From: Candidula unifasciata
Lineage: Eukaryota > Mollusca > Gastropoda > Stylommatophora > Geomitridae
Assembly: GCA_905116865.2 (NCBI GenBank)
Contig: CAJHNH020002076.1
Coordinates: 12,501 to 76,500, forward strand
DNA: 64,000 nt
Direction of reading: 5' to 3'
This document shows, one piece after another, positions 1 through 64,000 of the stretch (position 1 is the stretch's first letter; each line of letters starts with the position of its first letter). A program made the position numbers and the translations under genes. Under the pieces are notes generated by a model. That model was not told where the DNA came from. It made no database searches and saw only the letters and a list, made by a program, of their open reading frames with translations.

Positions 1-227
1 CCACCTCAGAGCTGCAGTGATAGCCTTCACCTCCTTCCACATGCTTGGAAATCTAGATAAATTAAAGCTCCATTTGTTCTGCCACGAGCTTCTGCTTCTG
101 AAGAAAAACCAGAGAGCCAAATGTGCACACAGTCAAAGGGAAATAACACGATTAAAGAAATGATGCATCGAGATTATCTGTTCTTGTTTTAGTTATACTA
201 TTTCAAAACTTAGTCTTCAAAGATCCG

Positions 228-425
228 CGCGTGAGTTCAAGGCTCCATTGTAGGAGAAAACACTTGTTTTATGTGCACACCCATTTTACAGGTCTGCTTA
301 TTTGTATGCAGGCTGTTGGTTCCTCGCCTTATATGTCTACTTTTACGACACGCTTGTTAGAGAGGGCAGTAATGGGTCTATTCATTCTCTCTTACACTGG
401 GGTCCTGGAACCCACTCAAGGATCG
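228..425 (-). mobile_element. LINE 3' tail, family A, truncated
   Basis: Read on the minus strand this matches the dispersed tail seen in fuller form at 35,120-35,415: a 'gggttcc(g)ggg(g)tcc' start, 'gacccactgcc', a segment around 'gactaatt', 'aggcaaggaaccaacagtctg', then the part ending near the polypurine tail. It is diverged and has no open frame. It is inferred to be a 5'-truncated LINE insertion because the copy at 7,020-7,470 carries the end of a LINE reading frame upstream of the same tail. Confidence 0.55.
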
Positions 426-740
426 AACATTTTATTATATAACCTGCACAGCCGACTGCATTCCCCCCACCCCCCCCCCCGGCATGCTTGAAGGTTATAT
501 CGCTGACTGCAATAGGTGGTGTTTATATTCTTTCGTTGTCTAGGTGGTGTTCATGTGCGTGTGTTGTAAATGTTCTTCTCACACACACTTCTTGTGTAAA
601 TGCTCTTCTCACATAACTGGTACAAGCCGACACCTATGTAAGCGTACGAGACATAAGTTTATTGGCATGTTATCACTTACAGTAGTGTCCAGTTGTTGTC
701 CTAGTATACAGCTTTCGCACACCAATTCACGCAGCCTTCA
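426..740. other. No gene seen; non-coding
   Basis: A C-rich run near 465-481 is followed by short TTCTCACA-containing repeats (about 570-615). Open frames are short and resemble no protein I recognise. Confidence 0.5.
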
Positions 741-1297
741 ACATTTCTATAAATAAACAGAGAGGGGAACCATTTGAGGCCGTTTAATATTATGAATTAA
801 TCAAGTAACAGAAAGTATTGTGAACGGCACTGATAGAAAGAAGTAGAAAGATAGAAGAACACACTAGACAACATAAAAGTCGAAAGCTATAGTTACCGTG
901 CCGGGAATTGAACCTGTCACCTCCAGACGGTGTCTGCGCCTCGCCATAAATACAAGTGCACTAAGATACATGGTCAACTCGGCACCCCAAAAAATGGTGT
1001 CTCATTGGCCATGTCTATCGCACAGCTTGAAATCCACGACTATAGAATACGGACAGAATTCATTTCAACCCATTGAAATGGCACCATAGGTTACAGAAAT
1101 TTATATTAACGAGGCAAATGTCGAATAACAATCACAGCAACAATTTACGTACACAGTAGACCTTATTGCCTTGTCTAGAATACACAAACATTTAAGAAAG
1201 GTATTTGATTGGTAGGTTCCGGTGTGTATACGTCATTCCTATAAATAAACAGAGAGGGGAACCATTTGAGGCCGTTAAATAATATGAATTAATCAAT
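741..1297. repeat. 62-bp direct repeats flanking a tRNA-like block
   Basis: A segment starting 'cattcctataaataaacaga' occurs at about 738-801 and again at about 1,232-1,297, nearly identical and some 490 bp apart. Between them, on the minus strand at about 893-975, is a tRNA-like stretch with a clear B-box (GGTTCAATTCCCGGC). The arrangement could be a small non-autonomous element with terminal direct repeats or a local duplication. The internal sequence encodes nothing recognisable. Confidence 0.5.
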
Positions 1298-1479
1298 GGG
1301 TTGAAAGGAGTTCAGTGTGACTATAGGAAATGTGGAGGCCAAGAGAGGCAGTGGAGATCGCGAAAGTCTGAGATCGTGACATGGAAGATCATGTCAGAGC
1401 TGACTGAAAGTACGAGACAGAAGGTTGTGGATAGACATGACTACCAAAGCCACATAACACGGACTTTAAGAAGATATAT

Positions 1480-1830
1480 AAAAAGGTATGAGGGGAAGTC
1501 ATTAAGTAAAGGCAAATGCATTAAGACGTTTTTTACAAGTGGTCGGAACTAAAATGTTGTGTTCTATTTCTCAGCATAGTCTGCCTGCCTTGCAACACAC
1601 ATAGTCAACCAATCCAAAGGGCTGGATGCCCACAAGGTAGAAATTTTTAGCTCTTGCCAATAACCAAGTTTGCTCATTAGGATCGTCTCCTTGTTCATTT
1701 GCAAATCTCTGACCCTGCAAAAGTTCTTTCAAAAAACCAAACAAACGAAAGTCCAATGGTGCCAAGTCTGGCTGTATGCTGGAGAAAATCTCAGCCACAT
1801 ATTTTGTCCTAGTATCGGTTTTGCAAAGCA
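1480..1830 (-). pseudogene. Mariner/Tc1 transposase C-terminal remnant
   Basis: Minus-strand translation gives the C-terminal part of a mariner-type transposase. It includes SPDLAPLDFRLFGFLKELL, where the D of the SPDLAP.D block is the third residue of the DDE/D catalytic triad. GQRFAN and a decayed C-terminus ending near IQPFGLVDYVC follow, matching the usual end of mariner proteins. The N-terminal helix-turn-helix and the first two catalytic Asp are not readable. Frame breaks show that it is inactive. A related remnant lies at 18,990-19,255. Confidence 0.7.
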
Positions 1831-2540
1831 TGCTCTGGAGGGGGGAGGGAGGTTTTCTTCGAACTGGATGGGTCGCATCAATCCAGAGGTTGCAGGTAGT
1901 GAAAGCCAGATGGCTATGCAGGCGTGTTTGTAAATGAGAAAGCAGATGGCTGAAACGGCCCAACTTGATGGTGTGCAAACAAACAAGGTAGAAGTGACCT
2001 CTTGCCTGTAGGGCAAGGTACCAAGTGGAATGAAAGATACTGAAAACCTGCACCTGAAATGTTGCAGGGGCAAGTATCTGTGGGCTCTGAATGCCACTCA
2101 AGACTCCGGGGGAAACACAAGACGAGTGGTAACCAGATGACAATGGTACCATTAATATGGTTGTTTGGAGGGAGGCAGAGCTAATATGGGCTTGTCCTAA
2201 ATGCTTTGGATGTCAGATCTTTACCCAGATGATCTGTATATTTTATTTTATTGAAAATGTCTAGCCTTGACGATGACCAGTGAGCACCCTATGGACCAAC
2301 ACCTAACAAAGCCAAGAAACAGACCTTAGCCACCCCATCGCCTAAAATTGAAGTATATGTTATTATATTTAACCCAGTTAAGGAGTTGCCTATATGAACC
2401 CACTGAAGGGGGCTATTTAAAATTCTAATTGTAACTGCCTTATTACACAACTGTCGGGTATACCTGCAACAGTTAATCAGATGATGTCTCCCAAGGTCAT
2501 CATGTAACACAGGTCTATCCAACTGGCCGCCTGGAGGAGG
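1831..2540. other. No gene seen; intergenic
   Basis: A minus-strand frame is open through about 1,571-2,152, but only its end (below about 1,830) resembles a known protein, the mariner transposase. The rest has low-complexity, non-conserved character. Nothing is recognisable from 2,160 to 2,540. Confidence 0.45.
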
Positions 2541-3035
2541 AGGTCTAGTAAGTTGCCTGCAGATTATTGCCTGTTGACCTTTCTATGCTAGGGCTCGGGA
2601 ATCTGGCCTGTGACGTTCACCCATTTTCAAAACTTTGACCCCTGAGTAAACATAGTTGAACAGCCCTGAGGTAGCAGGTTGTCTGCAGAATGTAGCTCTC
2701 ATCACCGTCTGCCTGCAAGAAACTGTCTCGCCAGCTCTACAACTTTCCTACCCAAGACAACATGCCTTCTCTATTATTCTTTCCAATCTGCCACGGCAGT
2801 TGACATGGTCAAACTATTTCAGCTTCCAAGACAAGATGCTGCCAATCTTCCTTGGTTTTAACATCTTTTAGGATATCATTTTTCTATTTTTCTTGGTCCA
2901 TGGCATTCTGAGAAGCTCTACAGCATGTCAAAAAGGTCCAATTTTCTTCTCTAATGACTGCAAGATGGTCCAAGACTCTCAAGCCTTCAAAAAGTTGACC
3001 TTGATTATCTTGCTGGTGCTAAACCAGACTTTCAG
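2541..3035 (-). mobile_element. LINE RT C-terminal remnant and 3' tail
   Basis: On the minus strand this reads as the decayed C-terminal region of an endonuclease-reverse transcriptase LINE. It ends in CRQTVMRATFCRQPAT, which recurs in near-identical form at 29,035-29,150, 15,670-15,985 and 48,235-48,905. Many stops and shifts are present. A sub-block at 2,596-2,668 recurs at 20,592-20,665. Confidence 0.6.
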
Positions 3036-3043
3036 TGCGTCTT

Positions 3044-3175
3044 CCAACAATCAAGAAATAAATCACAACTGACATCCAACAATCAAGAAATAAATCACAA
3101 CTGACATCCAACAATCAAGAAATAAATCACAACTGACATCCAACAATCAAGAAATAAATCACAACTGACATCCAA
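3044..3175. repeat. 32-bp minisatellite, about 4 copies
   Basis: Four near-perfect tandem copies of a 32-bp unit start with 'ccaacaatcaagaaataaat', with a fifth, diverged start at 3,172. It is non-coding. Confidence 0.9.
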
Positions 3176-3590
3176 TAATCATAATTAACATAAACTGTTT
3201 TATTTTAAAACCTTTATTAATGACAGAAACATAGGATAAAAACAAAGCAAACTATATGTCAATATGTAACAGTTCTCAACATGTTTCAATGGTTATAGAA
3301 ACAGACAGTTATGCACTTTCAATCAGTTTAAACATACAACATATATACATGGCATTAACATAGGACACAAGAGAATGCTTTTCGGCAAATGACAGTCAAC
3401 TATACATTAACATCAGTAGACAAAATATTATTTTTGGTTAGGTGGCTGACAACATATGCCTGATTGTATAAAAAAAACTTGGAAAACAGACAGAAAGAAG
3501 ATAGCACGCTCTGAGGTTTTGAGGGGAGACTTCTCGGAAGATTGTTGGGGTTCACATGGGAAGATAAAATCAGCAATTCTAGATTACAAC
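3176..3590. other. No gene seen; AT-rich
   Basis: AT-rich, with no open frame or RNA gene that I recognise. It lies downstream of the WAPL stop codon, but I could not place the WAPL polyadenylation site. Confidence 0.5.
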
Positions 3591-3599
3591 AAATGACAG

Positions 3600-3800
3600 A
3601 CTTAGAAAATGTAAGTTTAGAAATTAAAAAAATTAAGTTGGAGGTGCACTGGGCACGTCCTCAGAATGACGAAAGAGACGGCAGAGACAAGCAATGAAAT
3701 GGACACCACAAGGACAGCGAGGAAGAGGCAGGCCCAGAGGCACTTGGAGGTGAACCTTTGAGGCTGAACTCAAGGCTAGGCGAAGGACAAAACTGGAGCT
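3600..3800 (+). mobile_element. LINE RT C-terminal remnant
   Basis: Plus-strand translation across frames shows the signature C-terminus of endonuclease-RT LINEs: CTGHVLRMTKETAE, then a basic 'QRGRGRPRGTWR'-type block, then an acidic end. The frame is broken and no catalytic domain is present. Confidence 0.6.
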
Positions 3801-3961
3801 AGAGGATGGCTCAGGATCGAATTGAGTGGTGACAGTTTGTTTCTGCATTATGTGCCTGTTGGTGTGATGAGGATTAATTACTAATACAAAGAGATAAAAA
3901 AAACAATTACATGTTTACATACAATAGTGTTCCCTGCAGAATGTACGCCCATTGGCAGTAA

Positions 3962-4458
3962 AATAAACATAACAGTTACCAGCAAAAGAGGTTTTTGTTC
4001 TCCATAAACATAACAGTTACTATTACTAGCAAAAGAGGTTTTTGTTCTCCATAAACATAACAGTTACCAGCAAAAGAGGTTTTTGTTCTCCATAAACATA
4101 ACAGTGCCAGCAATAGAGGTTTTTGTTCTCCATAAACATAACAGTTACCAGCAATAGAGGTTTTTGTTCTCCATAAACATAACAGTTACAGCAACAGAGG
4201 TTTTTGTTCTCCATAAACATAACAGTTACTAGCAAAAGAGTTTTTTGTTCTCCATAAACATAACAGTTACCAGCAAAAGAGGTGTTTGTTCTCCATAAAC
4301 ATAACAGTTACCAGCAAAAGAGGTTTTTGTTCTCCATAAATATCAAAGTTACCAGCAAAAGAGGTTGTTGTTCTCCATAAACATAACAGTTACCAGCAAA
4401 AGAGGTTTTTGTTCTCCATAAACATAACAGTTACCAGCAAAAGAGATTTTGGTTCTCC
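3962..4458. repeat. 41-bp minisatellite, about 12 copies
   Basis: Tandem units of about 41 bp contain 'acagttaccagcaaaagagg' followed by 'tttttgttctccataaac'. Copies differ by a few bases and small indels. A 69-codon minus-strand frame across it (4,026-4,235) is a product of the repeat and not a gene. Confidence 0.9.
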
Positions 4459-4549
4459 ACTGCTACCAGATGAGATCACAGAAGAAAGATAAGAATTTCA
4501 TAATGTATAATATGGCATCTGCACACTGGATACCTCACAAATATTTAGT

Positions 4550-5215
4550 GAAATGGAGGTCAGTAGAATTCTTAGTCCGCTGCATATAGGGTGGAATGGT
4601 ACCTGTCTGAAGCAAGTAAAGGAATTTAAATACACAGGAAGTATATTCTCGGAATATCGATCAGGAAATAGAAACAACATGCCAGAGGGCCAGTGTACTT
4701 ATATTTTCCAATTGATGCTGTTATTAAGACATCCAAACATAAGTATGACTGCAAAGAAACAGATTATTACTGCAAAATACCAACATTGTGCTACTTCCAG
4801 TGTCAAACTTGGATATTATCAAAGGCTAACCGTAGTAAAATTAACACCTGAGGAAAGCCATCCGCTTAACCATCCGAGACATGTGGGAACAACATCAAGC
4901 ACTAAATTCACAGAGAAACAGAAGATCAGATGGTTTGGTCACCTGGTATGGTTATCTGGTTACAATGCAGCCACAACTACTACCATCACAGGTGCTACAA
5001 ATGAAAATATCTGAAGTGATAGCAACAGGCTAGGAGACGATGGACTGATGACATTAAAGACATTCTATTTCAACAAGGAATAACAATAGCTATTGCAAGC
5101 CATCAAGTAATGGATCACAAACTGTTCCTCCTCACAACTAAACAGCAAAAGTGGAAGCTGATGATAATGACAACAACAACAATATGTAAAACACACAACG
5201 ACAGAAATGGCAACA
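4550..5215 (+). mobile_element. LINE RT thumb/C-terminal remnant
   Basis: The translation begins CLKQVKEFKYTGSIFSE, the usual start of the region after the RT palm in endonuclease-RT LINEs. It continues to KIRWFGHLVWLS and, after frame breaks, RRWTDDIKDI, ending near a CAA-rich tail (5,165-5,190). The catalytic RT motifs are absent, so this is a 5'-truncated, decayed insertion. It sits just 3' of the WAPL stop codon and is antisense to WAPL. Confidence 0.65.
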
Positions 5216-5285
5216 GGCTGTACAATCAAATGACAAGTAAAATTTGGAAGGGTTTTTCAACAAGACGAATCTGTGTGGAGGTGAG

Positions 5286-5381
5286 TTAGGATCCCGCCTT
5301 TTCCAGGAGCTTAATGACTTTTACAACAGTGCTGAAAACATAGCTGGAATCAGTGCTGGAATCAGTGCTGAAAAAGACTGC
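5286..5381 (-). CDS. WAPL: WAPL terminal coding exon
   Basis: The acceptor 'ccgattacag' is followed by GCA in phase 0. The frame runs to TAA at 5,286-5,288 (31 codons plus stop). The end VVKVIKLLEKAGS corresponds to the last helix of WAPL proteins, which in vertebrates ends in a similar R/K-VI-x-x-LE helix. Before it lies a serine-rich stretch, FFSTDSSTDSSYVFS, where a 12-bp unit (AGCACTGATTCC) is tandemly duplicated in frame. Phase and position match the preceding exon exactly. Confidence 0.8.
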   Translation of the reverse strand, partial: AVFFSTDSSTDSSYVFSTVVKVIKLLEKAGS

Positions 5382-8300
5382 CTGTAATCGGAAAATATCT
5401 GGGTTTTATTTCACATCTTGACTATCATTTTATTTCACAAAGCTTTTCAACAAAATCTTACCTATTATTTTACAATGGCAAAACTTAACATTTTGCCTGC
5501 TATGGTAAGTTAACATTTTGTCTGCTATACAAATTAACAAGGCTAGACTCACTTTCACTATCATCAAGCATATATGAATTTGGCAATGTTAAGATTTGTA
5601 TTATAACATTACTTCATGGCAGATTAAAACCTAGCTTATCGCATTACCTCCTCTCCTTGAGTGTTCCGGGGCCCTTACTATGGGAGACAAACAGAAAGGA
5701 CCCACTGCCTCTCTAACAAGCAAGTAATAAAAGTCGACTAATTATGGGTCCTTCAAAGCCAGGAAGTTCACTTGCCCAACAGGCAAGGATCCAACAATCT
5801 ACACACAAATAAGTCAGATCTATAAAACAAGTAAGCACACAAAACTGATTTCCTGAAAAAAGAAGACTAAAGACCAGAAGTGAACAAATAATCAGAAACA
5901 GAATATACAGCCAATGAACATGAAGAAGGAAAAGACAACATTTTTTCATCAGGCTATGTTAACATTGTGCCCTTGTGTTACAAAGGTCCACAAAGCAAGC
6001 AAAGACAGGTGGCAAAGTGGTCAAGCCGTTTGCCTCGTGCTCTAAAGGCCATAAGTTTGTTTCACATCTGCATTCTTCAGTTCACGAGTGCAATTTTTTA
6101 TGGAGATCCCTAGGGATTGTCACCGAAGCTGTGGAGTTTTGTTGGTGTTGTTTTTGTGTGTGTGATGCTCTTGACAGACAGCTCGCCTTTTTGTGGAGAG
6201 AGACCAAGCTATATGATACAGGATAAAACTCAGTGCAGTGACGTTGATCCTCTTGACTTTAGGCTAGACACAATGTAAGCATGTCATTAGAGGTCACTCA
6301 AAGGGGACTATCCTGTTAGAAGTGTTATCTGGCTGAACAACCAATGCAGAGTCACACTGTGTCTCACTGTGGGTGGGACAAAGGATGTTTTCCCAGACCC
6401 AAGTGACTTTTAGGGATAATTTTGATACGGTTAAGAAAAGACAAAAAGAAGAACAGTTGCTGAAAGAAATTAACGGGACACAAGTGAAATCTCTTTGGCA
6501 ATATTAGCATTCTAATAAAAACCATACTGAAAAAACAAATTAAGGTAAGTGAGCAAGAGGTAAGCAGCGATGCAAGTGGGAGGGTATATGAAGAGATGGA
6601 AGAACAGTGATCTTGGACAGCATACAACTAGGATAAGAGATAGATCTTTTTAAAGATTTAATGCAACCACAATGTTTATGGTAGTAACATCCCCTAACAG
6701 GCTGAGACAACAACAGATGGTGGCTGGCTGGCACAGATTCAAAAATTCTTTAACAATTAAAAAGGATTTTGTTATATTGTCAGCCAGATTATCTTTCCTT
6801 TGCTATGACTTTCATCTTAGGGTGAAAAAAAAAAAACTGGCAAAATGATGCTCTTGTAGAGTCAGAGTTTCGTTCCTCTGCAGTTACTGTTGGATTTCCA
6901 AATACTGCATGAATGAAACTGAGAACAAGGCCACCATGAGGTGCTGCCATAGGCATATGTGAACGTACAGGCCATATGCTAGAAGCATACTTTGGCTTCT
7001 GCAAGCATAAGTACACAGAATGTGAGAGACCAAGTACTGTCAACTATCACTTATATAGATTCCCTGTGTGGATATATAATCAGACAGTTATTGGTACCAT
7101 TGGAACTGGAACTTTTCGCTTGCTGCTGAAGATAGAGACTAAGCACTTATGGGAGTGTCCTGAGTGCCGTGATGTTAATTCTTAATTCAGCATCCCTATA
7201 TGGGTTGCGGGGCCCCATTGTGAGAACAGCAAGAACTGATCCACTGTCCCTACAATAAGCAAGCCGTAAGAGTAGACACATTGTGGAGCTTTCTTCAAAG
7301 TAGGAGTGCATCTGCCTGAGAGGCAAGGAACCAGCAGTCTGCTTACAAATAAGTCAGATATGTAAAACGAATGTGCATGCAGCACTCAGGTTCTGGAACA
7401 AGATTTAAGTCCAGAAATGGCTGAACAACCAGAAATTTGGACTGGAGTATACATGTAGTGAATGCAAAGAAGATTTACGTACTATGTGAACCACAGAAGT
7501 CTAGATAAAGCGCCATAAACTGGGAGAAGAACTCCACCTGCAAACATTGTCAATATACATAAGGAGCAATGGTGGCGCATATGCCAGACCCCATCTAAAC
7601 CCCCACACTCGGGAAGAGAAACGGCAAAGAAAGGAATATATGTAACACAAACAAAATTCATAAACAATGCAACTCACTGTAAGTCTTGCAAAATTGAGAA
7701 ATGTCGTCAGCATCTTGATCACAGCATCAAAGTTCTCATTTGGCATTAACTTCTTGACAGCAGCAGTATACTCCTGCGCATGAATATTTACAACATATTT
7801 ACTCTAAAACTCACACAACCTTACTGCACGGATCACAATATGCCCACCAAATGACTAGTATTCTTTTCTGCCCTTAAAAGGGCTCTTGACTTGCTTTGTG
7901 GTTTATAGCGAGGATGCAATATCTGCACCTTAAAGCCCACCAGCAAAAGCTTTAATCAGTTTCTTTTATGACAGGTTTGTTATGGGCTGTGTCAGGGTAA
8001 TAGTGAGGCAAGGTATTTTTTGCCTTGTTCAAGAGTGTACCGAGCATAAACAGAACTTATTCTTACACACACATGTGTGTATACCAGCACTGATATAGTG
8101 TTTTTACTTTTTTCTAGACTTGGTGGCAGAAGTGAGCAAACTGAAGTCCTGTCTTTTCTAGACATGGTACCTAAAGCGAGGGGGGTGGGAGAGAGAGGGA
8201 GAGAGAGACACACACATGCAGTGTTAAAGACACGCTTAGGTAGAGTGGAAAGACGGTGTGAAAGACAAAGAGGGGAGACATCAGGTACATGCAGTGTGAA

Positions 8301-11300
8301 GATATAAAGATGCCAGCGAGTTAGGAGAGCAGGTGCAGGAAGGAGACAAGCAGAGAGATGTAGACAAAACAGAGGGCGATATAGAGAGGCAAACAAACAC
8401 AGAGACAGAAAGGCAGAGTAATATACACCCATACATTCATGGACACAAGAACACCCATACATACACACTGATACAAATACATACAGAGAAAGAGTACCCA
8501 CACTCAGACACTGCAGGCCTATACACACACACACATGCAGTCGTCCTCATACATGCCCACATCCATGGGGAGGGGGGGTATGGAAAAGGCTGCCCTACTA
8601 GTCAACTAAATAAAGTTTCCTTTGAAATCGGCCTGCATCTGTCTGAGAGAAGACAACCTAGCATATCAGAGTGAGGGAGGAGCAGACAATCCTAGACATG
8701 GTCACTGGACACAGGATGGCCAAGGCAAAAGCTTACCTAGGTGTCGCTGCTGACAAAATACCCTCTGCTATGTGAACAAAAATGAGTGCCCATCCATCCA
8801 TAATACATACACACACTTAAACATGTTTAGCATCATAAACACACGTGCATACACATGAATAAATACCCCCCCCCCCTCTCCCCCACGTAACACTTATATA
8901 CTCACATTCATAAATATACAAACACACACACCACATGTACATACACTCATAATCATTCATACACTTTCTTAGTTACATGTACATTCACCCACTCATAAAG
9001 ACGCACACATACAAACCCTTTCACAAATCCTCACTTACACAGACTGATGTGTTAGAATGTGGATATAAAAAACAAGTAATCGAGCATATAACCACACACT
9101 ATGATAGTCTGCCATCAAACTGACATCTGTTTGTGCTGACAACTGATAATACTCAGAGAAAGCAATAACACACAAATACTTTGGAGAAAAAGGATAGCTA
9201 GCCAGGAAGGAATCAGTTGGAGAAAAAGCCAGCTTTATGTGGTTGTGCTGTGTCGGGACGGGATAATGACTGATAGTCTTGGCAGCCTCGGCCACGCTGC
9301 TTTCGCAATGTTTTGATCGTGGCGGTCCACTCGGGAAGACAGAATCTTGTCAGCAGGGGACTGCAACTGTCTAGAGAGCAAACTCGATAAAAGCTGTCCC
9401 CAGAAACGGAATGTGCCAACCATATATTTGGTGGGGAGGAATCGACACATACGGTTAACTCAATGGCCATGCGCAAATATTTATCCAATAGTGGTACCAC
9501 CACGTTGGGTAACAATCAAGTGAAAGCGGGACTCGCTCTCACTTCTCAAACAGGTTTACCCTTAGCCACCAACAGCCCAACGGCTTCCTGCATTGCTAGG
9601 GGAGGACAGGGTGTCACTTCTAACTGCGAAGACACACTTCCACCACTTGTAATCATGCAGTGGAATGCCGAAGGTGTATTTAACAAAAAGAGAGAACTAG
9701 AGGAACGCTTGTGAGCAGAGAAATACTTGACATTATCGGCATTCAAGAGACGCACCTCAACCCAAGTAAAAGATTTCATATTAGAGGATATGAAATATTT
9801 AGCCAAGACAGAGAAAATAGACATAAAGGTGGGGTTGCCACGCTGGTTCATAATTCAATACCAGCTGTTGAACTGCATAGATCCAACCAGCTGAATACTG
9901 AATTCATTGCTGTCCAGCTGCAACTAAAAAATAAAAATATGTCAGTCTACAACATTTACTCACCACCTACCCTCCCCACCGAACTTGAAGCTATACAGGT
10001 TCAAGAGAGTAACTTGCTAATTATCGGAGATTTGAACAGTCACTCACCCAGCTGGGGTTATGACTGTTTAGATGCTCGTGGAGAAAATCTTGAGGAGTGG
10101 CTAATCACAAACTGTCTCACCCTTCTCAATCACCCTGATGACCCGCACACGCACTACTCTAGGCGGTGGCGCACAACAAGCACACCTGATCTAGCATTTG
10201 CAACAGACGACATCCATAAGATATCTGTTAGGCAGGTGTGTGACCAGTTAGGAGGCAGTGACCACAGGCCAGTGAAGATTCTGATAAACAGCCTTAAAAT
10301 AGAAAAATCTCCAGATACTGCACCAAGCTGGAACTACAAAAAGGCAGATTGGAAACATTTTCAAGAACTTGCAGACTCAAACTGCAAAGTAATCAGCCTT
10401 TCAGGTAAGGTTGACAGAGATGCACAAGAATTCAACAAGGCCATACTAAATGCAGCAAAAAAAACCATTCCTAGAGGAAAGAGGCAAAATTACAAGCCAT
10501 ATTGGTCACCAGAACTGGAAGTGCTTCACGGTTCGCCCTGTGATGCTAGAGATAACATGGAAGCTGATCCAACAGATAAACATGTGAAGCAACACAACAA
10601 AGCAAGGGCTCTCTATGTCAGAGAAAGAAACCTTCAGTGTAGAAAGTCCTGGAAAGAAAAGACTGCTTCTCTGAACATGGAAAAAGACACCACAAAATTG
10701 TGGAGACTGACAAAGGCACTTAATGACGACAACCCATCTCATGGAAAAACAGTTCTCCAACAAGAAGGAAATCTACTCACAGGGAAGGAAGCAGCGACTC
10801 TGATGGCCCGAAACTATGAGAAAGAAAGCTCATATTCAGTAACCCTGGAGCAAAAGAAAGCAGTCCGAGATGGGATAAACTCCATATTCAAAAAAGCCTC
10901 TTGTGAGCCATGCATGGAGACAGACATCACTCTAACTGAGCTACTAAGAGCAATGAAAAAACTCAAGTCAAAGAAGGCACCTGGCCCAGACGAAGTTTCA
11001 AACGACATGCTCAAACATATGGGTCCAGTAGCACAAAACATCTTACTCCAGATATACAACTATAGCTGGAAACTAGGCAGAGTCCCAGATATCTGGAAAA
11101 ATGCTATAATCCACCCTATCCTCAAAAGTGGCAAGGACAAGAAGGACCCTCAGAGCTACAGGCCTGTCAGTCTGCTAAGCTGCCCCGCAAAACTGATGGA
11201 GAGAGTGCTAGCCACCAGACTTCAGTGGTTCCTAGAAACCAATCACAAACTGGATCCCGCTCAGACAGGCTACCGACAGCACAGAAGCACTGATGACCAG

Positions 11301-14300
11301 GTAGCATACCTTACACAGGACATAGAAAATGGCTTCCAGGAAAAGAAGAAAACCCTCAGTCTTTTTGATAAAGTATGGAAGGATGGCTTGATGCTAAAGC
11401 TCTTACATAGTGGAATAAGAGGCAGAATGTACTACTGGATACAAGACTTCCTATCACACAGGCGGGCATCTGTGAAACTAGATGAAGCACATAGTCCCAG
11501 ATTCAAGCTGAGAGCAGGAGTACCACAGGGTAGTGTACTGTCTCCAGTCCTGTTCCTGATCTACATCAACGACCTACCTCAAACTTTACCCAGACATGTA
11601 TCACATTCTCTTCATGCATATGACCTAGCTGTGTGGTACACCTCTGAGTTCATTGGACCTGCCATATCAAAACTCCAGGAAAGTGTGAATAGTGTCATAA
11701 ACTGGGCCAACAAATGGGGCCTCGAAGTAAACAGGAACAAAACTGTAGCAACACTCTTCAAACAGATACTAGACAAAACGCAAAATAGAAGTCTGCGTAC
11801 AATTCTGGGAGCCGTAAAATCTACACCTATTGTAGAAATGGAAAAGGCAGCCAACATCATCCCCTTAGAAGAAAGAAGAAGGACAAAAGCAATTCTACAT
11901 GCTGAAAAAATGAAGAGAATGCTAAACCACCCATTACACGAAAAATTGGCAGCCAGGACAAAAAAACAGAATAAAGCGCACAAGCCTAAACCATCTAACG
12001 AAGGAATTTGGAAAGTCATTCTCTTCACTACTTAACCAACAATGTACACCTGAAGAGCTATCTTTCGATCTCTGGGACTCCGAATTATTGACACTCAATG
12101 TGTCAACATCCATCCTCAACCTGGGAAACAAAGATGCTGAGCCCGCTTTAGTGAAGAAAGCACTCACAATGGAACACCTCAACAACATGTTCCCACAGGA
12201 CAGCTGGACAAGAATCTACACGGATGGATCAGCAAAAGAGGCAACTACGGATGGTGGGGCAGGTGTTTACATAAAACACCCAGATGCCACTACTGTGTCC
12301 CTAGCAGCCCCCACCGGACGAACTTGCTTTAACTACAAGGCAGAACTCTCAGCTCTATTGATGGCAGCAAAGAATATGAACAATCTGCAAATCACTGCAG
12401 GCAGGATAGTTTTTCTCACTGACTCACTGTCAGCTATACAGGCCCTTGAGTCCAAACCTACCGACAGCACACTACAAAGTCTAACACAGGAACTTGCTAT
12501 GTTGTCAAATAAGGCAGAAATTCACTTGCAGTGGATTCTGTCTCACTGTGGCTTTAAAGGCAATGAAAGCGCAGATGCTTTAGCCAAGGAAGACAGACCT
12601 ACCAGCCACTATCTTTTCCAGAAGTCAAAACTCTCAATAAGAGAAAATCAAAAACAGATTAGAAAAGCAACACTGGTTATAACTAGGGAAAAGATTTTCT
12701 GAGGCACTTGAACAGAACAGACCAAGTCACAGTTTTTCGCTTACGCACTGGACACTGCAGACTCAATAAACACTCATATAAAATAGGTATGAGCCAAACA
12801 GCTCTCTGCCAGTGTCTTCATGCTGAACAGACTCCAGAACATATCCTGGAAGACTGTCCTCTCCTGGCGGAGCTGCGGAGCGAGAAATGGCAACACCCAG
12901 TAGAACTGACAACTAAGCTTTGGGGAAACCTAAGAGACCTTGAAAAGACATCCCAGTTTATGACCCATAGTGGCTTATGCGCATGACCAGAGATCGCTGA
13001 AGAAGAAGATCTTTTATTCTATTATATTATAACATATGCGTACAGAAATAATTACAATATATCATTTCTAGATATAATTATTTCACCTGCAAATTTAACC
13101 CATCTTCTGGTCACCGTTTTGAAGGAGATATTTATCATCAGTTCTCGTTATGCCTAGTGGCACATAAGGCTTCAGAGAGGACTTTCCATGCTTTCCTGTC
13201 CTGTGCAATCTTCAGTGCAGTTTTCCATGTCAGAGATGCCGCACTCAGGTCACTTTCATTGTTCGTCTCCATGTTGATTTTGGGCACCACTTTTTTCTCT
13301 TTCCCACTGGTATACATGTGAGAGCTGTTTTGACAGGTATATCAGAAGTCATTCTCATAACGTGGCAAAGCCAATTTGATCTTCTCTTGGTTATCATACT
13401 GTCTAGAATTTCTTGGTTTGTGAATTGAAGTAGTTTAGTGTTTGAGATTGTATCTGGCCAGACAATTTTTATAATTCTATGTAGACATGTGTGGTGGAAG
13501 GTGGGTAGCTTGCGCACATCCTTTTTGGTCATTCTCCAGCATTCTGCTCCATAAAGAAGAACTGGCAAAATGATGCTCTTGTAGAGTCAGAGTTTCGTTC
13601 CACTGCAGTTACTGTTGGATTTCCAAATTTACCTCAACTTTCCAAAAGCAGCTCTAGCTTTGTTCAGGCATGACTGTATGTCTTCCTCTGTCCCTCCCAG
13701 TAAGGACACCACACTACCAAGAAATGTGAAATTGTCTATATTTTCAAGTGTTTGGTTATTTATAGTCCCTAGTTGTTGGTTTGGACAGTTTGTCATGATC
13801 TTAGTCTCCCTTGTATTAATTCTCAGTCCCACCATTTCTGCTGTGCTGTCTAGTCTGTTACTTTTCTCTTGTTTATGTTTATGTAATAGGAGTGCTATAT
13901 CATTTGCAAAATCAAGGTCCTCAAGCATGGTGAATGGAGTCCATTGTATGCCTCTCAATGTCTTGTCTTGTGTGTTCTTTAGTATCCAATCAATCACAAG
14001 GTTAAAGAGGAGGGATGACATAACACATCCCTGTCTTACACCTGTCTTTACTGGGAAAGATGTAATTTTTTATACTGCAGAAAAAGTCTTTATAGAGGAG
14101 AGCAATTATGTTGACTATCTTTTCTGAAATTCCATAATGATGTAGTATTTTCCAGAAACTGTCTCTATAGACACTGTCAAAGGCTTTCTCAAAGTCCACA
14201 AAATTAATATATATACTTCTCTGCCATTTATTGCATTGCTCTAAAATGTTGCGTATGGCAAAGATGTGTTCAGTTGTTCCTCTGCCCTTTCTGAATCCTG

Positions 14301-17300
14301 CTTGCTCCACTCGTAGGCATTTATCTACTCCTTTTTCGAGCCACATTATGATGATTTTACAAACAATTTTGCTTGGTACTGAGAGTAGAGTAATTCCCCT
14401 TCAAAAGAGGAGATATTAGTTGACTGAAAATGTACAGACACATGGATTTTGTACTCTATAGTACAGAATATTTCTTTTCAAACGAAACTGAAAATCAATG
14501 TGTATTATTTTTAAAGCCACTTGAAGAGCGACGAAAGATCAACTAAGAAACTATTTTAATAGGAGGGCGTCTGCACGGAACCAATACTTAACTTTCGCCA
14601 TGCAACAAGATTGGTATCAGACAGGGCACTACAGACAGCAATGTTAAACAGATACAGTGGTAACAAGAGCCAGAGGTCAATCACGTAGAATATGGATGAC
14701 AAAAATATCAAAGACACTGATACGCCGGCGGACGGGTGTACTTATGGGGCGAGCAAGACTAACTGACCCAGCTTTCAACATTTACTGGATTTGAAATGGA
14801 TCCACAATGATCAGCAAAAGGATATGGTCATGTACTGACATGATGATTATAATCAATTATCTTGTATACTATACAACAGACATTGCATGTGTCAGTCTAT
14901 CACACAGTACAGTACTGGCCTTATTTTTGGGTGTTGTTATTGTATGATAGTCTAGTGTAGTGGGTATCATGTCCGCCTTACAATCGCAAAGTCTTATGCT
15001 AAACCCCCGGCTGGACTTTTTTTTTAAAACTAAATTTTCGCTTTAACTTCCTGCCACTTTTTGGCAACAGATGACTCAAGTATTATTTTTTGTTTTTAAT
15101 GTAATTACTTAGGGAATACAATTAATTATGATTAAAGTTGCAGCCATGGTAGATTTATCAATCAAATTTTGGAGTAGTGACTGGAAACAGTTCTTCCCAT
15201 TAATCACACCCTCTGTGAGGAGTGGTAGCTTCTTCGGTCAAAACTGTGGGGCGAAGTTTGTGGAGTCTGTGAAACTCTTATTTAGAGTTTCTACTACAAA
15301 TACGGCAGCGCGGAATGAAAAGGATACATTTTCTTTCCCTTTTCTTAGCGAAGCTCGACAATTCAATCTAGTTTATAGTGGTTACTTTAGGTAAAGACAA
15401 GGTTTCTTAGCGTCGCCATTATGCGTCTGACTTGTCAGAGCTCTGGCCAACTACACACCTCCCTAGGGTAAATTTGTTTAGGTGTACAAATATATCCCTC
15501 AACGTGGACGCATCTTTTGCGTTTTAAGGGTAGAAAAGTATTGTGCAAAGGGGATACTTTTTTTTCCCCACAGTGCAGATTGGAACGTAACAGTGAAAGG
15601 GTTGAAATGTGGCATTTGTGCCTTTCTGTCTATTACATTATATTTTATTCTCACATATAAATAGGGGCTTTTAAGCTGAAATGCTATAGAAAGATTCTCA
15701 GAATACCTTGGACAAAAAGAACAGAAAAAATGACACCATTAAAGATCTGAACAGTGACTTGTCTCGGAAACTGACAATTTTGGGCCATATCAAGCGCCAC
15801 TAGAAAATAATATCAATAGGCGTGGAACTGGGGCAGGGGCTGACCAGCACGAAGATGGACACAGAAAATAAGTGACACCTTTGGGAGGAAAGTGCACGAG
15901 GTGAATCTGACGAGAGACCAATTTTCTTATAGGCAGAACATGAGTGTGACGTTTTGCAAAAGCACTGCTACATGATGATAATTATCTTATACTATCTAGG
16001 TACATTTAAATGACACAAATGATGACAGCCACAAGTGACCTTCTGTATATGACTCATCGTCATCCTCCAGGATGCTCTGATTGTCCTCATCTTCCTCCGA
16101 GGTGTCATCGTACATATTACCGGCAGCCTCTTCCCTCTGGACAAACAGCTAAGATAAAATACAACAACACCAAAGACAAATGACAGTTTATATATATTTC
16201 CAATAACACAAATTGACATATTCTCAATGATTCACATGACTATAACAAAATTAACAGCAACTAGAAAGGAATTTGATTGTTTCTTCTTCTAGTTCACTAT
16301 GAAAAACATGGAAGGGGAAGGGGGGTGGGGAGGAGAGAGTTAAAGGAAAGATAGAGAGAAAGGGAAGAAGAAGACTAGAGGAGAGAGAGAGAATGCAAGA
16401 GACAGGCTGGGGGGGGGGGGGGGCTGGGGGAGATTGAGAGAACAGAGTGATAGAGAGGTAAGGGACGAAATGAGACAAAGGATGGAGAAAGGAGAAGAAA
16501 GAGGCAAAACATTCACTTGCAGTGGAGATGTTTTTTTTTTTTTAGATGAATGCAAAAAAAAAAAAATTAATGAAATTATAGAGAAACGAACATGGCTGTC
16601 TTCCTCAAGACAGATAAAAGTCTAATTAAAATAATAAGACACAAAGAGTCTTGTGTTTTCTGAACATGTTATTAAAAGAAAATGCTTGAAAAATTGGTAA
16701 CAGTTGGCAGGACTGATGGAAAGAGAGCAAGAGAAAGGCAAATAGATGGCTCAGCCGCATAGATCAGGATAGACAACAGCACTGACCTGTACCGTTTTTC
16801 TGATGTGTGAGACTGAAATACGGCAAAGACAGCCTATGCTTGCAAGCACGGCACATGATGATGATGACCCAAAGACAACTTATTGTAAACATCAGAATCA
16901 AGCAACTGTCAGCGGTTGAGATATACAGGTATTCTGCATGAACTACGATTCAACTTAAAGAATATCAGACCAACCTCCACTACTGCCTTGATGGCACTCA
17001 TGGTTTTAGGTTGTGACTTCTCTGTGTACTTCACATCCGTCTGCAGGCTCATCATGATCTTGCGGTAAGATTCTTTGTGCTGAACCAGGCCCCTCAGTAT
17101 GCCAAGGCACTGAGGAAACAGGAGAACTGACACTTTACAACCATATAAACTGAGGAAACAGAACTTACACTTTACAACCATATAAGCTGAGGAAACAGAA
17201 CTGACACTTTACAACCATATACACTGAGAAAACAGGAGGACTGGCACTTTACAACCATATAAGCTGAGGAAACAGAACTGACACTTTAAACCATATGACC

Positions 17301-20300
17301 TGAGGAACCAGAACTGACACTTTACAACCATATACACTGAGAAAACAGGAGGACTGACACTTTACAACCATATAAGCTGAGGAAACAGAAGGACTGACAC
17401 TTTAAACCATATAAACTGAGGAAACAGAAGGACTGACACTTTACAACTACATACACTGAGGAAACAGAAGGACTGACACTTTACAACCATATAAACTGAG
17501 GAAACAGAACTGACACTTTACAACCATATAAGCTGAGGAAACAGAACTGACACTTTACAACCATATACACTGAGAAAACAGGAGGACTGGCACTTTACAA
17601 CCATATAAGCTGAGGAAACAGAACTGACACTTTAAACCATATAAACTGAGGAAACAGAAGGACTGACACTTTACAACCACATACACTGAGGAAACAGAAG
17701 GACTGACACATTACAACCATATAAACTGAGGAAACAGAACTGACACTTTACAACCATATACACTGAGAAAACAGGATGACTGACACTTTACAACCATATA
17801 AGCTGAGGAAACAGAACTGACACTTTAAACCATATGACCTGAGGAAACAGAACTGACACTTTACAACCATATACACTGAGAAAACAGGAGGACTGACACT
17901 TTACAACCATATAAGCTGAGGAAACAGAAGGACTGACACTTTAAACCATATAAACTGAGGAAACAGAAGGACTGACACTTTACAACTACATACACTGAGG
18001 AAACAGAAGGACTGACACTTTACAACCATATAAACTGAGGAAACAGAACTGACACTTTACAACCATATACACTGAGAAAACAGGAGGACTGACACTTTAC
18101 AACCATATAAGCTGAGGAAACAGAACTGACACTTTAAACCATATGACCTGAGGAAACAGAACTGACACTTTACAACCATATACACTGAGAAAACAGGAGG
18201 ACTGACACTTTACAACCATATAAGCTGAGGAAACAGAACTGACACTTTATACCATATAAACTGAGGAAACAGAAGGACTGACACTTTACAACCACATACA
18301 CTGAGGAAACAGAAGGACTGACACTTTACAACCATATAAACTGAGGAAACAGAAGGACTGACACTTTACAATCATATACACTGAGGAAACAGGAGGACTG
18401 ATACTTTACAACCATATACACTGAGGAAACATACACTTTACAACCATATACACTGAGGAAACAGGAGAGCTGACACCTTACAATCATATACACTGAGGAA
18501 ACAGAACTGACACTTTACAACCATATACACTGAGGAAACAGAACTGACACCTTACAATCATATACACTGAGGAAACAGAACTGACACTTTACAACCATAT
18601 ACACTGAGGAAACAGGAGGACTGATACTTTACAACCATATACTCTGAGGAAACAGGAGGACTGATACTTTACAACCATATACTCTGAGGAAACAGGAGGA
18701 CTGATACTTTACAACCATATACACGCAGGAAACAGGAGAACTGATACTTTACAACCATTTACATTGAGGAAACAGGACGACTGACATTTTACAACCACAT
18801 AGAGGGGGGGGGGGGGGGGGGGAGAGAAAGAGAATGGGTGGTTAAGAGCCCTGGTCCTGTCATTATCAGTCCATTTGTTGTTAAACATGACTTGTTTTGT
18901 GTCTCACAAGTCATGATTATGAAAATGACACTTTACATTCACGTAGCGATATCAGCACTTATATGCTCCCCGAGTTCCTTTAAGCATGCCACAGTTTATG
19001 AGGGAAACAAATTTAGTAAAGACAATTGCATTAATAAGTTTGTTACAAGCAGCCAGAACAATATTGTTCTGTGTCCTATTTCTCGACATAGTCCTTGCAA
19101 CTTTTGTAGTTCCCCGATCCACAAGACTGAATGCCCACCAGGTAGAGGCTTTTGGGTGTTGCCAGTAACCAAGTCTGCACCATCGACATCACCTCGTTAT
19201 CATCTGCAAACCTTTGACCCTGTTTTTAAATCCTTCCGCATATTTATACTTTTCTCTGACACAAATAACTGAATTCGTATTGAACTTTCATTCTTTTGAT
19301 AAATTTAAGGTTTAACACCCTCTGCCCATTATTTGAAGAAAAAAAAACAACAACACCTTGTTGTTCTTCCATGGTAAATTACCATGTAAACAGGGTTGCC
19401 ACCGTCTTGAATGAGCTGTTTAGCATCCACATACTGCAAAATCACCACATGTAGTTTCGGTATCTGAAATAATATTTTTTCCTCTGCTTACTGTATCATG
19501 CAGACTAGGATACAATTGCTTTTTCTTAGTGACTTCCCCTTGTACATAGGTGATAAGATAGTCATTGTATTTCTAAGTAAGTCCAGAGATCTTTCTTGCA
19601 ACAAAATCTGTGCAAATCTATACTCAGCTGCTATTCACAAGTCTGATATTAACTTTCTATGTTACTGCTTCGACAGAACTGTGGACAGACTATATCCGAC
19701 AAACTATAGTTCTATTAAAATCTGGACTAAAATGTCCCTGTTACTAAGTATTCCTTCTGCCGATATTAGGCCTGCTTTGCCTCAGTCTACTCTCGTCCCG
19801 GAGGAATATCCTCTCTTCTCAATGTGTCAGCAGTTTGTAACATGTCGGCCACCTGTCAAACAGGACAGTTATTCTACTGCAGTAAATTATTTAGTCTGTT
19901 AGCACATTTATCTTCTAACATGCATTTTTTGGTCTCAAATGGAAATTGCCAATGAGCATCTCCTGTCCATACACAAAGCAGGATGTCAGACATTCCTTGT
20001 GATCTCTGGTGGTCATTAGCCTGGAGTTTGCCTGTGTGCTCATCCCCCCCCCCCCACCTGGCCTTGTCTCAACCAATCATGTAATCCCTCTTCTGCTCTT
20101 TTTTCCTCCATATACATGAATTTAATAGCCCATAAATTTTTGTTTTATAACCCAACACTGGTGAATAACCATTTACATCCATACACACTGATCAAACATT
20201 TCTGAAGGACACTTTACACCCATAGACATTACCAATCAAATAGTTCATCAAATTTTTTTTGGGGGGGGGGGGGGGGTGGGGGGGGGGGGGGGGGGAATTT

Positions 20301-23300
20301 CAAATTTTCTGAATAAGTTTAACTATTAATAATAAAAGCCAGGACATACCAATAAGTCCAACTCGAACCTTTTCTCCGTGGGGATATACCAATGTGCTGT
20401 AGTCAAGCACTGAACGATGGTTTCCATCAGAGAGGTCTCCATCTCCGAGTCCAGATTCCTCAGCTCTGAAAGCCAATTTGTCAAAACTTGAAACAGCAAG
20501 CAGTAAATCAGAGCCATTAAATTGATGGCCTGTGGGCCTATCAAGTGGCCCTCATGTCACTGTCAATACTACTGCGGGAGCTCCAGTCTCTGGCCTGTGA
20601 CAATCCCAAGTATTAACACACTGACCCAGGACTAAACTTAGTTCAATAGCCCTGCACTAAATATCCAAACATTACAAATCTTCCACAAATAAAAACATTA
20701 TATACTTTCTCTTCCTCTTTTCTCTACCCCTGGAATGCCTTATAGCGTCAGGGTAAGAAGAGATATCTGGAACAGGCCTTTCTGTTCGCTGTGTCTCTGA
20801 TATGTGTGCAGTCCATGTTTTGCGTGGTGGACCTCTGGCAGTTACCGCTGTATCTGCATAACTGTTGCGTGCTGATTTGGGAGAGTGTAATAGTGTGTGA
20901 AGGGACAGAGGGGTATGATAGTACTTTCTGTGAGTTCAAGGGGAACAGGGTCAACACTGGCCTGAGTACTGAGGGGGAGAGAATGTTGACCAGTGAAAAT
21001 GTATTATCATGAACGAGGCCTGCACGCACGAGAAAGTAGACGCGTGGGTTTCTGTGTGGGGGCTGACAAGCATGGATAACGAGACCCGCAGAGAAAGGCT
21101 GAATTATGTGATAAGGTGATTCTCATGTAACATCAGCCACCCACATAAGCGCTATCCTCGAGAACACCCACACGAGCGTTATCCTCGAGAATCCCCACAT
21201 GATCATGATTCCCGAGAACGCTCACACGCCCACATGAGTTTGGCAGAGATATATAGGGCTGAGTGGTCAGCTGAGTCAGTAAGAGTCCGACAGTCAGAGC
21301 AAGACAGAGAGACCAAGTCGCGGAGCAAAGATGGGGTGACCCGTTTGCTATGAAGCTGAAACTAAGACTACCAGACAGAGTACCGTACAACTATCAGGCA
21401 TCAAGGTCTGAGTAAGGGTTGTGGTACTGGTCGAAGGTATAGTCCCACTGGCAAAGTAAGTCCAAGGAGACTTGATGCTCCAATAGTTACTGTTCTGGGT
21501 GACGACGTGAGGAGACATAAGGTCACCACGGAAACAGAACAGTAGGGATGCCGACGAGAGCTGTGTGCTACAGGGGACTTGTGTTAGAAGTCCTGTCAGT
21601 CATCGGAGTCCTTCGACAGGCTGAGGTGCTGTGGGCACATGCTTGAGAACGCGCAAGTGAAGTCCGTCTTCAGTCAGCCGTTGTTGTCTGCTGAAATAAT
21701 ATCAAGGTCCAGTGAATAGGAGAATTCGTCCTGTTCAGCTGTACGGTGAGCCCAGAGTTGTGGGACGCTGTAGACCTGTGGAGCTGTAGTGGTTAGGGAG
21801 AGGTGGCTACAAGTTGAGAGAGAGGGAGTGAGGACTAAATGGACTATGTTTAAATGTCAATTAGGATCAATGTCTACATCTCTGCAGTTGTGTCCTGTAA
21901 CCTGTTGAATAAAATGTATGACGGAGCTACTGTCGTCGAGTCCTGCTTCGAGTGAGAGGGAGCTAAAGTTTTACCTTCTGGACACTTGGAAGTGTGCTGA
22001 TTAGTGTGTAACTCAGATAGCACACAACAATAACACTGCTCTCTTTCTGATGCCAGTCTTGTTATATGGCCAAACCATTTGACTTGCTGTCTAGCTGCAA
22101 ACTTCAATATTGGTTCTGAGCTGACTCTTCTCCTGATATCATCGTTCCTAAGTCGATCTTTCCTCCGGACACCAAGTATAGTACGTAAACATTTTATTTC
22201 TCTTGTGACTATTTTCCTTCTGTCTTCTGAAGACAGTGTCTATGTTTGACATTGATAGGGTTGGTAAGAATATTGTGTTGAACAGTGTTCTTTTCCCTGA
22301 CAAATAAGCTAGCTCTTTAAAGAGATGTGCATGCAAAACTCTAGTCATGGCACAAGACTCAAGTCCAGTTATACACTCACGTCAGGAATCCAGTCCCACA
22401 ACCAGTACATTGCATTTGTGTTCTCTTTACTAAATGTGGGTTCCAGGAGCTAATTTTCAGGGAGGTAACTGAGACCCACTGCCCCCTACAAGCATGCCAT
22501 AGAGGTGACTAATTAGAGTGCTGCCCCCTACAAGCATGCCACAGAGGTGACTAATTAGAGGGCTGCCCCCTACAGGCATGCCACAGAGGTGACTAATTAG
22601 AGGGCTGCCCCCTACAAGCATGCCACAGAGGTGACTAATTAGAGGGCTGCCCCCTACAAGCATGCCATAGATGTGACTAATTAGAGGGCTGCCCCCTACA
22701 AGCATGCCATAGAGGTGACTAATTAGAGGGCTGCCCCCTACAAGCATGACTAATTAGAGGGCTGCCCCCTACAAGGCCACAGAGGTGACTTAGAGGTGAC
22801 TAATTAGAGGGCTGCCCCCTACAGGCATGCCACAGAGGTGACTAATTAGAGGGCTGCCCCCTACAGGCATGCCACAGAGGTGACTAATTAGAGGGCTGCC
22901 CCCTACAAGCATGCCATAGATGTGACTAATTAGAGGGCTGCCCCCTACAAGCATGCCACAGAGGTGACTAATTAGAGGGCTGCCCCCTACAAGCATGCCA
23001 TAGATGTGACTAATTAGAGGGCTGCCCCCTACAAGCATGCCACAGAGGTGACTAATTAGAGGGCTGCCCCCTACAAGCATGCCATAGAGGTGATTAATTA
23101 GAGGGCTGCCCCCTACAAGCATGCCATAGATGTGACTAATTAGAGGGCTGCCCCCCTACAAGCATGCCACAGAGGTGACTAATTAGAGGGCTGCCCCCTA
23201 CAAGCATGCCACAGAGGTGACTAATTAGAGGGTTTACTAAAATTAGTCATATTGGACCAAAAAGTGCAAATATTGCAGCTTAGCTAATAATAACCACAGG

Positions 23301-26300
23301 GTAAACGTGGTTCAAGGGGAAGAATGTTCTGTCTCCAAACAGGAAATGTAATAAACTGGGTATCTGCTAAACAATTCATAAATACATGTAAACACTATAG
23401 ATATTTTAATTTCTACTTTTTCTATTGGAATTTAGAGGTACTTTATCTATCTATATATATTATCTATATCCTCTTCATGACACTGTTGACACAAAAGGCA
23501 TACAAAGTGATCTCCACTTCTGCCGATCTGCTGCTTTTTTGCCCATGGTATCCCATGTCAGTTTACATTCCTTCCTTTCTTATTCTATTGTCCCTCTCCA
23601 GGTTTCCTTAGGTCTTTCACGTCTCCTTTTCCCATCTGCTGTCCGCCGGAGAGCTGTTTTTGCAAGAATGTCACAAGGCATTCTGCAAACATGTCCAGGC
23701 CATCTCCATTGTCTTACTTTGATAACATTTACCAGTGATGCACATTCTGTTTTCCTCCTCAGTTCTTCATTTGTGATCTTGTTTAGCCAAAAAATTTGTA
23801 GAATTCTCCTCAAACATTTATTTTGAAAAGTCTCAAGTTTATGTGTAATTCCCGCTGTCATTTTCCAACATTCACTGTTGTATAATAGTATTCTTAAAAT
23901 GCTGCTCTTGTATATTCTGAGTTTAGTCTTCAAACTAAATCTGCTTTGTTTTTTTCTTGATGTTACATCCTTTTCAGAATCTCCATCTGGACTTTACTTT
24001 CAAGGTGAATAAATTCTTTAACTACCTCTATTGCTTTAACATTTAAGAAAATTGGATTTTCTGTTTTGAAATTATTTTTCATTAATTTAGTTTTACTGGT
24101 GTTTATTTTGAATCCTATCTTAAGGGCTGTTGTTGAAAGTCTTTCGATCTTTTCTTGAGCGTCCACAGGAAGGCTTGATATAAGGCTGAAGTCATCTGCA
24201 TAGTTCAAATCCTCTAAAACAGAGGTGAGTAACCACCTGATGCCTTTTTTTCTATTTTGTGTTAACTTCATCAGCCTGTGAATGGCAAATTTGAACAAAA
24301 AGGGGGATAGTATGCATTCCTGTCTGACTCCTGTGTTGACAAAGAAACTTTCTGTTGTATAATTATCACAAACTATCTTGCATTGAAAGAGATACTTTAT
24401 GGTCTTTTCTAATGTTTCTTTTTGAAACCTGAGGCACACATATTTACAATCTTCTTCTTTTCGTTCGTCTGAGTGCCTGTTTACAGCAAAGCTACAATAT
24501 TTGCGTCTTTCGGCCAAAACATCTGACTTCATCCAGCATTTGTCGATGGGTTGACTTCCCAGACAGTTTCATGCGACATGACATAGTGTTATTTGTGTGG
24601 TGTTCTCTTTGTCTCCGTATCTACAGGTATTGCCTCTAGAAAACCTATCCAGGGCAACCGTGCGTAGGCTGGTCATCCCTAAGGTAAAGGCAGGGGCAGA
24701 TCATTTGCATTCCCCGCCATCTAAAGTGGCTTCCATAAATGCAGAGCCAACACATAATGCTCTGGTTTCGGGTTCACCCAAGTAATCATCATGTCCTGCA
24801 TATGACATCTTATCTTCAGTATGTTGAGCTTCCCACTCTTTATGAGAACGAACGAACAAACTTTATTTTAAAATTGTTTCAAATTAGGCACGCAGGCTTG
24901 TCTTACATTCGGCCCTTCCAAACTTCCATCTTTCAAACAGCAGTTGTATTTCATCAATAAACATGTTATGTTCAGCAGGGAGATTAGCAGGGAGCAGTCC
25001 GCAGGTCCAGGACTTCAAAGACCACATAAATATTCATCAACATGATACAGATACCTTTAACATGTTTTATCAGAACACTTAGCACGAAAGTGTGGAAAAG
25101 CATGTGTCCAGCATGGTTTTTCCTCTTCGGTCCAGACACTTTGGCCACTCTGTCCACTGATAATGGACATGTGAACCTTTCTGCCAAACATTAGGTGTCT
25201 GGACAGTCAGTCGACTGACAGTGGCAGATGTGGTGGTGTACCTCAATGCTGTGGCGGCGACGTTGAGGTTCAACAACGGGTGTTCAAGGGCAGAAAACTA
25301 CCATGAGATTAAGTCCTGCAATAGATGTTGCTTGTCTAAGCTATAAGCAAATCTCTTGGTCTAGGGCTGAGTTTCAGCAATTCAGTAGTTCTATTACTTT
25401 TAATCAAGAGTTGTCATTTAATAGTATACTGTACTGGTAGTATATTAAGCTAGCGGGCTCTGTCCATGTTCTGAATGAGTTTTGAGGTGTTTCATTCAGG
25501 CACTGGGACTGGGCTAATGAGAGCCACACTGGACACCAACAAATCTGTAGGCCACCAACTCTAAGATCCCCTGCAAGCTTGGTTAAGGTCACAAGGTGGG
25601 CCTTTATTGTAGAGCATGACATGGACGTGTGGCAAGAGTCTCCTTCGACATAAAACAAGGGCCTTAACTTTCCCTCACACCTGTAACTGGAATCAATCTT
25701 ATTAAATCTTCTTTTTAATGCAGAGGTGCTGAGCCACACACTGTACAAGGCCAATCTACACTTCTCCAGGTTCATTCTAGAAACAGACTTGCGTGGCCAA
25801 CACAGATAGGATTTACCTTTCCGTCTAAGTTTGAGTGCATTGCACACAAATAAGCTAGCTTTTTAAAACAGTTAATGCCTGTAAAACTCTAAGTCTTGTC
25901 AACGTAGTCAAGATTTTCCACCACAGTTTACAGCCAGTAAAGGGGAAGAAGGTTTATTGTTTCTCTTCCTTTTCCAATGGCACAATCATACTAAACATCA
26001 GAGTATCTGGATAATCGGTTAGAGCACTATCATGTGGGAGACCCGGGTTCAATGCTCTTAAGAGACTTTTTCTGTGAGGGACAAATTTAAAAATCCTAAC
26101 CTGCATAGTTCTTGGCGACTGAACTGGCCATATGGTGCCCTCCCCCAGTGGTAAACACAGGCAGTAAAGACAAAAAGCACGAAAATGATGTCAGAAAGAA
26201 ACTTACCATTCTCTACAGTCACAATATTCAAAACCGTCAACGCAGCCAGCATGCAAGTCAAGATGGTGTACCCAGGGAAATCTTTCAGCGCTTTGTTCTT

Positions 26301-29300
26301 TTCCACATTTTCTAGCATCTTGTAAGAAGGCATACAAGTCTGGCACCAGAGCAATATTCTAAAGGAAATTATGCTTTTGCGTTTAACATTTACAAGCAAA
26401 AGCAGTGTTTCTAAAACAATAACTATACAATACAAATATTTACTGAAATGTTCATCATAACAGTAAGAATAACTATGGCAAGCATAGGAGGCCAAGAACG
26501 TGACCTCCAGGACGACCCAGGGTTCACTATTAAAACACGTTGGTCTCAGTATGACATGCTAGAGAGCGTCCGGTCAAAATGGACTCTAGGCACGGTCATT
26601 GTAGTGAGCAGCGGAAATTTTTTTTTGCTTCTGCCAGACAGTGGCCGGTACATTTTTGCTCTATTTGTAGGCTGAAATGGTAGTTTCATCGCCCAGCTTC
26701 TGAGTTGGGTGCATGGTGTGACACTGTGAGCTGCAGATTTCCTTTGGAATGTTTTTCTACTGTGATCAACATGGTGGTGTGAATTGTAGGTTCAGAAAAT
26801 GGCATGATGCCAGTTGTCGCAAAGTTGGTGGTACCCTTATGTGATTAAAATTGATCGTGTTTGCAACCATGATCTGTTGGTGATTTCTGCTACCATCAAT
26901 GATAAACTGCATTTCTAAGGTCGGACTGTTTGTGTTAGCACTTCCGATGGCTACCGTATGCTTTTAATGAGTATGTATGCTAGTGCATATGTTGAGACAG
27001 CAGTCTGTCAATCTTTCCACAAGAAACTGTGATAAAACATCTGTGTGTTTTTCATTGACACAGGAGCGGAGCAACTATCGGGTGACCCATTTGCCATGAA
27101 GCTGAAACTAGAGATTACCAGATAACATGCTAGAAAGCCGTTAATGGTGAGATTACATCATCTGAACACCCAGTCTGGGTACATTTACCGATCTGAGCTC
27201 AATGAACCATTTTAAAAGAGCAGCTCAACAAAATCACATGTCACTGTTCTAGCTCGCTTAATAGTGTGTTTTTCGTTGGAAGAGCGGAACAACTATGGGT
27301 GACCTGATTGCTTTGAAACTGAAACTTAGATTACCAAGTCAACAAAGACTGTGCAGGTTAGGATTTTATTTTTACCCCCGACAAAAATAAATCTATAACC
27401 GTAGCGAGGATTCTTAGTCTCCTGAATGAGAACTCAACATTCTTAACTACTCGCACAGCTGCTGCTCCTCATTGGCATTGTGGTTCTAAAATGCCTTTGA
27501 TACCCTGGTCAGAACTGAACTACAGCTCTGAGTATCTGAATCACAAATTATGCATGATCCTATGTTATCAAATGTCACTGCACACTAGACATTCCTATGT
27601 GCTGTCCTTCAATACAGCAGCCACCCCAAGACAGCTTTACTGATTGTTCCCATAAGAGGTTGGTTACAGTATCAAGACAGCTTTACTGATTGTTTCCATA
27701 AGAGGTTGGTCACAGTATCAAGACAGCTTTACTGATTGTTCCCATAAGAAGTTGGTTACAGTATCAAGACAGCTTTACTGATTGTTTCCATAAGAGGTTG
27801 GTCACAGTATCAAGACAGCTTTACTGATTGTTTCCATAAGAGGTTGGTTACAGTATCAAGACAGCTTTACTGATTGTTTCCATAAGAAGTTGGTTACAGT
27901 ATCAAGACAGCTTTACTGATTGTTCCCATAAGAGGTTGGTTACAGTATCAAGACAGCTTTACTGATTGTTTCCATAAGAGGTTGGTTACAGTATCAAGAC
28001 CTCGAAGACAGCAGTGACATGCTTTACTCAGAAATGATGCAATCATATTAGCATGAATGATGAAATTAACACAATGAACTGGAACTAAAAAGCTGAATGA
28101 AGAGGGAAGAGAAACAATATACACACAATAGACAAATCAACGCTTCGGGCAGGGCTTTTCTTGACCTGAACCAAATAATAACAAAGGATTATTGTACAGT
28201 TAATGCAGAGAAAGGCCCTTGCGAAATGTCGATTTGTCTGTTTTGAATCTTTTTAGTCACAGTTCGTTGGATTAATTTCCTGGTATTAGCTTAACTGCAG
28301 TAACCTGTTTTCATCACTTTTTAGCATGAATGATGTGTGTGACAACCAAGCCCACATCAATGGCAATCAGTAACTCTGATGGCCATGTCTGAGATGTTTT
28401 AATGTGAAAATATTAATTTCTGCTTGTAGCCTTTGTACACTTTCCTCGTTTATTTATACTTTAGTAAACCAGTATAACTGAAAGCAATAGCAAATACACA
28501 ATCCATACATTACCTTGTACAAGCCTGAACTAATACTGCATTTTTGTAGGAGATCAGATAGATCTGGCTGTCAGATTTCAACAAGGTTATCTGCAATTGA
28601 TTACATACATTGTTACTAGGCTTCTGGTCCAACTTACAGTAATGAACATAAACAAAATGGCAACCCTCTTTCTTACAACTAACAAATCTAGGGAAATACC
28701 AATACCTAAAATTAACTTTTATTGGAGTAATTGACGGCCAGATTACAAACAAAGAAGAAGTTATAAACATAGTTTTAACATGTGATGACTAGAAAAATGT
28801 TGATGACGACATCTTATGACCACAGCACATTGTTGTTCTGATTTTACAGGCACTCCTATGCAAGTTTTTCTTTTAAATAGCTGGAGGAAAACAAATCTTG
28901 AAGACTCACAGGTCAAAGGTTGGTCTAAGAATATGAAGCAAAGAGCAAGAATCACAGATGCCCCAGAAAACCTTCCAGAGAACTTAACACATGCACAAAG
29001 TATATTTTTTCAATATTCATTCATTCACAATAAGTGACTCCTTGAGTATGAAAGTACATGAGGTGGGAGAACTGGTGAGAGACCAAGTTTCTTTCAGGCA
29101 GACTGTGATGAGAGCCACGTTCTGCAAAGGACCTGCCACATGATGATGATGATTCATTCACTGTTTAATGTCCCTTTGTGCCCTAACATGCTACAAAAAG
29201 AATGCAATCTATTCTCCATTCTGTTCTAAATGATAGATAAAATCCAGTGCAGCACATTTGGCTTTCCTCATTAACGTCTGACTTAGGGTTTTTCTTAGAC

Positions 29301-32300
29301 GTCCTCGTTTTCTCATTCCCATTTCAGAGCCTGTTTGGTGACTATCTGTCGTCTCTCCTCAGAATGTGTCCAGTATAGCACCATATTCTTATAATTGTTG
29401 ATACAAGTGGTTGTCCAGACAGTTCTCTTATTTCTTCAATCTTCTAGAATTCATCCATTCTGTGTTCATCATTTTCATCAGGTGGGTTTTGAATTTATTT
29501 ACTTTCGTTCCATGTTGTTAGTGGTTCTTCAACTTTCACTGGTATATTATAAAAACTCCTAATTTTAGATCTTTACATATATGCGATTATTTCTTTCTCT
29601 GTTTCCTTGACTATCAATATTACCACCCAATTAATTAAAAAACTTTCTATGGTGAACTTAATTTACAGGTTAAGTACATTTAGTTTGAGGAACAGTATAG
29701 CAACCAGGAATTCAGTTTTAAATAATTACTTACCTCTATGTTGGAAAACAATAATGAAGAGAAATCAAAGTTAACTTCTGGATATGAAATTCACAACAGT
29801 TTCAAACTGTTAAAAAAAAAAAACTAGCTAAATGAAGCTGTTTGATGACCAATCAGTATGGAGCAGGAGTCATGAGTGTTAACACATTCAGAAACATGCT
29901 TGAGAGAAGATCAAAGTACTAATGGTAATGTGCAATGACAGACTTTTCTTCTTCTTCTTCAGCATTCCGACGTCTTGAGGTTCATTGCTGCAGATATCAC
30001 CTGCTCCATTTATCTCTCTGGTTGGCCTTCTCTTTCCAGTTGGTGTCGCCAAGTGTTTGCAGGTCTGATTGGATATTATCTCTCCATCATCTTCTTGGTC
30101 TCCCTGGTGGTCTACGACCATTCATATCCCTCGTGTATACAGTTTTTACTTCTCTGTCATCTGACATTCTTTGAATATGCCCCAACCATTCAATGACAGA
30201 CTACCCATTACTATATCATCCTACTCATCCTGTTGTGCCATTACAGGCCACATAAGGCTCACAGTCTAGGCCTCCATTTCTTTCTATCCATGGCAATTCT
30301 TTTGATATCATGGATGGAATCCAGCCCAGCACCTTTGGCCTCTCTGAAATTAGTCTCTGGGTTAGTTTTGTCCGTCCCCACTTCCTCAATAGATTTGCTT
30401 CCAAAATCATTGCTTACCTGGTGATTCTTTGGCTGTTTCTAGTCATGATGTGACCAAAATAGTGTTATTTTCCTTGTTTTGACAGTAGATGTACACAATA
30501 GGTTATGAGCACGTCTTCCGGTGCCCATTTATATGAAACTGGTTGACCTCAGAACTGTACTGGCTTGGCCTGTGCTCAGATACGAATCCATCTATTTACA
30601 AGGCATGCAAGCTCCCGAACAACAATGCGTCTGTGATTTACATCTACCTACAATTCTAAACCATGCAGTTGCCTACCATCTAAAAACTACGATTCTAAAC
30701 CATGCAGTCGCCTACCATCTAAAAACTACAATTCTAAACCATGCAGTTGCCTACCATCTAAAAACTACAATTCTAAACCATGCAGTTGCCTACCATCTAA
30801 AAACTACAATTCTAAACCATGCAGTTGCCTACTATCTAAAAACTACAATTCTAAACCATGCAGTTGCCTACCATCTAAAAACTACAATTTTAAACCATGC
30901 AGTTGCCTAACATCTAAAAACTACAATTCTAAACCATGCAGTTGCCTACCATCTAAAAACTACAATTCTAAACCATGCAGTTGCCTACCATCTAAAAACT
31001 ACAATTCTAAACCATGCAGTTGCCTACCATCTAAAAACTACAATTCTAAACCATGCAGTTGCCTACCATCTAAAAACTACAATTCTAAACCATGCAGTTG
31101 CCTACCATCTAAAAACTACAAATTCTAAACCATGCAGTTGCCTACCATCTAAAAACTACAATTCTAAACCATGCAGTTGCCTACCATCTAAAAACTACAA
31201 TTCTAAACCATGCAGTTGCCTACCATCTAAAAACTACAATTCTAAACCATGCAGTGGCCTACCATCTAAAAACTACAATTCTAAACCAAATAGGAGACTT
31301 ACATTGGCCAAGACCTCAAGACAGCGATTTAGCTTTCTGAGAACAGGTAAAGTCTTCTGGATGTCCTGTGAGATATCCTCTGGCAGGGTATGTTCACAAT
31401 CTGTCACTGTGGATATTAGCAAGTCATGTACGTGATAATCTCCATGTACTTGTCACGTTTTCTTCATTTATCCTCTGCATCACTTTTCCTCTGTGTGAGT
31501 TCTGGGAACCCCATAGTGCGGGGGGAAACAAGAACAGACCCACTGCCTCCCTAAGAAGCATGTTGTAGGAGACTAATTAAGGGAATTCTTCAAAATTAGA
31601 GTGCATCTGTCAGAAAGGCAAGGAACCAACAGTCTGCTTAGAATTAGGTCAGATCTGTGAAACCAGTGCACATGCAAAACTCAGGTCCTTGAACAAAGCC
31701 AAAGTTTAGACATAGACAAACAACAAGTACTTTCCGCCGGGGTTTACAGCTGGTAAATACAAACAACTTCACATATTCAGCCTTAATTTTTTTTAAATTA
31801 CCATCAGGTACCCATAATAAAACATTAATCTCATGTCATCAGCACTTTCCTGTTGTTATACGTTTTATTGTAAGTATACGACCCCTTTCCACGCATTAAG
31901 GCGTACTGGGCATATTTGGCTAGACATACGAGTGACATAAAAAAAAGTATTTTGATAAGATGTAAATATATGAATGTGAAATTCAAAATAAACTTTTAAA
32001 ACGAAGTGGTAACAAACTTGACTGAAAAATTATCAGAATTGTCAGTGCTTAAAAATGAAAAGATCGCATCCCTATCTGACAGATAGAACACACAACACCA
32101 AGACATTAATAAGAACAGCAAGAAAAAGATGTGGAACTGACCTAACAGTGTTACAGATATTGTCGAAGGTAGAAAGAGAGAAAGCAGACATTAAAGATCA
32201 CATCACACAAGAAATGTAAAATATCCCCGTACACATAAAAAGTCAAAATAAACAAGAAATAGAGCTAGTGATTGTCACCATATAAAAATGATAACTGAAA

Positions 32301-35300
32301 GAATTTATGCTCTGATTAAAAAGACTTCACCAGCATTTAAAACAAATGGACGATACAATAAGGAACAAGAATACTTAAAATCACTTTACTTTGGAATGAG
32401 GCATTTCACAGATTATCCATCATGTTTAAATAGTAACGGCTCTGCATAATTCACATCATTCCAGGACTAAGATACCAGACCCACAGAGATGGGATGGGTA
32501 GTAGAGCCAAGACGCTACTTACTGCATGGGACCTAACTCAATCTTTTAAAATAAAACTGTCTCAGAAGAGAGAACCTGACAGAAAAACAAGATGATTCTC
32601 AAGAAACATGTATACCTTTTAACTGTAATAGCTGGACAATTAATGTGATAGAGTTTTTATTTCATAGGACCCGTTCTGATGTACAGAAATCAATCAGACA
32701 GTCAAAAAATTAGTGAGAAATTATGTGAATTCTGCACAAATGTGGGTTTTAGAAGAATGAAGAGAACATTATGGAAAGAAAATAGTGTAATGAAGTTGTC
32801 ATAAAATAAACTAACTCATAAAGAGAATTAGTTATCTATATCATACGATAGGTCCCATTATTTTAGCATGTTAAGAGAAAGAAAAACTGGAGTACCTTCT
32901 CACAACAGGAATACTGGAGGGAAAGAGTTGCAGCTAAAAGATAATATTTTCAATAGTTATGCATCACGACTCAGATGAACTTCAGTATTAGAAATGAAAC
33001 TTACCAAAATCCACAATATGGCTGAGGCCCCAAGGAGACCACTCTTTAAACAATCCACCAGCCTGTTTAAATGTCAAGCTCAGCAAGGACTCCATGGCAA
33101 GGTTACCGGTCTATTAGAGCAAAAAGTTCTATGTAACCTCCACGTCTAGGCTTAAACTTCCATGTAACCTGCACATCTAGACTTAAAACTTCCATGTATC
33201 CTCCACATCTAGACTTAAACTTCCATGTAACCTCCACATATAGTCTTAAACTTCTAAGTAACCTCCACATAGAGTCTTAAACTTCTATGTAACCTCCACA
33301 TCTAGACTTAAACTTTCATGTAACCTCCACATATAGTCTTAAACTTCCATGTAACCTCCACATATAGTCTTAAACTTCTATGTAACCTCCACATATAGTC
33401 TTAAACTTCTATGTAACCTTCATATCTTGGTTGAAACTAGAAAATGCAATAGGCATTGACAACTAACGGGCTGATCCCATGGCCCATTATAATTTGTTTT
33501 TCTTTACTATATTTCACCATTATGTAGCAGGAGGATTTGTCCTGGGAAGTATTAGCAGTTGTATGATAATGATCACATCACCGACCAAGTAGTGACTGGC
33601 TTAGACAAAACTTGGAGCTACTAATCATGCGAAATATGCACTAGATATCACAGCTGATATAAAGTAATATTTCTTTGAGTATCCCATTCTCACCCTAAGA
33701 GTGAAAAGGTGAAGGAGTGGAGGTGGGGTGGACATTCAAACAGACAAATTGGAATGTATCAACCATGTCAGTTAATGCCTTGGAACAGCACTCTGTAATG
33801 TTCCTGACTGCCCAAAGCAAGGCGTGACCCTGGGCGGATGTGGTCAAGGTCAGCTTACACAAAATGCTATTCGTAAGCTGACAATTTACTACAACAGAGC
33901 AATAAGGAACAACACAAGTGTAGAGGCTATGGGAAAGAGTGTTTCAGCTTCACTGCATCACAGTCTTTTAACAGACAAAACGCTGAAATATGCCAAAGCG
34001 GAGAGCAGTCTTGTGTTTTTTCAGTCTACCCTGGCTAAGCATCAGTCCCCAGGTCCTCATGACAAGATGTTACACCCGTGGCTCAACTGTGACAAGCTAC
34101 AGAAATATCTTTAGCAAATTTATGAAAGGCTGTCTGACCCTAAACTACCTAGTAGAGTGTTTCAGGAACAAATTTCAAATGAGAATTTACAGGCCTGAAC
34201 TGGGTTCGCTGTACTAAAGACATGTTTGCCTTATGCAAGTGCGTTCAGTTTGCAGATGTCCCTGCAGCAAGAGAGTTCAACTTTAGCGCTGCTGCTGCTC
34301 AAGACACTGCCCAGTTTTTTTTTAATTTTCTACAGGCCTGCATATGAAGAGACTAGGAGCTTCTAGGATGCAGAAGAGAGTTAGAAATAGCTTGAAATAT
34401 AAGAAGGACAAGCAAACTAAAAGATGTGGCAGTGTACAAGCTACCAAATTGAAAAGGCAAGACGAACTACATGCCTAGAGGGAGGTCCTGCATATGTAGC
34501 AGGATTGATCTGATGATCATGTAATATCAGAAACAGCATTCTTCTTTGTAAAAAAACTTGTTTGAGCATTTAAAAAATTGTGTTAATTTTATCGATTTTG
34601 TGGCTCGTGATAAATATTTCTCAAAAATTACTTTAATTATAATGAAACTTTGTACACTTATTCAACATATACATGTGTGCACCACTCCTTAAATCCCACA
34701 ATGATAAATGTATGCACATTATCTGTTGGCTTTCTCATATTGTCTTATATACCCCCTTTTCTTACTATTTGCTGCCCAGTTTCTATGCATTTCCTTTTGA
34801 GTCAAAATAGATTGTTATCTCATGCTCATATTTTCATTTATTTCAGCGATACTTCAAGTCACATTTCATTCAGTGCGTAAGGACAAACAAGCTATTGATG
34901 ATCAGCGCTCACAAAATTTGCAGTTATGCTTTCCAAACGACAAGCGATTGGCCCATCTACACCTAAAACACGCAAGAGAATGGCATTAATTGCTTCAGAA
35001 ACAGATGAGCAACGTGAGGTGAGACTGGAAACCAGTATGTACATGTTTTTTTGTTTACTTCAAACAAGTGTGTACCAATTCTTAAATCCCGCAATGATAA
35101 ATATATACACATTATCATTAATCATTATTCCCTGTGTGGGTTCCGGGGTCCCATTGTTGGGAAAACAAGAATAGACCCACTGCCTCCCCAAAAGCATGTC
35201 GTAAGAGTGGACTAATTGGGGAGCCTCCTTTGAAGTCGGAGTGCATCTGCCGGAGAGGCAAGGAACCAACAGTCTGTATTCAAGAGAATGAGATCTGTAA

Positions 35301-38300
35301 AACTGATGCATACGCAACACTCAGGTTCTGGAGCAGGACTGCAGTTCAGTAGTGGACGAGCAAGCAGAACTTTCTGCCAGAGTCTACAGCTGGTGAACGC
35401 GAAGAAGAAGAAAAAGATTTATCATTATCTGTTATCTTTCTCATACTCATGGGTACAACAGTTTTGGTTGGCTTTCTACTGTTATTCAAAAGAATTATAT
35501 AAATTTACATGACATTCCATCTCAGGTCAGTGTTAGAATCTAGAAATATCTCAACAGGTGAGCGCATTTATTTCCAGTGACATCAGTCATTATGTACATT
35601 TTTTAAACTTCAAATACATGTGTGGACCACTCCTTAAATCTCACAATGATAAATGTATGCACATTATCTGTTGGCTTTCTCATATTGTCTTATAAACCGC
35701 CTTTTCTTACTATTTGCTGCCCAGTTTCTATGCATTTCCTCTTGAGTCAAAATAGATTATTATCTCATGCTCCTATTTTCATTTATTTCAGCGATACTTC
35801 AAGTCACATTTCATCATGAGGACGAACAAGCTACTGATGATCAGCGCTCACAAAATTTGCAGTTATGCTTCCCAAACGACAAGCGATTGGCCCATCTACA
35901 CCTAAAACATGCAAGAGGAGGGCATTAATTGCTTCAGAAACAGACGAGTAATGTGAGGTAAGACTGGAAACCATTCGAGTGCGCACTGCCGAAGCCTGTT
36001 CATCTCAATCAGACGAGCATCGAGAAGCAAGACTGGAAACGGTTTATCAGACACAGTCGAGCAATGGAAAGCAAGACTGGACACCGTTCAAATGCGCACT
36101 ACTTTATCCAGGCGAACACTGCATGTTGATTTGAATCTTGGTGCATTCCATTACACCATCAATTATGATTACAGTCTTCATCCACAGAAGCTTATTGGCA
36201 AAATGGATAAATTGTGCGTACATTGTATAATAAAGCACTGGTTCAGGTGGGACTGGCTCCACCAGAACGATCTGCAAACAACCATTTCGATCGTGAGTTG
36301 CAACAAGAGACACACTTTGATGTCACCGAATTAGGTACATTTGTTCAAACAAATCTTCCAAATTTGGTTCCAGAACAACGTATAGCATATGAAACAATTA
36401 TGCATGCCGTTACAAGACAACACGGAGGATTGTATTTCATAGATGCACCCAGAGGACCAAGGCAAGACCTTTCTCATTTCGCTTATTTTGGCATCCATAC
36501 GGTCACAAAATAATATTGCACTGGCAATCACATCTTCTGGATTTGCTGCAACTCTTTTGGATGGTTGCTGAACAGCGCATTCAGCACTGAAGTTGCCTTT
36601 AAATATGCATATCACTGAGACACCAACATGCAATATCAACAATGATTTTGCAATGGGTAAAGTACGCAAAGTATGTCAACTCATTATATGGGACGAAGTT
36701 TTCCCTAATATCACACAGAATTACATAAATCATCATTGGCTCAGTAAACGTGCTATCTTAGCAGCTAAAAACAAGAATGTGTATGCCATGAATCCGAACA
36801 TCTAAGACAAATTACCAGGCGGAGTGACAATGTATAAGTCTATCAATGATTCAAGACGAGGTTGTCAATTATCCAACTGAGTTCTTCAATTCGCTTGATT
36901 TGCCAGGCATGCCACCCCATGTTTTAACCTTGAAAGTTGGCGTGCCTGTTATTCTTCTCAGAAACATCAATCCGCCACATCTTTGCAGTGGTACCAGGCT
37001 TTCAGTGAAAAAGATGGTGCCCAATATCATCGTAAGTACAATTTTACATGAACATTTAAGGGCCAGAATATACTATTGCAACGCAATTCCAACAGACATG
37101 CCATTCAACTTCAGATGCTTGCAGTTTCTGGTGCGACTCACCTTAGCAATGACCATCAACAAATCACAGGGACAATCAGAACAATTGTGTGGACTACATT
37201 TGGAACATCCATGCTTTTCACATGGACAGCCATATGTGGCCTGTTCAGGCGTCGGAAAACCTACTGATTTATTTGTGTACGCACCAGGCGGAAAAACTAA
37301 AAACAATTACGACATTTTAAATTGCCTGTTTTTTCCTAAGGATTTGTAAACAGCACAATGATCCAATATAAATACTACATAGTGTTATATCGACTTTCCT
37401 TTCAACTGAATTTCTATTAGAGGCATAGCAACGCGCGCTTGGTACAATTTACCATAGCAATCATTTCGTAATTATTGTGTATTTTTCCTGTTTTCATTGC
37501 TTTTCACTTGGGTAATTTTTCCGACTACTGGATGTACGAAGCAAGATTTCTATTTTCTTTCTTTTTAATTCAGCCAAACTATGCCACAGCAATGCCTGGC
37601 CGGGTACAGCTAGTGAATCTATAAATATGAAAAAATTTGAGGCTGTACAAATAAAAATGATGTTTTTAGACATATCCCAAGAAATCCAATATGGCCACTG
37701 TTTCCTAGTTTCCATAGCAACCGTTAGGTGCAAGGTCAATCTGAGGTCTTCAATATAAAACGCTATACCACACCAAAACGTAGAAACTAAACAGTATACA
37801 ATTTAGTTTCAAAGGGTTAAGATTGCCTTAGCAAGCATGTCGTAATCAGCAGCTAATTAATTTATTTATGCTTTCTGAAAGATGAGCTCTCGACAACACT
37901 ACCGAAACCAACGTAAGGTTGTCTGCTGATTGGATTGAACCCGGAACTATAAAACGCGCTCACAATGCCTAATCCAAATATGCTGGCTGCAACTGTAACA
38001 CAACATAACAACCACCATTATAATGGAAAACACAAAAGATTTTATAAAGGACAAAGGCTCCTAGCCAACTTAAGTCATGCTTTTACGAACATGATTGTTG
38101 CGATGCAGCAGTTACTTCTGTCCATGGGATTAGGTAGTTTTTTCCCTTTTAGACAATCTTTAAAAAAAAACATAGAAATAAACTAATTCATATTCATTAA
38201 GCCAAGCGCCATATATGTGTGGTCCCTAATGGCAAATGTTGAACCAAATATGTAAGCTGCATACATACATTTGTTTTTTCCTAACTATATAGGCAAATCC

Positions 38301-41300
38301 TAAGTCCAACTTGCGAAGACAAACTCCATACACATGGTTTTTTTCCCCTCAATACTAAACTTGCTGAGCTGATTTACTTAAACAACACCTAATCCCTTCA
38401 GAGATCCTGGGTTATTCAATTAGCATCACTTGGAATTTTCTCCAGAGGGTTAGGAAATGGACAGGCCGGCTGGTTCTGCACCACTTGGTGGTAAACTGAT
38501 TCACGACAAGCTAGATGCAGTCAAGAAACTTTTTGAGCAAATAAACAGTGCTAAAGCACAAAGAGATCATGGTCTGGAGAGAATGGTGCGGTGGGAATAC
38601 CAGGGATATGGTCGACACGCAATTCTTAGAGGAAAGGCAAGATAGACATAATATCAAGGTGCTACTGGTTATCATCCATCACCTGTGCTGTTGATAAAGA
38701 TGGAAAGTTTATGGGAATGTTCCAAGGGTGGTTATGTATGTTTTTATTTCAATCCAAAACTTACAGAACAAACCTCACACATGTCTTTCCTAATTATTGG
38801 GACAAAATCCAAACCAAACTTACGGTGACAAAGCCCAGGTCAATTTCTCTGGCAGGTGTTTCCTGTGGCAACTTTACCAATATTTCCATGACCGTCGACT
38901 TGAACTTCTCCAGTTTATTCAAAGCAAATGCGCCCAGACAACCGCGCTCAGCAGCGTCAACCTTTTTTAGTCTTAGCATCAGGTTGAGGTTGTCCTGATT
39001 AAGTTCCATGTTCAGAGAATCACGACTAAGCAAGAACATCATGGCAGAGGTGATCAGTGCCAAACACTAGCAGAGAAATCAAGATAAAGCTAATTATTAA
39101 AAACACAAGGAAAAAAGCCGAACCAGAAAATTCACTCAAGATAAAAATTGCAAGCAAGATTTTTTTAATGAATGTATTTATTTATGTATTTGTGTGTGTG
39201 TGTGTGTGTGCATACTTTCCAACAAGTGTTACATTGTACTAGAGGAAACATAAAAATCATATCAGTTCATCACAGCTCTCTGTCTATCTTGTTTACTCTA
39301 AAGAAAAGGTAGCATCAATACATTTGGAAAGCATGCTGCAGAAGCTGCCTGATCAAAAGAGCAGTGCTCTCTTTGTCTTGCCTCCTAGACCAGCTGACAA
39401 CCAAGGCTGAGGGCCTGGTCAGCCTTGCAATAGCATTACATTTTCAGTCTGCATTTCCTCTTTCTAGGAGAGGTTAATATCTTCCCTCAATGGGCCTGTA
39501 AGCCCAAAGCCCCTGACACAATGGGAATTGTCACGTTTTATGCCAACACTAAGCATTAATAGGGAACAGTCAGTACCAAAACCTAATATCATTTGTGACA
39601 GAAGACCGTCCTTCAGGGATGATGTGGAGGCAGTTGTGGTGAAATGCCAAAAAGGACTCAATGCTCTCAAGATTATGGAAGCAAAGGACATGGAACAAAA
39701 AATGCTGTTCACAGTGTTAAAGCATGTGACCCTGTTGGTGATAGATTATGGACTTGAAATGCTTACCATATCAAAGAGTCAGCTGATGAAACTTAACCGC
39801 ATAGAGAATGAAGCCATGCAGGTAATTCTTGGATGTACAAGAGATACCCCAGTAATATGTAAAAGACCCTTTTCCATGCGTTAAGGCTAGACCTATATTT
39901 TATAGACCAAACGGCACAAGATGGGTTATGTGGTCAGCATCACGCCAGCCGCCTCTACTTCTGGGGACTGCACTGGTACCCACTCAAGGCTGTGTCAACC
40001 CGGGAGCAAAGGTCATTTTTGAAAAAAAGTCTGGCTATGCCAGGGAGTAAACCTACTACCTTCTGATCCGTGGCGAGCGTCTAGCTAATCTGCCACGGAA
40101 ACTCCCACCCCAGTAGTATGTATGCGAGATATACTTGCACTGCCTACTATTGCAGATAGGCTCAAAGTTCTGCAAGCAAAGTCATATCTCAGAGTAGCTG
40201 CAGACAAGAAGCCCTGGATACAGCTAAGGGTCACAGACTGAAAAGAGGAAGATCTTGAACGGCACAAACTGAAGACACAATAAGAGTTGTGTGCAGCTTG
40301 AAAAAATTGTGCGAGGTAAAGAGTTGGTTAAAGTGTCTGAGCAAGTTTCAGACTTGTGTAGGGTTCTTATCACTTTGGGTCGTAAGTGCAGGGATTGGCC
40401 AGCTGGCCCTGCGGAATCAGCAGGTCAACAAATGACTCATGACAATTTCCGCCCAAGTGATGTGATTATCTATACAGATGGCTCTGTGTTGAGGCGCAGA
40501 TGAAGTGAATGGGGTTCATAGTAAAAGCAAAATGGACGTCGCTTAGTGCAACAAAGCCTAGCATATGATATCACAATGTCAAGTTTGAGAATGGAGGTTG
40601 AGGCAGTTACTGTTGCCTTCCGCTGGCTTGAGAACTAGCTGTACACACATGCCGTGATTGTAACTGACTCACAGAGTACGTCGAAAAAGGTGGAAACAGG
40701 TATGGCTCCGGGCAAAGTGGCAACCATCACTTCAGAGGTCCCAGATGGTTAGCATCCTTAGGATATTCTCTCCAGGTCATGTCAGTGTGTTGGGAAATGA
40801 GCAGCCAGATAGACTGGCCGGCTCTGCACCACTTGGTAGTGAACTGATGTATGGGGACAGAGCGCTTATGGGGGTGTCCTAGGTGGTATGATGTTGATTC
40901 TTAATTCAACATTCAAGATAACTTTGCCTCACGCAAGTGTGACAGTTTGCTGTTGTAACTGCAGGAAAAGACTTGCCCACGACACTGCCCAGTTTTCTTG
41001 GGGTGATTTTCTATAGGCCTGCATATGAAGAGACTATTGAGTATCTAGGATGCAGAAGATAGTTATAAATAGCATTAAGTATAAAAAGGACAAGCAAACT
41101 AAGAGACATAATAGTGTACAAGAGGCCAAACTAAAGAGGAAGAGGGGACATAATAGTGTACAAGAGGTCAAACTGAAGAGAAAGAGGAGACATAATAGTG
41201 TACAAGAGGCCAAACTAAAGAGAAAGAGGAGACATAATAGTGTACAAGAGGCCAAACTAAAGAGAAAGAGGAGATATAATAGTGTACAAGAGGCCAAACT

Positions 41301-44300
41301 GAAGAGAAAAAGGAGACATAATAGTGTACAAGAGGCCAAACTAAAGAGAAAGAGGAGATATAATAGTGTACAAGAGGCCAAACTGAAGAGAAAAAGGAGA
41401 CAATAGTGTACAAGAGGCCAAACTAAAAAAGAGGACATGCAAGCCCTGAAGGGAGATCCTGCATATGCAGCAGAACTGTTCTGATGATAATACACTGTTG
41501 GAAACTGTTTTTCTATGTAACTTGTTTAAGCATTAAGAAAACTTTATTAGTACAATAAAACATGAAAATATTTCTTTTTATTTCAAAATCCTCATTTTGA
41601 CAGTTTTTTTTTGTTCTCTTTTTGGGGGTTTTTCCAAACACTTGGGGAACATTGTTTAAAAAAAAAGGTTTTGGTCAGATTATAATGAAAGTTTGTATAT
41701 TAATTCCTCACTGCTTTACTTTGGTACTGAAAAGAGCATCCGAGAAACTAAGATTTAGTTTTTGTGCAGCTGTCGGTAAACCAAATGTGGAAATTAAAAA
41801 GTATATAGTTTTTTCTTTCTTTCTTTGCCTCACATTGCCTTAATTCTTGTATTTCACATTTGTTATTCAGTGTTGCATGGGTAGCAATCCTGTCTACAAC
41901 AAACAACAATAGAACATTTACTTACAGGGTCAGAGCAGGCATCATGTAGGTGGCTAAAGATTTCTGTGACCCTCCCATGGACACGAAGTTTCTTACAGAA
42001 GACAGGTGAGATGCACTTGCGAGCCAGTTTCCAGCAACTGAAAACACAAAATGGATACTTGATTTCACACCCACACTGTTTATGAAAAACAAATTGATGC
42101 TTAACATTTCCACTGGGTTGGGAAGGTTGTGGTATGTGTGTGTGTGCATCATGGCTGAGAAGTATGTTACAACTTATGATGTGCTCTAAACCAGAAGCTT
42201 GACAAAATCATTATGTGCAGATCGCAAAGAAGTTCTCTCCACAAATCTTCATCCACTGTGTTTTGACTCTAAGCTTTTGATACTTTTATCATTTTAACTC
42301 TTTGAGTCCCAGAGGGTTTGGCATCACAGGCCCAAGGGGTAGTCAAAAGAGACGTAAAATCGGTGCATTATGCATTCATTGGGCTTCTATGATGCGTTCG
42401 TTCCTTGGGACTCAAAGAGTTAAACCATTCAGCATCATATCTGTCAGTCTGCTTTTTTGATCACTGATCTCTCTACTACCCATGTTTTTCAATGCCTCCC
42501 TTCTAATTATATGACCAAATAGTATTAACTGATAGTCTCTTTCCTCTAGTTCATGGTTTTAACTAAGTTTATCTCAGGGACAAAAATGTATAAAATGTGG
42601 ATCGAATTTCAGCATACATAGATCACTAATAGACAACGGCCCTGTCACGGCTGCATACAATGTTCAAACATAAGAAAGGGTGCACAGACAATCCTTACAT
42701 TCCACCCTGCCTAACTGCACTGAGGTAACTTAAGGATGAGAAGGAAAAGCATACAGTGTTGTTTCATTAACTTGCTCACAGAAATCATTGTTAGTGTCAT
42801 ATAGTCAGGTCAGAAACAGACTACAGTTAGTCAAGATTAGAAGTCTGAAACAGACTATACCCCAAATTTCACTTACACCTCAAATTTGTGTGGACAGATA
42901 ACCTGTTAATCCCATGCAGCATACAAAAATCAGGTGTGACACTCCCTACGTAACAGACACACAACTTGTGCATGACTCCCACGCAAGGCCTAGAGTTGAC
43001 CTGATACTAAGACAATTTGAGTTCATTCTTCAGATCTTCTTCGAGAGTCTGTACATGTTTCCTTTTTGGCTCTTGTATTTGTTTTCAATATTTTAGCGAA
43101 TAATAAGTTTCTTCAAAATGATTTCCACTTGATTCAGCTTCAGTTAGTTTCTCATCAATTGTTTAATGCTAACAAGATAGTTCAAGTATTACTATCTCTA
43201 TATGCAGCTGTTAGTAGTATAAACTAAGAATATAAGAATGTGTACAAATGATGATAGTAGTGTTATACCGATATTCCCATTAATGTCTAGTATGACAAAG
43301 GGCAGTTTTGGGACCATTAACTTTGACTAGGTTCTTAAGACTAGCATGGCTGGTTCAGGAGGCAGTGGTGTAGTATAAGTAAAAAACAGTATGAGTTGGA
43401 CACAATATAACCCAGAGGCATAGCAGCCACAGGAAGGATTTTTGGATAGTGCAATGAGTTTGGCCCAACTTGTGTCCCTGCCATCAGAGGTTAATCAACT
43501 GTTTGACTGTATCTGTTATCTGCAGTTCTGTGAGGTGATGGCAAAAGCAAATTAAAAAAAAAAGGCTGAAGCACAGAAGAGCACTTTGTCTACAGTTCAT
43601 CTCAGAGCTGTCCTTACTATCCTGGCAGCCAAAATGATTTTGTGATTGTCGCCCTGTGTCTGCTCATTATTAATGCACTTAAGATGCAACCCCTAGCAAC
43701 AACCTCTGACCTGGAGCCAGCATTCTCAGTATATCCATAGTTTTGTAATTTACCAACAGCGCACTCAGTTTGTTCCACAACTCCTCCTACCACTTGACAG
43801 CTTGTTACTCTGACTGCTCAAGATGTTTGTCTCAGAAACCACACTTATGCTGCCGTCAAGCTTTTCCTAATTTGATTACTCATGTTTCAACATTTACTCC
43901 CATACAGCACAATAGGTTTGACACCAATTGTCATCTACATACCAGATTTTTAGTCTTCTATTAAGTCTAGCATAAAAATGTATGTTGCAAAGTGACAGAC
44001 CTAAAGCTGCGTACAGGGGTGGGGTTTGTATCCTTTAAGCTATCAACCAGACAGTTAACCTCGTCCATGATATCTCGAGTCTTTCCCAACTTGTGTACTT
44101 CATGCGTCTGCTTGACATTATTAACTGCAGTGTGCATCTGGGGAAAAAAATTGGATTAGAGAATATATTATAATGAGACAAGTAATAAGTTCTGATTCTG
44201 TCGACGTCTGTGGCTTAGGCATTGCAAACCTGCTTCGCAATGCCAGCTGCTGGTGATCTGGCGGCAGACAACTGTTCAGAACAGTGTCAAACCAATGATA

Positions 44301-47300
44301 GTCAAATTTTCTTACAGAAACTATGACAAGCAAAAAATGCTGGGTTTGGTTCTGCAACATCCTGTAAAGAATACATAACAATGTTTTTTTTTTTTTCAAC
44401 AAACAGCTATCATATATGGACATGTGATAAACAGGTAAAAAAAAACTTTTTTACTTTTTCTTTTCTTTCACCAGCTATTAACTTCGGGGGAAAAGTTCTG
44501 GTTGTACACCATTTCTGGAAATATGATATGGTCTTGTTCCATACCTTGAGTTTTGCATACATATCTATTTTACAGATCCAGCTCATTCAGATTGAGACTG
44601 TTCATTCCTCATCTCTTAGACAGATGCATTCAGACTTGAAATGAGTCCTAATTAGTTAGTCACTTTGTGTTACATGTTGGTTAGGGAGGCAGTTGGTCTA
44701 TGTTTCCCCAAAATGTCACTGCTTCCATGTTTGCCATCTCAGTGCTTTTTTTTCTGATTCTCTGTCCACTTCACCTCAGAATGTGGCCAATATGGCAGTT
44801 TAAACTAGGCACCCATACTAATTTGCAATTCACAACTGTCACCATTGTGGCTACTCCTTTATTTCGGTGTTTTTCATTTTTTTTCTTTCATGGTATATAA
44901 AGGTTAGCCCTGAAACCACTGTCATCTTCTTCTGCGTTCATCCAAAAAAATGTGAATGCATTGTGCTCGTTTACAGCATTACTGTGATATATGCACCTTT
45001 TAGAAGACACAACTGACTTCAGGCTTTTGTTGCCCAGGTTAGCCTTCCCGGTTAGTTTCTTGGGACACTGCAGTCTCAATGCTGTGTGGTCATCTTTGTT
45101 TTCCAGGTCACAGGTGGTTCCCCTATCAGGCCGGTCCACAGCAGCAATGTAATGCTGGTCAGCAATCAAGAGAAGGCAAGAGTAGAACATGAGCATTTCC
45201 TGCCATCCAAAGAGGCTTCCCTAAATGCAGATCATGGTGCTCTTAGCACGTAGAAAAAGATTAGCAACAAAGTAGCATATGAGATCAGCTATCACTGCAT
45301 GTTACAAATCCTAGCAATTGAAAATCAAAGTGTGCACCAACTATCCTGCAATCCAGGCAAGATTTCAAACAAAACACACACTACAAACAATTATATAAAG
45401 AATGCTGTGATATCTAAGGAGAGAAAACTGAAACCTTTTTTAGAGGACCCATAAGTAATGAAAGTGACCTGTGTGCCCAATCATTTAAATATAGAGACTT
45501 GTAACAAGACTCCTACTGTGATGCTGTACCAAATTTGCTGTTGTGGCACTGCCACATTTAGCCACTTTGAAGTAACATACAGTAATCTACATTAGAACAG
45601 GCATGACTAACACATTATTGATAACTAGAAGAATTAAAAGAACGTTAAAATGATAATTATCAGTTTTATACATTCAACATAATTATATGGCCAAGAACTT
45701 GAATGATTAACATGAAAACATTTAAATGGACCCCAAAGATGTAGATATGTAAAAGAAGATTTTATATTTCAGGGCAACAAAAGCAGTCAAATACAGAGGT
45801 TCTAGACAGATGGATATAACAAGAGGGTTGGTAACAGAAGAAAAAAAAAAAGAAGAGGCAATGGAAATATTTCAGGCACAATATGGGACATCAGATAAAA
45901 GACATACTGGAGGGATACGCTGTAGACAGGTCAGCAAGAGATTGCAAGCAAAACAAGTGAGAAATTAGCATAAGATAGATTTCAGAATACTTAAACCAGG
46001 ATGATTATAAAACAAAGTGTGTGTTATGAAAAAAAAATGTGCCGGGATTATAAAACTAAGTATGAGGGCTATGAAGAAAAAGTCTGGGGATTATAAAACC
46101 ATAAAGTGAAGGAAGTGTGTCAGAATTACAAAACCCACCTGAGGAGCCTGAGACTTGAAATTCTGAGATTGTTTAACACCACACCCTGATGAGACATCAT
46201 CTGCTAGGGTACCTTCTGATGAGGTTACAGTTGAAGATGATAATGTGGCAGAATTTGCTAAAGTAATGTTGGAATGTCTTCCTCTGGTGGCATGTTTTGT
46301 AGAAGATGGGTTGACTGACAGAAAAGCAACTGCACTGCTATCAGAAGATGGTGTGGTTCTCTCTGAATTAGCTACCAAGGCTGACATAATCCGAAGACGA
46401 GCACTTCTCCGCGTGAACACTGCCTCTGTATTGGCTGATGCTGGGGTTATGGATTCCACATTTACATTTTCCCCTGGTGTAGCTTGTGAGAAGGCTGCAT
46501 TTGATTCCACGGGAATCAATGTTCCTTTCTGTTTAGAATTTGGGACACATGTTTTGCCTGGGCTTTAGGTTTGCAAACAACAGTGGTCCTATGAGCTTTA
46601 TTAGCCATTTCTTTCTTAAATACAACTGTGCTTTTGTTTATGCCTTTTGTGGTTGCATCTGGTTTCTCATTCAACTGCTGGGCAGCATGATGTCTATTGC
46701 AGTGCACATTTAACTTAGGATCATTTACGGTCAGAGATTTTCGACCTCTCTGCCAACCCTTTCTTTTAGACCCAGACTTCTGTGGTGGAGAATCAGGTTT
46801 ATCTGCTGGGGTAACTCTAGAGCTGGTTTTCAGAGGATGACCCTTGAACTGAACAGGGAATAAATCATCATCTGTACCCCTATTCTGTGAATTAGTAGAT
46901 GCTTCTAATCTTGCTTTAGAGAAGAACATTGTTTGTCCAGACAGCATCTGCTTTCCAACTTCTAAAAACGGATCCGAGATTACCAATTTCTTGGAAGCTG
47001 TCCTGGAACTGATGCGGAGAGCTGATGAGAAACATGCCTCTTCTTTTCCTTCTTTTAAATATTTATCCGATCCTTCATCTTTCACTTCAGTTTTAGAGGC
47101 AGATAGTTTTGTCATCTGGCGAGGATCATGTTTCTGCGCTATTAGATCCTCTTTCACAGCAAAACTCGATTTCCTCTTATCAACAGTTTTAAAACTGAAA
47201 GTATCTTCTCCTTCGCTTTTGAACTTCATCTTTTTGGTTTCTGTTGCACCATTTGAATTGTCAGGAATGAGGAAAAAGTTGGCTTTCCCCCTCTTTGAAA

Positions 47301-47433
47301 AAGATGTGGCCACCTTAATTTGAACAGTTCTGGCATCAGCTGCATCGTCAACATTGCGATTTGCTGTACTATTTCGTGCTTGGCTGTAAGTGCGGCCAGC
47401 AAACCGTGTAGGTGGAATAGACTCTTTATTCAT
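5286..47433 (-). CDS. WAPL: WAPL gene (cohesin release factor), spliced, 13 exons placed
   Basis: WAPL acts in the nucleus with PDS5 to open the SMC3-SCC1 gate and release cohesin from chromatin, which limits loop size and sister-chromatid cohesion. Identity rests on ordered, collinear matches to the conserved C-terminal WAPL domain. Examples are LSRDSLNMEL (exon 4), GNLAMESLLSLT (exon 5), YLISYKN (exon 7), TCMLAAL (exon 8), YIPTEKRFEL (exon 9), FVQREEAA (exon 11), LPNENF-like MPNENF with KMLTTFLNFARLT (penultimate exon), and VVKVIKLLEKAGS (end). Every placed exon has GT-AG borders and phases that fit its neighbours. About 925 codons are placed, against about 1,190 residues in vertebrate WAPL; most of the difference is in the disordered N-terminus. 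Two defects are visible: one frame break in exon 1, and an unplaced exon between 16,040 and 7,773. The introns carry LINEs and five minisatellites. Whether the defects are assembly errors or real is unknown. Confidence 0.9.
5382..5649. other. WAPL last intron, distal part
   Basis: AT-rich intron sequence. It contains a short direct repeat ('taagttaacattttg' and 'taacattttgtctgctata', about 5,485-5,530). No coding content. Confidence 0.5.
5650..5930 (+). mobile_element. LINE 3' tail, family A
   Basis: This copy has the family landmarks in order: 'gttccggggccc', 'gacccactgcctc', 'gactaatt', 'aggcaagga', 'aataagtcagat', then a degraded end. It lies in the last WAPL intron, antisense to the gene. 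Confidence 0.6.
5985..6240 (+). mobile_element. tRNA-derived SINE
   Basis: The head looks like a tRNA. An A-box-like GGTGGCAAAGTGGTCAAGCC is followed by GTGCTCTAAAGGCC and a diverged B-box (AAGTTTGTTTCACATC, where a tRNA would have GGTTCGAATCC). The body is unrelated to tRNA. It is not a functional tRNA gene because no cloverleaf is complete. Confidence 0.55.
6241..6837. other. No gene seen; intron
   Basis: WAPL intron with scattered unrecognised sequence. On the minus strand a good-looking acceptor at about 6,527 (ttaatttgttttttcag) is followed within five codons by a stop, so it is not used in the model. Confidence 0.5.
6838..6906 (-). mobile_element. Short LINE fragment, duplicate of 13,558-13,626
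   Basis: About 68 of 69 bases match the segment inside the LINE at 13,120-14,405, starting 'ctggcaaaatgatgctcttg'. On the minus strand the same DNA encodes NPTVTAEERNSDSTRASF, part of the region after the RT palm. The near identity suggests a recent copy or gene conversion. Confidence 0.7.
7020..7475 (+). mobile_element. I-type LINE 3' end: last codons plus tail family A
   Basis: Plus-strand frame YNQTVIGTIGTGTFRLLLKIETKHLWECPECRDVNS ends at a TAA at 7,183. (The middle of this run was checked codon by codon; the Cys pair in WECPECRD resembles the C-terminus of RNase H-bearing LINEs.) The full family A tail follows immediately. This copy links the tail to a LINE coding region and explains the other tail copies as 5'-truncated insertions. 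Related ends occur at 40,856-40,905 (TERLWGCPRWYDVDS) and 62,415-62,470. Confidence 0.65.
7678..7773 (-). CDS. WAPL: WAPL penultimate coding exon
   Basis: The acceptor 'attcatgcgcag' precedes GAG in phase 0, and the donor is ACA|gtgagt. The exon has 32 codons, EYTAAVKKLMPNENF followed by DAVIKMLTTFLNFARLT. It matches the WAPL segment in which vertebrates have a YLPEGDF block and then a K-K-F-L-x-F-x-x-L-T helix. It joins the terminal exon in phase. The exon that should precede it was not found. Confidence 0.85.
7774..8590. repeat. Intron with GA-rich and CA-rich microsatellite DNA
   Basis: From about 8,180 to 8,300 the plus strand is purine-rich (GAGAGA runs). From about 8,395 to 8,550 it is rich in ACACA and ATACA. 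Long frames across it are low complexity (HTHTHAVV-like on plus, C/V/L-rich on minus) and are not genes. Confidence 0.7.
8592..8662 (+). mobile_element. LINE 3' tail, family A, short piece
   Basis: The run 'ctagtcaactaaataaag' through 'gcatctgtctgagagaagac' corresponds to the 'gactaattggggagcctcct' to 'gcatctgccggagaggcaag' part of the fuller copy at 35,215-35,262. Confidence 0.5.
8663..9240. repeat. CA-rich simple repeat and unrecognised sequence
   Basis: From about 8,805 to 9,025 the sequence is dominated by ACACA/CATAC motifs and includes a C-run (about 8,867-8,877). No coding content is seen. Confidence 0.6.
9463..12035 (+). pseudogene. LINE ORF2: endonuclease and reverse transcriptase, broken
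   Basis: The frame starts with PPLVIMQWNAEGVFNKK, the usual N-terminus, and is shifted once at 9,709-9,714. Endonuclease motifs follow: IIGIQETHL (catalytic E), GDLNSHSPSWG (D and N) and GGSDHRPV (SDH). RT motifs are KAPGPDEV, YRPVSLLS, AGVPQGSVLSP and a degraded active site. Motif A should read like x-D-x-x-K-A-F-D but is reduced to LFDKVWKDGL, so the first catalytic Asp is gone. Motif C reads HAYDLAVW in place of Y-A-D-D-L, losing one of the two Asp. A further deletion removes much of the thumb before RTILGAVKSTPI. Frame is lost again near 12,003. Confidence 0.85.
12006..12702 (+). pseudogene. LINE RNase H domain
   Basis: The four acidic residues of RNase H are all present: YTDGSAK, YKAELSALL, LTDSLSAIQ and NESADALAKE. 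A conserved His sits in the HCGFKGNE block. The domain itself is open from 12,088, but it is out of frame with the RT upstream and with the C-terminal segment downstream. In I-type elements this domain helps remove the RNA template during insertion. Confidence 0.85.
12708..12986 (+). pseudogene. LINE C-terminal Cys/His segment
   Basis: It reads RLRTGHCRLNKHSYKIG, then CQCLHAEQTPEHILEDCP. The H-C-x-L-N-x-H and C-x-C-x-x-x-E-Q-T-P-E-H-I-L-x-x-C-P pattern is the usual end of I/Jockey-like ORF2 proteins. It is separated from the RNase H frame by a shift near 12,700. Confidence 0.75.
13120..14405 (-). mobile_element. Endonuclease-RT LINE, 5'-truncated and broken
   Basis: On the minus strand the order from 14,405 down is LLSVPSKI, AGFRKGRGTTEHIF, a motif A reading INFVDFEKAFDSV with its catalytic Asp intact, then a broken junction where VRQG should be, a motif C changed to DFANDIALL (A-D-D to A-N-D), and finally YGAECWRMTKKD and WLCHVMRM with an R/K-rich W-R-R-T end. 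The endonuclease is missing. It is an RTE/CR1-like lineage; the exact clade is not resolved by eye. Confidence 0.75.
14940..15030 (+). mobile_element. tRNA-like SINE head
   Basis: The stretch GTCTAGTGTAGTGGGTATCA followed by TGTCCGCCTTACAATCGC resembles the 5' half of a tRNA with its A-box. The B-box is degraded (CTAAACCCCCGGC). A T-run follows. It is not a working tRNA gene. Confidence 0.45.
15031..15650. other. No gene seen; intron
   Basis: An 88-codon plus frame (15,128-15,394) and a 60-codon one (15,482-15,664) show no resemblance I can name. No splice-flanked exon fits the missing part of WAPL here. Confidence 0.45.
15670..15985 (+). mobile_element. LINE C-terminal remnant and tail
   Basis: Across frames it reads KCYRKILRIPWTKRTEK, then GHIKRH, then TFGRKVHEV and a C/R-rich end like the CRQTVMRATFC family. 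It finishes near an ATGATG tail (15,973-15,980). Same tail family as 2,541-3,035, 29,035-29,150 and 48,235-48,905. Confidence 0.6.
16040..16148 (-). CDS. WAPL: WAPL coding exon 11 (acidic linker)
   Basis: The acceptor 'tattttatcttag' precedes CTG in phase 0. The exon starts LFVQREEAAGNMYDD, matching the conserved L-F-x-x-R-E-x-A-A block that follows exon 10, and becomes very acidic (SEEDEDNQ, LEDDDESY). Acidic linkers are also present at this position in vertebrate WAPL. The donor GAAG|gtcact is weak but is the only one that keeps the frame open. It leaves phase 1, which does not match the next placed exon (phase 0), so at least one exon is missing. Confidence 0.75.
16149..16974. repeat. Intron: purine-rich block, poly-G run and LINE tail
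   Basis: From about 16,310 to 16,510 the plus strand is A/G-rich, with a 15-base G run at 16,409-16,423. From about 16,650 to 16,870 a LINE C-terminal remnant (VGRTDGKRARERQ) ends in an ATGATG tail. No gene. Confidence 0.6.
16975..17109 (-). CDS. WAPL: WAPL coding exon 10
   Basis: The acceptor 'ctcctgtttcctcag' precedes TGC in phase 0, and the donor is GAG|gttggt. The exon has 45 codons beginning CLGILRGLVQHKESYRKIMM and ending TMSAIKAVVE. This corresponds to the WAPL helix pair around L-G-L-L-x-N-L-V-E and the following A-V-x-A-L-V segment, which leads into LFVQREEAA of exon 11. The acceptor lies at the exact edge of the 1.7-kb tandem array upstream. Confidence 0.9.
17110..18805. repeat. 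37-41-bp minisatellite of acceptor-like units, about 40 copies
   Basis: Tandem units begin 'ctgaggaaacag', then (g/a)(a)gg)actgacactttacaaccatata', in short (37 bp) and long (40-41 bp) forms. On the WAPL strand each unit ends with a pyrimidine tract and CTGTTTCCTCAG, which is the sequence of the real 3' splice site of exon 10. The array fills the end of the intron and stops exactly at the exon. Confidence 0.95.
18804..18822 (+). repeat. 19-base poly-G run
   Basis: An uninterrupted G run at the distal edge of the minisatellite. It is a C run on the WAPL transcript strand. Confidence 0.95.
18990..19255 (-). pseudogene. Second mariner transposase remnant
   Basis: This aligns base for base, with gaps, to the 1,480-1,740 remnant: 'gaatgcccaccaggtagagg', 'gccagtaaccaagtctgc', 'tttgaccctg' and the upstream 'ttacaag' block. 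On the minus strand it is the C-terminal end of a mariner-type protein. It is short and frame-broken. Confidence 0.6.
19260..20260. other. No recognised gene; one 134-codon frame
   Basis: A plus-strand frame at 19,498-19,902 (134 codons) has mixed composition and no domain that I recognise. Without splice signals or similarity it is most likely chance or old repeat sequence. The rest of the intron has C-runs (20,045-20,056) and no features. Confidence 0.4.
20261..20295 (+). repeat. Double poly-G run beside WAPL exon 9
   Basis: Sixteen G, one T, then eighteen G. It lies about 55 bp downstream of the exon 9 donor in the WAPL direction and is therefore C-rich in the WAPL RNA. Confidence 0.9.
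20350..20465 (-). CDS. WAPL: WAPL coding exon 9
   Basis: The acceptor 'attggctttcag' precedes AG, completing the phase-1 codon from exon 8 as GAG. The donor is TTG|gtatgt. The segment ends CLTTAHWYIPTEKRFELDLL, matching the WAPL stretch with L-P-x-E-Q-R-F-D followed by L-G-L. It joins exon 10 (CLGILRGL) in phase 0. Confidence 0.9.
20592..20665. repeat. Dispersed repeat, also at 2,596-2,668
   Basis: Both copies share 'tctggcctgtgac', 'cccagg/cctgagtaaac' and 'agccctg' in order. It is probably a fragment of a LINE tail. No coding content. Confidence 0.4.
21100..21965 (+). mobile_element. Possible solo LTR
   Basis: It is unlike its AT-rich surroundings: higher GC, a TATA-like ATATATAGG at about 21,250, an AATAAAATG polyadenylation-like signal at 21,909, and no coding frame. 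Near 21,315-21,375 it contains a block (GGGTGACCCGTTTGCTATGA) that recurs in diverged form at 27,065-27,125 and 27,283-27,345. The ends and a target-site duplication could not be fixed, so the LTR call is tentative. Short tandem CTCGAGAA motifs occur at 21,150-21,215. Confidence 0.35.
21960..22440 (-). mobile_element. LINE RT C-terminal remnant plus tail piece
   Basis: Minus-strand fragments read FNTIFLPTLS, then IRRRVSSEP and AARQQVKWFGHITRL, the ordered C-terminal landmarks of endonuclease-RT LINEs, with stops between. At about 22,305-22,385 a plus-strand family A tail piece ('caaataagctagc', 'gcatgcaaaactc') adjoins it. Confidence 0.55.
22430..23232 (+). repeat. 42-bp minisatellite (about 18 copies) inside a family A tail
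   Basis: It starts with family A sequence ('gtgggttccaggagc', 'gagacccactgcc'). From 22,479 it becomes tandem copies of a 42-bp unit, 'ctgccccctacaagcatgcc' plus 'acagaggtgactaattagag'. The unit is recognisable as the 'actgcctccctaagaagcat' to 'gactaattaaggg' part of the single-copy tail at 31,545-31,583. Open minus-strand frames of about 100 codons across it (repeated MLVGGSPLISHL) are produced by the repeat and are not genes. Confidence 0.9.
23235..23574. other. No gene seen; intron
   Basis: AT-rich, with a short TATC/TATA run near 23,443-23,470. Nothing recognised. Confidence 0.5.
23575..24540 (-). mobile_element. Endonuclease-RT LINE, 5'-truncated
   Basis: From 24,540 down on the minus strand: TGVRQECILSPFLFKF (normally V-R-Q-G-C), motif C as LNYADDFSLIS with both Asp intact, INTSKTKLM, YNSECWKMTAG, RWPGHVCRMP and a basic RRRERPKETWR end. 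It is split into two frames near 23,945. Endonuclease and RT motif A are absent. Same lineage as 13,120-14,405. Confidence 0.75.
24595..25025. repeat. Dispersed repeat family C with a nested insertion
   Basis: This matches 49,790-50,110 and part of 45,010-45,250 through landmarks such as 'ttgcc(t/c)(c)tagaaaacc', 'ccataaatg(c/t)agagcc', 'gatgctctgg' and 'cgcaggtccaggactt'. The 24,600 copy is interrupted at about 24,842-24,975 by a short minus-strand insertion whose 3' end reads AAATAAAGTTTGTTCGTTCG, a LINE/SINE-type TTCG tail. Confidence 0.5.
25845..25950 (+). mobile_element. LINE 3' tail, family A, end piece
   Basis: It has 'caaataagctagc', 'tgtaaaactctaa', 'ccaccacagtttacagccag' and the polypurine 'gaagaagg' end, in family order. 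Confidence 0.5.
25995..26080 (+). mobile_element. tRNA-like SINE head
   Basis: An A-box-like GGATAATCGGTTAGAGCACT and a good B-box GGGTTCAATGC about 30 bases later are typical of a tRNA-derived SINE. There is no intact acceptor stem, so it is not called as a tRNA gene. Confidence 0.5.
26207..26358 (-). CDS. WAPL: WAPL coding exon 8
   Basis: The acceptor 'ataatttcctttag' precedes A, completing AG+A from exon 7. The donor is AATG|gtaagt. It encodes ILLWCQTCMPSYKMLENV, then KALKDFPGYT and TCMLAALTVLNIVTVENG. This corresponds to the WAPL helix that reads A-L-x-x-C-E-E-L and, after a short loop, E-D-C-M-x-A-I-I-x-V-L-L-N-L-T-x-x-N-E. The loop is shorter than in vertebrates. A second acceptor at 'cttcttacaag' was rejected because it breaks phase. 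Confidence 0.85.
26680..27620. other. Intron with a diverged ~220-bp tandem pair
   Basis: Two diverged copies (about 27,040-27,130 and 27,260-27,345) share 'gtgtgtttttc', 'agcggagcaactat', 'gggtgacc', 'gaaactgaaac' and 'agattacca'. A third relative is inside the LTR-like block at 21,315-21,375. No coding frame. Confidence 0.45.
27628..27999. repeat. 46-bp minisatellite, 8 copies
   Basis: Eight near-identical tandem units begin 'aagacagctttactgattgt' and end 'ggttggttacagtatc'. It is in the WAPL intron between exons 7 and 8. Confidence 0.95.
28000..28513. other. No gene seen; intron
   Basis: AT-rich intron, no recognised features. Confidence 0.5.
28514..28590 (-). CDS. WAPL: WAPL coding exon 7
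   Basis: The acceptor 'atcaattgcag' precedes ATA in phase 0. The donor CAAG|gtaatg leaves phase 2. It encodes ITLLKSDSQIYLISYKNAVL and then VQACT. YLISYKN corresponds to the conserved Y-L-I-A-Y-K-D of WAPL. It joins exon 6 (CLEVLAN) and exon 8 (R-ILLWC) in phase. Confidence 0.9.
28591..29030. other. No gene seen; intron
   Basis: Nothing recognised on either strand beyond exon 7. Confidence 0.5.
29035..29150 (+). mobile_element. LINE 3' end with ATG-repeat tail
   Basis: A plus-strand read across frames gives VHEVGELV, then FRQTV and RATFCKGPAT, before an ATGATGATGATG tail at about 29,140. It is the same family as 48,235-48,905 (opposite strand). Confidence 0.6.
29160..29480 (-). mobile_element. 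LINE RT C-terminal remnant
   Basis: The minus strand shows a RR-rich block and the landmarks of a G-H-V-L-R-R-type C-terminus with stops (around 29,280-29,370). No catalytic motif. Confidence 0.4.
29935..30215 (-). mobile_element. LINE RT C-terminal remnant with GAA tail
   Basis: Minus strand reads HWLGHIQRMSDDREVKTVYT, then GRRPPGRPRRWWRDNI and QTLGDTNWKE. This is the conserved basic end of an endonuclease-RT LINE, followed by a GAAGAAGAAGAA tail at 29,945-29,957. Confidence 0.65.
30235..30420 (-). mobile_element. Second LINE C-terminal remnant
   Basis: The minus strand has a basic/WxxxI block (GWIPSMISKELPWIERNG) and the C-terminal arrangement of a LINE end. It is next to, but distinct from, the copy at 29,935-30,215. 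Confidence 0.45.
30651..31288. repeat. 39-bp minisatellite, about 16 copies
   Basis: Tandem copies of a 39-bp unit 'caattctaaaccatgcagtt' plus 'gcctaccatctaaaaacta', highly homogeneous, with one single-base insertion near 31,120. Because 39 is divisible by three, a 129-codon plus frame runs through it (repeated ILNHAVAYHLKTT); it is not a gene. It ends 15 bp from the exon 6 donor. Confidence 0.95.
31303..31406 (-). CDS. WAPL: WAPL coding exon 6
   Basis: The acceptor 'taatatccacag' precedes TG, completing GTG from exon 5. The donor is AAT|gtaagt. It encodes VTDCEHTLPEDISQDIQK, then VLRKLNRCLEVLAN. RCLEVLAN corresponds to the WAPL block E-R-C-L-R-V-L-E. It joins exon 7 in phase 0. Confidence 0.9.
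31492..31760 (+). mobile_element. LINE 3' tail, family A
   Basis: A well-preserved copy: 'gacccactgcctccc', 'gactaattaaggg', 'aggcaaggaaccaacagtct', 'aggtcagatctgtgaaacca', then 'ccgccggggtttacagctgg'. It has no reading frame. Confidence 0.65.
31870..31935 (-). mobile_element. 3' end of the SINE family seen at 47,777
   Basis: On the minus strand it reads GTCTAGCC, ATATGCCC, then AATGCGTGGAAAGGGG, matching the last part of the SINE at 47,777-48,064. Only the 3' end is present. Confidence 0.5.
31940..33000. other. No gene seen; intron
   Basis: About 1 kb of AT-rich intron without recognisable coding or repeat structure. Confidence 0.5.
33005..33110 (-). CDS. WAPL: WAPL coding exon 5
   Basis: The acceptor 'gctctaatag' precedes ACC in phase 0. 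The donor TTTG|gtaagt leaves phase 1. It encodes TGNLAMESLLSLTFKQAGG, then LFKEWSPWGLSHIVDF. It matches the conserved WAPL block G-H-L-A-M-E-T-L-L-S-L-T followed by W-F-K-E-E-L and L-D-H-I-V-D. This is one of the strongest matches in the gene. Confidence 0.95.
33120..33425. repeat. 31-bp minisatellite, about 10 copies
   Basis: Degenerate tandem units of about 31 bp, 'cttccatgtaacctccacat' plus 'ctagacttaaa'. It starts within about 20 bp of the exon 5 acceptor. Confidence 0.9.
33755..34525 (+). pseudogene. Mutator-like transposase remnant, copy 1
   Basis: Plus-strand fragments in order: GGCGQGQLTQNAIRKLTIYY, then NNTSVEAM, DKTLKYAKAES, KHQSPGPHDKML, and after frame shifts EFNFSAAAAQDTAQF and a basic KYKKDKQTKRCGSVQ end. 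The order and spacing match a family of MULE-domain transposase-like proteins that is abundant in mollusc and arthropod genomes. Several frame shifts are visible and no complete catalytic core can be read. The 42-bp segment encoding the basic tail is single copy here, unlike at 41,105-41,425. Confidence 0.6.
34640..35110 (+). mobile_element. Duplicated Helitron 5' segment
   Basis: Sequence from about 34,665 ('tgtgcaccactccttaaatc') through the codons SKRQAIGPSTPKTRKR and SETDEQREVRLET is repeated at about 35,615-35,960. A third partial copy of the non-coding start follows at about 35,040-35,115. The coding part is the N-terminal spacer typical of Helitron proteins (repeated A-S-E-T-E-E-Q-R-E-A-R-L). 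Confidence 0.65.
35120..35415 (+). mobile_element. LINE 3' tail, family A, with target-site duplication
   Basis: The best-preserved tail: 'gtgggttccggggtcccatt', 'gacccactgcctcccc', 'gactaattgggg', 'gtgcatctgccggagaggca', 'ctggagcaggactgcagttc', 'agagtctacagctggtgaac' and a GAAGAAGAAG tail. It interrupts the Helitron-flank duplication. TATCATTA precedes it and TATCATTA follows it, matching the uninterrupted paralogue, so it is a real insertion. Confidence 0.7.
35610..37614 (+). mobile_element. Helitron, decayed, with Pif1-type helicase
   Basis: The order is the AAS/RVRTA-type spacer (35,860-36,090), RTLHVDLNLGAFHY and YDYSLHP...GKMDKLCVHC, and then helicase pieces. The 3' end is GGCCGGGTACAGCTAGT, with the CTAG(T) terminus expected of Helitrons (CTRR, 37,610-37,613). 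The Rep endonuclease (HUH) is not present. Internal deletion and frame breaks show that it cannot move by itself. Confidence 0.75.
36310..37349 (+). pseudogene. Helitron Pif1-like helicase, broken
   Basis: The readable pieces are LVPEQRIAYETIMHAV, GGLYFIDAPRGPRQD (a Walker A whose G-K-T is lost), LPLNMHITETPTCN, LIIWDEVFPNITQNY (Walker B D-E, then a large deletion), WLSKRAILAAKNKNV, EFFNSLDLPGMPPHVLTLKV, GVPVILLRNINPP and LTLAMTINKSQGQSEQ, near PYVACSGVGKPTDLFVYAP. This is the usual C-terminal half of a Helitron helicase. Stops separate the segments at about 36,510, 36,805 and 37,349. Confidence 0.8.
37615..38440. other. No gene seen; intron
   Basis: A 73-codon plus frame (37,965-38,186) has no recognised similarity. 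Otherwise non-coding. Confidence 0.45.
38441..38650 (+). mobile_element. I-type LINE RNase H C-terminal fragment
   Basis: The frame MDRPAGSAPLGGKLIHDK starts as the end of an RNase H domain (compare PDRLAGSAPLGSELMYG at 40,806-40,856). It then continues as unrelated sequence, RMVRWEYQGYG. Confidence 0.55.
38824..39066 (-). CDS. WAPL: WAPL coding exon 4
   Basis: The acceptor 'gatttctctgctag' precedes TGT in phase 0, and the donor is ACC|gtaagt. It has 81 codons, beginning CLALITSAMMFLLSRDSLNM and continuing NLNLMLRLKKVDAA, ALNKLEKFKS and PAREIDLGFVT. It matches the WAPL core L-C-T-A-A-L-M-Y-I-L-S-R-D-R-L-N-M with the following L-D-L-M-I-R-L helix. It joins exon 5 (TGNLAMES) in phase 0, matching the I-T-T-G-H-L-A-M-E order of WAPL. 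Confidence 0.97.
39185..39212. repeat. GT microsatellite
   Basis: About eleven GT dinucleotides within a T/A-rich stretch. Confidence 0.8.
39525..40915 (+). mobile_element. I-type LINE 3' half, split by a SINE
   Basis: Before the SINE: RPSFRDDVEAVVVKCQKGLN, KHVTLLVIDYGLEMLT and MQVILGCTRDTPV (RT thumb/connection). After the SINE, with shifts: RVLITLGRKCRDWPAGPAES, a clear RNase H start IIYTDGSVLRRR, VEAVTVAFRWLE, VTDSQST, and FSPGHVSVLGNEQPDRLAGS. It ends TERLWGCPRWYDVDS with a stop at 40,905. The RT catalytic motifs are missing (5' truncation) and RNase H has stops. Confidence 0.75.
39861..40107 (-). mobile_element. tRNA-derived SINE nested in LINE, with 14-bp TSD
   Basis: Flanked by CCCCAGTAATATGT (39,847-39,860) and CCCCAGTAGTATGT (40,108-40,121). 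On the minus strand the tRNA-like head reads TGGCAGATTAGCTAGACG (A-box) and GTAGGTTTACTCCC (B-box-like). The body with 'tcaacccgggag'/'cccactcaagg' and the 3' end GCATGGAAAAGGGTC follow. It belongs to the same family as 47,777-48,064, 50,880-51,000 and 31,870-31,935. Confidence 0.85.
40916..41495 (+). pseudogene. Mutator-like transposase remnant, copy 2, with expanded tail
   Basis: It parallels 34,212-34,525: 'actttgcctcacgcaagtg', 'gacactgcccagtttt', 'ataggcctgcatatgaagag', 'caggatgcagaaga/g...agttataaatag', then a basic tail. The tail codons IVINSIKYKKDKQTKRHNSV lead into the tandem array and end near ALKGDPAYAAELF-like codons. Only the C-terminal part survives. Confidence 0.6.
41105..41425 (+). 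repeat. 42-bp in-frame repeat encoding a 14-residue basic unit, 8 copies
   Basis: Eight units of 42 bp, each containing AGTGTACAAGAGG. In the plus frame from 41,050 they encode HNSVQEAKLKRKRR repeatedly. The first seven keep the frame; a deletion of three or more bases before 41,404 puts a TAG in the last unit. The unit descends from a single segment of the transposase tail, still present once at 34,420-34,465. Confidence 0.9.
41500..41920. other. No gene seen; transposase 3' flank
   Basis: 'acttgtttaagcatt' and 'attataatgaaagtttgta' also occur after transposase copy 1 (34,556-34,665), so this is probably the element's 3' non-coding end. Confidence 0.45.
41926..42037 (-). CDS. WAPL: WAPL coding exon 3
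   Basis: The acceptor 'gtgttttcag' precedes T, completing AG+T from exon 2. The donor is CCT|gtaagt in phase 0. It encodes CWKLARKCISPVFCKKLRVH, then GRVTEIFSHLHDACSDP. It matches the WAPL block S-L-A-T-K-C-x-x-P-x-F-x-x-x-L-R-A-H-G followed by a short helix, then exon 4. Confidence 0.93.
42294..42423. mobile_element. piggyBac-like MITE with TTAA ends
   Basis: 130 bp with perfect 18-bp terminal inverted repeats, TTAACTCTTTGAGTCCCA, at each end, including TTAA at both borders (42,294-42,297 and 42,420-42,423). TTAA targets and a C-rich CTTTGAGTCCC-type terminus are typical of piggyBac-type non-autonomous elements. It encodes no protein. Confidence 0.8.
42430..42575 (-). mobile_element. LINE C-terminal remnant, downstream half
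   Basis: The minus strand reads LFGHIIRREALKNMGS, close to TLFCGHIMRRETSENI of the LINE at 51,955-54,830. Probably the same insertion as 43,770-43,985. Confidence 0.55.
42576..43769. other. No gene seen; intron
   Basis: Unrecognised intron sequence that apparently separates the two halves of a LINE remnant. Confidence 0.4.
43770..43985 (-). mobile_element. LINE C-terminal remnant, upstream half
   Basis: The minus strand contains the V-L-Y-G-x-E-C-W-type landmark and sequence matching 52,270-52,370 ('ctcagaaaccaca', 'catacagca'). It is frame-broken. Confidence 0.5.
44001..44137 (-). CDS. WAPL: WAPL coding exon 2, start of the helical domain
   Basis: The acceptor 'tttccccag' precedes ATG in phase 0. 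The donor TTTAG|gtctgt leaves phase 2. It encodes MHTAVNNVKQTHEVHKLGKT, then RDIMDEVNCLVDSLKDTNP and PVRSF. It matches the first helices of the conserved WAPL domain (V-V-Q-H-V-K, then D-D-I-E-Y-L-L-S-G-L-K and P-L-x-x-R). Confidence 0.9.
44150..44460 (+). mobile_element. SINE family F, partial
   Basis: Shares 'aaaatgctggg', 'ttctgca(a/g)c(a/g)tcctgtaaa' and the following T-run with 59,710-60,000. The head is diverged. Confidence 0.5.
44465..44720 (-). mobile_element. LINE 3' tail, family A
   Basis: The minus strand follows the family order, ending at 'tattaacttcgggggaaaag' (the complement of the tail's end). 'gacagatgcattcagact' and 'gccaattagt/tagtc' landmarks are present. Confidence 0.55.
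45010..45250. repeat. Dispersed repeat family C, partial
   Basis: The landmarks 'ggtcagcaatcaagagaagg', 'gcatttcctgcc', 'cttccctaaatgcaga' and 'tggtgctct' align with 49,875-49,965. No coding content. Confidence 0.45.
45251..46138. other. No gene seen; first placed WAPL intron
   Basis: AT-rich intron upstream of exon 2 with A-runs (45,840-45,851). No recognised feature. Confidence 0.5.
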
Positions 47434-47445
47434 AGTGAATCTGAC
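46139..47445 (-). CDS. WAPL: WAPL coding exon 1 (disordered N-terminus), one frame break
   Basis: ATG is at 47,431-47,433. Just upstream, 'tttttattgtag|GTCAG' at 47,446 looks like an acceptor, so a 5' UTR exon probably lies further up. The protein begins MNKESIPPTRFAGRTYSQAR. RFAGRTYSQ resembles the N-terminal R-F-G-K-T-Y-S-R of vertebrate WAPL, whose Y-S-R motif contacts PDS5; here R is Q. No FGF motifs are seen. The rest is Ser/Thr/Lys-rich and probably disordered. The frame is open to 46,516 (..QILNRKEH). The coding pattern then continues one frame over from about 46,555, through QKGTLIPVESNAAF and FTRRSARLRIMSAL, to the donor CAG|gtgggt at 46,139. A single-base indel is the simplest explanation, since its correction gives exactly the phase 0 that exon 2 needs. 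Confidence 0.85.
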
Positions 47446-47776
47446 CTACAATAAAAATCTGTTATAATAAGCTAGCAATGGAAGTGAAAAGAAAAAAACA
47501 ATGCTAAAGTAAGGGTGTGCTCAGGCACTTGGTACTGCAGTGTTAAGGCTGGCTAGCTTCTCTTCAGTGAGGTGACAAGTAAATTTAAGTAACCTGCCAA
47601 CGACCCATAGAGGTCAATCCCACATCTTCGTGCTGCACGCCGGAAGAATTGAGCCGCGTAGTTTCAGGCTAAAGGGGCGATGGCTGCCTGGAAGACGGGC
47701 ACCAACCAGGTAAAAAATATTTTCCTGCACCGCAACAGGCCTAGCAAGCCGGCAGTGGTGTAACTACACAAGAAAC
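47446..47776. promoter_or_regulatory. WAPL 5' flank or 5' intron
   Basis: Immediately upstream of the first coding exon. The sequence around 47,560-47,760 is less AT-rich. No core promoter motif could be assigned, and if a 5' UTR exon exists the promoter lies further away. Confidence 0.25.
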
Positions 47777-48064
47777 GGGAGTCGACATGGCATAGTGGCT
47801 AGACGCTTGCGTGCGGATCGGAAGGTCGTACGTTTGCTTCCTGGCAGTGACTAGCTTCTTTTTTTTTAAATGACTTTGACTCCCAGGTCAACCCAGTCTT
47901 GAGTGGGTACCAGGTGAAGTCCCGGGAAGTAAAGGCGGCCAGCGTGATGCTGACCACATCACCCATCTTGTGCCGATTGGTCTATAAAAATATAGGTCTA
48001 GCCCTATATGCCCTACACGACTAAATGCGTGGAAAAGGGACCTTTACTGTTACTTTTTTTATAA
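47777..48064 (+). mobile_element. tRNA-derived SINE, full length, 11-bp TSD
   Basis: Flanked by ACACAAGAAAC at 47,766-47,776 and 48,065-48,075. The head GGCATAGTGGCTAGACGCTT (A-box) and GGTCGTACGTTTGCTTCC (B-box-like) is followed by a T-run. The body has 'tcaacccagtcttgagtggg' and 'ggccagcgtgatgctgacca'; the end is 'atgcgtggaaaagggacc' with a T-run. Length 288 bp. The opposite-strand copy at 39,861-40,107 shares all parts. Confidence 0.88.
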
Positions 48065-48234
48065 ACACAAGAAACACTGACTATTCTAGGAATGTTAGTG
48101 CATTGTAGAATATATAATGTGAAGTAATGAGTCTTGAAATATAAGCTTAACTACCCAGCATGTCTTTGACAGAGAAATCTCTATGATTTTCACTAGGAGC
48201 AATAAAGGTGTTTGTGGATGGACACTTCTCTGTG

Positions 48235-48910
48235 AACTAGAGTCATCATCATGTAGCAGGTCCTTTGCAGAACGTCGCGCTCATCACAGTCTGCCTGAAA
48301 GAAACTCGGTCTTTGCCACTCATGGACTCAAGGAGCCACTTATATTGTGTGCCCATTTGTGTCGATCGGACACTTCTCTGTGATCCGTTGTGGCGTGATT
48401 GACCAAAATAAGTCAGCTTCTGAGAAAGGATGCTGTTTATTAGCCAATCTTCCTTGGTCGATCTTTTAAGATGTCAATATTTCTCATCTTCTTTGTCCAA
48501 GATATTCTGAAACTTTCTATAGAGCAAAGCCCCTATTCTCTTTCAAGGACTTAGAGATAGTCCACGACTCACATCCGTATGTAGCCACAGGGAAGATGCA
48601 TGCTCTCAAAATTCTTTGTATGTCCTTGCTGGTGCTTAACCATAGACTTTTAAGGCTGGTCAATCTTTGAATTGCCAAGGCCATCCTTTTTTGTATTTCT
48701 TTCGAACAGTTTGCTGTTTTCAGCCAGATAGTCCAGTTTGTGACATTTTCAATTTCTTCATCAATTATTTTTGGGTGACAGCCAGTTTTATCTGTGGACA
48801 TTATTTTCGTTTTCTTTAAAAAAAACAGATTTTGAACAACACTGTGCTTGTGGACAGACAATATAAATTTTCGATTCCCTTTACGCTGTTTGAAAGGAGG
48901 ACTGTGCATC
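48235..48910 (-). mobile_element. LINE RT C-terminal remnant
   Basis: Minus strand pieces: IQRILRACIFPVATYGCESW and TISKSLKENR, then after shifts FRQTVMSATFCKGPAT at 48,245-48,300. RILRACIFPVATYGCESW is close to FLRACIFPIATYACETW of the RTE element at 57,180-59,300. The RT catalytic part is absent. Confidence 0.65.
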
Positions 48911-49154
48911 GGCAGTGTTGAATATTGCCACCAGTTTTCAGCGGATCATAACTGTCACGTGAACTAGAGTACTAAAATTTAAAAAGAAGTAGTAGCCAGG
49001 TCGACTACAATTGATTGAAACTAAAGAGGAAACAACGAGGTAGTTGAAAGGGACATGAGCTTTGTCTGTCAGTAAAATGTGTGGGGTGGTGGAACAGTCC
49101 AGGAGGCTGTAGATTTTCAAGTTTGCTGTTCTCAGCACCGTCAGCAATAGAAAG

Positions 49155-49240
49155 TCCGAAATTAAAAAAAAAAATTATGCTCAAGTCCACAGTTGGACAA
49201 ACAACCAGAACTTTCCACCTATATACATACATTGGCACAT
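49155..49240 (+). mobile_element. LINE 3' tail, family A, end piece
   Basis: 'ctcaagtccacagttggaca', then 'aacaaccagaactttccac' corresponds to the distal part of the tail. Confidence 0.45.
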
Positions 49241-49569
49241 TTATTTAAGACTGGTGATTCAATTTCAGGTTATGATCACATCATCCCATGTTGTAGAGGT
49301 TATCATTTCTGCCTAACTTGCACAAAAAATGCTAACTTTCTTTTACAATAAGTGTGACTCTACAAATGTCCTATGATGAAAAACCTAAAATGTATTACGA
49401 CCAAAGTGAAAGCCATGATAGCATATTGGTCTTTTCCCTATTGAGGGTGCTATGACACTGAGTTCAGATGTGGTGGCAGCTTTTAATTGCATCTGTGATG
49501 CAATTGAACAGGCCAAACAGCGGTAAGGTCCTTTGGCGACACCTAGGGCCTAAGGTTAGTGATCTATTA

Positions 49570-49745
49570 CTTCTTTTCTGGTGGAAAGTCCTGGCTGTTC
49601 ATCCATTTAGACTTTGTTTTTTCATTGTGCCAGGACCAGAGATTTGCATGTACATCAGTTTTACTGGCTTTTTTGTGCTCAGTTCTTGTTCTTTACCTCT
49701 CGAACAGATGTACTCTGACTTTGAGGAAAGACATCGGTCCTATCT
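49570..49745 (-). mobile_element. LINE 3' tail, family A
   Basis: On the minus strand the family landmarks appear in order from 'tcaaagtcagagtacatctg' to 'gactttccacc'. It is followed directly by family C (49,790), as also at 44,720-45,010. Confidence 0.55.
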
Positions 49746-49789
49746 CTAGGATGACTGTGGCCATTGTTTCGTGGAACATGATGTTACCT

Positions 49790-50115
49790 TATTTGTGTGA
49801 TATTTTCTTTGTCCCTTTGTCTGCAGATGTTGCCCTTAGAAAACCACTTTGGGGCAACCTTGTGTTGACTGGTCAGCCTTCAAGAGAAGATAGGGGCAGA
49901 TGAAGGGCATTTCCTGCCGTCGAAGGTGGTTTCCATAAATGTAGAGCCGACACAAGATGCTCTGGTCCTGGGCTTTCCCAAGGAATCATCACATCCTGCA
50001 TATAACTGCTTAACTTCACAACCGTATGTTGAGCTTTCCACTCGACACGGGCTGCGCCTTCTGGAGATCAGCAGCTGAGGGAGCAGCCCGCAGGTCCAGG
50101 ACTTAAATAGGTGTG
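49790..50115. repeat. Dispersed repeat family C
   Basis: The most complete copy: 'gcagatgttgcccttagaaa', 'ggggcaacc', 'ggtttccataaatgtagagc', 'gatgctctggtcc' and 'cgcaggtccaggactt'. It may be the part of the family A LINE upstream of its tail, but the frames are too broken to prove that. Confidence 0.5.
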
Positions 50116-50360
50116 TTCTTCAACACGTCACACCACGATGAAGTAGAGAACAGGAGATTAATCATTAAACTAAGCGGAGCTCGGCAATTAAATGTTTTGA
50201 GTATTGGTTAAACCTTTTTTTTTCAATATACATGCTGAACATATGTGAAATACAATTAGTTAGTTCGATTAGTGATGAGGCTAAAGCCAAGAGACTTAGT
50301 AGGCTATCCTCTGAAAAACGGTCTCAAATTATCGAGGCTAGGAAAATACCCTAACAGGGC

Positions 50361-50662
50361 CTCAGTCATATGTAAATTGCGGACCTCTTTCTGGGGACTA
50401 TACGGCCACAAGTTTCCCCTGCGCTGCTACATGTGGCGTGAAGGGAAGCTTAACTAGATAGTTGGGACTCACAAGCAAATAAAATGGAGGAAGCTGCAGG
50501 AGATGCAGCTCGTGAGTTCCAGCCATCTAGTTAAGCCCCCACTCTGCGTTGCACGTAGCGGCGCTGGGAGGAACTCTCAGGAGTGACTTCAACTCGGCAG
50601 AAGCTTTTCCGTGGTATTCAGTATAGTCGCCGGAAAGAGGTCCGCAATTATAATCATCTGGG
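50361..50662. mobile_element. ~300-bp imperfect palindrome (foldback/MITE-like)
   Basis: The left arm (50,361-50,461) and right arm (50,516-50,662) are inverted copies. Shared runs are AATTGCGGACCTCTTTC, GACTATAC and GCTTAACTAGAT. The spacer is itself palindromic (GGGACTCACAAGC against GCTCGTGAGTTCC, centre GCTGCAGGAGATGCAGC). The right arm has about 45 extra bases. No protein is encoded. Confidence 0.75.
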
Positions 50663-50879
50663 AATTATAAACTACATAAAAGTCTAGTAATTTCAGCAAT
50701 CTAAAGTCCCTCTTTGCTTTAGATATGTTTAATTATAAACTACATAAAAGTAATAATATCATCTATAATCGTCCATCTTTGCTTTCCTAAGATGATAAAA
50801 ATTATCATAATATATGTATAATGTATATTATTAGGGATGATTGAAGTTTTATATTTGGGTTTTTACTTAGGAAACCATG

Positions 50880-51000
50880 ACAGCTAGATAGTGGGTAATA
50901 CGGTCAGCATCACTCCGACCACCTTTACTTCCCAGGACTGCACCTAGTACCTACCCACTCAAGGCTGGGTCAACCTAGGAGTCAGTCATTTCTGAAAGAA
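50880..51000 (-). mobile_element. SINE fragment (family of 47,777)
   Basis: Minus-strand match to the body: 'gactcctaggttgaccc', 'gccttgagtgggtaggtact' and 'ggtcggagtgatgctgacc'. Head and 3' end are missing. Confidence 0.65.
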
Positions 51001-51181
51001 ATTTATTTATCGTGAGCATGCCAAACCCGTGTCATGTCACAGCCAAGCATCTCTTCAGTAACTCATAAAAATTGTTTCGATTTGTTCTTTCATGTAAAGA
51101 GCACGGAAAAATAATTTCTCAATTACGGTCAATGCGGGCTGGTTTTGTTGATCGCCGTGGCGTTCCTAGTTACGGGTGAAA

Positions 51182-51446
51182 ATGTCAAGCAAAATAAACG
51201 AAACAAAACTATGCATACCAATGGAAATAGCATGGGCACAAACAAAATCGTTTCTCCAACAATTATTTATCGGATACTATTTTTTGTTTAAAGCTTACCA
51301 GTTATATGTAAAAACAGTTAAACGCAGAATTAAAGAGAAGCAGAAAAAAGTCACAAACTGCGGTAACCTCGTTAAATTACAAACTGACGAACCGCAAACT
51401 TCACCGTGTACCGTCTCGTGCTACCAGAACACTGAACCTGTGGACC
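51182..51446 (+). CDS. Unrecognised exon-like ORF
   Basis: An ATG at 51,182 opens a frame MSSKINETKLCIPMEIAWAQ, then FLQQLFIGYYFLFKAYQLYV, a basic KRRIKEKQKKV stretch, and CTVSCYQNTEPVD up to the border of a hAT-like MITE at 51,447. The middle could be a membrane or amphipathic helix followed by basic residues, as in the first exon of a small membrane protein. I do not recognise the family. No splice donor is obvious before the MITE. It could equally be a chance frame. I chose the ATG rather than the GTG six bases upstream. Confidence 0.3.
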
Positions 51447-51702
51447 CAGGGCTGCCAATTGGACTTTTTTTTTTAAAAACCCAGCTGAGCTGAACAAAAA
51501 ACAAAACAATACATAATCAAAGAACAGAAAAACAAAATAAAAACCCAGATTGTTTATAAGTACAAGGTTTATGGTTACCAAATGAAATATTTACCTACTT
51601 TCATATAAGGATTTTTTTTTTAAACCCAGATTTCAAAATTTAAACCCAAGGCGTCAAATAAAATCCCAGATCTGGGGGTAAAACCCAGCATTAGCAGCCC
51701 TG
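51447..51702. mobile_element. hAT-like MITE
   Basis: 256 bp with 13-bp terminal inverted repeats CAGGGCTGC(C/T)AAT, of the CAGGG...-type seen in hAT elements. The flanks (TGTGGACC and CTGGTGGC) are only loosely similar, so an 8-bp target duplication is not proven. It is internally AT-rich with repeated AAACCCAG motifs and encodes no transposase. Confidence 0.6.
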
Positions 51703-51954
51703 CTGGTGGCGTCTGCCGTCTTATCAAGAGTGATGGTCGTCATCCTCGATGAACAATTGATCGATCAAACGCGCGCGAAAAACCAGTGATATCACATCCG
51801 GGTATCTCTGCAATGACTCTGGGATCAGGATTAGGATTCATTGGAAAAAAAAAAATACGAGCTTAGTCCTCTTTGAGCCGCTGGAGGGCCTGCTATATTG
51901 AGGACTGTTTATTTGCTATCTTAGCTTTACTTCAGTTTCTTTGTCATTATGATC
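51703..51954. other. No gene seen
   Basis: Mixed sequence between the MITE and the LINE, with an A-run at 51,845-51,855. Confidence 0.4.
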
Positions 51955-54830
51955 ATGTGCCCTGCTAACTGGCGTAGGCGCTCATGCGTCTCCACAGATC
52001 ACGATCCCTGGTTGCCTGGAACAGCTATCTCTCTTGATGATATCCCTCCATGCCTTCATTTCAGCCCATCCAGCATCATCTCTTTGTCTGCCTCTACCCC
52101 TTTTTCCACTGATCTTTCCAGTTGTCAGGATGTTCTCTGACGTCTCTCTTCTCATTATGTGACCACAGAACAGTGTTTGTTTCTTTCTTATTGTTATATA
52201 TAGAGATGATCTTCTTTCCTTAGCTTCTTTCAAACAATCGTTGTTAGTTACTCTGGCCTCCAAGGTATTCGTAACATTCGTCTCAGAAACCACATCTCTG
52301 TTGCCTCCAAATTTTTCTTAATTTGTTCACTGACATTCCAAGATTCGCTGCCATACAGCAAAACAGATTCTATGTAAAATTTTATCACCCTCTTTCTGAT
52401 ATTAAATGAGAACGATTAATTGCATAAGCTATTTTTCATTTTCTGAAATGCAGCTTTCGCTTGACCTATTCTGCTTTTAATCTCTGTGCCACATTCTCCA
52501 TCTGATGATATGATTGCTCCCAGATATTTGAATTTATGGACATGGGGAAGTCTTTTTCCTGCACTGAGATATCACAAAGTGGAATTATTTTCTTCCTTGA
52601 AATAACCATTACTTCAGTTTTCTTAATATTCAGCGAAAGTCCTTTCTTAGCACTCTCCATCCCCACAATATCCAGCAGTTTTTGTAAATCAGTTGCATTT
52701 TCAGCTATCTAAACTGTATATTTTTTTTATACTGCATCCTCCAACTCTTACTCCTGCATTATCTTTAATTTCCCTCAAAAAGAGAGAAAAGGTCTGGGGA
52801 TAAGACACATTCTTGTCTTACTCTTTGCTTTATCTGTTCAAAAGTACCCAATTTGTTTCTCACTTTAATTGCTGCTACTTGGTTCCAGTAAATGTTTTGA
52901 ATTATTTAGATATCTTTCCCATCTACATTGATGTCTTCTAACATTTTTATCAACTCCTCATGTTTAACTTTGTCGAATGGTTTGGTATAATCTATAAAGC
53001 GCAAATATAAGTCCTTTTGTATGTCCATTGATCTTTCTATCAGTGTTCGTAATATGTATATTGCATTATTTTACCTTCCATAAATCCATACTGCTATTCA
53101 CTCATTTCCATTCTTATTTTTCTTCTTTTTCCTTATAATTTTTTGACATGATTTATTAAGTTGACTGGACGAAATTCTTCACACTCAATTGCTCATGGTC
53201 TTTTGGGTAACGCAATAAATACAGACTTCATCATATCACTTGGTATGTATCCAGTGTTATAAATGTCATTCATCAGTTTAGTTTTTATTGACCACAAATA
53301 TAGGCGGAGTCTGTAAGCAGCCCCGGCTAGCTAGCGGCAGTCTGAAAGTGGTCGACCTTTTAATTTTGTTCTCAAAAGAAATCGGAATCGGAAATTAGTT
53401 AATATTTCTTACCCAAATTCCCCAAGTACTTCTAATTCTTCTACTGAAATTTCATCTGGCCAAGTTGACTTTCCTTTCTTCATATGTTTAATAGCATCGC
53501 CAACTTCTTCCTTTAGTACAGACGGACCTTCTAAATTTCTTTCTTCTGGTAATTCTGGTTTCTTTCCATCATATAACTCTTTTATGTAGTCATTCCATCT
53601 AGTTATTATATCATCTTCCTCCATTAGGATATCTCCTGCTTTTGATTTCAGACATCCTGTGTTTGCTAGTATCTTCCTTCCAGTTAGATCTTTAATTTGT
53701 TTATGCACACTTTTTGCATCTTTAACAAGAATGTCAAATTTTATTGCATTGTTCACTTAGCCACTCTTCTTTTGCCTTCATACGCTTATGCCATATTTCT
53801 TTATTTATCTTGTCATATTCTTCTTTGTCATTCATACATTGCTTTCTATCACCCATTAACTTTAAAATTTCTTCGGTCATCCATTTCTGTTTAGCTGTTT
53901 GTCTTCTTTCTGGTAAAATCTCTTTGCTTGTTTGATGGATAGACTCTTTCAGCATTTCCCACTGATCGTTTTTTTTTTTGTTGTTGTTATTGTTGTTGTT
54001 GTTGCATTGTACCTATTCCTCACAATCACTCCGTATCGCTCCTGAATATCTTTATCTTCTCTTAGAAAATCTTTGTTTAGTCTACAGTTTTTCGTCTCTT
54101 TCTTTCCTCTCTACAGTTGTACATTTATTTTTCCACATAATATTACCTGTTCACTGTTACAGTCAGCACGAGGTCTGGTCTTCACATTTGTTAGTGCATT
54201 TCTAAACATTTTGTTAATTAGTATATTTGATTGAATGTTTTCTTATCTGGACTTTTCCACGTGTATAATCGTCTCTAATGTTGTTTAAACAAGGTGTTTC
54301 GAATCATCACATTATTTATTTTCGCCCACTCTACCAGCGTTTCACCTTTTTCATTTCTTGATCCTAAACCATATTCCCCAAGTATATTTTCCGTTCTATC
54401 TTTCCCAAAATCTCCCAATATTATTTTAATTTCTTGTGATTTTATTTGGGCTATTGCCGAATCTAAATCTTCCCAATATTTTTTTTTAAATTTCATTTTC
54501 ACTGTTAACTGATGCTGGGGCAAACTCTTGAATTATGTTTGCCTTTAATTTTAACCATAATAACCATATCTGATATACTGTAACCCACAATTGCTTTTAC
54601 TGTTTCTTTATCAAAAAGTATCCCCACCACCTTTTCATGTTTGTCGCTTCCCGAGTATATTATTGTGTTTTTATCTGATTTTTCCAGCACCCTTTCATCT
54701 CATTTCACTAATTCCTAGGATGTTTATCTTCATACATTCCATTTCTTTTGTAAAATTTTCTGTCTTTCCCAATTCTGTAAGTGTTCTCACATTCCACGTT
54801 GTTAGTTTAAAACTTCTAATTTTCATAAAT
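51955..54830 (-). mobile_element. Endonuclease-RT LINE, full length, decayed
   Basis: From 54,830 down on the minus strand: TWNVRTLTELGKTENF and CMKINILGISEMR (endonuclease start), IKIILGDFGKDRTENILGEY and GLGSRNEKGETLVEW (endonuclease core), WMTEEILKLMGDRKQ, GDILMEEDDIITRWNDYIKE, MKKGKSTWPDEISVEEL (RT start), LRFIDYTKPFDKVKHEEL with motif A Asp intact, LSPDLFSLF, GLSLNIKKTEVMVISRKK, and CGHIMRRETSENILTTGKI to the end. Motif C (Y-A-D-D) is lost where the sequence breaks near 52,720. At least six frame breaks make it inactive. An unrelated GC-richer insertion may lie at about 53,290-53,360. Confidence 0.8.
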
Positions 54831-55189
54831 TTTTAAAAATTGCCATCAGTAACCTGATGAAGATCTGGTGACACCTGTGACTGTCCCTACCGGAAGAGGT
54901 TGTCCGTAGACTTCCATTAACGCCGTTCATGTGTTTCAGTCCGTGTTTTTATGAGATATCTTGGGAATATAATGTGGTGGTTTTCCGTCGTCTTCCACAT
55001 CCACATGGAGTATTTTAACCTGCAAATTCGACAATAATTTCCGACTGTCAGGACAAGTAGGTGCTGAAGACCTGTCCTCGGGTAGCTCGAGGCCTGATGG
55101 CAAAAGATATAGCGATTTAAAAAGCCCTGAGGAGACAGAAACAGTTGAGTTATCCAAGACAATAAACAAGAGCATAGAAACCGACCTTG

Positions 55190-55935
55190 TCGAATGGCCC
55201 CATAGCTACCTCAGACCAGTGCATAAGCCTGGAAAAGATCATGCAGAAATAAATGGTTACAGAATCACTACGCTAGAATATCGTAGGGAAACTCATTAAA
55301 AACTCGTGGCTAGAATGTTGACCCAAAAATTTGAGTCAAATGGTCTTTTGGCACCTATACTAGATGGGTACGGCTCGGGCAGAGATACGTGCTGCAATGC
55401 CGCAGTTTTTACTTACGACACCCAAAGAGGGCTTCCAGGTAGGAATAAAAACTGCCGAAGCCGCCATTGATTTAGAAGACGCATACAACAGCGGCACATA
55501 CAACATGCTCATCAGATAACTGTTAGAAATGGACATCGAGTGAATCGCATCAGAGGTCTTATAAAAAACAGTGTCGCTAAAATGCGGTGCGTGGGCTTTG
55601 AAAACTTAAGGTATCTAAATGCGCTTGCCTCATGGATCACGATGTCTCATATTCTCTTCAGTGTGTTCACATTAGTGGTCACTGGTGCACATTAGTAGGT
55701 CTAGGTAGACAAATGTCGTTCGGACGAGGAAGAAACAGGAATTCACAACAACGCTACAGCAAGAACTAGACACAATCATAAACAAATTTGACAGCAGCTT
55801 GCCATACAGGCGCCACATAGACAATGCCATAGTCAGAGCCAGGAAAGGTCTGAAGGCATTGAAGACGATGGCATACGACGATAACGAACAGCGCCTACTT
55901 TTCCTCTTCTTACAGGGAATGTGCTGAGTCTTAAA
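55190..55935 (+). mobile_element. Jockey/I-like LINE fragment
   Basis: The plus frame reads YLRPVHKPGKDHAEINGYRI and TTLEYRRETH, then AAIDLEDAYNSGTYNMLI (motif A with its Asp), and further down FDSSLPYRRHIDNAIVRARK, GLKALKTMAYDDNEQRLLF. The latter is a relative of RPSFRDDVEAVVVKCQKGLN at 39,600. The segment between, where G-x-P-Q-G and Y-A-D-D should be, is deleted or unreadable. Confidence 0.65.
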
Positions 55936-56590
55936 GACTGCGATCTGCACCTCCTGACTATCAGCAGAATCTCGATATAATGTAAGGTTATGAGAATCAT
56001 ACTCTGTTGTAAAAAAAAAAAAAGACATCTTGTGTCACGTCATGGGATATGTCTAAAGTTTACCGACGTTGGCCACCAGACATAAAGTGACACAGATAAA
56101 AGCGTACATGATAGTTATCAGCAAACATCAACCACATACTGCAAAACGCTATCAGTGATATAAAAGGGGTGCGTCTCAAAAGTTGCCGCTTTCACTTCAC
56201 GTCCTTTTCAGGGGGTCTATCATAATCTTCCTGTCCTTTTTAGGACGAAAAGTTTCGTTATTTGAAGCCCTACTCTGGCTCTTGCCAGGGGCCGGAGTAT
56301 AGCCCGGCCATAAATATGACCTAAAGGCTGAATGCGGTTTCTGGGACCTCTCAACAGTGATCCTCACCCACATGGTGGCACATTGTGTCATCGGGTGTTT
56401 ATCGCTTGTGTGATGTCCTGGTGGGGTAGAAAGTCAGTCAAAGTTGCTGCTCCTGAAAATGTTTCAGAAAATCACAACAGGTATTGTGCGATCTGAATGT
56501 GTAGAAAGATTTGAGAAGTCGCAGTTTACCCCTGCCATCCGGAACCGAAATGCAGTGGATCAGTTTTTCCAAATGAAAACGGTTCATAAC
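55936..56590. other. No recognised gene
   Basis: Short frames only. The segment at 56,400-56,590 has a coding-like look in pieces but matches nothing I know. Confidence 0.4.
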
Positions 56591-56594
56591 TAAC

Positions 56595-56800
56595 TTCTTC
56601 TTTCTCGCGTTCACCGGCTGTAACTCCGGCAGAAAGTTTTGGTTGTTCGTCTATTTCTGGACTCTAGTGCTGTTCCAGAAACTAAGCGTTGCGTGCACAT
56701 CTGTTTTGCAGGTCTGACACATTTGCATGCAGATTGTTAGTTCCTTGCCTCTCAGGCAGATTCGCTCCGACTTCAAAGGAAGCGCCCAATTAGTGTGACG
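56595..56800 (-). mobile_element. LINE 3' tail, family A
   Basis: The minus strand starts in 'gcgcttcctttgaagtcgga' and 'gaggcaaggaactaacaatc' and ends at 'ccggagttacagccggtgaa' with 'cgcgagaaagaagaag', a good 3' terminus. Confidence 0.65.
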
Positions 56801-57165
56801 TGCGGAACTTAACGTTGCGTAGGCTTCATTGATTTGACGAGCGTAAAAGTGACTAGGGGGTGTCGCAATGTAACAAATGGCATCAACACTTAACATGCCA
56901 CTGGCCAAGAGTAACACAACATAATGAATGCTGAAGCTTCCAACGTAGCGGAACGAGAACTCTCTTTAAAAGTTCCATTTGTGTATTGACAAATGCAATG
57001 ATCAACACAAAGAATACATAAGCAAGTAATAATCAACTCGTTCAACCAAAGCTCGCTCGTACATCCATGTATTGATATGTCCTCACGATAGGTCGCAGTC
57101 CGACCTTGAGATCCAGGCGATTATCTTTGTCCTCGGACGAGTCCGAATTAAGCAATGAAAGTATA
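56801..57165. other. No gene seen
   Basis: Nothing recognised on either strand. Confidence 0.5.
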
Positions 57166-57179
57166 CCGGCTTCATTCAT

Positions 57180-59300
57180 TCATTCAGTAGCATGTCCCTC
57201 GCGGAACCTCGCTGCCATAACAACCCCCCGGAAAACCTTCCTATCATGAGCAAGATGTCCTGCGTCTGATACACCCATCTGGAGATCATCTGCCACATCC
57301 TGCACCCATCTTCTCCTTGGCCTTCCTCTTCCTCTCTTCCCAGGCATATACCCCTCCATTATTGTTCTCTCTAGACCTCCATGACGTTTCAAGTGACCAA
57401 AATATTTCAATTTTCTTTGTTTTATTGTCTTTACTAGCCAACCCTCTTCAATATTCAGCTCTTGAAGTATGGATGCATTTGTTCTTTTCTTTACCCAAGA
57501 TATTCTTAGAACCTGTCTGTAACATTTATATTCAAATGCATTTATGCGCTGTTCCGCTTGTTTAGTAAGTGTCCAGGTCTCACAGGCGTATGTTGCAATG
57601 GGAAAGATGCATGCTCTTAAAAATCTGACCTTTGTAATTCTATCTGTACAATTCCATAATTTATTCAGTTGTTTTAGTCTTTGAAGAGCAATTGATAGTC
57701 GCCGTTTAATTTCTTTCATTGTGTCACCATTGTTGGTAACCAGTGACCCAAGATATTCGAAATTTTCCACCACTTCCAATCTTTCCTCATTAACATATAT
57801 TTCCTTCTCCATGGCAGTTTTGTTTGTATGCATTATCTTTGTTTTTGCTGTGTTAAGAAATAAGTTATGATTTTCACTATTTCTTTGGAGTGAGGTTAAT
57901 AAGTTTTCTAAACCATTTTGTGATGTTGATAGTAATACTGTATCATCAGCATAACGAATTTCTGGTATTTCATGACCACCGATGTTTAGGGCATCATATT
58001 GTTCCTTGTTTATATCATCTCTTACATTTCTCATTATATTTTCGGCGTACAGGTTGAACAAATACGGTGACAGCACACATCCCTGACGGACTCCTTGCTT
58101 GATGCCAAACCAGTCTGATGTCTCTCCATCTATTCTGACTGCTGCTTGTTGGTCTTGATAGAGCATTTTAATGAGCTGCACTATATGTGATGGAAAGCCC
58201 ATATTCCTCATGATTTCCCAAAGCTTCTGATGTTGTACACAGTCAAATGCTTTTGAATAATCCACAAAACATAAGAACAGATTTACATTAAATTCTCTAC
58301 ACTTCTCTATTATTAAACGCATGTTGAATATATGATCTCTTGTTCCTCTTCCCTGTCTAAATCCAGCCTGAGCTACATTAATCTCTTCTTCCATTTTCTT
58401 TTGCAGTCTTCTCATTATAATTTTTAGTAGAATTTTACTTGCATGACTGATCAGGGCAATAGTTCGATAGTTTGTACATAATTTCAGGTCACCCTTTTTT
58501 GGTATTGGAATGAAGATAGTTCTCTTCCAGTCTTTTGGCCAAATACCATATTTCCATATCTTTTCACATAATGCATGATAGATTTTTATGCTTTCTTCTC
58601 CTCCCGCTTTAATCAATTCAGCTGGTATCTCATCACATCCAGGTGATTTACCATTTTTCAGGCTCCTTATTGCCCATGAAATTTCATCTAATGAAGGTTC
58701 AGGTTCTGCCTCTACTGTTACTGGTTCATGTATATCATTCATATCCTCACTGTCATTCATATCATACATTCCGCTGCAGTATTCCTGCCATCTTCCTAGA
58801 ATTTGTCTAGATTCTGTTAAAGTATTTCCCAACTTGTCACAAATAACATTTAACTGAGGTTGAAAATTTCTTGTCAATAACTTCATTTCCTTGAACATTT
58901 CGTAATCTCTTCCATTTTTGTGATGCTGCTCTATTTTAATACAGCAATCTTGTACATACTGATTTTTTATCCTTTCTTGTGTACTTTCTTATTTCTCGTG
59001 TTAAAAATTTATACTTCATCCTACTGTCATTGGTTTCTCCTTTCTTTTTCAGTTCCCTTCGTTGTTTTATTAGTTCTAACGTGTATGGTGTGATCCATGG
59101 TTTATGTTGCTTAGTCCTGGTGGGTATTAAGTCTTTAGCTGCTGTTATCAAGATATCCCTAGCTTGTACCGCCAGTTCATCAGGTGTCATTTCCTCTTGT
59201 ACAGACATCAAGACCTCAAAACGGTTCTTCACTTCTACGTTGTATGCATCTGGTATTTTTGTGAGATACCGGCTTACTGCCGAGAATGTAACGTTCACCA
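57180..59300 (-). mobile_element. RTE/BovB-like LINE, 5'-truncated, RT intact
   Basis: The 572-codon open frame at 57,180-58,898 carries all RT landmarks: SLKNGKSPGCDEIPAELI, PKKGDLKLCTNYRTIALIS, AGFRQGRGTRDHIFNMRL, LCFVDYSKAFDCVQ (motif A), GVRQGCVLSPYLFNLYAENI, IRYADDTVLL (motif C), and the C-terminal YACETWTL, YFGHLKRHGG and KRGRGRPRRRW. The sequence upstream (58,936-59,298) is the linker between endonuclease and RT, joined by one frame break near 58,960. The endonuclease is missing. A TGAATGAATGAATGAA tail at 57,171-57,186 marks the 3' end. It is the least decayed element in the window. Confidence 0.85.
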
Positions 59301-59304
59301 GCTT

Positions 59305-59425
59305 CCTGCTGAGGTCTATCTTGGAGTCCCGGGGTAAAACGTCCTCAAGGATCCAACTTCATATAACGTTTGCTTCCGTGGGATCCCGGGGTAAAGCGTC
59401 CTCAAGGATCCACACGTCCGTCTCC
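59305..59425. repeat. Short tandem duplication (about 65 bp, 2 copies)
   Basis: 'cccggggtaaaacgtcctca' at 59,329 and 'cccggggtaaagcgtcctca' at 59,385, each followed by 'aggatcca', beside the truncated end of the RTE element. Confidence 0.7.
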
Positions 59426-59554
59426 TTCAGACTATAAACATCAACTCCTTTGACAACATTACCTTCACAACGTTACGTATTGTTTTGACGTCTTATTTGC
59501 TCACTCCGTACTGGTGCGTTCTGGTGCACATTCGCACGCGACAATTAGTAAATT

Positions 59555-59640
59555 AGTCGACTCTTGCGAAATTCTTTTGGGCGGGCAGTGGGTCTACTCC
59601 CGACAATGGGGCCCTGGAACCCACACGGGGAATAACTAAC
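59555..59640 (-). mobile_element. LINE 3' tail, family A, start piece
   Basis: The minus strand reads 'gtgggttccagggccccatt' and 'agacccactgcccgcc', the proximal part of the tail. Confidence 0.5.
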
Positions 59641-59704
59641 AAATTTCTCACTCTTCCCTTCGTTGTTTCTCTCTACCTGTCTGCCCAGAGGATTCGAGAC
59701 TTGT

Positions 59705-60000
59705 TTTAACATACAGGTCGGCGTCTGTGAAATTAGGCGTTTCGAAAGCGCTTCGTAATGCCGGGGTGCCGAGTTCGATTCAAGCTGCGGGCCTTGCGTT
59801 TGTTTTCGACAGTTTTATCGAGAAGACGACTGTCCATGAAACAATGGCAAACCACTGGAGTAAACTTGCCTAAAAAAAAACACAACAGCTGTAAAATGCT
59901 GGGGGTTAATTCTGCAGCGTCCTGTAAAGGATATGCAACTAAATTTTTTTACGATACAGGTGCATGGCGAGCGAGGCGATGGGAACTAACTCTCGTTTGA
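59705..60000 (+). mobile_element. SINE family F with tRNA-like head
   Basis: The head has AATTAGGCGTTTCGAAAGCG and a good B-box GAGTTCGATTCAAGC. The body shares 'aaaatgctggg', 'ttctgcagcgtcctgtaaag' and a T-run with 44,150-44,460. A 'caaaccactggagtaaactt' block is also shared in diverged form. It lies just upstream of the carboxylesterase start. Confidence 0.6.
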
Positions 60001-60237
60001 AGCTAACAAAACAACTCAGAGAGTGCTTCACCCGTGGATAATTGTTCTGCAGTTATCACCAGTTCACCACCTTTAATTTATCAAGTACGTCAGACGCCGT
60101 GAAACAATAGAAAACACCTAGCATCTGTGAAGCAAATCTACATTTTGCATATGTCTGCCGTTTGCTGAAGTTACCTAAATAATAGTCAAATATTTGACAT
60201 ATTTCAAAATAGGCGGCATATATACCGTAGAATTAGA
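60001..60237 (+). promoter_or_regulatory. 5' flank of the carboxylesterase
   Basis: Contains a TATATA run at 60,217-60,225, but it is only about 15 bases from the ATG, too close for a TATA box unless the leader is in another exon. No other motif could be assigned. Confidence 0.25.
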
Positions 60238-60480
60238 ATGAAGGCGACACTTTTAATAGCACTGTTTGCAACTGGCTGGTTCCAACTGATTTTAGTTTGT
60301 TTGGCAAACAGTGCTAACGATGATTTTCTTGAAATAACAGCACCCGCAGGAACCTTTAGGGGAACTGCCATCCTATCACTTCAAGGCTACATATACACAG
60401 CGTTTTTAGGAATCCCCTATGCCTTGCCACCTGTTGGCGCCTTACGCTTTGCCAAGCCAGTCGCGTATCCAAGAATGGAA
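60238..60480 (+). CDS. Secreted type-B carboxylesterase, first coding exon
   Basis: The type-B carboxylesterase/cholinesterase family hydrolyses esters using a Ser-Glu-His triad in an alpha/beta hydrolase fold. Exon 1 starts at ATG 60,238 with a hydrophobic signal peptide (MKATLLIALFATGWFQLILV, then CLANSA). It continues through ITAPAGTFRGTAI and AFLGIPYALPPVGALRF with AKPV, the family's N-terminal F-x-G-I-P-Y-A-x-P-P-x-G-x-L-R-F block. The exon ends ATGGAA|gtatgt in phase 0 after 81 codons. The active-site serine (G-E-S-A-G) would be in later exons outside the window, so the substrate and the enzymatic or adhesive role cannot be told. Confidence 0.88.
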
Positions 60481-62541
60481 GTATGTGTTTATAAGTTTAT
60501 TAAAAATAATTCTTAATTATAATAAATAATTATGTAAAAATTTATTTTTTTCCCCTAGGCAGAGCTGTCTGAAAAGTTATTATGGCCTTCTGGACAAACC
60601 AATGTGCATTGGGACTATATGGCAACTCAACTGTTAGGACCAGTCACTTGACACATATTAGCATAGACCCCTATGCTTGTGGTGGGGGCCTGTGCAAGTG
60701 CTCAGCGGGCCCATCTCTTGACTCTTTCAGGTCGACAAATTTAGGCAGACTTGGTTCACTTTTATTTCCCTTTACCAAAATGGCAAAGGGGGTGGTGTTT
60801 AAGAAAAAAAAAAGGCACTTAAGAATGTAATATTTCTAATTCCTTAAAAAAAATTTTTTTTTTAAAAGAGGAATGAAAGTACATTTTTAATCTGATGATA
60901 TGGTTTTGTTTAATACTGTTATAGTTAGTTGTAAGGATAAGGGGATGGGGACGGGGGGGGGGGAATTTAGCAGGTGTTATTTTACAAGGACAAAATGTTA
61001 CCCAAAAAACTTCTTCACTTACCATGATTTTCCAGCCACAAGAGCAGTAAATATTCAGATCTGAGTATAACACTTTAACGTTTGTTCAGTGTCCTATCAA
61101 ATTCAAAAGTTGTGATATGTTTCTGGGCTAGTCTATCACCCAGAAGCTCTAGGCTCTCATAGAGTGCTGAATAAAATTTCAAAGAAAAAAAAATGATAGA
61201 AAAATCAAACCTGTTCACACAAAATATTAACTCTGTACAGTTACTTACAGACTGTAGCTGCAGTGATTTCAGTGCAGCTTGGCCATAGTATTGTAATAGT
61301 ACTGTCTGAAACAGTCCCTTGGATGCAGATGTGGGTGACAGTTTCAGAGCTTCAGCCACAGAAAGGAACATTTTTGGCCTGTGCTTGTGTTCTAAACAAT
61401 GGGATCCATGGCCAGTCAAAGACAACAATCAGAAAATTCACGGTCTGAAAAATGACGCTAGCAGTGAATCGGATAAATTTATGCCCAGATGTGCGATCAA
61501 AGACTTGTATACAAAAGAAAAGAGATTAAAACGGTCCCTAAATGATAATTCTGAACATTAGAAATGAGTAAGAAATAGTATGCGAATCAGTATGTATGGG
61601 ACACACGATCGACACACACTGTGTGGTGTGTGCAAATCGGAACTTCTCAGTCAGCACACACAGTATTGCTCGGACCTCAAAAAGGCACTGTTTATAGGTG
61701 CAGATTTCAGCTTTAATTGTATAATTATTAATCTCTGGTATATATTTATTTTGAGCCTAAACTAAATTGTTCCTTGAAGCTTTTACCTGAAATTTAAGGC
61801 TTTGGTTTGGTATTTATACTTTGTACCAAAAAATAAAAATCAATCGTTGATTGTCTAGAAAGACTTAACATTACAAGAGTTAATGAATAAAAAAAAAGTT
61901 GAAGGAAGGCAAACAAGAGTTAGGCAGAGAAACAGTTGAGAAAATAACATGATGAGAATGTGGAACAGCAGTTTGACTGCATATCCAAAGTGAGAGCAAG
62001 GGTGTTGAAAATCCACTGCAACCAACTGATGAAGATAGGGCCTGATTTTTTTCTAATATTTACTATTCAAAGCCATTCTAGAGAAATTTCATTGCAGTAC
62101 AATAGTAGTGTCAATAGCAAGAACATATTTTTAGTATCACATGTGCACAGTTTTCAATAACTATTGATGAAGCTGTTAGAAAACAATATCTGCTCTTAAT
62201 ACGGCAATAAATGTTGATGAGGATTCTAGTAAAAATTAAGACTGTGTGGTATTAAAGGCAAAACACAAAAATACTTACATAACATTCATATTAATGGACA
62301 CATTTATGCATACATACATATTCACACAATACACACTCACACAAACATTACAGAAAAATAATTTCAGCTGTTTCATCTTGCTTTTAATAGATGGCTTTGA
62401 AATTTGAACACTGTGCGGCTGCTGTGATGAGGGACAGAGTTCTTATGGGAATGTCTCAATTGCTGTGGTGTCGGTACTTAACTGAACTCAACTCAGCTTA
62501 ACTGAATTACTTATGCGTATTGACATCTCTGTTGTTTCTAG
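60481..62541. other. Carboxylesterase intron 1
   Basis: A 2.1-kb intron. It has T-, A- and G-runs (for example 60,948-60,963), no recognised genes, and a LINE C-terminus plus tail start at 62,410-62,480 (TEFLWECLNCCGVGT). Confidence 0.6.
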
Positions 62542-62664
62542 CATGTATATGATGCCACCCAGTTTCCACCCATCTGTATCCAGCCAGTTGGGATTGACCT
62601 TGGCCAACCTTCTCAAGAAGATTGTCTGTACTTGAATATTTATGTTCCTGCCAGGGAAAACAAG
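62542..62664 (+). CDS. Carboxylesterase second coding exon
   Basis: The acceptor 'tctgttgtttctag' precedes CAT in phase 0, and the donor is AACAAG|gttggt. It has 41 codons: HVYDATQFPPICIQPVGIDL, then GQPSQEDCLYLNIYVPAREN. EDCLYLNIYVP is the carboxylesterase type-B second signature, and the two Cys (in PPICIQ and EDCLYL) are those that usually form the first conserved disulfide. It joins exon 1 without a frame change. Later exons are not seen before 64,000. Confidence 0.92.
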
Positions 62665-62739
62665 GTTGGTTTGAAGCATAAATACTTTATTTTGCTAGCT
62701 CAGTCAGTACCAGTCTCCTCTTCTTGTTCTTCGTTGCAT

Positions 62740-62940
62740 TTACTCCAGTGGAAAGTTTTGGTTGTTCCTCCGCTTCTGGACCTTAATCTTGTTGCAGAAC
62801 TTACATTTTTTGTGCACATTCATTTGACAGATTTAGTTTATTTGTATACCCACCGGTAATCTCTCACATCTCAGACAGATGCACTTCCTCTTAGAAGGAA
62901 GCAGCCCTAATAAGTTGACTTGTATGACATCCTTGTTAAG
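62740..62940 (-). mobile_element. LINE 3' tail, family A
   Basis: The minus-strand copy ends at 'tccactggagtaaatgcaac', with 'gaggaagtgcatctgtctga', 'aataaactaaatctgtcaaa' and 'ccagaagcggaggaacaacc' landmarks. It lies in carboxylesterase intron 2. Confidence 0.55.
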
Positions 62941-63336
62941 GAGCTATGTGTCTATTCTGTTTTTGTTGTTGTTGCCCACCACATTGAGTCTTATGGACAC
63001 ACATGGGTAAGCACTTCTTCCATTTACCATTTTCCTAGTCCAGTTTTTACATTAACTCTCTCTGTCCTATTTATTACTTAGTTTCTTCTGTTCACTGAGG
63101 TTATTATTTTAATTCTGGTAAATCTGGCCTCAGTTAGTTTAATTGTAACAACTGCCAAGATTTGAATGAGTTAAGATATCAGCTGGTTAGTACTGAAAGA
63201 GTTAACGTCTGTGTTTCATTCAGTGTCTTTACATGTATGTCTTTTATTTCATGTAATTGCTCGAATTGTCAAAAATCATTGTATTATAAAAATGACAAAC
63301 ATTAGTTGGTAAACAGTATCATGTCTTAGAAGCTGA

Positions 63337-63512
63337 AATACACACACACACACACACAGATATATACCCCATAGTTGATCCATTCTTGTGCTGGGTCACC
63401 CCATAGTTGATCCATTCTAATGCTGGGTCACCCCATAGTTGATCCATTCTTCTGCTAATGAAAATATATATATGTATATATATACACACATATATATATA
63501 CACACACACAAA
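63337..63512. repeat. CA and TA microsatellites around a 32-bp triplicate
   Basis: AC repeats at about 63,340-63,358, then nearly three copies of a 32-bp unit ('accccatagttgatccattc' plus 'ttgtgctgggtc'), then TATATA/CACACA runs to 63,510. Confidence 0.85.
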
Positions 63513-63514
63513 CT

Positions 63515-64000
63515 ATTATGGAAAATAATGGCAAGATATGGAGTAAGCGAACACCTCATCGAAGTGTGCAAAAGTTTATACAGGGATTGTAGAAGTGTAG
63601 TTAGAATAAATCAGGGAACATCTCATCCTTTCACAGTGACATCTGGAGTAAGACAGGGGTGTGTCTTATCACCACTGCTGTTTATCACCTACATCGACAG
63701 TATATGCAAGAATGCCAAGCCCATGAATGAAGATCTTAGTAAGATCAACGAATTACTCTTTGCAGATGACCAGGCCTTGATAGCAGATACAGTCATGAAA
63801 TTGCAACAACATCTAACATCCATGAATGAAGAATGTAAAACAAATAATATGAGAATCAACACTGAAAAGACAGAAGTAATGTCAATAGGAAAAAAGAAGA
63901 CAGATCTAAACATAGCAATAGAGTACAAAGGCATTAAACAGGCATCTGAGTTTAAATATCTGGGAACTACATTTACCGAAGATGGGAAATTGGATAAAGA
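63515..64000 (+). mobile_element. Endonuclease-RT LINE, runs off the window
   Basis: An open frame from about 63,515 to the window edge: LWKIMARYGVSEHLIEVCKS, VTSGVRQGCVLSPLLFITYI, ELLFADDQALIADTV (both catalytic Asp of motif C present), NTEKTEVMSIGKKK, KQASEFKYLGTTFTEDGK. The start is truncated just after a microsatellite, so motif A is missing. The 3' end is outside the window. No stop is seen in about 160 codons, which suggests a young copy. Confidence 0.8.

Follow-up and report, generated by a model that had tools for sequence, protein, structure and literature searches.

A minisatellite at the WAPL exon 10 splice acceptor of the land snail Candidula unifasciata, probably grown from the acceptor itself

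In one WAPL copy of Candidula unifasciata, the 3' half of intron 9 is occupied by a minisatellite whose last unit is the 3' splice site of exon 10, which raises the question of how such an array arose and how a gene can live with it. The copy lies within a stretch of 64,000 nucleotides (assembly GCA_905116865.2, contig CAJHNH020002076.1, positions 12,501 to 76,500), here called the window, with its features listed in Table 1. We consider it probable that the minisatellite has grown in place from the last ~40 bp of the intron, acceptor included, and that it is tolerated by the gene.

Table 1. WAPL exons and minisatellite arrays in the window (window positions; scores from a genome-derived matrix).
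Feature	Position	Strand	Remarks
WAPL 'exon 11'	16041..16148	-	LFVQREEAAGNMYDDT..., 3' end approximate
WAPL 'exon 10'	16975..17109	-	135 nt, phase 0 at both ends, CLGILRGLVQHKESYRK...AIKAVVE
Intron 9	17110..20349	-	array A in 3' half
Array A, minisatellite, 44 units	17110..18804	-	made of 3' end of intron 9
Last unit of array A, authentic 3' splice site of exon 10	17110..17149	-	score 8.3
WAPL 'exon 9'	20350..20466	-	ends ...KRFELDLL, donor GTATGT
Array C, 39 bp x 16.4	30648..31288	-	starts 14 bp after donor of exon 31303-31406
WAPL exon TDCEHTLPEDISQDIQ...EVLAN	31303..31406	-	
WAPL exon TGNLAMESLLSL...	33005..33110	-	
Array B, 31 bp x 9.5	33123..33419	-	ends 12 bp before acceptor of exon 33005-33110
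WAPL exon CLALITSAMMFLLSRDSLNM...	38824..39066	-	
Array D, 43 bp x 2.3	46003..46099	-	starts 39 bp after donor of predicted exon 46139-46314
Predicted exon	46139..46314	-	array D starts 39 bp past its donor

The host gene had been named WAPL in the initial annotation, and this was confirmed by matches of the joined exons to PDB entry 4k6j (E = 9.5e-24) and Pfam family PF07814 (E = 3e-10), as well as by the annotated protein of the locus, P0123, which is also WAPL and lies on a contig of 126,123 bp, as long as that of the window. The identity is clear only once the exons are joined, as single exons gave no WAPL match in PDB or Pfam: exon 10 alone had no match in PDB and, in Pfam, matched two weak, unrelated families (E = 0.11 and 0.14), and the C-terminal exon alone had no match in PDB. 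Rfam and tRNA scans across the window returned nothing. By search, the genome holds five WAPL loci, namely that of the window, C4166, C3461, C1042 and C1412, the last being the best-conserved copy. The window copy is a divergent paralog; its protein model P0123 is partial, and the conserved exon 12, looked for in this copy, was not found. As it is one of five loci and exon 12 was not found, mis-splicing in the window copy may cost little. The annotated models P0123 (window) and P0122 (C3461) use the last acceptor for the exon 9-10 junction, in line with the initial reading of the final repeat copy as the real acceptor; according to the available part of the source, such a model is a pipeline consensus drawing on RNA-seq (PMC8496239), so that it does not show the junction read by read. 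In the Biomphalaria protein P0121, the exon 9-10 junction falls at the same place.

Parsed at the acceptor on the WAPL strand, array A consists of 44 units of 32-41 bp (40 bp in 23 units, 37 bp in 12, other lengths in 9), the last of which abuts exon 10 flush, so that the minisatellite of about 40 copies originally described at this acceptor was borne out. Tandem Repeats Finder (TRF) reported it at 17108-18801 with a period of 40, 44 copies and a score of 2311, and also a higher-order repeat with a period of 309 bp and 5.5 copies within it. The typical unit reads TGTATATGGTTGTAAAGTGTCAG, followed by a polypyrimidine tract and CAG. AG terminates 42 of the 44 units, the exceptions being the two 5'-most ones. 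That every unit ends in a pyrimidine tract and CTGTTTCCTCAG was an overstatement: the exact motif closes 33 of the 44 units, and seven end in CTGTTTTCTCAG instead.

The origin of array A is best seen from the sister loci, where the number of units at the exon 10 acceptor is 0 in C4166, 1-2 (degenerate) in C3461, ~3 in C1042 and 16 in C1412, compared to 44 in the window. This ladder at one and the same acceptor indicates that the acceptor segment gave rise to the array on the spot, and supports the earlier proposal of an expansion from the authentic site. That three sister loci have related units there takes the observation beyond chance. All 16 units of the C1412 array end in AG, and the last duplicate in C1042 takes in at least 24 nt of the exon start (score reached by 0 of 2000 shuffles). 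For the window unit, comparison with the exon 10 start of all five loci yielded no similarity (p = 0.22-0.95), and the notion that its first half is old exon sequence was rejected on these grounds. The arrays show unit turnover and concerted evolution, the mean unit distance being 0.143 within the window array and 0.246 within the C1412 array versus 0.404 between the two. As to the array edges, the picture is mixed: in array A, the two units at the 5' edge differ from the consensus by 0.17 and 0.15 but the one at the 3' edge by 0.07, and the inner unit W10 by 0.35. A single genome thus offers a natural series of one acceptor with 0, 1-2, ~3, 16 and 44 copies, which allows direct tests of the rule by which the spliceosome picks one of several near-identical acceptors in a row (the first AG, the exon-nearest or the strongest).

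Scored with the genome-derived matrix, the true exon 10 acceptor reaches 10.4 in C1412 and C4166, 10.0 in C1042 and C3461, and 8.3 in the window. In C1412 it beats all 15 decoys (median 3.7), and in C1042 the best other AG within the 220 bp upstream scores 5.5. In the window copy, the true acceptor is equalled or outscored by 11 of the 41 decoys, and 34 of the 41 do not fall below the lower quartile of a set of 37 authentic acceptors; the upstream units are therefore near-equal acceptors by score, as had been suggested. As the decoys score like real acceptors and two AGs of intron 9 outside the array reach 8.9, the matrix alone cannot tell which site is used. Reading on from an upstream unit end leads to an in-frame stop inside the array in 43 of 43 cases in the window (41 of them with AG) and in 15 of 15 cases in C1412; these stops are nothing special, given the in-frame TAA within the typical unit.

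On this basis, repeated tandem duplication of the acceptor segment would have built the array in place, with the spliceosome still able to use the exon-adjacent acceptor and the 43 upstream copies remaining intronic; it is because the exon-adjacent site stays usable that the gene would tolerate the array. A transcript using an upstream unit would meet a stop inside the array and should undergo nonsense-mediated decay. The decoys are probably seldom used, as exon definition favours the exon-proximal site, although in the window copy, with a true acceptor no stronger than many decoys, some use of wrong acceptors is to be expected. The array itself would be neutral, and neutral expansion is the most likely explanation.

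The nearest known kinds are the 'mirage' minisatellites of amphioxus and a donor-site VNTR in human ABCA7. Mirages, described in Adh3, the globins BflGb6 and BflGb9, troponin C and PGBD5, are tandem duplications of exon-intron boundaries that multiply splice signals, reportedly without disturbing splicing, and whose units evolve in concert; the available parts of the reports give 3 or 6 units of 150-160 bp for BflGb6 and units of 10-72 bp for Adh3 (PMC3087553, PMC3902484). Array A resembles them in that its units carry splice signals (AG with a polypyrimidine tract in 42 of 44), but it differs in its host, a land snail, in its 44 copies of ~40 bp, in the copy-number ladder over five paralogs, and in a unit that shows no sequence of the exon and stops right at the AG. 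Strict mirages take exon sequence into the duplication, as is seen in C1042, at a C1412 donor and in the myosin locus L054; the window array, with no such sequence seen in its unit, is best regarded as a relative of the mirages and not as a strict member. In mirages, the array edges are also left out of concerted evolution, and a further mark is length instability among haplotypes or somatic cells; the length differences seen here are those among paralogs of one assembly. The VNTR in ABCA7 intron 18 has a 25-bp unit containing the donor splice site; it is polymorphic in people, one retained unit leads to a premature stop, and its length is correlated with skipping of the exon that follows, which encodes 44 residues, as far as described in the accessible part of the source (PMC5954066). 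In both cases the unit contains a splice site, the array abuts an exon, and a symmetric exon nearby can be skipped in frame; unlike the polymorphic, skipping-correlated ABCA7 repeat on the donor side, array A is on the acceptor side and known from one assembly. In a model of intron gain, outlined in the sections available, tandem duplication of AG/GT sites makes spare splice sites (PMC3087553; cf. PMC4974935), whereas the duplicates of array A stay inside an existing intron, with no new one seen. The TSSK1-like gene of abalone likewise is a gastropod gene with an intronic minisatellite, of polymorphic repeat number, and the accessible text describes no splice-site placement for it (PMC6905558). 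In the open-licence literature, as far as its texts were available, we found no report of invertebrate boundary minisatellites that copy splice sites outside lancelets.

A more far-reaching version, which we regard as doubtful, holds that splice junctions are preferred birthplaces of minisatellites in this genome and that genes survive because their true sites are stronger than the decoys; in the window paralog, the array would have overwritten the true acceptor or drawn level with it, the contrast would have collapsed, and acceptor choice would have become a lottery dependent on copy number. Still less probable is that array A is a working regulator, in which the number of competing acceptors sets the ratio of productive exon 10 splicing to poison or skipped transcripts, with copy number tuning dosage. 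The 41 AG decoys of similar score, each leading to a stop, the frame-preserving skipping of the phase-symmetric exon 10, and the human precedent of ABCA7 speak for such a role, but the spread from 0 to 44 units among paralogs of one gene is what drift predicts, and the window copy has a partial protein model, with exon 12 not found in it. That array A is an ordinary intronic minisatellite adjoining the acceptor by chance, with a unit not derived from it, is disfavoured and improbable: the genome is rich in minisatellites (present in 7 of 20 deep-intron decoy regions) and the first half of the unit shows no similarity to exon 10, but the last unit is the acceptor itself, three of the four sister loci have related units beside this acceptor, one of them with exon sequence inside the duplication, and of the 37 arrays at the WAPL loci 6 are no more than 20 bp away from an exon edge, versus 0.87 expected. 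An artefact of assembly, with the repeat inflated by long-read errors, is very improbable; arrays are hard to assemble and the copy number may be off, but the PacBio read N50, given as 9.9 kb in the available part of the source (PMC8496239), exceeds the 1.7-kb array, the units differ and form the 309-bp pattern, and a related array exists on another contig (C1412). Recursive splicing through units acting as zero-length exons, suggested in the initial annotation, was rejected as very improbable, since GT follows just 3 of the 43 upstream unit ends, in each case as GTCATA, so that the polypyrimidine-AG|GT with donor consensus expected for ratchet splicing does not occur in array A.

Returning to the preferred explanation of growth in place, similar arrays were found at other splice sites. 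For array B, C3461 has a homologue in single copy at the corresponding acceptor (p = 0.0005), C1412 a weaker one (p = 0.075) and C4166 none (p = 0.42). The array C unit shows homology to the part of the intron next to the donor both in C1412 (score reached by 0 of 2000 shuffles) and in C3461, the match in the latter starting at the donor (p = 0.002). Over the WAPL loci, 37 arrays were considered (TRF, period of at least 20, about two or more copies, overlapping rows merged); a poly-C row had been removed beforehand, as had two arrays that lie in coding exons. In 20,000 random placements, which moved the 27 arrays inside the spans used and left the remainder in place, the observed number of arrays near exon edges was reached 8 times for a distance of up to 15 bp (5 arrays, 0.72 expected), 5 times for 20 bp, 7 times for 40 bp (7 arrays, 1.41 expected) and 459 times for 100 bp (7 arrays, 2.96 expected); with the related exon 10 arrays of the window and C1412 counted as one, the 20-bp value was reached 33 times. 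This enrichment is exploratory, as the exon edges are mostly approximate and were all set by hand once the arrays had been seen, and as the two exon 10 arrays are related. In myosin genes, 7 of 32 exons have an array within 40 bp, and of the 11 arrays that come within 200 bp of one of them, 7 are no more than 40 bp off (p = 0.002); the difference between 7 of 32 exons and 1 of 20 shifted decoys does not reach significance (Fisher p = 0.10). The 32 exons were hand-picked down a list of 74 matches before arrays were inspected, skipping several rows, most of which lay in very long open frames; the sample includes paralogous exons, and the edges used are those of the domain matches. Splice-edge arrays thus recur in WAPL loci and myosin genes in this exploratory survey. 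Should such arrays prove common in snails, polymorphism in intron length may often matter for splicing there, and gene prediction may set exon edges wrongly.

Array A, the minisatellite in the 3' half of WAPL intron 9, was delimited with TRF and by parsing at the acceptor. Its units, mostly of 40 or 37 bp with a higher-order period of 309 bp, typically consist of TGTATATGGTTGTAAAGTGTCAG, a pyrimidine tract and CAG. The acceptor array described in the initial annotation was confirmed, with 44 units, 42 of them ending in AG (the two without AG lie at the far, 5' edge), and the last unit flush with the 135-nt WAPL exon 10 (16975-17109). On the minus strand, a long C run (G on the plus strand) at about 18805-18822 forms the 5' edge of the array, and a second such run, at about 20261-20295, lies about 55 bp past the exon 9 donor.

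Once translated and joined, the minus-strand exons of the window give matches to human WAPL (PDB 4k6j, E 9.5e-24) and to Pfam WAPL (E 3e-10). In the annotated protein of the window copy, P0123, the sequence ...KRFELDLL is continued by CLGILRGLVQHKESYRK..., i.e. exon 9 is spliced to exon 10 via the last acceptor, the use of which, as initially proposed, is supported by this annotation; the published pipeline of the genome is described as drawing on RNA-seq (PMC8496239). At least five WAPL loci were found in the genome (C1412, C2075, which is the window, C1042, C3461 and C4166), a count that such searches give as a lower bound; C3461 and C4166 also appear to have annotated proteins (P0122 and P0124, respectively). 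Among the 120 protein-search matches listed, none was on a contig as long as that of C1412 (719,396 bp), the annotation of which may be split, absent or beyond the length range searched. Of the five copies, C1412 has the exon 10 nearest to human (CLGLLINLVEHRESNR vs. human LGLLINLVEYSARNR); for its exon 12 and two N-terminal exons, no counterpart was found in the window copy. The compared exon parts of the window copy are free of stop codons, with dN/dS of 0.31 against C1412 (366 codons) and 0.60 against C3461 (275 codons), the latter value being a possible sign of relaxed constraint. Some WAPL copies could possibly stem from the ancient genome duplication proposed for stylommatophoran snails (PMC12407731). 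A coding exon of C3461 contains an in-frame repeat (66 bp x 4.7; G000:C3461:11896-12207), which shows in P0122 as repeated MPVRRSARLQNVSALVANSKET.

The exon 10 acceptors of the five loci form a graded series (Table), which supports the earlier proposal that the array originated from the authentic acceptor. The exon-carrying duplicate of C1042 matched the exon better than 2000/2000 shuffles, over 24 aligned bases. Unit distances were 0.143 (window) and 0.246 (C1412) within arrays and 0.404 between them, which points to turnover in both arrays after the genes split. No exon sequence was detected in the window array unit by comparison with exon 10 starts (p 0.22-0.95), which makes array A an acceptor-only variant.

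Table: Repeat arrays at or near splice sites of the WAPL loci and at one myosin locus
Feature	Location	Strand	Description
Array A, exon 10 acceptor	window 17110-18804	minus	44 tandem units
Exon 10 acceptor, C1412			16 units, 16/16 with terminal AG
Exon 10 acceptor, C1042			about three units; last duplicate also holds exon 10 start
Exon 10 acceptor, C3461			one or two units, degenerate
Exon 10 acceptor, C4166			0 units; plain pyrimidine tract
Array B	window 33123-33419		large; ends 12 bp upstream of acceptor
Array C	window 30648-31288		large; starts 14 bp downstream of donor
Array D	window		small; 39 bp downstream of predicted donor
C1412, another donor	G000:C1412:74159-74241		strict boundary repeat, 36 bp x 2.3; exon end + GTAAGT
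C4166, small array			16 bp downstream of donor
L054 (myosin)	G000:C3098:146972-147844	minus	44-bp unit over exon end and donor (GATGAAGAGAGCAAGTTTCCAAAG followed by GTATGTG), ~7.5 copies into intron

Acceptors were scored with a matrix of 37 C. unifasciata acceptors, 26 from WAPL loci (including C4166 exon 10) and 11 from myosin, which in leave-one-out scoring gave a median of 7.0 and a lower quartile of 5.7. At exon 10, the true acceptor reaches 10.4 in C1412 and C4166, 10.0 in C1042 and C3461, and 8.3 in the window. Decoys, the acceptors at unit ends upstream of it, score -0.6 to 7.5 in C1412 (n = 15, median 3.7) and 5.7 to 8.7 in the window, where 11 of the 41 with AG equal or exceed the true acceptor and 34 lie at or above the lower quartile of authentic sites; the conserved copy, C1412, thus holds its true acceptor apart from the decoys. 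In the window, by contrast, the unit with the true acceptor lies near the consensus of its array (distance 0.07 vs. 0.29 for that unit in C1412); this difference between the two copies is drawn from one gene family and one matrix. Two of the 195 other AGs of window intron 9 score 8.9, so scoring high is not enough for a site to be used. Whichever of the 43 upstream unit ends of the window (41 with AG) exon 9 is joined to, the reading frame meets an in-array stop within 17 codons; in C1412, 15/15 upstream unit ends lead to an in-array stop within 46 codons. Since the array unit contains TAA, such stops require no selection.

Recursive splicing through array A, raised in the initial annotation, was not supported. 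The nearest described kind is the amphioxus mirages, minisatellite-like duplications of intron-exon boundaries reported to leave splicing undisturbed (PMC3087553, PMC3902484), and the nearest functional precedent is the human ABCA7 VNTR (PMC5954066), which includes the donor in its unit; its length is reported to correlate with the skipping of an exon that codes for 44 residues. Array A differs from these in lineage, side and copy number, and is further set apart by its graded paralog series. Most likely, it is a neutral, mirage-like expansion, tolerated because the decoys would remain intronic or their products be destroyed.

At the positions of arrays B and C, sister loci retain single-copy sequence: for B, there is a match in C3461 (p 0.0005), a weaker one in C1412 (p 0.075) and none in C4166 (p 0.42); for C, there are matches in C1412 (0/2000 shuffles) and C3461 (p 0.002, starting at the donor). 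The 36-bp repeat of C1412 lies across the donor that follows WAPL exon FGPMIKMLKKFLNFMSLT, and GTAAGT is kept in its second copy. An exploratory count over the five WAPL loci took in 37 arrays, of which 6 are no more than 20 bp away from an exon edge (0.87 expected), 7 within 40 bp (1.41 expected) and 7 within 100 bp (2.96 expected). An outside sample of 32 of 74 myosin-head matches yielded 7/32 exons with an array within 40 bp of an edge, including L054, where the repeat is a strict mirage, and L088, where the array extends into the acceptor. After shifting by 1.5 kb, 1/20 regions had an array ending within 40 bp outside the mock edge, a difference not significant taken alone (p 0.10); arrays as such were equally common in shifted regions (7/20) and myosin exons (11/32).

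The window is minisatellite-rich overall. The unit (CTCTTTCTCTTTAG followed by TTTGG...) of a 42-bp x 7.8 array at 41103-41427 (minus strand) resembles a strong acceptor; no WAPL exon was found adjoining it. Minisatellites at 22479-23232 (42-bp unit), 27627-28000 (46 bp) and 3963-4459 (41 bp) lie in or near the WAPL gene, none of them adjoining any exon found. A 32-bp x 4.3 array at 3043-3181 (minus strand, 99% alike) starts about 30 bp past an AATAAA signal, and perhaps sits at the 3' end of a transcript. In the WAPL gene region, a LINE at 9684-12702 (plus strand) has two long overlapping frames containing endonuclease, reverse transcriptase and then RNase H-like sequence, its best match being a sequence of the slug Arion vulgaris (77%, with 70% of the query covered). 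Reading frames at 36211-37349 (plus strand) resemble those of a Helitron/PIF1-type helicase.
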